From: Pseudomonadota bacterium
GTDB lineage: Bacteria; Pseudomonadota; Gammaproteobacteria; Burkholderiales; Thiobacillaceae
Direction: 5' to 3'
NCBI GenBank assembly: GCA_030684775.1
Contig: JAUXXW010000107.1
Span: forward strand, 1 to 35,191
Length of the DNA: 35,191 bases
Position 1 is the first letter of the stretch. Every line of letters starts with the position of its first letter. The notes under the pieces were generated by a model. The model was not told where the DNA came from. It saw only the letters and a program-made list of their open reading frames with translations, and ran no database searches. Shown here piece by piece: positions 1 to 35,191 of this stretch. A program made the position numbers and the translations under genes.

Positions 1-8
1 AGTGCGTT

Positions 9-313
9 GTAGGTTGGGCAAAGCGAAGCGTGCCCAACGAACCGCCACGATGTTGGGCACGCTTCGCTTTGCCCAACCTACGTCACTTGTCCGGCCGTTT
101 TGGTTATGTCGCGCGAGCGCGTTGTAGGTTGGGCAAAGCGAAGCGTGCCCAACGAACCCGCCGCGATGTTGGGCACGCTTCGCTTTGCCCAACCTACGTC
201 ACTTGTCCGGCCGTTTTTGTTTATGTCGCGCGAGTGCGTTGTAGGTTGGGCAAAGCGAAGCGTGCCCAACGAACCGCCGCGATGTTGGGCACGCTTCGCT
301 TTGCCCAACCTAC
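9..313. repeat. Tandem array of three 73–74 bp palindromic repeats
   Basis: Three copies of a near-perfect palindrome lie at 9–81, 124–197 and 241–313. Each has a 30-bp left arm beginning GTAGGTTGGGCAAAGCG and a matching right arm ending TTTGCCCAACCTAC, separated by about 13 bp. The copies are joined by 42–43 bp linkers that are almost identical (they share GTCACTTGTCCGGCCGTTTT), so the true unit is about 115–117 bp repeated in tandem. Bases 1–8 match the end of the linker, so the array may continue to the left. The same palindrome recurs near 8031, 15724, 34985 and 35146. It could form a long hairpin in DNA or RNA. No gene is seen in it. Confidence 0.95.
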
Positions 314-390
314 GTCACTACGTCACTACGCTGGGATATGTCCCGTCATAGCCATTCGGGGCTGGACATCCCCCCAACTCCTTCTGTAGA

Positions 391-408
391 TTACCGACTG
401 GTCAGTAA
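391..408. promoter_or_regulatory. Operator-like palindrome for the TetR regulator
   Basis: TTACCGACTGGTCAGTAA is an imperfect inverted repeat (TTACyGACy/rGTCrGTAA) ending 23 bp before the regulator start codon. Palindromes of this size directly upstream of TetR-family genes are the usual autoregulatory operators. A possible -10 element (TAATTA, 405–410) overlaps its right half, which fits repression by promoter occlusion. The operator role is inferred from form and position. Confidence 0.6.
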
Positions 409-431
409 TTAATCGCCAGGCAATCCCCCTC

Positions 432-1088
432 ATGACGGAAACCGAACCCACTCCCCGTTGGCAGCGCCGCGCCGACGAACGTCCCCAGGAACTGCTCGAT
501 GCCGCCCTGGCGGTGTTCGTGGAGCGCGGCTTCGCGGCGGCGCGGCTGGAGGAGGTGGCGAAGCGGGCGGGAGTGTCGAAGGGCACGGTATATCTTTATT
601 TCTCCGGCAAGGAGGCGTTGCTCAAGGCGTTGGTGGAAAGCGCCATCGTGCCGCAACTGGAAAATATCGAGGCCCTGGCGCGGGAGCACAGCGGGTCCAG
701 CCGCGAATTGCTGGTCAAGATGGTCGACGCCATGTGGCGGGGCATCGCCTTGTCGCCGCTATCGGGTATTCCCAAGTTGATGTTGTCCGAGGCCGGCAAT
801 TTCCCCGAACTGGCGCGCTTTTTCCTGGAGGCGGTGATCCAGCGGCATTGGGCGCTGATGCGGCGGGTGATGGAGGAGGGCATGGAACGCGGCGAATTCC
901 GCCGTCTGCCCTCCGATCTGGCGGTGCGCATCTTCATCGCGCCGATGATGATGGCGGTGTTCTGGAAGCATTCCTTCATGCCCCTGGAGGAGACACCGCT
1001 GGATATGGCGCGCTACTTTGCCGTGGCACTCGATATGGCGCTCGCGGGCATCGCCGCCCCGGCCACGAACCCGAAAGGAATCTCCTGA
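432..1088 (+). CDS. TetR/AcrR-family transcriptional regulator of the efflux operon
   Basis: The product has 218 residues, normal for TetR repressors. The N-terminal helix-turn-helix is clear at about residues 27–63 (FAAARLEEVAKRAGVSKGT, then VYLYFSGKEALL). The rest is a helical ligand-binding/dimerisation domain of the TetR_C type. The stop codon overlaps the start of the adaptor gene (ATGA at 1088), so the two are translationally coupled, and the regulator probably represses its own operon through the palindrome at 391–408. No strong Shine-Dalgarno is seen before the ATG. The inducing compound cannot be read from sequence. Confidence 0.9.
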   Translation: MTETEPTPRWQRRADERPQELLDAALAVFVERGFAAARLEEVAKRAGVSKGTVYLYFSGKEALLKALVESAIVPQLENIEALAREHSGSSRELLVKMVDAMWRGIALSPLSGIPKLMLSEAGNFPELARFFLEAVIQRHWALMRRVMEEGMERGEFRRLPSDLAVRIFIAPMMMAVFWKHSFMPLEETPLDMARYFAVALDMALAGIAAPATNPKGIS

Positions 1089-2155
1089 TGAACCGTCTGT
1101 TCTGGTTGTGCTTGCTGTTGCCACTGGCGGGCTGTGGTGAAAAAGCGGCGCCGCCCGAAGTGCCGGCGAAAATGGTGCTGGCGCATACGGTGCGGGCCGG
1201 CAGTGCCGTCGCCCAGGCCGAATATACGGGCGAGGTGCGGGCGCGCCATGAAATCAGCCTAGCCTTCAGGGTCGGCGGCAAGCTGGTGGCGCGGAAGGTC
1301 GATGTCGGTGACCGGGTGGTTGCCGGCCAGGTGTTGGCGCGTCTCGACGCCGCCGATCTGGCGTTGTCATCTTCCGGGGCCGAGGCCAATCTCGCGGCGG
1401 TCGCCGCCGAGCGCGCCTACGCCCAGGCGGAGGCAAAGCGTTACCGTGAACTGCGCGCCCAGCAGTTCGTCAGCCAGGCATCGCTCGATGCCAAGGAAAC
1501 CGCGCTCAAATCCGCCGAGGAGAAAGTCCGGGCGCTGGCCGCGCAGGCCGGTCTGGCGAGCAACCAGCGCGGTTACGCCGAATTGCGCGCGGACGCCGCC
1601 GGGGTGGTCGCCGCCGTGCTGGCCGAGGCCGGGCAGGTGGTGGCGGCGGGGCAGCCGGTGCTGAAGGTGGCGAAGAGCGGCGAGAAAGAGGTCGTGGTGG
1701 CCGTGCCGGAGAATCGGGTGGCGGCGTTGACGAAGGCGGGTGAAGTGGCGGTGACCTTGTGGGCGGCGCCGGAGAAACCCTATCGCGGCCGCGTGCGCGA
1801 GGTGGCGCCGCAGGCCGATCCGGTGACACGCACTTTCGCGGCGAAAGTCTCCATCCTGAATGCCGATGCCGATGTGCGCCTGGGACAGACCGCGCGGGTA
1901 TTGTTGAAAAACGCCTCGGGCGGCGCGCTGACCTTGATTCCCCTGGGCAGCGTGTTCCAGAAAGGGACGCAGCCGGCGGTGTGGTTACTCGGATCGGATG
2001 GCCATGTGCATCTGCGCCCGATCCAGGTGGCAGCTTGGCGCGAGGATGGCGTCGCCGTGAGTGGCGGCCTGGTCGAAGGCGAGCGCATCGTCGCCGCCGG
2101 GGCGCACAAGCTGGTCGAGGGTGAGGCGGTGCGGGTGGCGGAGGGGCAGCCATGA
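1088..2155 (+). CDS. RND efflux periplasmic adaptor (membrane fusion lipoprotein)
   Basis: This 355-residue protein starts with a short hydrophobic signal and a lipobox (LAGC, Cys16), so it should be lipid-anchored in the periplasm. It then shows the HlyD/AcrA layout: a barrel-sandwich (lipoyl) half around residues 45–90 (FRVGGKLVARKVDVGDRV), an Ala/Glu-rich coiled-coil hairpin (about 95–155), the second lipoyl half, and beta-barrel and membrane-proximal domains. It would bridge the inner-membrane pump at 2268 and a TolC-type channel. The start is fixed by the ATGA overlap with the regulator; the frame is open further upstream, but that stretch is a shadow of the TetR gene. Confidence 0.93.
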   Translation: MNRLFWLCLLLPLAGCGEKAAPPEVPAKMVLAHTVRAGSAVAQAEYTGEVRARHEISLAFRVGGKLVARKVDVGDRVVAGQVLARLDAADLALSSSGAEANLAAVAAERAYAQAEAKRYRELRAQQFVSQASLDAKETALKSAEEKVRALAAQAGLASNQRGYAELRADAAGVVAAVLAEAGQVVAAGQPVLKVAKSGEKEVVVAVPENRVAALTKAGEVAVTLWAAPEKPYRGRVREVAPQADPVTRTFAAKVSILNADADVRLGQTARVLLKNASGGALTLIPLGSVFQKGTQPAVWLLGSDGHVHLRPIQVAAWREDGVAVSGGLVEGERIVAAGAHKLVEGEAVRVAEGQP

Positions 2156-2190
2156 TGGCCACCCCGATGGTGGATGAAGCCCGCGCCCTT

Positions 2191-2248
2191 GTAGCGCCGG
2201 CTTCCAGCCGGCTGCATTTAAAGACGCCGGCAAGGATGCCGGCGCTAC
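2191..2248. repeat. Inverted repeat between the adaptor and pump genes
   Basis: GTAGCGCCGGCTTCCAGCCGGC and a matching right arm (GCCGGCAAGGATGCCGGCGCTAC) form a 58-bp palindrome within the 112-bp gap of the efflux operon. Each arm also has its own small inverted repeat, so the transcript could fold into a cloverleaf-like stem. It resembles a bacterial intergenic palindromic repeat and might tune the adaptor:pump ratio by partial termination or RNA stability (inference). A diverged relative may be present inside the oxidoreductase gene at about 34459. Confidence 0.8.
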
Positions 2249-2267
2249 GGAGGGAGGCCGTCGCGCC

Positions 2268-5200
2268 ATGAAATCCTTCAACCTCTCCACCTGGTCGCTG
2301 GAGCATCCCAGCCTGGTGGCTTATCTCATGCTGGTGCTCACCCTGGGCGGCGTGCTCGCCTACTTCAACCTGGGGCGTTCGGAAGACCCTGCCTTCACCA
2401 TCAAGATCATGGTGGTGCGCAGTTTCTGGCCGGGGGCGACGGCGCGCGAGGTGGAGTTGCAGGTCACCGACCGCATCGAGAAGAAGCTCCAGGAACTGCC
2501 TTATCTCGACAACGTGCGCAGCTATTCCAAGCCGGGCGAGTCGCTGGTATTCGTGGAACTGCGCGACTTCACACCACCGAAGAAGGTGCCGGAACTCTGG
2601 TATCAGGTGCGCAAGAAGCTCGACGACATCCGCGCCAGCCTGCCGGCGGGGGTGCGCGGGCCGTTTCCCAACGATGAATTCGGCGACGCCTTCGGCAATG
2701 TCTTCGCCCTGACCGGCGACGGTTACACGATGGCCGAACTGCGCCGCCAGGCCGAGCGCATCGCCCAGGAACTGCGCCGGGTGCCGGACGTGGCCAAGGT
2801 GGATCTGGTCGGTGTACAGGATGAGCGCATCTGGATCGAGATGTCGGCGGCCAAGCTCGCCACCCTCGGCCTCGACCCGCGCTTGATCCAGCAGACCCTG
2901 CAAGCGCAGAACGCGATGACCCCGGCCGGCTTCGTCGATACCGCCGACGACCGCATCCGCATCCATGTGACCGGCAGTTTCGATAGCGTGGAATCGATTC
3001 GCGCCATCGGCATCCGCGCCGGCGACAAGCTGTTCAAGCTGGGTGATGTGGCGAAAGTGTGGCGCGGTTATGCCGACCCGCCGCAAGCGCATTTCCGCTG
3101 GCAAGGGAAGGAAACCGTCGGCCTGGCGCTGTCCATGACTCGGGGTGGCAACGTGATGAACCTGGGCGAGCAACTCCAGGCCACGACCGCGCGCCTGCGC
3201 GGCGAATTGCCGGTAGGCCTGGAACTGCACCAGGTGGCCAATCAGCCGGCGGTGGTGAAACGCAATATCGACGAGTTCATGAAGAGCCTGCTGGAAGCGG
3301 TCGCCATCGTCCTGGCGGTGAGCTTTCTCTTCCTCGGCCTGCGCACCGGCCTGGTGGTGGCGCTGTCGATTCCAGTGGTGCTGGCGGTGACCTTTCTCCT
3401 GATGAAGCCGGCCGGGATCGACTTGCAACGCATTTCCCTGGGCGCGTTGATCATCGCGCTGGGCCTGCTGGTGGACGACGCCATCATCGCAGTGGAAATG
3501 ATGGTGGTGAAAATGGAGCAGGGCTGGGAGAAATCCAAGGCGGCGGCGTTCGCCTATACCTCGACCGCCTTCCCCATGCTCACCGGCACCCTGATTACCG
3601 CCGCCGGCTTTTTGCCGGTGGGCTTCGCCAAGAGCGCGGCGGGGGAATACACCTTCTCGATTTTCGCCGTGGTGGGCATCGCCCTGTTGACCTCCTGGGT
3701 GGCGGCGGTGCTGTTCATTCCCTGGCTGGGCTCGCGCATTTTGAGCCGTGACGCGCTGATGGCGAAGGCGGCAAAGCACGCGGGCGACCCCTATGCCTCG
3801 CCGTTCTATCGGCGCGTCAAACACCTGGTGAACTGGTGCGTGGCGCATCGCTGGGTGGTGATCGGCCTGACTCTGGCGACTTTCGTGCTGGCCATCGTCG
3901 GCTTCAAACAGGGGGTGGAAAAACAGTTCTTCCCCACCACCAACCGCCCGGAACTGTTGATCGACTTGTGGTTGCCGCAGGGCGCCTCGGTCAAGGCCAC
4001 GGAGATCGAGGTGAAACGGGTGGAAGCCCTGCTCGCGAGCGACCCGGAACTGAAGGGGCGGATCAGCCATCACGCGGTCTATGTCGGCATGGGCAGCGTG
4101 CGTTTCTTCCTGCCGCTGGACCCGCAGATGCCCAACGACAACTTTGCCCAGTTCGTGTTGATGACCACCGATCTGAAGGCGCGCGAGGCGGTGAAGGCGC
4201 GCCTGGAGCAGCGTCTTGCTCAGGAATTCACCGGCCTGCGCGGGCGCGTGCTGCGCCTGGAGAACGGGCCGCCGGTTGGCTTCCCGGTGCAGTTCCGGGT
4301 GAGCGGCCACGACCCGGACAAGCTGCGCGCCATCGCCGGCGAGGTGGCGACGGTGATGCGTGCCCATCCTTATGCCAAGGACGTGCATCTGGACTGGAAC
4401 GAGCGGATCAAGCAGGTGCGCCTGAATGTCGATCAGGACAAGGCGCGGGCGCTGGGCATCAGCTCGCAAGAACTGTCGCAGATCGTCAACAACCTGCTCA
4501 ACGGCGTCGCCATCACCCAGTTCCGCGAGGGCGACCAGTTGATCGACGTGATGGGCCGGGCGGAAGGTCTGGAGCGCAACCGCCTGTCGCAACTCGCCGA
4601 CTTGCAGGTGCATACCCGCGACGGCCGTTTCGTGCCGCTGTCGCAGATCGCCACCCTCACCCCGGAACTGGAGGAAGGCCTGATCTGGCGGCGCGACCGC
4701 CTGCCCACCATCACGGTGCGTTGCGACCTGCGTGAAGGCATTCAGGCACCCACCGTCAGCGCCGCCATCAACCCGAAGCTGGACGCCATCCGCGCGAAGC
4801 TGCCGCCCGGCTACCGTATCGACCTCGGCGGCACGGCGGAGAAGTCGGGCCACGCGGAGAATTCCATCCGCACCGTGTTCCCGCTGGCCATCATCGTGGT
4901 GGTGACCCTATTGATGATCCAGTTGCAGAGCTTCCAGCGCACCCTGCTGGTGCTGCTCACCGCGCCGCTGGGGATGATCGGCGTCACCGCCTCGCTGTTG
5001 TTGTTCAACGCGCCGTTCGGCTTTGTCGCGCAACTGGGGGTGATCGCGCTGTTCGGCATGATCATGCGCAACTCGGTGATTCTGGTGGACCAGATCGAAC
5101 AGGACATCAAAGCCGGCCACGCCGTCTGGGACGCCATCGTCGGCGCCACCGTGCGCCGCTTCCGGCCGATCATGCTCACCGCGCTGGCGGCGATTCTGGC

Positions 5201-5348
5201 CATGATTCCGCTCACCCGAAGCGTGTTCTGGGGGCCGATGGCCACCGCCATCATGGGCGGCCTGTTCATCGCCACCGTGCTGACCCTGCTGTTCTTGCCG
5301 GCCCTGTACGCCGCCTGGTTCCGGGTGCGGCGTGAGGCGTTACCGTGA
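2268..5348 (+). CDS. RND-family multidrug efflux pump, inner-membrane subunit
   Basis: At 1,026 residues this is the normal size for an HAE1/AcrB-type transporter. It has one N-terminal membrane helix, a large periplasmic loop, a helix bundle (about 335–540), a second periplasmic loop and a C-terminal bundle (about 870–1020). The proton-relay Asp pair of TM4 is present (LLVDDAIIAVE, Asp403/Asp404). It would export hydrophobic or toxic compounds using the proton gradient, with the adaptor at 1088 and an outer-membrane channel. A purine-rich ribosome site (GGAGGGAGG, 2249–2257) sits just after the intergenic palindrome. Substrate is unknown. Confidence 0.95.
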   Translation: MKSFNLSTWSLEHPSLVAYLMLVLTLGGVLAYFNLGRSEDPAFTIKIMVVRSFWPGATAREVELQVTDRIEKKLQELPYLDNVRSYSKPGESLVFVELRDFTPPKKVPELWYQVRKKLDDIRASLPAGVRGPFPNDEFGDAFGNVFALTGDGYTMAELRRQAERIAQELRRVPDVAKVDLVGVQDERIWIEMSAAKLATLGLDPRLIQQTLQAQNAMTPAGFVDTADDRIRIHVTGSFDSVESIRAIGIRAGDKLFKLGDVAKVWRGYADPPQAHFRWQGKETVGLALSMTRGGNVMNLGEQLQATTARLRGELPVGLELHQVANQPAVVKRNIDEFMKSLLEAVAIVLAVSFLFLGLRTGLVVALSIPVVLAVTFLLMKPAGIDLQRISLGALIIALGLLVDDAIIAVEMMVVKMEQGWEKSKAAAFAYTSTAFPMLTGTLITAAGFLPVGFAKSAAGEYTFSIFAVVGIALLTSWVAAVLFIPWLGSRILSRDALMAKAAKHAGDPYASPFYRRVKHLVNWCVAHRWVVIGLTLATFVLAIVGFKQGVEKQFFPTTNRPELLIDLWLPQGASVKATEIEVKRVEALLASDPELKGRISHHAVYVGMGSVRFFLPLDPQMPNDNFAQFVLMTTDLKAREAVKARLEQRLAQEFTGLRGRVLRLENGPPVGFPVQFRVSGHDPDKLRAIAGEVATVMRAHPYAKDVHLDWNERIKQVRLNVDQDKARALGISSQELSQIVNNLLNGVAITQFREGDQLIDVMGRAEGLERNRLSQLADLQVHTRDGRFVPLSQIATLTPELEEGLIWRRDRLPTITVRCDLREGIQAPTVSAAINPKLDAIRAKLPPGYRIDLGGTAEKSGHAENSIRTVFPLAIIVVVTLLMIQLQSFQRTLLVLLTAPLGMIGVTASLLLFNAPFGFVAQLGVIALFGMIMRNSVILVDQIEQDIKAGHAVWDAIVGATVRRFRPIMLTALAAILAMIPLTRSVFWGPMATAIMGGLFIATVLTLLFLPALYAAWFRVRREALP

Positions 5349-5474
5349 AACAGTCAATGCGTAGTCTGGTTTCGGGGGACGTGGACGCCCTGGGTTCCGC
5401 TCGCGGGGAGATTCGTGAGCAGGGCGCGGGTTACAATCCCGCGCATTGAATTGGATACGTTTTCTGGAGCTGTC

Positions 5475-6128
5475 ATGGACTACGAACAGGCACGTTTCAA
5501 CATGATCGAGCAGCAAATCCGCCCCTGGGAAGTGCTGGACCCCAAGGTGCTCGGCCTGTTGATGAAGGTGAAACGCGAGGACTTCGTTCCCACGCTGTAT
5601 CAGTCGCTGGCCTTCGTCGATATGGGCATTCCCCTCGGCCATGGCGAAACGATGTGGGCGCCGGTGATCGAGGCGCGCGCATTGCAGGCCGTCCAGATCA
5701 AAGCCACCGACCGGGTGCTGGAAATCGGCACCGGCAGCGGCTATTTCACCGCCCTGCTGGCCGCCCAGGCGGATCTCGTGGTCACGGTGGAGCTGCATGC
5801 CGATCTGCGCGAGGAAGCGGAAAAACGTTTTCACGCGCACGGCCTGAGCAACATCCAGACCCGTCTGGGCGACGGCGCCCGCGACTGGATCATCGACGGC
5901 CATTTCGATGTGATCGTACTGACCGGCTCGGTTCCGTTGCTGCCCGAGGCTTATCTGAAACGCCTCAACCCCGGTGGCCGCCTGTTCGCCCTCGTCGGCG
6001 AAGGCCCGGCGATGGCGGCCACCCTGGTCACCTGTTCGGCCCCCGGCATCTGCCGCGGCGATGCCATTTTCGAGACGGTCAGCAAAACCCTGGTGAACGC
6101 GGCCGAACCGGCACGTTTCGTATTCTGA
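5475..6128 (+). CDS. pcm: Protein-L-isoaspartate O-methyltransferase
   Basis: The 217-residue product carries the PCMT pattern: an N-terminal helical part (FNMIEQQIRPWEVLD), a substrate loop with PLGHGETMWAPV at about 55–66, and the SAM-binding motif I (LEIGTGSGYFTALLA, about 83–97). It methylates isoaspartyl residues in damaged proteins to start their repair. The ATG at 5475 is preferred over one at 5415 because it has a GGAG ribosome site 5 bp upstream and gives a normal length. It heads a run with a rhodanese and a TolC gene. Its stop codon abuts the left end of a MITE-like element. Confidence 0.92.
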   Translation: MDYEQARFNMIEQQIRPWEVLDPKVLGLLMKVKREDFVPTLYQSLAFVDMGIPLGHGETMWAPVIEARALQAVQIKATDRVLEIGTGSGYFTALLAAQADLVVTVELHADLREEAEKRFHAHGLSNIQTRLGDGARDWIIDGHFDVIVLTGSVPLLPEAYLKRLNPGGRLFALVGEGPAMAATLVTCSAPGICRGDAIFETVSKTLVNAAEPARFVF

Positions 6129-6288
6129 GGGCCTGTTCATGGATAACCTGGACAATTATGGGTGTGCTGGCGGGATGCGATGCAAGGCGCCGGTTGCGCC
6201 GCATGGCCATTCCCTGCAAGCAACCGGCAACGCCGCAGCGCGCCCGCCAGCGCGGCCAGAATGTTCGAGTTATTCATGAACAGGCCCT
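6128..6288. mobile_element. MITE-like element with 20-bp terminal inverted repeats
   Basis: The ends AGGGCCTGTTCATGGATAAC (6128–6147) and the reverse complement of 6269–6288 match at 19 of 20 positions, with weaker pairing continuing about 14 bp inwards. The 161-bp interior has no convincing gene, only a short minus-strand frame. The left end starts on the last base of the pcm stop codon and the right end lies 5 bp before the rhodanese ATG, so the element fills the whole intergenic space. No clear target duplication was seen. The assignment rests on structure alone. Confidence 0.65.
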
Positions 6289-6292
6289 AATC

Positions 6293-6616
6293 ATGCAAAC
6301 TGTGCGCCCCGCCGAACTCAAGTCCTGGCTGGACGACCCAGCTCGCGCGCGGCCGCTGCTGCTGGACGTGCGCGAAGGCTGGGAATACGAACGCTGCCAT
6401 CTCGACGGGGCGACGCTGTTGCCCATGAGCGCCATCCAGACCCGGCTGGGGGAGCTCGACCCGAACCGCGAGACGGTGGTGATCTGCCATCACGGCGTGC
6501 GCAGTTTTCATGTCGCGCGCTTCCTGGAAGCCAACGGCTTTTGCAACGTGATCAACCTGACCGGCGGCGTCGACGCCTGGGCCAAGGAAGTCGATCGCGC
6601 CATGTCCACTTACTGA
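6293..6616 (+). CDS. Single-domain rhodanese-like sulfurtransferase
   Basis: This 107-residue protein is a stand-alone rhodanese domain of the GlpE/PspE size class. It has LLLDVREGWEYERCHLDGA near the N-terminus and the active-site loop CHHGVRS, with the catalytic Cys65 and an Arg at the end of the six-residue loop. It should carry a persulfide and transfer sulfur in the cytoplasm; the natural acceptor is unknown. The frame is open upstream, but this is the first sensible ATG, and there is no good ribosome site because the leader is made of the MITE-like element. It is followed 12 bp later by the TolC gene. Confidence 0.88.
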   Translation: MQTVRPAELKSWLDDPARARPLLLDVREGWEYERCHLDGATLLPMSAIQTRLGELDPNRETVVICHHGVRSFHVARFLEANGFCNVINLTGGVDAWAKEVDRAMSTY

Positions 6617-6628
6617 GTTGAACCCACC

Positions 6629-7921
6629 ATGCGCCTGACCCTGCTGACCGTCGCCCTGGCCTGTGTTGCCCAGGTTGCCTGGGCTGCCAATCTGAGTTCG
6701 ATCTACCAACTCGCCCACGATAACGACGCCGTATTCGCCGCCGCGCGGGAAGCCTACAAGGCCGGCCTGGAAAAACTGCCGCAGGGCAAGGCGTTGTTGC
6801 GGCCCAACGTGAACCTGACCGGCAACCTGCGCCACAACGACAGCAATATTTCCTCTTCGTATTCATCGCACCTCTACGCCCTCACGCTTTCCCAGCCGAT
6901 CTATCGGAAACAGAATCTGGAAAGCTACGAACAGGCCAAGCTGCAAGTGCTGCAAGCCGAACAGACGCTGAAAGTGGCGGAACAGGATCTGCAATTGCGC
7001 GTGGCCAAAGCCTATTTCGATGTGCTCCAGGCCCAGGACGTGCTCGCCACCGCGCGTTCCCAGAAACAGGCTTATGCCGAGCAACTGGCGCAGGCGCGCA
7101 AGAGTTTCGAGGTGGGCGCCGCCACCATCACCGACACCCACGAAGCGCAGGCGCGTTACGACCTCACCACGGCGCAGGAAATCGCCGGGCAGAACGACCT
7201 GGAAGTGAAAAAGCGCGCCCTGGAGAAAATCATCAACCAGGAAGCGCCCACGCTCGCATTGCTCGATGAACAAGCCAAAATGCGGCTGCCCGAACCCAAC
7301 AACATGGACGCCTGGGTCAAGCAGGCCGAAGCCGACAGCTTCGCCGTGGCGCTGGGCCAAACCGCCCAGGAAGCGGCGCGTCGTGAAGTGGACAAGCAGA
7401 AGGGGGGCCACCATCCCACACTGGATTTTGCCGCCAGCTATAGCGGCAGCCAAAACTCCCTGGGCGGCGGAACGGGAGACAGAAGGGCGGGCTACCTCGG
7501 CGTTGAATTTGCCCTGCCGATCTACCAGGGCGGCGCCACCGATTCGCGCGTGCGGGAAGCTTCCGCCAACCTGGAAAAAGCCCGCCACGAACTCGACAAC
7601 GCGCGCCGCCAGGCGACTCTGGACGCGCGCCAGGCCTATCTCGGCGTGCTCTCCGGCAACGCCCAGGTGCAGGCCCTGGAGCAGGCGCTGGTTTCCAGCG
7701 AAGCGCAGCTCAGATCAACCAAGCTGGGCCTGGAAGTCGGAGTGCGCACACGGGTGGACGTGCTCAACGCCCAACAGCAGCTCTACACCACCCGCAAGGA
7801 TCTCGCTGCCGCCCGCTATCAGACCCTGATCGCCGGCCTGACCCTGAAAGCCGCTGCCGGCGGCCTCTCCGAAGCCGACCTGAAAGCGCTGGATACGCTG
7901 CTGGTGGAAGCAAAGAAATAA
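6629..7921 (+). CDS. TolC-family outer-membrane channel protein
   Basis: The product has 430 residues with a cleavable signal peptide (residues 1–20, ending in AWA). It has the two-fold TolC repeat: long heptad-rich helices (AKLQVLQAEQTLKVAEQDLQ and REASANLEKARHELDNARRQ) and beta strands such as LYALTLSQPIY and LGVEFALPIYQGG. TolC trimers form the outer-membrane and periplasmic tunnel for RND pumps and type I secretion. The adaptor/pump pair 1.3 kb upstream lacks its own channel gene, so this is a plausible partner (inference). It is probably co-transcribed with pcm and the rhodanese. Confidence 0.93.
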   Translation: MRLTLLTVALACVAQVAWAANLSSIYQLAHDNDAVFAAAREAYKAGLEKLPQGKALLRPNVNLTGNLRHNDSNISSSYSSHLYALTLSQPIYRKQNLESYEQAKLQVLQAEQTLKVAEQDLQLRVAKAYFDVLQAQDVLATARSQKQAYAEQLAQARKSFEVGAATITDTHEAQARYDLTTAQEIAGQNDLEVKKRALEKIINQEAPTLALLDEQAKMRLPEPNNMDAWVKQAEADSFAVALGQTAQEAARREVDKQKGGHHPTLDFAASYSGSQNSLGGGTGDRRAGYLGVEFALPIYQGGATDSRVREASANLEKARHELDNARRQATLDARQAYLGVLSGNAQVQALEQALVSSEAQLRSTKLGLEVGVRTRVDVLNAQQQLYTTRKDLAAARYQTLIAGLTLKAAAGGLSEADLKALDTLLVEAKK

Positions 7922-7928
7922 CAGCCTT

Positions 7929-8006
7929 GTAGGGTGCGGTGAGGAACGAACCGCACCACGCGACGCGAGCTTGGTTGATGCGGTTCCTGCGCTCACCACA
8001 TCCTAC
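7929..8006. repeat. Palindromic intergenic repeat, GTAGGGTGCGGTGAGG type
   Basis: A left arm beginning GTAGGGTGCGGTGAGGAACG and a right arm ending GCTCACCACATCCTAC form an imperfect inverted repeat just after the TolC gene. The right half recurs at 34933–34964. It could act as a transcription terminator or barrier downstream of tolC; no poly-U tract follows. Confidence 0.75.
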
Positions 8007-8030
8007 GAAACTGACGCCGCGCGCAGTGAG

Positions 8031-8103
8031 GTAGGTTGGGCAAAGCGAAGCGTGCCCAACGAACCGCCGCGATGTTGGGCACGCTTCGCTTTGCCCAACC
8101 TAC
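8031..8103. repeat. 73-bp palindromic repeat (GTAGGTTGGGC family)
   Basis: This copy is nearly identical to those in the array at 9–313, with GCGAAGCG in the left arm and CGCTTCGC in the right. It is followed by a short tail, GCTTCTACGG...GCTGGATTTAGGTT, that recurs after the half copy at 8252 and, in shortened form, after the copy at 15724. The tail suggests the mobile unit is longer than the palindrome. Confidence 0.93.
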
Positions 8104-8425
8104 GCTTCTACGGCTTCAACCGCTGGATTTAGGTTGATGGGTTTCGCTATCGCTCTGATGAAGCCCCCACCCTTCGGTAAACCCAACCACGACCGCCGGG
8201 TTTTTCCAACATCCCCATCACCCGTTCCGTCGCCCCCCGATTCGCCGCGATGTTGGGCACGCTTCGCTTTGCCCAACCTACGCTTCTACGGCTTCAACCG
8301 CTGGATTTGGTTGATGGGTTTCGCTATCGCTCTGATGAAGTCCCTACCCTTCGGTAAACCCAACCACGACCGCCGGGTTTTTCCAGCATCCCCATCACCC
8401 GTTCCGTCGCCCCCCGATTCGCCGC
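8066..8425. repeat. Two tandem copies of an about 180-bp unit containing half a palindrome and the waaA 3' end
   Basis: Bases 8066–8250 and 8245–8425 are almost identical, differing by a few substitutions and a one-base indel. Each unit runs from CGCCGCGATGTTGGGCAC through the right half of the palindrome, its tail, and a stretch that in the second copy encodes the last residues of waaA. The unit ends share the short homology GATTCGCCGCG, which could have mediated the duplication. The first copy is therefore an untranslated duplicate of the waaA 3' end. Confidence 0.9.
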
Positions 8426-9610
8426 GGCGAAGCGCAAACCGGCCTCCCGCATCTGTTGGCGCGCCGGGAGATCGTCGGCAAGGGCCGATACCGACTCGGC
8501 CAGTTCTTCCGCATCCGCGACCCGCTGCGCCGCGCCACAGGCCACCGCCTGCTCTGCGGCCTCCGAGAAATTCCAGGTATGCGGCCCGATCAGGGCCGGA
8601 CACCCCGCCGCAGCCGCTTCGATCAGGTTCTGTCCACCTAGCGGCAGCAGGCTGCCACCCACATAAGCCAGATCCGCCGCCGCGTAATACGCCGCCAGTT
8701 CGCCCATGCTGTCGCCGAGGAATACACGGGTGTCGGGTTGCACCGCCTGAGCTGCGCCGCGCCGGACGTAGGCCAGGCCACGTTCCTCCAACAGCCTCGC
8801 CACCGCGTCGAAGCGTTGCGGATGGCGCGGCACCAGCACCAGCAGCAGTCCGGGAATCTCCAGGTTCGCGAGCGCGTCGAGAATCAGCGTTTCCTCCCCC
8901 TCGCGGGTGCTCGCGGCAAGAAACACGAAACGGCCGCGGAATGCCTCCCGCAATCCACGCGCGCGTTCCCGGGTATCGGCCGGCGGGGTCACATCGAACT
9001 TCACATTGCCGCTGATTTCCACCTCCTCGGCGCCGAGTTCGCGCAGGCGATGCGCGTCATTCAGCGTCTGTGCCGCGATGCCCGCGAGGCCGCGCAGGGC
9101 CGGTGCCGCCAGGGCGCGGAAGCGGCCATAACCGCGCGCCGATTTCTCCGACAGGCGCGCATTCACCAGAAACAGCGGAATCCCTCGATGCGCGCAGGCG
9201 GCATAGAGATTGGGCCAGATTTCCGTCTCCATGATTACACCCATCAGCGGCCGCGCGCGGCGCAGGAACAGCCAGATCAGGAGCGGGAAGTCGTAGGGCA
9301 GATAGGCCTGCGTCACGCTGTCGCCGAACAGTTCGCCGCCGGTCGCGCGCCCGGTCGGCGTCGCGTGGGTGAGCAGGATGGCGTGGTCGGGATGGCGCGC
9401 CCGCAACGCCTTGATCAGCGGCGCGGCGGCGCGCGTTTCACCCACCGAGACGGCATGCAGCCAGATCAGCGGTCGCGCGCTCACCGGCACCCAGCCGAGG
9501 CGTTCGCCCCAGTGCCGCAGATACTCCGGTTGTTGCCACGCGCGGCGCAGCAGATGGAGAAAGGCGAAGGGCAGCAGAAGGAGCCAGGCCAGGGAATAGA
9601 GATGACGCAT
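8324..9610 (-). CDS. waaA: 3-deoxy-D-manno-octulosonic acid (Kdo) transferase
   Basis: The 428-residue product matches WaaA (KdtA). It has an N-terminal membrane anchor (about 5–22), the HAVSVGET motif with catalytic Glu58, METEIWPN in the first Rossmann half, and the CMP-Kdo-binding second half (GDSMGELAAYYAAADLAYVGG and QNLIEAAAAG). It adds Kdo to the lipid A precursor at the cytoplasmic face of the inner membrane, an essential step of LPS synthesis. The last about 18 residues (after MLEKP) look repeat-derived: they lie in the tandemly duplicated unit described at 8066–8425, and typical homologues stop near there. Confidence 0.95.
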   Translation of the reverse strand: MRHLYSLAWLLLLPFAFLHLLRRAWQQPEYLRHWGERLGWVPVSARPLIWLHAVSVGETRAAAPLIKALRARHPDHAILLTHATPTGRATGGELFGDSVTQAYLPYDFPLLIWLFLRRARPLMGVIMETEIWPNLYAACAHRGIPLFLVNARLSEKSARGYGRFRALAAPALRGLAGIAAQTLNDAHRLRELGAEEVEISGNVKFDVTPPADTRERARGLREAFRGRFVFLAASTREGEETLILDALANLEIPGLLLVLVPRHPQRFDAVARLLEERGLAYVRRGAAQAVQPDTRVFLGDSMGELAAYYAAADLAYVGGSLLPLGGQNLIEAAAAGCPALIGPHTWNFSEAAEQAVACGAAQRVADAEELAESVSALADDLPARQQMREAGLRFAAANRGATERVMGMLEKPGGRGWVYRRVGTSSER

Positions 9611-9756
9611 GGGGCGATTCTCGATGAAGGATGCGCGAAGTCTATAATCCCGCGACCTTCAAGGTGACCGGAAACCGCGCGGATCGCGCACGAACAGACC
9701 GGCTTGCTGGATGGGGCCGTTCGATTTCAACCACCCACCTCAATAGAGAGAAACCC

Positions 9757-10764
9757 ATGAAAGTACTCGTCACCGGCGCCGCCGGCTTCATCGGCATGCA
9801 TGTATCGGAACTCCTGCTCAAGCGTGGCGACGAGGTGGTCGGCATCGACAACCTCAACGACTACTACGACCCCAAGCTCAAGCTCGCGCGTCTGGAGCGG
9901 TTGAAGCCCTATCCGAACTTCAAGTTCGTGCGCGGCGACATCGCCGACCGGGTGACGGTGGAAGACCTGTTCGCCGCCGAGAAATTCAACAAGGTGATCA
10001 ACCTCGCCGCCCAGCCGGGCGTGCGCTATTCGCTGAAGAACCCCTACGTCTACATCCAGACCAACCTGGTCGGCTTCGGCAACCTGCTGGAAGGCTGCCG
10101 CCACAACGGCGTCGAGCACTTCGTCTACGCCAGCAGTTCCAGCGTCTACGGCGCCAACACCCACATGCCCTTCTCGGTGCACGACAACGTCGACCACCCG
10201 GTCAGCCTCTACGCCGCCAGCAAGAAGGCCAACGAGCTGATGGCGCACACCTACAGCCACCTCTACGGCCTGCCCACCACCGGCCTGCGCTACTTCACCG
10301 TCTACGGCCCCTGGGGCCGCCCGGACATGTCGCCCTGGCTGTTCACCTCCGCCATTCTCGAAGACCGCACCATCGACGTGTTCAACATGGGCCGGATGCA
10401 GCGCGACTTCACCTACATCGACGACATCGCCGAAGGCACGGTGCGGGTACTCGACAAGATCGCCACCCCCAACCCGGATTTCACCACCGACGCCCCCGAC
10501 CCCGGCACCAGCTACGCGCCTTACCGCGTCTACAACATCGGCAACCACCAGCCGGTGGAGCTGATGACCTTCATCAAGATCATCGAAGACTCCCTCGGCC
10601 AGGAAGCGAAAAAGAACTACCTGCCGATGCAGCCGGGCGATGTCGTGGCCACCTACGCCAACGTCGACGATTTGAAGCGCGATGTCGGCTTCGAACCGAA
10701 GACCGAACTGGCGACGGGCATCGCCAACTGGACGGCGTGGTATCGCCAATATCACGGGATTTGA
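9757..10764 (+). CDS. NAD-dependent sugar epimerase, probably UDP-glucuronate 4-epimerase
   Basis: This 335-residue extended short-chain dehydrogenase has the NAD-binding GAAGFIG motif (Gly7, Gly10, Gly13) and the catalytic YAASK (Tyr152, Lys156). Segments such as NLNDYYDPKLK and FTVYGPWGRPDM are typical of the UDP-glucuronate 4-epimerase branch (CapI/GAE-like), which makes UDP-galacturonate for LPS or capsule. GalE-type activity on other sugars cannot be excluded. The ATG at 9757 has a GAGAG ribosome site. It is divergent from waaA and shares a 146-bp promoter region with it. Confidence 0.9.
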   Translation: MKVLVTGAAGFIGMHVSELLLKRGDEVVGIDNLNDYYDPKLKLARLERLKPYPNFKFVRGDIADRVTVEDLFAAEKFNKVINLAAQPGVRYSLKNPYVYIQTNLVGFGNLLEGCRHNGVEHFVYASSSSVYGANTHMPFSVHDNVDHPVSLYAASKKANELMAHTYSHLYGLPTTGLRYFTVYGPWGRPDMSPWLFTSAILEDRTIDVFNMGRMQRDFTYIDDIAEGTVRVLDKIATPNPDFTTDAPDPGTSYAPYRVYNIGNHQPVELMTFIKIIEDSLGQEAKKNYLPMQPGDVVATYANVDDLKRDVGFEPKTELATGIANWTAWYRQYHGI

Positions 10765-11047
10765 TGCGCGGGATCGGGTCTCGGAAACAGGCGGTCAGCG
10801 GTTTTTCGGAGGGGGGCGCAACGTCGGCACTTGGCGCGAGCGGGCGGTAGCTGTTACGCGATGACAGCGTCAAGCCGCATGGCAAACCATTCGCGTTGTC
10901 AGATCCCTGTCGGGGGCAATCACTTTTACAAGCAAGAATGCCCCGTTTCCCGGCGCCAGGAGAGGGCTCGTCCCTAATCCGCCGCCGTCCGTGAGTTAAA
11001 GTCGCGCGCTTGTGCCAGTCGGCATCAGAACGCAAACCAGACCCCTC
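10765..11047. other. Intergenic region before the restriction island
   Basis: This 283-bp stretch holds no gene I can support and no palindromic repeat of the families seen elsewhere. It should contain the terminator of the epimerase gene and the promoter of hsdM, but no convincing -35/-10 pair or hairpin with a T-run was found. It is the left boundary of the type I restriction-modification island. No flanking tRNA or attachment-like repeat is visible. Confidence 0.6.
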
Positions 11048-13489
11048 ATGGCCATCAAGAAATCCGATCTTTATTCCTCCCTCTGGGCCTCCTGCGACGA
11101 GTTGCGCGGGGGCATGGACGCCAGCCAGTACAAGGACTACGTCCTGTTCATGCTGTTCATCAAGTACATCAGCGACAAGTACGGCGACAGCGACGACTTC
11201 GCGCCACCGGTGACCATCCCGCCAGGCGCCGCTTTCAAGGACATGATCGCCCTCAAGGGCAAGCCCGACATCGGCGACAGGATCAACACCCAGATCATCG
11301 CGCCGCTGGTCGAGGCCAATGCCCGGCTGGCGAAAAGCGACTTTCCCGACTTCAACGACCCCAACAAGCTTGGCGAAGGCAAGGACATGGTGGAGAAACT
11401 CTCCAACCTGGTCGGCATCTTCCAGAAGCCCGAGCTGGACTTCTCGCAGAACCGCGCCGAGCACGACGACATCCTCGGCGACGCCTATGAATACCTGATG
11501 CGCCACTTCGCCAGCGAATCGGGCAAGTCCAAGGGCCAGTTCTACACCCCGTCAGAAGTCAGCCGCATCATCGCCAAGGTCATCGGTATTGCGCCGGCCA
11601 ACACCACCGCGCGCACCACCGCCTATGACCCGACCTGCGGATCGGGTTCGCTGCTGCTCAAGGTGGCCGCCGAGGCGGGCAAGCACATCACGCTCGAAGG
11701 GCAGGAAAAGGACGTGACCACCGCCGGTCTGGCCCGCATGAACATGATCCTGCACGACTTCCCGACCGCCAACATCCTCTCCGGCAACACCCTGGCCGCG
11801 CCCAAGTTCAAGGATGGTGAAGGCTTACGCAGCTACGACTACGTCGTCGCCAATCCACCGTTTTCCGACAAGACCTGGAGCACCGGCCTCACCCCCTCCA
11901 ATGACCCTTACCAGCGCTTCGCCTGGGGCGAGCCGCCGGCCAAGCAGGGCGACTACGCCTACCTGCTGCACATCATCCGCAGCCTCAAGGGCACCGGCAA
12001 AGCCGCCTGCATCCTGCCGCATGGGGTGCTGTTCCGGGGCAATGCCGAGGCGGTCATCCGCCGGCAACTGGTGAAATCCGGCATCCTCAAGGGCATCATC
12101 GGCCTGCCCGCCAACCTGTTCTACGGCACCGGCATCCCCGCCTGCATCCTGGTGCTCGACAAAGAGAACGCTCAGGCACGCAAGGGCGTGTTCATGGTCG
12201 ATGCCAGCAAGGGCTACATCAAGGACGGCAACAAGAACCGCCTGCGCGAGCAGGACCTCCACCGCATCGTCGACACCTTCAGCAAACAGACCGACACCCC
12301 GCGCTACGCCCGCATGGTGCCGTTCGCCGAGATTGCCGACGCGAAGAACGACTACAACCTCAACCTGCCGCGCTACATCGACAGTACCGAACCGGAAGAC
12401 TTGCAGGACATCGACGGCCACCTGCGCGGCGGCATCCCCGAGCGTGACCTCGACGCCCTGGGCGACTACTGGCAGGTGTTGCCCGGCGTGCGCGCCGCGC
12501 TTTTCTCCCCTCGCCCTCTGGGAGAGGGGCCGGGGGTGAGGGAACGCCCCGGCTACGCCCACCTCAAGCTGCCGCTGCCCGAGGTCAAGCCCGCCATCTT
12601 CAGCCACCCCGAATTCACCGCCTTCAACCAGACAGCCAGCCAACGCTTCACCGACTGGCGCGCCGCCGTCACGCCCCAGCTCACCGGCTTCGCCAAAGAC
12701 GGCCACCCCAAGGCGCTGATCGAGTCCATCGCCGAGGCACTGCTCGCCACCTTCAAGCCCGCGCCGCTGCTCGACGCCTACGACATCTACCAGCACCTGA
12801 TGGACTACTGGGCCGAGACGATGCAGGACGACGCCTACCTGATCGCTCTAGACGGCTGGGTCGCCAGGCCGGCCCGCATCGTCGAAACCGACAAGAAGGG
12901 GAAAGCCAAAGGCTGGGCCTGTGACCTGATCCCGAAGTCGCTCATCGTCGCCCGCTACTTCATCTGCGAGCAGGCCGCCATTGAAGCGAGACAGGCCGAA
13001 CTGGAAGCCGCCGGCGCCAGCCTCGCCGAACTGGAAGAAGAACACAGCGGCGAAGACGCCGCCTTCGCCGGCTTCGACAGCATCACCGCCGCCGCCGTGA
13101 AAGACCGCATCCGTGAGATCGGCAAAGACCCGGAGGGCGCCGACGAGCTGAAAGTGCTCAAACAGTGGCTGGGGTTCAGCGAGCAAATCACCGCGCTGAA
13201 AAAGCACATCAAGACCGCCGAAGCCGCGCTGGACACGCTGGCCTACGAGAAATATCCCAAGCTGACCGAAGCCGAGATCAAGGCCCTGGTGCTGGACGAC
13301 AAATGGATGGCGCGGCTGCAAACCGCCGTGCAGGGTGAACTGGATCGCGTCTCGCAGACCCTCACCGGCCGCATCCGCGAACTGGCCGAACGCTACGCCA
13401 CGCCGCTGCCGCAGCTCACCGACGAGGTGGTGGCGCTGGCCGCCCGAGTCGAGGAACACCTGAAAAGCATGGGGGCGACATGGAATTGA
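11048..13489 (+). CDS. hsdM: Type I restriction-modification system, methyltransferase subunit HsdM
   Basis: The 813-residue protein is an N6-adenine methyltransferase. It has the HsdM N-terminal helical domain (about 1–150), SAM-binding motif I (DPTCGSGSLL, 194–203), catalytic motif IV NPPF (Asn269), and a long helical C-terminal region with coiled-coil character (about 640–813). With HsdS it methylates the target site; with HsdR it restricts unmodified DNA. The start MAIKKSDLYSSLWAS is typical, so ATG 11048 is chosen over 11012. A repeat-derived stretch interrupts it at about residues 486–500. The last about 58 codons are duplicated at 14490. The 3' end overlaps the next gene by 10 bp. Confidence 0.95.
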   Translation: MAIKKSDLYSSLWASCDELRGGMDASQYKDYVLFMLFIKYISDKYGDSDDFAPPVTIPPGAAFKDMIALKGKPDIGDRINTQIIAPLVEANARLAKSDFPDFNDPNKLGEGKDMVEKLSNLVGIFQKPELDFSQNRAEHDDILGDAYEYLMRHFASESGKSKGQFYTPSEVSRIIAKVIGIAPANTTARTTAYDPTCGSGSLLLKVAAEAGKHITLEGQEKDVTTAGLARMNMILHDFPTANILSGNTLAAPKFKDGEGLRSYDYVVANPPFSDKTWSTGLTPSNDPYQRFAWGEPPAKQGDYAYLLHIIRSLKGTGKAACILPHGVLFRGNAEAVIRRQLVKSGILKGIIGLPANLFYGTGIPACILVLDKENAQARKGVFMVDASKGYIKDGNKNRLREQDLHRIVDTFSKQTDTPRYARMVPFAEIADAKNDYNLNLPRYIDSTEPEDLQDIDGHLRGGIPERDLDALGDYWQVLPGVRAALFSPRPLGEGPGVRERPGYAHLKLPLPEVKPAIFSHPEFTAFNQTASQRFTDWRAAVTPQLTGFAKDGHPKALIESIAEALLATFKPAPLLDAYDIYQHLMDYWAETMQDDAYLIALDGWVARPARIVETDKKGKAKGWACDLIPKSLIVARYFICEQAAIEARQAELEAAGASLAELEEEHSGEDAAFAGFDSITAAAVKDRIREIGKDPEGADELKVLKQWLGFSEQITALKKHIKTAEAALDTLAYEKYPKLTEAEIKALVLDDKWMARLQTAVQGELDRVSQTLTGRIRELAERYATPLPQLTDEVVALAARVEEHLKSMGATWN
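12505..12543. repeat. Short repeat inserted in frame within hsdM
   Basis: CTCCCCTCGCCCTCTGGGAG followed by AGGGGCCGGGGGTGAGGG is a GC-rich imperfect palindrome of a kind common between bacterial genes, where it often translates as SPRPLGEGPGVRE. Here it lies inside hsdM and keeps the frame, adding about 13 residues between ALF and RPGY. The flanking protein reads like an ordinary HsdM loop, so insertion into a surface loop is likely. Confidence 0.75.
13307..13483 (+). repeat. Left copy of the duplicated hsdM 3' end
   Basis: This 177-bp stretch, the last coding part of hsdM, matches 14490–14666 with roughly 80–85% identity over its length. It includes a long perfectly matching core around CTCACCGGCCGCATCCGCGA. 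The two copies are direct repeats that frame the DUF1016 gene. Confidence 0.9.
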
Positions 13490-14493
13490 CCCACACCGAC
13501 GGCTACCTGCAACTGCTGGAACAGATTTCAGATGCCTATACTCAGGGCCGGGTGCGGGCGGTGCAGGCTGTTAACGGCCCGCTGATCGAGACCTACTGGC
13601 AGGTCGGACGGCATATCGTTGAATACGAGCAGGCCGGCAGCCTCCGTGCCGAATATGGCAAGGCGCTCATCAACAACCTGGCCGCCGATCTTGGGCTACG
13701 CCACGGCAAGGGCTTTAGCCGCAGCAATCTGGTGTACATGCGGCTGCTCTACCAGAGATACCCAATAAGTCAGAAGCCTTCTCACCAATTGAGCTGGTCG
13801 CACTATGTCGAGCTGCTCAAGCTCGACGATGAACTGGAGCGCGGCTTCTACGAAAAGCAGGCCATTGCGGAACGCTGGTCGGTACCTGAACTCAAGCGCC
13901 AGAAAGCGTCGTCGTTATTCCTGCGTCTCGCCGCCAGCAAGGACAAGGTGGGCATCCTGCAACTGGCCGCGCAGGGGCAAATCGTCGAACAGCCCGCCGA
14001 CCTGTTGCGCGAACCCTATGTCTTCGAATTCCTGAAAATTCCCGAGCCGTATCAGATTTCGGAAACCCAGCTCGAAACCGTGCTCTGCGACCACCTTCAG
14101 CCCTTCCTGCTGGAGCTGGGCAAGGGCTTCACCTTTGTCGGCCGACAATACCGGGTGACGATCAACAACAGCCATTACAAGGTCGATCTGGTTTTCTATC
14201 ACCGTATCCTGCGTTGCTTCGTGCTCATCGACTTGAAGCTGGGCGATGTGCAGCACCACGACATCGGCCAGATGAACCTCTATCTCGGCTACTTCGCCAA
14301 CGAGGAAAACGGCGAAGGAGACAGCCCGCCCATCGGCATCATCTTGAGCCGCCACAAGGACGAGTTGCTGGTCGAATACGCCACCTACGGCATGAACAGC
14401 CAGCTCTTCGTGCAGAAATACCAGCTCTACCTACCCGACCGCGAAGCCCTGCGCCGCGAGCTGGAACTCAGCCTGCGCGGGGTGGCGCCATGA
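13480..14493 (+). CDS. DUF1016/YhcG-family PD-(D/E)XK nuclease domain protein
   Basis: The 337-residue protein has the DUF1016 layout. An N-terminal helical domain (IETYWQVGRHIVEYEQ, about 28–43; GKGFSRSNLVYMRLLYQRYP, about 86–105) is followed by a C-terminal PD-(D/E)XK-like nuclease fold. The nuclease core is visible as YKVDLVFYH (Asp236) and LIDLKLG (Asp251, Lys253), with Asp in place of the more common Glu. Such proteins are recurrent passengers in type I restriction loci, with proposed nuclease roles. The start overlaps the hsdM end by 10 bp and the stop overlaps the next small frame (ATGA), so it is inside the operon. Confidence 0.9.
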   Translation: MELTHTDGYLQLLEQISDAYTQGRVRAVQAVNGPLIETYWQVGRHIVEYEQAGSLRAEYGKALINNLAADLGLRHGKGFSRSNLVYMRLLYQRYPISQKPSHQLSWSHYVELLKLDDELERGFYEKQAIAERWSVPELKRQKASSLFLRLAASKDKVGILQLAAQGQIVEQPADLLREPYVFEFLKIPEPYQISETQLETVLCDHLQPFLLELGKGFTFVGRQYRVTINNSHYKVDLVFYHRILRCFVLIDLKLGDVQHHDIGQMNLYLGYFANEENGEGDSPPIGIILSRHKDELLVEYATYGMNSQLFVQKYQLYLPDREALRRELELSLRGVAP

Positions 14494-14669
14494 GCCGGCT
14501 GCAAACCACCGTGCGGGGCGAACTGGGCCACGTCTCGCAAACCCTCACCGGCCGCATCCGCGAACTGGCCGAACGCTACGCCACGCCACTGCCGCAACTT
14601 GAGCTTGAGGTGGCGGCGCTCGGCGCACGGGTGGTGGAGCACCTCACGCGGATGGGGTTTCAATCATGA
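14490..14669 (+). CDS. Stand-alone duplicate of the HsdM C-terminal tail
   Basis: This 59-residue frame starts on an ATGA overlap with the DUF1016 gene. Its product repeats the C-terminus of the HsdM encoded just upstream: both contain VSQTLTGRIRELAERYATPL and end in a helix with the pattern EHLxxMG. It is either a leftover of the event that placed the nuclease gene here, or an expressed mini-subunit able to compete for contacts made by the HsdM tail. Substitutions are spread along it but the frame is kept, which mildly favours selection. Confidence 0.6.
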   Translation: MSRLQTTVRGELGHVSQTLTGRIRELAERYATPLPQLELEVAALGARVVEHLTRMGFQS

Positions 14670-14676
14670 GGGCACC

Positions 14677-14772
14677 TCGAAAAACCCCTAATTTGTCGTT
14701 CCCGCGAATGCGGGAACCCAGTGAAATCAACACACTGGATTCCCGCATTCGCGGGAATGACGGGTTTTTCGA
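14677..14772. repeat. Palindromic intergenic repeat with core TTCCCGCGAATGCGGGAA
   Basis: Outer arms TCGAAAAACCC and GGGTTTTTCGA and inner arms around GTCGTTCCCGCGAATGCGG and its complement make a nested inverted repeat of 96 bp. The core resembles the ATTCCC-N8-GGGAAT repeats frequent in beta- and gammaproteobacteria. It lies between the HsdM tail duplicate and the KilA-N gene and may insulate them. A frame reading through it (about 14666–14872) is a repeat translation, not a gene. Confidence 0.9.
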
Positions 14773-14868
14773 TGCGCCCATGAGTGATATCGAATCCAAT
14801 TATGGCGAATTCGCCGCAGTTAAAACCCTTGAATTCGAGGGAATGAAAAAGCAAAGAGGAGCGAATCC

Positions 14869-15618
14869 ATGAACAAGCCCAGGAAATCTGTCATCGAAGT
14901 CCAAGGCATGGATATCTCGGTCCTCACCAAATCCGACGCGGATTTCATCTCGCTGACGGATATCGCCCGCTATCGGAACTCGCAAGAGCCTTTTTCCATC
15001 ATAAACAACTGGATGCGCAGCCGAAGCACTATTGAATTCCTCGGGCTCTGGGAGAAATTGAGCAATCCAGATTTCAAACCTCTCGAATTCGAGAGGTTTA
15101 GAAATGAGGCCGGGAGCAACTATTTTGTCCTCTCGCCACAACGCTGGATTGAAGCCACACAGGCGGTTGGTATCACTTCCAAGTCGGGGCGCTACGGCGG
15201 AACCTACGCGCATCGCGACATTGCTTTCGAGTTCGCATCCTGGATATCTTCCGAATTCAAGCTCTACCTGATCAAGGAATTCGACCGCCTCAAGGACGAC
15301 GAAAACCGCCGCCTCTCGCAAGCCTGGAACCTCAATCGCACCCTGTCCAAACTCAACTACCGCATCCATACCGATGCCATCCGCGAGCACTTGATTCCGC
15401 CGGAGATCACCCCCGCCCAGGCCGCCATTACCTACGCCAGCGAGGCCGACCTGCTCAACGTCGCCCTGTTCGGCCAGACCGCCAGACAGTGGCGCGATGC
15501 CAACCCGGCGCAAGGCGAACGGCTCAAGCGCCTCAACCAGATCGCCATTCGCCAGATGCGCACGCTCACCGCCGCCCCGGTCCGCACGCTACCGGGCACC
15601 AAGGATGAACAGCCGTGA
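14869..15618 (+). CDS. KilA-N domain protein
   Basis: The 249-residue product begins with a KilA-N DNA-binding domain (about 1–120): ISLTDIARYRNSQEPFSII, NWMRSRSTIEFLGLWE, and the closing YGGTYAHRDIAFEFASWISS. The C-terminal half is helical (NRTLSKLNYRIHTDAIREHL) with a late segment ALFGQTARQWRD. KilA-N proteins are typical of phages and mobile islands, and also occur as accessory genes in type I restriction loci; a DNA-binding or regulatory role is likely. A clear AGAGGA ribosome site precedes the ATG. The first half is visibly richer in A+T than its neighbours, suggesting separate acquisition. Confidence 0.88.
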   Translation: MNKPRKSVIEVQGMDISVLTKSDADFISLTDIARYRNSQEPFSIINNWMRSRSTIEFLGLWEKLSNPDFKPLEFERFRNEAGSNYFVLSPQRWIEATQAVGITSKSGRYGGTYAHRDIAFEFASWISSEFKLYLIKEFDRLKDDENRRLSQAWNLNRTLSKLNYRIHTDAIREHLIPPEITPAQAAITYASEADLLNVALFGQTARQWRDANPAQGERLKRLNQIAIRQMRTLTAAPVRTLPGTKDEQP

Positions 15619-15821
15619 ACGATTACCCCGAGCTCCTGAACTCCACGCACGCGCTCGCTCGCGAGTTGCAAGGTCTGCAAGCCATGCGCCGCGCCACCAC
15701 CGGTCACTATGTCAACAGTAGCCGTAGGTTGGGCAAAGCGCAGCGTGCCCAACAACCCGTCGCCATGTTGGGCACGCTGCGCTTTGCCCAACCTACGTTT
15801 CTACGGCTGGATTTAGGTTAA
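15615..15821 (+). pseudogene. Broken small gene fused to a Fic start and a palindromic repeat
   Basis: A GTG start overlapping the KilA-N stop opens a frame whose first about 23 residues (MNDYPELLNSTHALARELQG...) look like a genuine gene start, probably of a small protein often found in restriction operons (tentative recollection). The frame then switches to MRRATTGHYV, the start of the Fic gene next door, and runs into the palindrome at 15724, ending at 15821. The 5' end of one gene and a second copy of the first about 12 Fic codons are thus joined to a repeat. A functional product is unlikely. Confidence 0.6.
15724..15796. repeat. 73-bp palindromic repeat, GCGCAGCG variant
   Basis: This copy of the GTAGGTTGGGC family has GCGCAGCG in the left arm and the complementary CGCTGCGC in the right, whereas the copies at 9–313 and 8031 have GCGAAGCG/CGCTTCGC. 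It is followed by the tail GTTTCTACGGCTGGATTTAGG, a shortened form of the tail after 8103. It separates two copies of the start of the Fic gene. Confidence 0.93.
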
Positions 15822-15834
15822 AGGATCGTCCGCC

Positions 15835-16302
15835 ATGCGCCGCGCCACCACCGGTCACGATGTCAGCAGCCTCGCCGGCGGAGAAACCGTCCGGGCGTTC
15901 GTGCCTGTTCCCTTGCCGCCCCAGCCCGCGCTGGAAATGCTCGGAAGCCGGCAAGACGCGCTGGAAAAGGCGACGCTGGCGCTGGGGCGTCTGGACAGCA
16001 TTTCCCTGCTGCTCCCCGATCCGCAGCTTTTTCTGTATGCCTACGTGCGGCGCGAGGCGGTGTTGTCGTCGCAGATCGAAGGCAACCGCCTACGCGTGCT
16101 CGACAGCCTCCGCCAACGCCCCCTGTGCAGCCTGGGGCAGATCGCCCAACGCACCGGCATCAGCTTCCCAACCGCCACCAAAGCCATGAAAACCCTGCAA
16201 GAAATGGGCATCGCCCGCGAACTCACCGGCCAGCGCCGCAACCGCGTGTTTGTCTATGACGCTTATTTGAACATCCTCAGTGAAGGCGGCGAAGCGCTAT
16301 GA
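15835..16302 (+). CDS. Fic-family protein lacking the catalytic Fic core
   Basis: This 155-residue frame joins the two ends of a much longer Fic protein. Residues 1–83 are the Fic N-terminal domain (AGGETVRAFVPVPLPPQP; YAYVRREAVLSSQIEG), including the S-x3-E-G inhibitory-helix motif (Ser78–Gly83). Residues 84–155 are the C-terminal winged helix (LGQIAQRTGISFPTATKAMK, then RNRVFVYDAYLNIL). The AMP-transferring core with HPFxxGNGR, usually about 180 residues between them, is missing, yet the frame is intact. It cannot be an AMP transferase; it may be a relic, a DNA-binding regulator or an inhibitor fragment. It lies just before hsdS. Confidence 0.85.
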   Translation: MRRATTGHDVSSLAGGETVRAFVPVPLPPQPALEMLGSRQDALEKATLALGRLDSISLLLPDPQLFLYAYVRREAVLSSQIEGNRLRVLDSLRQRPLCSLGQIAQRTGISFPTATKAMKTLQEMGIARELTGQRRNRVFVYDAYLNILSEGGEAL

Positions 16303-16393
16303 ACAGGCGGCGCAACGCATCGAACGTGCCCCGGTTGCGGCAAAGGCAGGCCGCAGCCCTCCCGTCAGCGCCGAGTTTTGCGAAGGGATGGGT

Positions 16394-17674
16394 ATGGAAG
16401 TGAGGCCGGGGTACAAGGTGACGGAGATTGGCATTTTCCCGGATGAGTGGGAAATCAAGCCGCTAAAGAGCATTTCGCCAAGGCAGAGCGTTGGCTTGGT
16501 AATCAATCCTTCGACCTATTTTGATAGAGCCGGCACGATACCCTTGCTGGTAGGGTCAAACGTAGCCGAGAACTTGATTGACACGACCAGAGCAAGTCGG
16601 ATCACAGCGCAAAGTAACGAGATGATTTCCGCCTCGCGGTTGGCAGCGGGTGACCTCGTAACTGTTCGAGTAGGTGAGCCAGGTGTTACGGCAGTGGTTC
16701 CGCCAGAACTCGATGGCTGCAACTGTGCATCAATGATGATTGTTCGGCGCCATTCGTCGTTCGATTCGCATTGGCTGTGCGCAGTCATGAATTCGCGGCT
16801 CGGTCGGCGGCAAGTCGAGCATGTTCAGTACGGAACTGCTCAGAAGCAGTTCAACATAAGCGACGCCGTTGATTTTCAATTTGCTGTTCCGTCGCTCCCC
16901 GAACAACGCGCCATCGCGGCGGCGTTGAGTGATGTGGATGCGCTGCTGGGCGGGCTGGAGCGGCTCATCGCCAAGAAGCGCGACCTCAAACAGGCCGCCA
17001 TGCAGCAACTCCTCACCGGCCAAACCCGCCTCCCCGGCTTCAGCGGGGAGTGGGAGGTGAAGCGGCTGGGGGATTTGTTCAAGTTCAGCGGCGGCTTCTC
17101 GGCCTCACGCGACCAGCTTTCGACCGAAGGCCATTGCTATCTGCATTACGGCGACATTCATGGGTCTGCAAAGACCACCATCGATACAAAGGCCGACGAT
17201 CAAGACATCCCAAAGTTGGATATACCGCTCAAGCGAGTCTCGCCTGATTCACTCCTGGCTGATGGCGATGTGGTTTTCGTTGACGCCTCGGAGGATGACG
17301 AGGGTACGAGCAAGCACGTTGTCATCGTGAACAAGGGCGGCCTGCCATTCATCTCAGGACTGCACACGATTGTCGCCAAGGCAAGAACAGCCGAAATGGC
17401 ACACGAATATCTACGGTACTGCTTCCAGACTGCGTTAATACGCCAGCAGTTCATGTTTTATGCGGTCGGCACCAAGGTATCCGGCATCAGCAAGACCAAC
17501 ATTGTGAAGTTGACTTTGCCTGTCCCGTCAGTCCCTGAACAAACCGCCATCGCCGCCGTCCTCTCCGACATGGACGCCGAACTGGCCACCCTGGAAGCCC
17601 GCCGCGACAAGACCCGCGCCCTCAAGCAGGCGATGATGCAGGAACTATTAACCGGAAAGACGAGGCTGGTATGA
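16394..17674 (+). CDS. hsdS: Type I restriction-modification system, specificity subunit HsdS
   Basis: The 426-residue product has two target-recognition domains (about 1–165 and 215–380), each followed by a conserved helix: PEQRAIAAALSDVDALL...KKRDLKQAAMQQLLTG and PEQTAIAAVLSDMDAEL...RALKQAMMQELLTG. The two recognition domains set the bipartite DNA target and the repeated helices set its spacing. ATG 16394 is preferred: it has GAAGGG upstream and gives the typical MEVRPGYKVTEIG start; ATG 16388 is in frame two codons earlier. Both recognition domains have lower G+C than the helices, as expected for domains swapped by recombination. The target sequence cannot be predicted. Confidence 0.95.
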   Translation: MEVRPGYKVTEIGIFPDEWEIKPLKSISPRQSVGLVINPSTYFDRAGTIPLLVGSNVAENLIDTTRASRITAQSNEMISASRLAAGDLVTVRVGEPGVTAVVPPELDGCNCASMMIVRRHSSFDSHWLCAVMNSRLGRRQVEHVQYGTAQKQFNISDAVDFQFAVPSLPEQRAIAAALSDVDALLGGLERLIAKKRDLKQAAMQQLLTGQTRLPGFSGEWEVKRLGDLFKFSGGFSASRDQLSTEGHCYLHYGDIHGSAKTTIDTKADDQDIPKLDIPLKRVSPDSLLADGDVVFVDASEDDEGTSKHVVIVNKGGLPFISGLHTIVAKARTAEMAHEYLRYCFQTALIRQQFMFYAVGTKVSGISKTNIVKLTLPVPSVPEQTAIAAVLSDMDAELATLEARRDKTRALKQAMMQELLTGKTRLV

Positions 17675-18870
17675 CGATGATCCGCACGCTACGCATTCAG
17701 GGCTTCAAGTCCATCCACTCGGAAAGCATCGAGTTGGGAAGAGTCAATTGTTTCATCGGCGCCAACGGGGTGGGCAAGAGCAACGTGCTCGAAGCACTCG
17801 GGGTGCTGGGGGCGGCGGCCAACGGGGTGGTGGATGACGAGAGCCTGCTCCGTCGTGGTGTCAGGGCAGGCTTGCCCCGGCTTTACAAAAGCTCTTTTGC
17901 CTCTGAACGGACGCCTGTCCATATCGGCGTGGAGGTGGAGGGTGAGGCGGGAGATGCCTACCGGGTTTCCCTGCTCAACCCGCTCGACTCGCCCGAGCCG
18001 GCCTGGTCTTATAAAACCGAGGTGCTGACGGACGGCCAGCAGGAAGTGGTGTCCGATGGCGAGCGCAACAAGAAAAATCTCAACCCCCAGTCCGGCCTGG
18101 CCGCTTTGAAGCTGGTCGATCTGGAGCCAGACAATCCCGCCGCGCAGCTCATGCAGCGCTTGCAGGAATACGCCATCTATTGCCCCAACACGCCGACCTT
18201 GCGCGGAATCGCGCCGGATATGCAGTCGCGTGCGCCGGTCGGGCTGAATGGCGGGCAACTGGCCGAGGGCTTCGCGGCCTTGAGCAAGTATCTGGGCAAT
18301 AACGACGACGACCCGACGGCGGGAGAAAAGCTGGACGAGGTGCTGGCCTTGATCGACTGGGTGGCCGACATTCAGACCACCAGTCACGGCGCCGCGCTGC
18401 TTTCCACCAAGGTGCCGCGTACCAAGTGGATGCTGAAATTCACTGATCGGTACATGGTGAAAAGTCGCAACGAGTTGACGGCTTACGATGCCAGCGAAGG
18501 TGCGCTGTATGTGATTTTCGCCGCCCTGCTGTGTCTGCTACCGCAAGCGCCCAGGCTGTTCGCCATTGATAACCTGGATCAGGCCCTGAATCCCCGGCTG
18601 CTGACACGACTCACCGCCAATCTGTCCGGCTGGCTGCGCCATAACGGTGAGGATCGGCAGTTGCTGTTTACCGCGCACAATCCCGCCGTGCTGGATGGCC
18701 TGGATTTGTCCGACCCCGAGGTACGTCTGTTTGCCGTGGAACGCAACAGCAATGGCCTGACCTGCGTTCGTCGCCTGAGTTTGACCCCCGAACTGACCGC
18801 CCTGAATCAGCAATACCCCCTATCCCGTCTCTGGTTGATGGGCCATCTGGGGGCAGTGCCCAATGTCTGA
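17671..18870 (+). CDS. ABC-type AAA ATPase (AAA_15/AAA_21 type), partner of a TOPRIM-like protein
   Basis: The 399-residue protein has an SMC/RecF-like ATPase head: a start resembling RecF/OLD (IRTLRIQGFKSI), Walker A GANGVGKS (Gly30–Ser37), a signature-like DASEGALYVIFAALL (about 275–289), Walker B LFAIDNLDQALNP (Asp300) and a TAHNPAVLD switch region near 330. After the Walker B Asp the usual catalytic Glu is Asn301. The insert between the motifs is helical. It overlaps hsdS (ATGA) and the next gene (8 bp). In OLD, RloAB and PARIS systems a similar ATPase senses an intruder and controls a TOPRIM nuclease; that role is inferred from the pairing here. Confidence 0.85.
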   Translation: MTMIRTLRIQGFKSIHSESIELGRVNCFIGANGVGKSNVLEALGVLGAAANGVVDDESLLRRGVRAGLPRLYKSSFASERTPVHIGVEVEGEAGDAYRVSLLNPLDSPEPAWSYKTEVLTDGQQEVVSDGERNKKNLNPQSGLAALKLVDLEPDNPAAQLMQRLQEYAIYCPNTPTLRGIAPDMQSRAPVGLNGGQLAEGFAALSKYLGNNDDDPTAGEKLDEVLALIDWVADIQTTSHGAALLSTKVPRTKWMLKFTDRYMVKSRNELTAYDASEGALYVIFAALLCLLPQAPRLFAIDNLDQALNPRLLTRLTANLSGWLRHNGEDRQLLFTAHNPAVLDGLDLSDPEVRLFAVERNSNGLTCVRRLSLTPELTALNQQYPLSRLWLMGHLGAVPNV

Positions 18871-19561
18871 GTTGCGCATCGCCCTGGTCGCCGAGGGTGC
18901 GACGGACTACGAAATCATCAACGCGGCGCTGCGTGCGGTGCTGCCACAGAGTTTTGTCATGACGCTGTTGCATCCCGAAGCAACGCGTCCAGCCATGGGG
19001 AGTGGTTGGGGCGGGGTATTGAAGTGGTGCCTTGCCGCGAACCAGCGCCATGTTGGCCCCCTTGATACCGACCCCACGCTCGCCGGTTTCGATTTGCTCA
19101 TCGTTCATCTGGATGTCGATGTCGCCCACAAGAAATATGATCAATGTGGAGATGGAGTTGCAGCCATGGCTCAGGTGCGGCAGTGGCAGGTATTGCCTTG
19201 TGGGCAGCCATGTCCACCGGTGGCCAATACCTGTAACCAGTTGGAGTCGGTGCTGAATAGTTGGCTGGGTCGTGCCACCCCAGGCGAGAAAACCCTGTAT
19301 TGCTTGCCCGCCCAGTCGTCAGGCACTTGGCTTGCAGCGGCTGTTTTACCCTCCGGGCATCAACGGTTGGCAGGAGCAGAGTGCAACGTCAACCTGGAAT
19401 CGCAGTTGGCCCAGTTGCCAAAGAGTGAGCGCATCAGAAAGAGCGTTGCGGAATATCGCCGATACACCCCGCGCATTACTGCGGAATGGGCGGTTGTAAA
19501 ACAGATTTGCTCCCAGGCCGCTGTTTTTGAGCAAAGGGTGCTGGCGAAAGTGGAATTGTGA
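18863..19561 (+). CDS. TOPRIM-like nuclease-type protein paired with the upstream ATPase
   Basis: This 232-residue protein opens with IALVAEGATDYEIINAAL, the first TOPRIM motif (Glu11), and has LLIVHLDVDVA with the DxD pair Asp84/Asp86. A Cys-containing segment (LPCGQPCPPVANTCNQLES) and a charged C-terminus (PKSERIRKSVAEYRRYTPR) follow. TOPRIM folds with Glu and DxD bind Mg2+ and cut nucleic acid in OLD nucleases, RloB- and AriB-type effectors. The fold is assigned from these motifs only; I do not recognise a named family with confidence. It starts inside the ATPase gene, so 1:1 production is expected. G+C is a little lower than in the neighbours. Confidence 0.7.
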   Translation: MSELRIALVAEGATDYEIINAALRAVLPQSFVMTLLHPEATRPAMGSGWGGVLKWCLAANQRHVGPLDTDPTLAGFDLLIVHLDVDVAHKKYDQCGDGVAAMAQVRQWQVLPCGQPCPPVANTCNQLESVLNSWLGRATPGEKTLYCLPAQSSGTWLAAAVLPSGHQRLAGAECNVNLESQLAQLPKSERIRKSVAEYRRYTPRITAEWAVVKQICSQAAVFEQRVLAKVEL

Positions 19562-20085
19562 TGGGCGCCATGCCTGTATTTCCACCCTCGCTGACGCTGG
19601 CCAAACTGCGCCTGCCGTATGGCTCGGTGCCGGCCAACCCCTTGCTGGCCGAGCCGCTGCACCTGACCAAGTACATCGAGCGCATGGGCACCGGCACCCG
19701 CGACATGATTCGCCGCTGTCGCGAGGCGGGGTTGGTGGAGCCGGAGTTCGCGGTATCGGACGGGTTTGTCACGACTGTCTGGCGTAAGACGGGGGAAGTG
19801 GAGGCGGCACAGCCAGAGTCACAGCCAGAGTCACAGCCAGAGTCGCTGGAACGACGGGTGCTGGCGTTGTTGGCCAGCGGCCCCCTGTCCAAGGCGGCGA
19901 TTTCCGGCGCATTGGGGCAGAAAGAGATTTCCGGCCATCTGAATCAGGTCATCCGCGTGTTGCTGGCCGACCAGACGCTGGAATACACCGTGCCCGACAA
20001 GCCCAAGAGTCGGTTTCAGCAATACCGATTGACCGATAAGGGCCGGACGCTACTGGCGACGCTAGGGATGGAAAAGCGATCATGA
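19561..20085 (+). CDS. C-terminal fragment of an AlbA_2/RecG-like ATP-binding regulator
   Basis: The 174-residue product matches only the end of AlbA_2/HATPase_c_4 proteins: PANPLLAEPLHLTKYIERMG and TGTRDMIRRCREAGLVEPEF normally follow an N-terminal AlbA_2 domain and ATPase part that are absent. A QPES triplet repeat and a winged-helix tail (IPDKPKS-like, FQQYRLTDKGRTLLA) follow. The frame nevertheless begins on an ATGA overlap with the TOPRIM gene and ends on an ATGA overlap with the full-length homologue at 20082, so it is placed to be translated. The truncation may be a fusion that left a coupled tail domain. The tail is similar to the last about 45 residues of the next protein. Confidence 0.75.
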   Translation: MGAMPVFPPSLTLAKLRLPYGSVPANPLLAEPLHLTKYIERMGTGTRDMIRRCREAGLVEPEFAVSDGFVTTVWRKTGEVEAAQPESQPESQPESLERRVLALLASGPLSKAAISGALGQKEISGHLNQVIRVLLADQTLEYTVPDKPKSRFQQYRLTDKGRTLLATLGMEKRS

Positions 20086-21557
20086 AAGAAGACCAGAACC
20101 TGGAGTGGAAGGAATCCTGGCGCGACGACTATCTGCGCTGGGTTTGCGGCTTTGCCAATGCCGAGGGCGGGGTGCTGGTGATCGGGCGGGATGACCAGGG
20201 GCGCGCTGTCGGGGTGGCCAACGCGGGCCGCCTGCTGGAGGAAATTCCGAACAAGGTGCGCGATGTGCTGGGCATCATGGTCGAGGTGAATCTGCGCCAC
20301 GAAGACAACAAGGAACTGCTGGAAATTCGCGTCGAACCCTACCCCAGCCCGGTGAGCTACAAGGGCGAGTACCACTACCGCAGCGGCAGCACCAAACAGG
20401 AATTGAAAGGCGCGGCGCTGTCGCGTTTTTTGCTCAAGAAGCAGGGCCTGCATTGGGACGGCGTGCCGATGCCACGTCTGACGCTGAACGACTGCAACCC
20501 CGCGGCCCTGCAATGGTTTCGGGACAAGGCCGCGAAGAGCGGGCGCGTGGATGAGCAGGTGCTGGCCGATGGCGACACCGCGCTGCTGGCCAGCCTGCAA
20601 CTGGAAGACGGCGAGCACTTGAAGCGGGCCACCGCCTTGCTGTTTGGCAAGGAGCCGGAACGGTTTGTGCCGGGGGCGTTCATCAAGCTGGGCTTTTTCA
20701 TCACCGACGATGACCTGCGCTACCAGGACGAAATTCATGGCGATTTGTTTTCGCAGGTGGAAAAGACGCTGGACACCCTGCGCGCCAAGTACCTCAAGGC
20801 CTACATCAGCTACGAAGGCTTGCAGCGGCTGGAAACTTTTTTGTTCCCCCTGCCCGCCTTGCGCGAGGCACTGCTCAATGCGGTGATGCATAAGGATTAC
20901 AGCAGCGGCATTCCGATTCAGATCAGCGTCTATGCGCATCAAATCGTGCTGTGGAACGCGGGCCAGTTGCCCGAACGCTGGACGCTGGAGAATTTGCTGG
21001 GCAAGCATCCGTCCCATCCCTTCAACCCCTTGCTGGCGTCGGCGTTTTTCCGCGCGGGGTATGTCGAGTCCTGGGGGCGCGGCATCGAGAAGATGCGCCG
21101 GGAATGTGCGAACCACGACGCGCCCGCGCCGCTTTTCGACCCCAGCATGTCCGGGCTGATGCTGACCTTCAAGGCCAATCCGGCGCATCTGGCAGCGGCC
21201 TTGGGCGAGGAATCGGCGCGTGCGTTGTTGGGCTTGCCGGGTGAAGGCGCTACCGCACAGCCAGAGTCACAGTCGGCGACAGGGGAAGTCACGGGGGAAG
21301 TCACGGGGGAAGTCACAGGGGAAGTCACAAGGTTGGTGCTGGTCTGCCGCGACAGCATGAGCCGCAAGTCCTTGCAGGATGCGCTATCGCTGAAGGGCGA
21401 GGAAAACTTCCGGATTCTTTACCTCGTGCCGGCGCTGAAAGCGGACTTGCTTGAAATGACCATCCCCGACAAACCCAAGAGCAGCCGGCAGAAATACAGG
21501 TTGACCGCCGAGGGCAGGAAATTACAGGCAACGCTTATGAAAGCGGGAAAAACATGA
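20082..21557 (+). CDS. AlbA_2 (Schlafen-like) domain ATP-binding protein, RecG-like C-terminus
   Basis: The 491-residue protein begins in the AlbA_2/Schlafen AAA_4 domain (about 1–110: LEWKESWRDDYLRWVCGFAN, AEGGVLVIGRDDQG), continues with the HATPase_c_4 region (LREALLNAVMHKDYSSGIPI; GRGIEKMRRECANH) and ends in a winged-helix tail. Between them is a four-fold GEVT repeat (residues 401–416). The N-terminus is a little shorter than usual: many relatives have about 10–20 more residues before LEWKES. Such proteins are usually annotated as putative transcriptional regulators or RecG-like helicases, without a helicase core here. A regulatory or nuclease-like role in the island is possible. Confidence 0.8.
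   Translation: MKEDQNLEWKESWRDDYLRWVCGFANAEGGVLVIGRDDQGRAVGVANAGRLLEEIPNKVRDVLGIMVEVNLRHEDNKELLEIRVEPYPSPVSYKGEYHYRSGSTKQELKGAALSRFLLKKQGLHWDGVPMPRLTLNDCNPAALQWFRDKAAKSGRVDEQVLADGDTALLASLQLEDGEHLKRATALLFGKEPERFVPGAFIKLGFFITDDDLRYQDEIHGDLFSQVEKTLDTLRAKYLKAYISYEGLQRLETFLFPLPALREALLNAVMHKDYSSGIPIQISVYAHQIVLWNAGQLPERWTLENLLGKHPSHPFNPLLASAFFRAGYVESWGRGIEKMRRECANHDAPAPLFDPSMSGLMLTFKANPAHLAAALGEESARALLGLPGEGATAQPESQSATGEVTGEVTGEVTGEVTRLVLVCRDSMSRKSLQDALSLKGEENFRILYLVPALKADLLEMTIPDKPKSSRQKYRLTAEGRKLQATLMKAGKT
21282..21329 (+). repeat. Four tandem 12-bp units encoding GEVT
   Basis: GGGGAAGTCACG is repeated four times, the last two copies ending in A. The unit is a multiple of three, so slippage would change the length of a linker before the winged-helix tail without shifting the frame. 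Confidence 0.97.
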
Positions 21558-21875
21558 CCATCCTCGGCCAGTGAGCGTAGTCCGGATGGCGCCCAGGCGA
21601 TGCCGGTCGGCAATCCCACGAGCGTTCCCGGGCGGAATCCGGGGACGTGGCATGGATTGGTGGCCCTATCCATCCCGGATTCCGTCCGCGAACGGTCGGC
21701 GCGGGTTCAACCGTCGGCGGTGCGGGCTCCATCCGGGCTACGCTCGCTCCGAACGCAAGACGCAGAACCGCGCCAGTACCGCCTGGTAGGTCACGCGAGG
21801 GGTTATAGGAATTTATGCGCCAACAAGCGAATAATGGCTTATAAATACGAATAATTTAGTCAAAACGGGGTTGTC
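21558..21875. repeat. Intergenic region with a degenerate palindromic element (21578–21741)
   Basis: GTAGTCCGGATGGCGCCCAG at 21578 and GCTCCATCCGGGCTAC ending at 21741 are the ends of an about 164-bp imperfect inverted repeat; inner pairs such as GGAATCCGGG and CCCGGATTCC also match. It resembles the GTAGCCCGGATG intergenic repeats of many proteobacteria. The remaining bases up to 21875 are strikingly A+T-rich (TTATAAATACGAATAATT around 21839–21856), so the gene at 21876 probably has its own promoter and hsdR may be transcribed separately from hsdM/hsdS. No gene is seen here. Confidence 0.75.
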
Positions 21876-23090
21876 ATGGACAGGATAAGAAATCCATTTT
21901 CACCTGGAGCGGGTTCTCCTCCGCCCGAATTGGCGGGCCGCGACGCCGTCATGGAGCAAGCCAAGGTGCTGTTTGGCCGTGTCCTGGCCAGGCGACCCGA
22001 GAAGAGCTTGCTCATGACGGGCTTGCGCGGCGTGGGCAAGACGGTGCTGCTTAATGAAATGGAGCGGATGGCGCAGGCGCTCGGATACCGAACCATCCTG
22101 GTCGAGGCCCATGAGAACAAGTCGCTGGCGGTCCTGCTGGCGCCACACTTGCGCCGCCTGTTATTTGAACTGGACCGTCTTGCCGGGGCGGGCAACAAGG
22201 TGCGTCGTGGTATTGCCGTCCTCAAGAGTTTTATCGGCGGCATCCGGGTCAATGTGGGCGATGTGGAATTCGGCCTGGACATCGAGCCGGAACGGGGTGC
22301 GGCCGATAGCGGTGACCTGGAGGTCGATCTGCCCAACCTGTTCATGTCGGTGGCCGAGGCCGCGGAGGAGCGCGGGGCGGCCGTGGCTATCCTGATCGAC
22401 GAAATCCAGTATTTCAACACGACCGAGTTGAGCGCCTTGATCATGGCCATGCACAAGATGCAGCAGCGCCAACTGCCGTTGGTCCTGGTCGGCGCGGGCC
22501 TGCCGATCCTGCCCGGTCTGGCCGGCGAGTCAAAATCTTATGCCGAGCGGCTGTTCAGTTTTCCTGATGTCGGGCCTTTGCCCGAACCCGATACCGACAA
22601 GGCGCTGCGGGACCCCATTGAAGAGGCAGGTGAAGCCATCGACGCGGATGCGTTACAGGCGATTTTTCGACTTACCAGGGGCTACCCCTATTTCCTGCAA
22701 GAGTGGGGCTATCAGGCTTGGAATCATGCGGCGGCATCACCGATCAGCCTGCAAATCGTGAATGAGACTACGGATCAGGTGACGCGCCGGCTCGACGAAA
22801 ATTTTTTCCGAGTGCGTTTCGATCGCCTGACCCCGAGGGAAAAACAGTACTTGCGGGCCATGGCGGAACTTGGCGCCGGGCCGCATCGATCATCGGATAT
22901 CGCCGATAAGCTGGGGGCAAAGATCACCACCCTGGGTCCGGTCAGGGCCAGCTTGATCAAGAAGGGGATGGTGTATAGCCCGTCCCATGGCGATATGGCC
23001 TTTACCGTGCCGTTGTTCGACGAGTTCATGCGCCGGGTCATGCCCGTGTTTGCACCGGGCGCCCGCGTGTCGGGAGGCGTCCATGACTGA
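21876..23090 (+). CDS. AAA ATPase of the archaeal-ATPase/Orc-like type, coupled to hsdR
   Basis: The 404-residue protein has an AAA+ core with Walker A GLRGVGKT (residues 49–56) and Walker [10 protein letters not shown] (about 169–177), and a C-terminal winged helix ([20 protein letters not shown], about 340–360). The start [20 protein letters not shown] is typical of a widespread bacterial family of unknown role. Its 3' end overlaps the hsdR start by 8 bp, so the two are translationally coupled. It could load, regulate or gate the restriction subunit, or be an independent module. It follows an A+T-rich region likely to hold a promoter. Confidence 0.85.
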
Positions 23091-26000
23091 ACAACCCCGC
23101 TCCGAACGCACCACCCAGAACCGCGTCATCGACCTGTTCACCGACCCGGCGCGGCCCGATTGGCTGGGCTACCGCTACCTCGGCGAGTGGAGCAAGCGGG
23201 AGAAAAACCGTGCCATCGAAACGGCGCTGCTGCGCGATAACCTGATGGCGCGTGGCTATTCCGCCGAGCACATTAACGCCGCCCTGACCAAGCTGGAGAC
23301 GGCGGCCGATGCGACCGGCGTCACGCTCTATCAGGCGAATATGCGCACTTACCAACTGCTGCGCTACTGCGTGCCGGTGCAGATCGCCGCCGGGAGGGCG
23401 CATGAGACGGTGCATCTGATTGACTGGGAGAACCCCGAAAAGAACGACTTTGCGCTGGCCGAGGAGGTGACGCTGAAAGGTGGCGGGGTTGGGTCAAATC
23501 AGCGCCGGCCGGACATCGTGCTCTATCTCAACGGCATCGCCATCGCGGTGATCGAACTCAAGCGCGGCTCGGTGGAGGTGGCTGACGGGGTGCGCCAGCT
23601 CATCACCAATCAGGAAGAAATTTTCAACAAAAGCTTCTTCACGACGGTGCAGTTGGTGCTGGCGGGCAGCGATTCGCAGGGGCTGCTCTACGGCACAACC
23701 GGTACGCCGGAACAGTTTTTTGTGGCGTGGAAGGATGAGGCGCTTGCAGAGGCGGGGGCGATACCCGCCGCCGGGGCGTTGCTCGACCGGCCGCTGGCGC
23801 GGTTGTGCGAGAAGAGCACGCTGCTCGATTTGATCCGCAACTTCATCATCTTCGACGCCGGCCAGAAGAAGGTGCCGCGCCCGCATCAATACGCCGGGGT
23901 GAAGGCGGCGCAGACGCGCATCGCCAAACGCGAGGGCGGCGTGATCTGGCATACCCAGGGCAGCGGCAAGAGCATCCTGATGGTGCTGATCGCCAAGTGG
24001 CTGCTGGAGCACGACCCGGAGGCGCGCATCCTGGTCATCACCGACCGCGACGAACTGGACAAACAGATCGTCGGCGTGATGCGCAACGCCGGGGTGATCG
24101 GCGAGAACTCACCTTCGCCACGCATTACCTCGCGGGCGGACTTCGTACAGAAACTGGGAGCGACCACGCCGCGCCTGCTTTGCGCGCTAATCCACAAGTT
24201 CGACGTAGCCGACCTGCAAGGCCCGCCTCCGAAGGTAGCTGGACGCTTCTATGTGTTCGTGGACGAGTGCCACCGCACCCAGGGCGGCGACATGAACCGG
24301 CAGATGAAGCGCTGGCTGGAAGGCGCGATCTTCATCGGTTTCACCGGCACGCCGCTGTTGCGCCGCGACAAGCTGATGACGCGGGACGTGTTCGGCACCT
24401 ACATCCACACCTACAAGTTTCACCAGGCGGTGGCCGACAAGGTGGTGCTCGACCTGAAGTACGAGGCGCGCGACGTGCCGGAGCGGCTGACCTCGCAGAA
24501 GAAAATCGACGAATGGTTCGAGCAGAAGACCAAGAACCTGAACAACTTCCAGAAAGCCTTGGTGCGCAAGCACTGGGCGACGATGGAAGAGCTGATGAGC
24601 GCGGCCGGACGCAAGCGCGAGATCATTGCCGACATCATCGGCGACTTCGCCCTCAAGCCGCGCCTGAACAACGACCGGGGCACGGCCATCCTGGTGGCGG
24701 CCTCGATCTACGACGCCTGCCATTACTTCCGGCTGTTCCAGCACACCGGCTTCGGCTCCTGCTGCGGGATCATCACGTCCTTCGAGCCGAACGCCAACGT
24801 GATTTCCAAAGAACCGCCCAACAGCGACGAGCGCTACAAGTTCGACACCTACACCCAGCATGTCCTCAAGAACGGCCAGACCACGAAGCAGTATGAAGAC
24901 GAGGCCAAGCGCCGCTTCATCGAGGAGCCGGCGAACCTTAAGCTGTTGATCGTGGTGAGCAAGCTCTTGACCGGCTTCGACGCGCCGAGCTGCACCTACA
25001 TCTACCTCGACAACGAACTGCGCGACCACAACCTGTTCCAGGCCATCTGCCGCACCAACCGACTCGATGGCGATGACAAGGACTACGGCCACATCGTTGA
25101 CTACAACAAGCTCTTCGGCGACGTGCAGCAGGCCATCGCGGTGTATAGCTCCGACGAACTGGACATTGACCAGGGCAACGGCGGCGACAACAACGTGCGG
25201 CTGAAGAACTGGCTGGAAGAAGGCAAAAAGCAGCTCGACGACACCCGCCAGGCGCTGGTCTATCTGTGCGAGCCGGTGCCGTTGCCGCGCGAGGTGGAGC
25301 AGTTCCTGCGCTATTTCTGTGGCGATGCGGCGAATGCGAACGCCTTGAACGAAACCGAGGCGCTGCGCATCACCTTCTACAAGGCGGTGGCGATCTTCGC
25401 GCGCGCCTACGCCGACCTCGCCCAGGATTTGACCGAGGCCGGCTATTCCGACGCCGAGGCGGCGGCACTGCAAAAGGAGGTCGTGTTCTACGCCGAGATG
25501 CGGGCGGCGATCAAAAAGCACGCCGGCGAGGAACTGGACATCAAGCCTTTCGAGGCCGACATGCGCCATCTCATCAACACCTACATCCAGGCCGACCCGG
25601 CGGCGGAATTGGGTGAAATGGGCGCGCTATCGCTGACCGACCTCATCATCAAGACCGGCATCCACGACGCCATCGCCAGGAAGCTCAACGAGAAGGGCAA
25701 GCTGTCGAAGAACGCCATCGCGGAGGGGATCATCAACAACGTCCGCAAGACCATCATTCGTGACCAGCTCACCGACCCGAGGTTCTACGCACAGATGTCG
25801 GCGCTGCTCGACGACCTCATCAAACAGAGCCGGGCGGATACGGCGGCGTATGAGGAATTTCTGCGCCAAGCCGAGGACTTGGTGAAGCGGCTGGCGGCGA
25901 AGCAACCGGAGGCGGGCATTCCGGCGCTGCTGCACGGCAACAGCGAAGCCACCGTGATTTACAACAATCTGCCCGACATCCTCGCGGCGGCGGCGGACGG

Positions 26001-26226
26001 CGCCACTTTGACGGCGGCGGAACCAAGCGCCGAATACGCGGACGCGCGTCTGACCCTGGCGCTGGAGATTGACCGAACCCTGCGCGAACGCGCGCCGGCC
26101 GGCTGGAAGGGCGATCAGGCAAGAGAGGCGCAGGTTCTGAACGCGCTATATCCCTTGCTGGGCCGAAACCGGGTAGCAACACAGGCGGTGTTTGAGCTGG
26201 TGAAGAACCAGCCGGGGTATCAGTGA
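23083..26226 (+). CDS. hsdR: Type I restriction-modification system, endonuclease/translocase subunit HsdR
   Basis: The 1,047-residue product is a full-length HsdR. The N-terminal PD-(D/E)XK nuclease shows [10 protein letters not shown] (Asp144) and AVIELKRG (Glu158, Lys160). The SF2 translocase core has Walker A HTQGSGKS (about 289–296), DECH at about 394, GFTGTPLL at about 418, [11 protein letters not shown] at about 624 and QAICRTNR at about 651. A long helical C-terminus for HsdM contact follows. It translocates and cuts unmethylated DNA. The start [19 protein letters not shown] is typical and fixes ATG 23083 within the upstream AAA gene. All catalytic motifs look intact, so restriction should be active if HsdM and HsdS assemble. 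Confidence 0.96.
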
Positions 26227-26942
26227 GCGAAACCATTCGGCTCGGCGAAGTCGAGATCGCCGTGACGCGCAAGGCGGTCAAGAACGTCCACCTCTCGGTG
26301 CATCCGCCGGCCGGCCACGTCACGCTGGTGGCGCCCACCGGCACCCGATTGGAAGTGGCCCGCGCCTACGCCATCTCCAAGCTCGGCTGGATTCGTGACC
26401 AGCAAGCGAAGCTGTTAGCCCAAGCACGCGAGACGCCGCGCCAATTTATCGAACGGGAGAGTCACACCCTTTGGGGTCGACACTATCTGCTGTCCGTAGT
26501 CGAGAAGGACGCGAAACCCGCCGTGAAGCTGGATCATCGCCGCATCACCCTCACCGTGCGCCCCGGCGGCACGCTGGCGAAGCGCGAGGAAATCATGGAG
26601 GAGTGGCATCGCGCCCTGCTGCATCAGGTCGTGCCCGCGCTGATCGAGAAATGGTCGGCGAAGCTGGGCGTAACGGTTACGCGCTACTACCTCCAGCGCA
26701 TGAAAACCAAATGGGGCGGCTGCAACCACCGGGCGGGAAACATCCGTCTGAATACCGAACTGGTCAAGAAGCCCAAGGACTTGCTGGAGTACGTCGTGGT
26801 GCACGAAATGCTGCATCTGGTCGAGCCGACGCATAGCGAGCGCTTCGTGGCGCTGCTGGCGCGGCACTATCCGACCTGGCGGGAAGCGCGCGCGGAATTG
26901 AATGCGTTGCCGTTGGCGGCGGTGGATTGGGCTGCGCGGTAA
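26223..26942 (+). CDS. YgjP/DUF45-type zinc metallopeptidase-like protein
   Basis: The 239-residue protein belongs to the YgjP-like family (DUF45, often named M48 family metallopeptidase). It has the zinc site HEMLH (His194, Glu195, His198) followed by EPTHSERF with a further likely ligand, and the conserved [17 protein letters not shown]. The GTG start lies on a GTGA overlap with hsdR. Genes of this family commonly follow hsdR in type I operons, but the substrate is unknown. It appears to be the last gene of the island. Confidence 0.9.
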
Positions 26943-27040
26943 GGGCATTTCGGGCGGCGGCCAGCCGGCGCGGGCGGAATGGCGGCGGATACTGTCAGGC
27001 GTTGTGGGATGCCACCTCGCGTATTCCGCCGCGTGCCGGC

Positions 27041-27625
27041 CTATTGCGAACGCACGGAGAAATCCACGTCCTCGTAGATCGCGTCGAGGGTCAGCACCAC
27101 GCCGGGGTCGAGCAATTCGATGCTGTCCTTGGCGCCGACCGATTCCAGTACCCAGCGGCCGTCCTCTCCGCGCCGGAACAGGTCGATGTGGCGGCGATCC
27201 TGTTCCACCAGCAGGTATTCCCGCAGCGTCTCGATATTGCGGTAGTACTCGAACTTGAGGCCGCGATCATAGGCGGCGGTGGATTCCGAGAGCACTTCAA
27301 CGATCAGGCGGGGATAACGCTTGGCGGTGTCGGCGCTCGGGCTCTTGTCGCGGGCATCGCAGGTAACCATGACATCCGGGTAGAACACGGCGTCGGCGGC
27401 ATCCACGCGCAGCTTCATGTCGGCGATGAAGGCGCGGCAGGGGCCGCCGCGTAGTTTTTCGCGTAACTGGCCGGCGATGTTGAGCGCAATGGTGTTGTGC
27501 GCGTCGCGCGCGCCGGTCATGGCGAAAACTTCGCCGTTCAGATACTCGTGGCGCTCGGCCTGTTCGGCCTCCCAGGCCATGTAATCGTCGATGCTGAAAC
27601 GTGGTGCGGCTTCCGGCATGCCCAT
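27041..27625 (-). CDS. Uma2-family (DUF820) putative endonuclease
   Basis: The 194-residue protein is a typical Uma2/DUF820 member with a restriction-endonuclease-like fold: YLNGEVFAMTGA near the start, FYPDVMVTC with a likely catalytic Asp, and RLIVEVLSEST with the Glu of a PD-(D/E)XK variant, then FEYYRNIETLREYLLVEQ. Members are numerous in cyanobacteria and many proteobacteria; their target is unknown. It converges on the island end at 26942. Two ATG codons lie two codons apart at the start (27625 and 27619); the first is given. Confidence 0.88.
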   Translation of the reverse strand: MGMPEAAPRFSIDDYMAWEAEQAERHEYLNGEVFAMTGARDAHNTIALNIAGQLREKLRGGPCRAFIADMKLRVDAADAVFYPDVMVTCDARDKSPSADTAKRYPRLIVEVLSESTAAYDRGLKFEYYRNIETLREYLLVEQDRRHIDLFRRGEDGRWVLESVGAKDSIELLDPGVVLTLDAIYEDVDFSVRSQ

Positions 27626-27667
27626 GAATGGCTCCCGTGCTTAAGACGGGGCAAGTATAGCCAGCGC

Positions 27668-28594
27668 CTACGCCCGATACACCTCTCCCATGATCTCGAT
27701 GAAGCGCCGCGCCTGTGGCGACAGGAAGCGGCCTTTTCGCAGGACGAGGCCGTAGCTGCGTTTCGGGAAGTATTTGCCGAGCGGGATGCTGACCAGCTTT
27801 TCCGTGCCGGTGAGGCAGATGTCGGTGACGATGGAAATGCCCATGCCCAGTTCCACGTACTTCTTGATGACTTCCCAGCCGCCGGCCTCCAGGGTGACTT
27901 CGAAGGTCAGGTTGTGTTGCTGGAACACGTATTTGACGATGCGCCAGGTGGACAGATGAGCCGGCGGCAGGATCAGGCCGTAATGGCTGACGTCTTCCAG
28001 GGTGACTTCCTCGCCCGCCGCCGATTTTGCCGCCAGGGGGTGGTCGAGTGGGGCGATCAGCACCGGGTCGTAGCTCACCACCGGTTGGTATTCGATGTCT
28101 TCCGGCACTTCCAGCATGGAGCCGACCGCGAAGTCGATTTCGTCGGAGCGCAGCATCTTGAGGCCGTCGCGGCCGGTGACGTTGTGCATCTTCAGGTGCA
28201 CCTTGGGGTAGGCGACCACGAAGCGATGAACCGGTTCCGGCAGGGTGTAGAGGATGGTGGACTCGCCGGCGCCGATGTTGAGATCGCCCGACTCCAGTTT
28301 GCCGAAGTGCGCGGAGAAAGTTTCCTGCAGCTTGTCGATGCCATCGACCAGCGGTTCGGACAGTTTGTAGAGTACCTCGCCTTCCGGAGTGAGCTTGAGA
28401 TGCGGGCCACGCCGCTCGAACAGCACCACTTCCAGTTCTCGTTCCAGCGCCTGAATTTGCAAGGAAACCGAAGGTTGCGACAGGAACAGTTTCTCCGCCG
28501 CTTTCGAGATGCTGCCGCAGCGCACCACCTGGTAGAAGGCGCGCAACTGCTTGAGGCGGTTGTTCTTGTAGTAGAGCTGGGCGTCGGAGGGCAT
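27668..28594 (-). CDS. LysR-family transcriptional regulator, CysB-like
   Basis: The 308-residue protein has the N-terminal winged helix of LysR regulators (LRAFYQVVRCGSISKAAEKL and SQPSVSLQIQALERELEVVL, about 14–60) and a periplasmic-binding-like effector domain (about 90–300). The length and the ending suit the CysB-like branch. The start at 28594 begins just before the conserved LYYKNNRLKQL; the frame stays open to 28729, but that extension is translated repeat. No Shine-Dalgarno is visible because the leader is a repeat (28606–28681). It is divergent from the iron-sulfur genes and probably controls them in response to a small molecule (inference). Confidence 0.88.
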   Translation of the reverse strand: MPSDAQLYYKNNRLKQLRAFYQVVRCGSISKAAEKLFLSQPSVSLQIQALERELEVVLFERRGPHLKLTPEGEVLYKLSEPLVDGIDKLQETFSAHFGKLESGDLNIGAGESTILYTLPEPVHRFVVAYPKVHLKMHNVTGRDGLKMLRSDEIDFAVGSMLEVPEDIEYQPVVSYDPVLIAPLDHPLAAKSAAGEEVTLEDVSHYGLILPPAHLSTWRIVKYVFQQHNLTFEVTLEAGGWEVIKKYVELGMGISIVTDICLTGTEKLVSIPLGKYFPKRSYGLVLRKGRFLSPQARRFIEIMGEVYRA

Positions 28595-28605
28595 GGGGGG
28601 CTGTG

Positions 28606-28681
28606 GTAGGAGCCGGCTTGCCGGCGATAAGGCGCTCATTGGGACGGCCGGCGCCAAAATCGCGGGCAAGCCCGCTCCTAC
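28606..28681. repeat. REP-type palindrome in the leader of the LysR gene
   Basis: GTAGGAGCCGGCTTGCCGGC and a right arm ending GCAAGCCCGCTCCTAC form an imperfect inverted repeat of the common GTAGGAGCGGGCTTGCCCGC family. It begins 12 bp upstream of the LysR start codon, so it would be part of the 5' untranslated region or sit between promoter and gene. Confidence 0.9.
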
Positions 28682-28717
28682 GGCGAGTGGGGGTTTGTGC
28701 ATTGCATCATTAATACA

Positions 28718-28745
28718 GCCAATGTTCAAGATTGAAATTATTGGC
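28718..28745. promoter_or_regulatory. Candidate LysR-type binding site
   Basis: GCCAAT and ATTGGC form a perfect 6-bp inverted repeat separated by 16 bp of A+T-rich DNA in the divergent region between the LysR gene and the RnfB-like gene. LysR regulators usually bind such interrupted palindromes in the divergent promoter. No binding evidence exists; the spacing is only roughly like a typical site. Confidence 0.35.
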
Positions 28746-28808
28746 CGTCATGCCGTTGTCATATCAATACACTGTGCACTGCAACATTTAAGGACTTGAT
28801 GGTCTTTA

Positions 28809-28893
28809 GGTTCCCGATAAGTTTTGTCAGCTAAATCGTGCGCACGGCGCACGCTACGGAATAGTGGTTCCCGACAAATCTTGTCAGACAAAG
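28809..28893. promoter_or_regulatory. Two direct repeats upstream of the RnfB-like gene
   Basis: GGTTCCCGATAAGTTTTGTC (28809) and GGTTCCCGACAAATCTTGTC (28867), each followed by AGnnAAA, are 27-bp direct repeats 58 bp apart. The second contains the perfect small palindrome GACAA-ATC-TTGTC and overlaps the ribosome site region just before the start at 28902. They look like duplicated operator half-sites or duplicated leader; function is inferred. Confidence 0.5.
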
Positions 28894-28901
28894 GAGTGGC
28901 G

Positions 28902-29780
28902 ATGGAGACGATTACAGGCGTGGCGATGGCGGGGGGCTTCATGGCGCTCCTGGGCGGCGCCTTGGCCTGGCTCCTGGCCTTTGCCAACAAGCGTCTTTAT
29001 GTCTACGAAGACCCGCGCATCGGTGAAGTCGAGGAGATGCTGCCCAAATCCAACTGCGGCGCCTGCGGCACGGCCGGCTGCCGCAACTTCGCGGAGCAGG
29101 TGGTGGCGGGCCAGATTCTCCCGGCCAAGTGCACGGTCAATTCCCCCGACATGAACGCTTACATCGCCGGTTTTCTCGGCGTGGCGATGGGCGAAGTGGA
29201 AAAGCAGGTGGCGCGCCTGGCTTGTGCCGGCGGCAGCCATGTCGCGAAGATGCGCGCCAGTTACAAGGGTTTGAATACCTGCCGCGCGGCGGCCACGGTG
29301 TCCGGTGGCGGCAAGGCCTGCGCCTGGGGTTGCCTGGGTCTGGCGGATTGCGAGGTGTCGTGCGCGTTCGACGCCATCGCCATGGATCAACACGGCCTCC
29401 CGGTGGTGGATGTCGACAAGTGCACGGCCTGCGGCGATTGCGTCGAGGTGTGCCCGAAAGACCTTTTTTCCTTGCAGCCGGTGAGCCACAAGCTCTGGGT
29501 GGCCTGCAAGAGCCGGGCGGATGGCGATATTTCCGAAGCGCAATGCGAGGTGGCCTGTACCGCCTGCGGCAAGTGCGTGATGGACGCCGCCCCCGGTCTG
29601 ATCCGCCTGGACAACAACCTGGCGGTGGTCGACTACGCCCTGAACCCCTTGGCGTCTCCCGTGGCGATCGAACGCTGCCCCACCGGGGCTATCGTCTGGC
29701 TGGAAGGCAAGCAGCCGGCGAAAGGGCGTGAAGCCAAGAAGATCATCCGCAAAGCAGCGCTCCCCCTCGGTTGCAACTGA
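28902..29780 (+). CDS. RnfB-like iron-sulfur protein
   Basis: The 292-residue product follows the long (clostridial-type) RnfB layout: one membrane helix (about 8–26), the Fe-S domain SNCGACGTAGCRNFAEQV (Cys52, Cys55, Cys60), then GGKACAWGCLGLADCE and ferredoxin-type clusters. KCTACGDCVEVCP is complete. The next motif, CEVACTACGKCVMDAAP (Cys215, 219, 222, 225), lacks the expected fourth Cys (Ala229). It should take electrons from ferredoxin and pass them on at the membrane. An AAGGAG ribosome site precedes the ATG. It is 30 bp upstream of the oxidoreductase, so the two are likely co-transcribed. No other Rnf gene is complete in this window. Confidence 0.85.
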   Translation: METITGVAMAGGFMALLGGALAWLLAFANKRLYVYEDPRIGEVEEMLPKSNCGACGTAGCRNFAEQVVAGQILPAKCTVNSPDMNAYIAGFLGVAMGEVEKQVARLACAGGSHVAKMRASYKGLNTCRAAATVSGGGKACAWGCLGLADCEVSCAFDAIAMDQHGLPVVDVDKCTACGDCVEVCPKDLFSLQPVSHKLWVACKSRADGDISEAQCEVACTACGKCVMDAAPGLIRLDNNLAVVDYALNPLASPVAIERCPTGAIVWLEGKQPAKGREAKKIIRKAALPLGCN

Positions 29781-29810
29781 GCGCAAACGTCGTCTGAGAG
29801 GCATTCCAAA

Positions 29811-32800
29811 ATGATCAAGAACCCCATCTCCAAACTCCTCGGCCACATGCATCTCATGGAGCCGGGCACCGCCGCCAAGGCAACCGCGAAAAAAGTGAAG
29901 TATCCCGGTGTGCGCGACGCCATCGACGGCAACACCGCCGTGATCCTGGTCGAGCGCGAAGCCTCCGACGCCGCCGGCGCCTACCCGATCACGCCGTCCA
30001 CGCAGATGGGCGAGTATTGGGCCGAAGCCGCCGCCGCCGGCCATGTGAACATGTCCGGCCGGCCGCTGATCTTCCTGGAGCCGGAATCCGAGCACGCGGC
30101 GGCCGGTGTCACCGCCGGCATGTCCATGACCGGCCTGCGCGCGGTGAATTTCACCTCCGCCCAGGGCCTCGCCTTCATGCACGAGTCGCTCTACGCCGCC
30201 GTCGGCAAGCGCCTGCCCTATGTGCTCAACCTGGGTTGCCGCGCCATCACCAAGGCCACGCTCAACGTGCATTGCGGTCATGACGATTACCACTGCGCCG
30301 ACGACACCGGTTTCATCCAGGTGTTCGCCAAGAGCGCGCAGGAAGCCGCCGACCTCAACCTGATCGCGCGCAAGACCGCTGAACTGTCGCTGACCCCGGC
30401 GATGGCGGCGATGGACGGTTTTCTCACCACCCACCTGATCGAGCCGGTGCTGGTGCCGGAGAAGGAACTGGTGGCCGAATTCCTGGGCCGCCCGGACGAC
30501 CTGATCGATACCCCGACACCGGCGCAGGAAATGATCTACGGGCCGAAGCGCCGCCGCGTGCCGGTGCTCTGGGACATGGATTCCCCCATGGTGTCCGGTG
30601 CCGTCGCCAACCAGGACGCGCACATGCAGGCCACCGCCGCGCAGCGGCCGTATTTCTTCGACCACATTCCGGCGCTGATGGATCAGTGCATGGCCGAATA
30701 CGGCGAGCTGACCGGCCGCCATTACGGTCGTGTCGATAGCTATCTCTGTGACGATGCCGACTACCTGATCCTCGGCATGGGCTCGATGTGTGTGCAAGCG
30801 GCGGCTGTGGCCGACTGGCTGCGGGAAAACCGCAAAGTGAAAGTGGGCGTGGTCAACATGACCTGTTTCCGCCCCTTCCCCGGCGACTTGCTGGGCAAGG
30901 TTTTGAAGGGTAAGAAAGGCGTGGCCGTGTTGGAACGCACCGACCAGCCGCTGTCCGAAGACCTGCCGCTGATGCGCGAAGTGCGTGCGACCCTGAGCAA
31001 GTGCATGGAGAACGGCGTCGACGCCAACGCTTATCCTGGATATGCGACCTACGCTTCCGCCAAGGACATGCCGCGCCTCTACTCCGGCTGCTACGGCCTC
31101 GGTTCGCGCGACCTGCAACCGGAAGGCCTGGTCGCCGCCGTCGAGAACATGCTGGAAAAAGGTGCCCACAAGAAGTTCTACTACCTCTCCATCGATTTCC
31201 TCCGCGACAAGGCCGCCAACCCCAAGCAGGAGATCCATCAGGAGGAACTCCTCGCCGCCTATCCGAGGATCAAGGAACTCGCGCTGCGCGGTTCGGAGAA
31301 CCCCAACCTGCTGCCGGCAAAAGCCATCGCCGTGCGCATGCATTCGGTCGGCGGCTGGGGCGCGGTGACCACCGGCAAGAACCTGGCCATGACCCTGTAC
31401 GAGTTGCTCGGCTGGGACATCAAGGCCAACCCGAAGTACGGTTCCGAGAAGAAGGGCCAGCCCACCACCTACTTCCTTTCCGCCGCGCCCGAGCCGATTC
31501 GCGTCAACTGCGAGTACACCCATGTCGACGTGGTGCTCTCGCCCGACCCGCAGGTGTTCCTGCATACCAACGCGGTGGCCGGCCTCAAGAAAAACGGCGT
31601 GCTCATCATCCAGAGCAACCTGCCGGATGCCGCCGATGTCTGGGCCACCTTCCCGATCTATGTGCAGAAATACATCGCCGGCAACGACATCAAGGTGTTC
31701 TATCTGGACGCCTTCACCATCGCCCGCGAGGAATCCTCCAACCCCGACCTGCAACTGAGAATGCAGGGCATCGCCTTCCAGGGTGCCTTCTTCCACGCCT
31801 CGGATGTGCAGCAGCGCGCCGGCCTGAATGAGGAAACCCTGTTCAAGGCGATCGAGAACCAGCTCAACGACAAGTTCGGCCGCAAGGGCAAGCGGGTGGT
31901 GGACGACAACCTGCGCGTGGTCAAGCGTGGTTACACGGAAATCCACGAGATTCCCGCCGAGGCGAAAAAGGTCGGCGCGCGCGAACCCGCCGGCTTCAAG
32001 GCCACGGCCTCGCTGCCCATCATGTTGAAGCGCCTGCCGGAAAATGACGGCGCCCTGAGCAAGACCGCCGATACCCATCGTTTCTGGGAGCAGACCGGCA
32101 ATTTCTATATTTCCGGCAAGGGTTCCGACAACCTCACCGACCCGTTCATGGGCATGGCGGTGCTGCCGGCCATGACCGGTGTGTATCGCGACATGACCCA
32201 GATCCGCTTCGAGCATCCGGTGTGGAGCGCGGAAAACTGCACCGCCTGCGGCAACTGCTACACGCAATGCCCGGACTCCGCCATTCCCGGCCTGGTCACC
32301 ACCGTCGGCGACGTGCTGGGCACCGCCATCAGCAATATCGAAATGGGTGGCCGTATCACCCGCTTCCTGCGCAAGGGCGCGCGTTCCATCGAGAAGAAGC
32401 TGCGTGGTGTGCTGGACAAGGACGGACTCGACGTGCGCGCGCTGCTCAAGCGGGCGATCGAAGACGCCATGCATGAGGACGCCAGTCAGGGCAACGCGGC
32501 GATGGAGGAGGAATACCACCTCCTGGAGAAGGAAATCGGCGAGTTCCAGTTCGCCACCACCAAGCCTTACTGGACCAACAAGGAAAAGAAAGGCAAAGGC
32601 AGTGGCGGCCTCTTCTCCATCACCGTCAACCCCTACACCTGTAAGGGCTGCGCCCTGTGCGTGGCGGTGTGTGACGACGACGCCCTGAAGATGGTCACCC
32701 AGACCGACGACAGCATCGTGCAACTGCGCCGCGAATGGGATTTCTGGCTCGACCTGCCGACCACGCCCGCGGAATTCAGCCGCATCGATGACCTCGACGA

Positions 32801-34769
32801 GAAGATCGGTGCCCTGGAAACCCTGCTGCTGGACAAGAAGAACTACGGCAGCATGGCCTGTGGCGACGGCGCCTGCCTGGGTTGCGGCGAGAAAACCGCC
32901 ATCCACATCTTCACCAGCACGGTCACCGCCCTGATCCAGCCGCGTGTCGCCCGTTTCGTGGAGAAACTGGACGGCCTCATCGACGGATTGGAAAAGCATC
33001 TGCGCATGAAGCTCACCGAATCGGTGAACCTGTCCGATACCGGCGCCATGATGCGTGCCGTGGCCGCGCACCAGGGGGGCGATCTGACCCTGGCCAACCT
33101 GTCGGAAAGCCTGATGGCCGACCAGATGGCGCAGCCGATCGACCCGCAGTGGCTGAAGTGGGTGACGCAATTGCTGGCGCGCCTGAAAGACCTTAAATGG
33201 CGATACGTGGAAGGCCCGACCAAGCGCGGCCGCGCCGAGATGGGCATCGTCAACGCTACCGGCTGCACCTCGGTGTGGGGCGCCACGTTCCCGTACAACC
33301 CCTACCCGTTCCCCTGGACCTCGCACCTGTTCCAGGATTCGCCCTCGGTGGCGATGGGTCTGTTCGAGGGTCACATGACCAAGATGGCGGACGGCTTCAA
33401 GGCCGTGCGCATGGCGGAGCTGGAATTGAATGGCGGCTATAACCCGGTCGTGCATGACGCCGAGTTCACCTACTTCAACTGGGAGAAATTCTCCGAGGAA
33501 GAATGGCATCTGTGCCCGCCCGTGGTTTCGGTCGGCGGCGACGGCGCCATGTACGACATCGGCTTCCAGAACCTCTCCCGCGCCCTGATGACCGGGATGC
33601 CGGTAAAGATTCTCGTGGTCGACACCCAGGTCTATTCCAATACCGGCGGCCAGGCCTGCACCTCCGGCTTCATCGGCCAGGTGGCGGACATGTCGCCCTA
33701 CGGCAAGAAGGACCACGGCAAGAAGGAAATCCGCAAGGAAATCAGCGTCATCGGCATGGCGCACCGTTCCGCCTTCGTCGCCCAGAGCGCCATTTCCAGC
33801 CCGACGCATCTGATCGAGAGCTACATCGACGGCCTCAATTCCCGCCGCCCGGCCCTGTTCAACATCTATGCCGTGTGTCCGCCGGAACACGGCGTCGGCG
33901 ACGACATGTCGGTGGAACGCTCGAAGCTGGCGGTGGAATCGCGCGCCTACCCGCTGTTCCGCTACGACCCCGACCAGGGCACCACCTTCAGCGAATGCGT
34001 CAGCCTGGAGGGCAACCCGGCGATGGACGCCGAGTGGCCCACCTACACCCTGACCTATCTGGAGGAGGACGGCAGCGAGAAGAAAATGGAACTGGCCATG
34101 ACCTTCGCCGACTTCGCGCTGGGCGAGGGCCGTTTCGCCAAGCAGTTCCGCAAGGCGCCGCCGGATACCTGGAACGACGACATGGTGTTGCTGAGCGATT
34201 TCCTGAAGCTCGGCGTCGATGACCGCGACGGCAAGTTCCCCTACATCTGGGCGGTGGACAAGAAGCAGCATCTGATGCGCGTCATCGTTTCGGCGGAACT
34301 GGTGAATTCGTGCGAGGAACGGCAACAGTTCTGGCAGCAGTTGAAGGACGTGGCCGGCCTGAATACGCCCGAGGTGGACGAGAAGGCCATCGCCGAGCGG
34401 GCGCGCGCCGAGTTGCTGGGCGAAATCAGCGCCAGCCTGGCCGGCTTCGGCACCGGTATAGCGCCGGCGTCCTCGCCTGCATCTGCCGCCGCAAAGGCCG
34501 GCGAGACGCCTGCGCCACAGGGTGACGGGGTCTACATCGATACGCCGGAGTGCACCGCTTGCGACGAGTGCACCACCATCGCGCCGAAGACCTTCGCCTA
34601 CAACAGCGACAAGAAAGCCATCGTCATCAACCCGCAGGGGACGAAATTCGCCGATCTGGTCAAGGCCGCCGAGAAGTGCACCGCCAGCTGCCTGCACCCC
34701 GGCATGCCCTGGAACATGAGCGAGCCGAATATCGACAAGCTGATCGCCCGGGCGGCGAAGTACAACTGA
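29811..34769 (+). CDS. Giant pyruvate:ferredoxin oxidoreductase-like 2-oxoacid oxidoreductase
   Basis: The 1,652-residue protein has the NifJ domain order in one chain: alpha part (AYPITPSTQMGEYW, about 56–69; YLILGMGSMCVQAAA, about 316), gamma part (VRMHSVGGWGAVTTGKN, about 507–523), two-cluster ferredoxin region (CTACGNCYTQCP, about 810–821; CKGCALCVAVC, about 944–954) and beta TPP part (GGDGAMYDIG, about 1242–1251; DTQVYSNTGGQ, about 1270). It ends in an extra ferredoxin-like domain (CTACDECTT, Cys1581; CTASCLHPGMP). NifJ is about 1,170–1,200 residues. It probably oxidises pyruvate or another 2-oxoacid with CoA, reducing a ferredoxin, possibly its own tail. The substrate cannot be fixed from sequence. 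Confidence 0.9.
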   Translation: MIKNPISKLLGHMHLMEPGTAAKATAKKVKYPGVRDAIDGNTAVILVEREASDAAGAYPITPSTQMGEYWAEAAAAGHVNMSGRPLIFLEPESEHAAAGVTAGMSMTGLRAVNFTSAQGLAFMHESLYAAVGKRLPYVLNLGCRAITKATLNVHCGHDDYHCADDTGFIQVFAKSAQEAADLNLIARKTAELSLTPAMAAMDGFLTTHLIEPVLVPEKELVAEFLGRPDDLIDTPTPAQEMIYGPKRRRVPVLWDMDSPMVSGAVANQDAHMQATAAQRPYFFDHIPALMDQCMAEYGELTGRHYGRVDSYLCDDADYLILGMGSMCVQAAAVADWLRENRKVKVGVVNMTCFRPFPGDLLGKVLKGKKGVAVLERTDQPLSEDLPLMREVRATLSKCMENGVDANAYPGYATYASAKDMPRLYSGCYGLGSRDLQPEGLVAAVENMLEKGAHKKFYYLSIDFLRDKAANPKQEIHQEELLAAYPRIKELALRGSENPNLLPAKAIAVRMHSVGGWGAVTTGKNLAMTLYELLGWDIKANPKYGSEKKGQPTTYFLSAAPEPIRVNCEYTHVDVVLSPDPQVFLHTNAVAGLKKNGVLIIQSNLPDAADVWATFPIYVQKYIAGNDIKVFYLDAFTIAREESSNPDLQLRMQGIAFQGAFFHASDVQQRAGLNEETLFKAIENQLNDKFGRKGKRVVDDNLRVVKRGYTEIHEIPAEAKKVGAREPAGFKATASLPIMLKRLPENDGALSKTADTHRFWEQTGNFYISGKGSDNLTDPFMGMAVLPAMTGVYRDMTQIRFEHPVWSAENCTACGNCYTQCPDSAIPGLVTTVGDVLGTAISNIEMGGRITRFLRKGARSIEKKLRGVLDKDGLDVRALLKRAIEDAMHEDASQGNAAMEEEYHLLEKEIGEFQFATTKPYWTNKEKKGKGSGGLFSITVNPYTCKGCALCVAVCDDDALKMVTQTDDSIVQLRREWDFWLDLPTTPAEFSRIDDLDEKIGALETLLLDKKNYGSMACGDGACLGCGEKTAIHIFTSTVTALIQPRVARFVEKLDGLIDGLEKHLRMKLTESVNLSDTGAMMRAVAAHQGGDLTLANLSESLMADQMAQPIDPQWLKWVTQLLARLKDLKWRYVEGPTKRGRAEMGIVNATGCTSVWGATFPYNPYPFPWTSHLFQDSPSVAMGLFEGHMTKMADGFKAVRMAELELNGGYNPVVHDAEFTYFNWEKFSEEEWHLCPPVVSVGGDGAMYDIGFQNLSRALMTGMPVKILVVDTQVYSNTGGQACTSGFIGQVADMSPYGKKDHGKKEIRKEISVIGMAHRSAFVAQSAISSPTHLIESYIDGLNSRRPALFNIYAVCPPEHGVGDDMSVERSKLAVESRAYPLFRYDPDQGTTFSECVSLEGNPAMDAEWPTYTLTYLEEDGSEKKMELAMTFADFALGEGRFAKQFRKAPPDTWNDDMVLLSDFLKLGVDDRDGKFPYIWAVDKKQHLMRVIVSAELVNSCEERQQFWQQLKDVAGLNTPEVDEKAIAERARAELLGEISASLAGFGTGIAPASSPASAAAKAGETPAPQGDGVYIDTPECTACDECTTIAPKTFAYNSDKKAIVINPQGTKFADLVKAAEKCTASCLHPGMPWNMSEPNIDKLIARAAKYN
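34459..34517. repeat. Possible repeat relic in the linker of the oxidoreductase
   Basis: TAGCGCCGGCGTCCTCGCC at about 34463 resembles one arm of the palindrome at 2191–2248 read in reverse (TAGCGCCGGCATCCTTGCC; 17 of 19 bases). A partly complementary GGCGAGACGCCTGCGCCA closes it. It encodes the Ala/Pro-rich linker (IAPASSPASAAAKAGETPAP) between the catalytic part and the C-terminal ferredoxin domain. The match is short, so chance convergence is possible. Confidence 0.4.
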
Positions 34770-34800
34770 GTGGATGCTGGTCGTGCTGAGACGCGTCGCT

Positions 34801-34898
34801 AAATCCCCCCTGCCCCCCTTTGGAAAAGGGGGGAACCTCTCCGCCACGCGCGGTGGGTTTGACTCCCCCCTTTATCAAAGGGGGGCGGGGGGGGATTT
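34801..34898. repeat. C/G-run inverted repeat after the oxidoreductase gene
   Basis: AAATCCCCCCTGCCCCCCTT and a right arm AAAGGGGGGCGGGGGGGGATTT form a 98-bp inverted repeat, with two further inner pairs of C6/G6 runs. It belongs to a common intergenic repeat type. The G-runs could form quadruplexes on one strand and the hairpin could stop transcription about 30 bp after the stop codon. Confidence 0.88.
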
Positions 34899-34932
34899 CG
34901 TCCGGTTCAGTCGTAGCCGCGCGTGCCAGGTC

Positions 34933-34964
34933 GATGCGGGTCGCTGCGCTCACCACATCCTACG
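34933..34964. repeat. Half copy of the GTAGGGTGCGG-type repeat
   Basis: GATGCGGGTCGCTGCGCTCA followed by CCACATCCTACG matches the right half of the palindrome at 7929–8006. No left arm is present. Confidence 0.7.
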
Positions 34965-34984
34965 GCTATCGACAGATGAGACAC

Positions 34985-35061
34985 GTAGGTTGGGCAAAGC
35001 GCAGCGTGCCCAACAACCGCACGCCGTACCTGTTGGGCACGCTTCGCTTTGCCCAACCTAC
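34985..35061. repeat. Palindromic repeat with hybrid arms
   Basis: This GTAGGTTGGGC-family copy has a GCGCAGCG left arm but a CGCTTCGC right arm, so the two arms no longer match fully, and its loop is a few bases longer. It looks like a hybrid of the two variants found elsewhere in the window. Its first 46 bases plus 9 upstream bases recur exactly at 35137–35191. Confidence 0.9.
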
Positions 35062-35073
35062 GGTTGAGCTGTC

Positions 35074-35191
35074 ATGAGCCTGTTTCCCTTCTTCGAGAAC
35101 AACACATTCGCGCGCGGGGTTCACCCCGACGCGCGCATGAGACACGTAGGTTGGGCAAAGCGCAGCGTGCCCAACAACCGCACGCCGTACC
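35074..35191 (+). CDS. Partial gene, RnfC-like N-terminus running into a palindromic repeat
   Basis: From ATG 35074 the frame reads MSLFPFFENNTFARGVHPDA and then RMRHVGWAKRSVPNNRTPY to the end of the window. The FARGVHP stretch matches how many RnfC-type proteins begin (a short leader, then G-G/R-VHPP). Just after it the sequence enters a second copy of the palindromic repeat (35146 on), which stays open in this frame. Either the gene has the repeat inserted in frame near its start or it is broken. An RnfC would fit next to the RnfB-like and oxidoreductase genes. Only 39 codons are visible, so this is tentative. Confidence 0.45.
   Translation, partial: MSLFPFFENNTFARGVHPDARMRHVGWAKRSVPNNRTPY
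35137..35191. repeat. Exact 55-bp direct repeat of 34976–35030, cut by the window end
   Basis: The two stretches are identical base for base and 161 bp apart. They include ATGAGACACGTAGG and the left arm of the palindrome. A second full palindrome probably continues beyond the window. Confidence 0.95.

Follow-up and report, generated by a model that had tools for sequence, protein, structure and literature searches.

The window analysed here, a stretch of 35,191 nucleotides from a member of the Thiobacillaceae (contig JAUXXW010000107.1), carries two adjacent genes, termed A and B, downstream of hsdS and upstream of hsdR (Table 1). At either end, the pair shares 4 bp with its neighbour: A with hsdS (ATGA, 17671-17674) and B with the frame that follows it. 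A previous interpretation made from the letters alone, called the sequence-only reading below, had described both open reading frames, their 8-bp overlap, and Glu11 and D84/D86 in B, all of which are borne out by the sequence coordinates. It had also seen the pair as embedded between hsdS and hsdR. The position is correct, but the pair is not alone in this interval, which holds three other passengers between B and hsdR.

Table 1. Features of the A/B locus, in positions of the window
Feature	Position	Strand	Description or conservation
hsdM (context)	11012..13489	+	PADLOC MTase_I E=0
hsdS	16280..17674	+	Pfam Methylase_S, PADLOC Specificity_I
Gene A	17671..18870	+	399-aa OLD/SMC-type ABC ATPase, PDC-M31A
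A Walker A, residues 30-37 GANGVGKS	17758..17781	+	G30, G33, G35, K36 invariant 27/27
A Walker B region, residues 296-308 LFAIDNLDQALNP	18556..18594	+	D300, N301 invariant 27/27
A stop/B start overlap, 8 bp (ATGTCTGA)	18863..18870	+	sequence
Gene B	18863..19561	+	232-aa predicted TOPRIM nuclease, PDC-M31B
B Glu11, TOPRIM glutamate after strand 1 (residues 4-9), in VAEGATD	18893..18895	+	E 26/26
B D15, acidic, four residues past Glu11	18905-18907	+	D 21, E 5 of 26
B Asp84-x-Asp86, TOPRIM DxD after strand 3 (78-82), in HLDVDV	19112..19120	+	both 26/26
B Gly154, two before conserved Trp	19322..19324	+	G 22, E 3, D 1 of 26
RecG-C-like/Fic-like_C fragment, AlbA_2 protein and AAA_16 ATPase, between B and hsdR	19558..23090	+	Pfam
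hsdR (context)	23083..26226	+	PADLOC REase_I E=0, TIGR00348 1e-137

The pair is a member of the PADLOC candidate PDC-M31 (models PDLC04570-04573). A matches PDC-M31A at 5.4e-195 and B matches PDC-M31B at 2e-102, both over nearly their full length and with the best score, the genes are adjacent, and no difference from the candidate was seen. Since both frames match dedicated profiles, A and B are more than a chance combination. PDC-M31 reportedly stems from a 2024 preprint by Payne et al. (doi 10.1101/2024.01.29.577857); a literature search for the name found no paper. The sequence-only reading had left B outside any named family. B can now be placed as PDC-M31B, and according to the profile comparisons it lies closer to DUF4276 and RloB than to AriB.

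In order to characterize B, we aligned 26 proteins including that of the window (alignment A1, without L016 and L027, in which the contig ends within B, and without L026, in which B is broken). The glutamate after strand 1 and the DxD after strand 3 of a TOPRIM domain are present in 26/26 proteins, and the strands are found in the AF2 model of B (mean pLDDT 92.1), whose order b(4-9)-a-b(31-36)-a-b(78-82)-a-b(144-147)-a is that of TOPRIM. Structure prediction had been proposed earlier as a check on B; it placed E and DxD where a TOPRIM fold would have them and reproduced the strand order of that fold, although no solved TOPRIM structure was matched. Foldseek gave no match of the model to the PDB at E<=0.001, and among the 50 matches listed none was a TOPRIM entry by title, most being Rossmann-like dehydrogenases. 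Sequence searches of the PDB with B, both single and as a profile, yielded nothing meaningful, and Pfam and NCBIfam nothing usable, the best result among the 26 members being one isolated match at 0.01. Position 154 is acidic in several relatives (E in L030-L032, D in L034, as judged by eye); as Gly154 replaces this acidic residue, the metal site of B may be incomplete.

Comparison of profiles with hhalign in local mode, with response regulators as the one negative-control family, gave a chain of 97.5% between B and a plasmid clade of relatives, 91.4% between this clade and DUF4276, and 95.4% between DUF4276 and RloB, compared to at most 1.5% for the control. Direct matches of B to DUF4276 (27%, 48 columns near the C-terminus) and to the OLD TOPRIM (35%, 30 columns round strand 1) were weak, and that to RloB reached 0.6%; a direct profile link of B to any of the three was therefore dropped. 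The plasmid clade itself scored 71.8% against RloB and 3.2% against the OLD TOPRIM. B thus appears to be linked to DUF4276 and RloB by profile only via intermediates. None of the 26 B proteins passed the curated cut-off of PF14103 (DUF4276) or PF13707 (RloB). Among the plasmid relatives, L030 was above the PF14103 cut-off, L032 below it, and L031 had no match; L030 additionally matches HEC-01B at 3.3e-5. In DUF4276 and RloB pairs, as in the present one, the gene of an ABC ATPase precedes that of a small protein bearing EGxTE/D.

The claim of the sequence-only reading that an OLD/PARIS-like ATPase is paired with a TOPRIM protein is supported by the fixed acidic residues and the AF2 strand order. 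PARIS (AriA/AriB) likewise consists of separate tandem genes for an OLD-ABC ATPase and a TOPRIM protein. However, A scores 6.6e-19 to AriA versus 5.4e-195 to M31A, and B has no AriB model match at E<=1; with neither an AriB-type effector nor AriA as the best family of A, the pair was not assigned to PARIS. No match to DUF4435 (PF14491), which we take to be the family of AriB, was listed for the 26 B proteins; the DUF4435 members found numbered two. In OLD class 1 and Gabija GajA (class 2), an ABC ATPase also controls a TOPRIM nuclease, but both are fused in one chain, as far as described in PMC10568477, whereas A and B are separate genes in the window and in 27/27 other loci holding both. An assignment to OLD class 1-3 was rejected on this ground. 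A Pfam scan of ten proteins of the window found no UvrD-like helicase such as that of Gabija. The slot between hsdS and hsdR is also occupied in the loci of the RptR paper, by DarTG2 and by an ATPase pair. DarTG2 is a different kind of system, and the partner of the ATPase is described there as a putative RNA-binding protein (PMC12255303).

Gene A matches AAA_21 of Pfam at 3.4e-21, and its AF2 model (mean pLDDT 75.6, medium confidence) matches the heads of SMC, RecN, Rad50 and PtuA with a best Foldseek E of 2.5e-11. In the alignment of A proteins (A2, which omits L006, where A is cut, and L023, where it is absent), S275-E276-G277 and His336 are invariant (27/27). Asn301, the residue next after the Walker-B acidic residue, sits where Glu is usual. 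Among 42 ATPases of the A lineage, this residue is Asn in 40, Ser in two (L032, L034) and Glu in none, and the Walker-B acidic residue itself is Glu in L032 and L143; close copies (window/L001, L024/L029) were counted separately. The Walker-B glutamate of a catalytic ABC ATPase is hence lacking in the A lineage (N301 in 27/27, Asn or Ser in 42/42), whereas the partner ATPases of DUF4276 and RloB keep Glu in 24/24 and 8/8 proteins with the motif, respectively. For DUF4276, 25 of 30 fetched loci were used (not L058, L060, L062, L063 and L066), L064 being without a Walker-B motif; for RloB, 11 loci were scanned and L134, L135 and L137 gave no motif. Judged from these alignments, a lineage devoid of the Glu normally used for ATP hydrolysis appears to be new here.

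We consider it moderately probable that PDC-M31 is a self-contained two-gene anti-phage module, a candidate in which A is co-produced with the small predicted TOPRIM nuclease B and would regulate it, and which belongs on the DUF4276/RloB side. The best reading is a TOPRIM nuclease that would be gated by ATP binding and serve abortive defence. A would dimerise or oligomerise on ATP without efficient hydrolysis, and ATP-bound A would hold B inactive. An infection cue, which may be falling ATP or a phage protein that A binds, would alter A and free or activate B; B would then use metal ions to cleave tRNA or DNA, and the infected cell would be stopped. AriA/AriB of PARIS provide a precedent as far as they are described in PMC12409363, and cleavage by GajA is reported to be inhibited by nucleotides (PMC8136825; PMC10568477).

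A specific possibility, to which we give less than even weight, is that A gauges ATP: it would bind and hardly hydrolyse the nucleotide, and B would stay silent as long as A carries ATP and become active once phage replication depletes nucleotides, as proposed for Gabija. The absence of the Walker-B Glu in 42/42 proteins that keep Walker A, S275-E276-G277 and His336 invariant (27/27) is consistent with this idea, as is the reported inhibition of GajA by NTPs via its ATPase-like domain (PMC8136825). However, Asn or Ser at the Walker-B site need not abolish hydrolysis. In archaeal Cran1, Ala at either Walker-B glutamate is described as not significantly affecting ATPase activity (PMC12796447), so that ATP hydrolysis by A is still compatible with its sequence.

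The coherence of the pair was assessed in 28 further loci drawn from genome assemblies. The sequence-only reading had made the pairing depend on homologues co-occurring with the ATPase, and A indeed stands beside B, preceding it, in 27/28 loci. The 8-bp overlap recurs in 27/27 further loci with A (26 tabulated from read start codons, L006 separately) and, in addition to these, on the conjugative plasmid L029. Pairwise distances of A and B are correlated (Mantel r 0.89, n=24, 0/9999 permutations as high). Sequence comparison thus shows a constant A/B order and overlap, joint inheritance, and mobility among unrelated hsd operons and non-hsd sites. M31B was found in 2/369 genomes of the class (the window's own and one partial match) and in 11/398 of the phylum (that of the window plus ten with weak and distant matches), and blastn gave no match in E. 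coli. A scan of viral contigs with two short peptide patterns found no phage-borne copies; one divergent pair is present in a faecal phage-labelled contig.

A toxin role for B with A as an antitoxin-like partner, by which the pair would stabilise mobile elements rather than sense phages, seems to us rather unlikely. Such a role would fit the occurrence of the pair on plasmid L029 and of its relatives on the small mobilisable plasmids L031 and L032, as well as L023, the single locus in which A is missing and B is also without its usual start codon. However, L026, where A is intact and B broken, fits toxin loss equally well, and the 28 loci come from genome assemblies, with only one plasmid record in PLSDB matching B at 1e-5.

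Of the 28 loci, nine belong to type I hsd operons representing at least three kinds, 14 are situated outside such operons, and five were assigned to neither group. The survey used tblastn with the Hsd proteins of this window and PF02384, and divergent hsd genes could therefore be missed. Of the 14 outside, 13 have no hsd match in the available DNA, and in L024 the hsd genes are some 6 kb away on the opposite strand. Plain metabolic neighbours flank the pair in L008, L009 and L017 (Pfam scan of 20 proteins from 13 loci). On the ATPase tree, the hsd label changes seven times, at least four of them forced by starred branches, and is not clearly clustered (102/500 shuffles as low), though the 'other' label is (8/500). 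Overall, joint travel in 27/28 loci with r 0.89, inside divergent hsd operons and outside them, supports the earlier proposal that the pair is a module of its own within the restriction operon. Co-expression with hsdS is probable in this window, yet the pair is no part of the restriction enzyme.

Direct recognition of a phage anti-restriction protein by A, followed by release of B, is unlikely; under this reading, the embedding in hsd operons would provide a back-up against blocked restriction. PARIS shares the division into separate ATPase and TOPRIM genes, and its AriA is described to sense Ocr (PMC12409363, PMC12839542), which together with the nine loci inside hsd operons speaks for such a trigger. 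B, however, matches no AriB model, and the hsd label lacks clear clustering. An N6_Mtase match is absent from 3/28 host genomes; with these and the 14 loci outside hsd operons, the trigger by blocked restriction suggested in the sequence-only reading is unsupported. A role auxiliary to the type I enzyme, such as modulation of HsdR, is very improbable: A overlaps hsdS in the window and directly follows it also in L001, L012, L014 and L019, but none of the 16 related hsdR loci scanned (22 fetched beside that of the window, L121-L126 excluded) has the pair within 1.5 kb upstream, and the pair occurs outside hsd operons and in L002, L011, L012 and L014 accompanies HsdR proteins only 41-47% identical to that of the window while A is 73-78% identical.

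Tentatively, and with considerable doubt, the self-contained module may be seen as a distinct branch of split ABC-ATPase/TOPRIM defences, whose ATPase, permanently without the catalytic Glu, would latch a separate TOPRIM nuclease by binding ATP; PDC-M31 would then be a two-gene, helicase-free counterpart of Gabija nucleotide sensing. PDC-M31 is a listed candidate of which our literature search found no description, and the conserved loss of the Walker-B Glu provides a concrete testable mechanism, in which the switch would be ATP binding, not hydrolysis. The portability data set the pair apart from the host restriction enzyme and tie it to the DUF4276/RloB branch. By this tie, findings on one pair could be informative for several uncharacterised ATPase-TOPRIM pairs.

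Gene A, encoding an OLD/SMC-type ABC ATPase, and gene B, encoding a predicted TOPRIM nuclease, overlap by 8 bp between hsdS and hsdR. The sequence-only reading, which had described such a pair there, was right on this point and on E11, D84 and D86 of B. A overlaps hsdS and B overlaps the next frame, each by 4 bp, which makes co-translation of the pair with hsdS probable. In PADLOC, A matched the candidate defence model PDC-M31A (5.4e-195; next, HEC-01A at 5.6e-22 and AriA at 6.6e-19) and B matched PDC-M31B (2e-102), so that B, which the earlier reading could not place in a named family, can be placed. The sole other PADLOC family for B was HEC-01B (0.006, residues 1-27). No fitting family for B was found in Pfam or NCBIfam, and Pfam gave isolated weak matches only for 26 B proteins (best 0.01, one member). 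A literature search for the name PDC-M31 found no paper on it; PDC systems originate in a guilt-by-embedding preprint (Payne et al. 2024, as cited in PMC12988326 and PMC12255303). The pair belongs to a catalogued candidate family whose general kind is known.

Genes of the type I restriction operon in order from hsdM to hsdR, and the following frame
Feature	Position	Remark
hsdM	11012-13489	
YhcG/DUF1016 nuclease	13480-14493	PADLOC candidate PDC-S02, 1.4e-130
KilA-N protein	14869-15618	PADLOC candidate PDC-S22, 2.7e-111
Fic_N + winged-helix short frame	15835-16302	no Fic core match
hsdS	16280-17674	directly before A
A	17671-18870	399 aa
B	18863-19561	232 aa
RecG-C/Fic-like_C fragment	19558-20085	next frame after B
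AlbA_2 protein	20082-21557	full; same C-terminal domains as preceding fragment
AAA_16 ATPase		between AlbA_2 protein and hsdR
hsdR	23083-26226	
Frame after hsdR	26223-26942	unnamed by any profile library searched; presumably YgjP-like

The Fic_N/winged-helix frame is possibly the remnant of a Fic gene, and the C-terminal domains shared by the RecG-C/Fic-like_C fragment and the AlbA_2 protein suggest duplication and decay. The peptide repeats QPES and GEVT come from in-frame 12-bp repeats at 19808-19844 and 21279-21329. Within hsdM, a GC-rich palindromic repeat-like element, CCTCTGGGAGAGGGGCCGGGGGTGAGGG (12515-12542), lies in frame, adds a SPRPLGEGPGVRE-type stretch and occurs once in the window. 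ARAGORN reported one odd, probably spurious tRNA (5354-5450) with a four-base anticodon lacking an assignment.

TOPRIM domains are defined by their strand order together with a glutamate and a DxD motif. The AlphaFold2 model of B (26 sequences; mean pLDDT 92.1, pTM 0.90) has this order, b-a-b-a-b-a-b-a over residues 4-161, with E11 after strand 1 and D84/D86 after strand 78-82; Foldseek with this model found no PDB structure at E<=0.001, nor did a profile search of the PDB with B find any. E11, D84 and D86 are invariant in 26/26 B proteins, and position 15 is acidic in all of them. The E11/D15 spacing equals that of E398/E402 in P2 OLD, whose D453/D455 the DxD of B resembles (PMC7049728). Position 154 is Gly in 22, Glu in three and Asp in one of the 26, and by eye the matching residue is Glu in the plasmid loci L030-L032 and Asp in L034, a phage-labelled contig; in most of the PDC-M31B family, a second metal site may thus have changed.

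Relatives of A on plasmids (L030, L031, L032; 27-31% identity) each have a B-like gene adjacent. That of L030 matches PDC-M31B (4e-9) and DUF4276 just over the Pfam cut-off, that of L032 matches DUF4276 below it, and that of L031 has no DUF4276 match in Pfam. Local hhalign linked B to this plasmid clade (97.5%), the clade to DUF4276 (91.4%) and DUF4276 to RloB (95.4%), with 71.8% for the clade against RloB, 46.9% for DUF4276 against the OLD TOPRIM and 3.2% for the clade against the latter; a response regulator control reached at most 1.5%. Direct hhalign comparisons of B were weaker: 27% with DUF4276, 35% with the OLD TOPRIM (30 columns round strand 1) and 0.6% with RloB. The best placement for B is accordingly as a divergent branch of the DUF4276/RloB group, to which it connects through intermediates alone.

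One scan of genome contigs found B relatives at 28 loci in Pseudomonadota, Cyanobacteriota, Spirochaetota and Thermodesulfobacteriota, and 25 aligned relatives were 41-98% identical to the window's B. The expected association with the ATPase was borne out, A lying directly upstream of B in 27/28 loci; in the exception, L023, a contig end falls where A is expected, the sequence there being what we take to be an IS5-type transposase, and B has no usual start codon where one would be expected. Counted from the start nearest the homologous start, the A/B overlap is 8 bp in 26/26 tabulated loci, in L006 (A frame end at 900, B start at 893) and on a conjugative plasmid of Enterobacter hormaechei (L029). 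A is the more conserved (mean distance 0.31 versus 0.48 for B), and the distances correlate (r=0.89, n=24; 0/9999 permutations as high). On L029 (12001-20008), a SAVED/ThiF/Mov34 cluster is annotated beside the pair, presumably a CBASS. The phage-labelled human faecal contig L034 carries a divergent pair (4562-6537; B versus the PDC-M31B model PDLC04573, 6e-105), its Walker B reading VDSFDHAMHP.

The pair lies in hsd operons at 9/28 loci (L001, L002, L007, L010, L011, L012, L014, L018, L019), in L019 with a different, EcoEI-like enzyme in the order R-S-A-B-M. Another 14/28 loci lie outside hsd operons, 13 without an hsd match in the available DNA (L027 judged from upstream DNA alone) and L024, where the opposite strand carries hsd genes ~6 kb downstream of B. 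The other five (L005, L006, L013, L016, L023) were left unassigned because of short flanks or a lost A. In L002, L011, L012 and L014, identity to the window's protein is 73-78% for A and only 41-47% for HsdR. These placements uphold the proposal of a separate module within the restriction operon. From 274 class genomes, 22 related hsdR loci were fetched and 16 scanned: the 1.5 kb upstream of hsdR held the pair in 0/16 and hsdS in 6/16. An AlbA_2-like gene stands just upstream of hsdR in 4/16 (L108, L109, L110, L117; a short piece in L112) and is thus a commoner tenant of this slot than the pair. Mapped onto the tree of the ATPase, the hsd label requires seven changes, at least four of them forced. 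It shows no significant clustering (102/500 shuffles as low); clustering is significant for the complementary 'other' label (8/500). N6_Mtase had no match in three pair-bearing draft assemblies (L009, L021, L025). Given this scattered placement and the N6_Mtase-negative genomes, the pair seems to be a passenger module, apparently not needing type I restriction in cis.

In A, strand 296-299 leads into D300-N301, and N301, at the position of the catalytic glutamate of ABC ATPases, is invariant in 27/27 A proteins. The matching residue is Asn in L029, L030 and L031, Ser in L032 and L034, and Asn in ten of ten more distant members (L033, L143-L151), giving 40 Asn, two Ser and no Glu among 42, close copies included. 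In contrast, a motif pattern leaving this position free found an upstream Walker B at 24/25 DUF4276-gene loci and 8/11 RloB loci, with Glu in 24/24 and 8/8. The aligned A proteins do not vary in Walker A, S275-E276-G277, Q165 or H336 and therefore probably still bind nucleotide. Since replacing either Walker-B glutamate of Cran1 by alanine is reported to leave its ATPase activity without significant change (PMC12796447), loss of hydrolysis by A is a prediction only. Among the matches listed for Walker B in OLD/Gabija systems, titles and abstract openings do not name PDC-M31.

The architecture, conservation and portability of the pair are established by these data. In the favoured reading, A would bind ATP, assemble and restrain B, and an infection cue would release B, which would then cut nucleic acid and stop the cell. 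With the glutamate gone, an attractive though tentative and rather unlikely role for A is that of an ATP-binding latch. Published accounts describe comparable arrangements: in PARIS, AriB is kept captive by a hexamer of AriA, and once Ocr or another phage protein has bound, AriB dimerises and cleaves tRNA-Lys (PMC12409363), and Gabija GajA is suppressed by nucleotides (PMC8136825). OLD-ABC/TOPRIM dyads are also recruited by BREX loci (PMC12839542), and the hsdS-hsdR slot is known to house DarTG2 and an ATPase pair (PMC12255303). Overall, the glutamate-less Walker B is a lineage-wide feature that we have not met as described and that is worth experiment.
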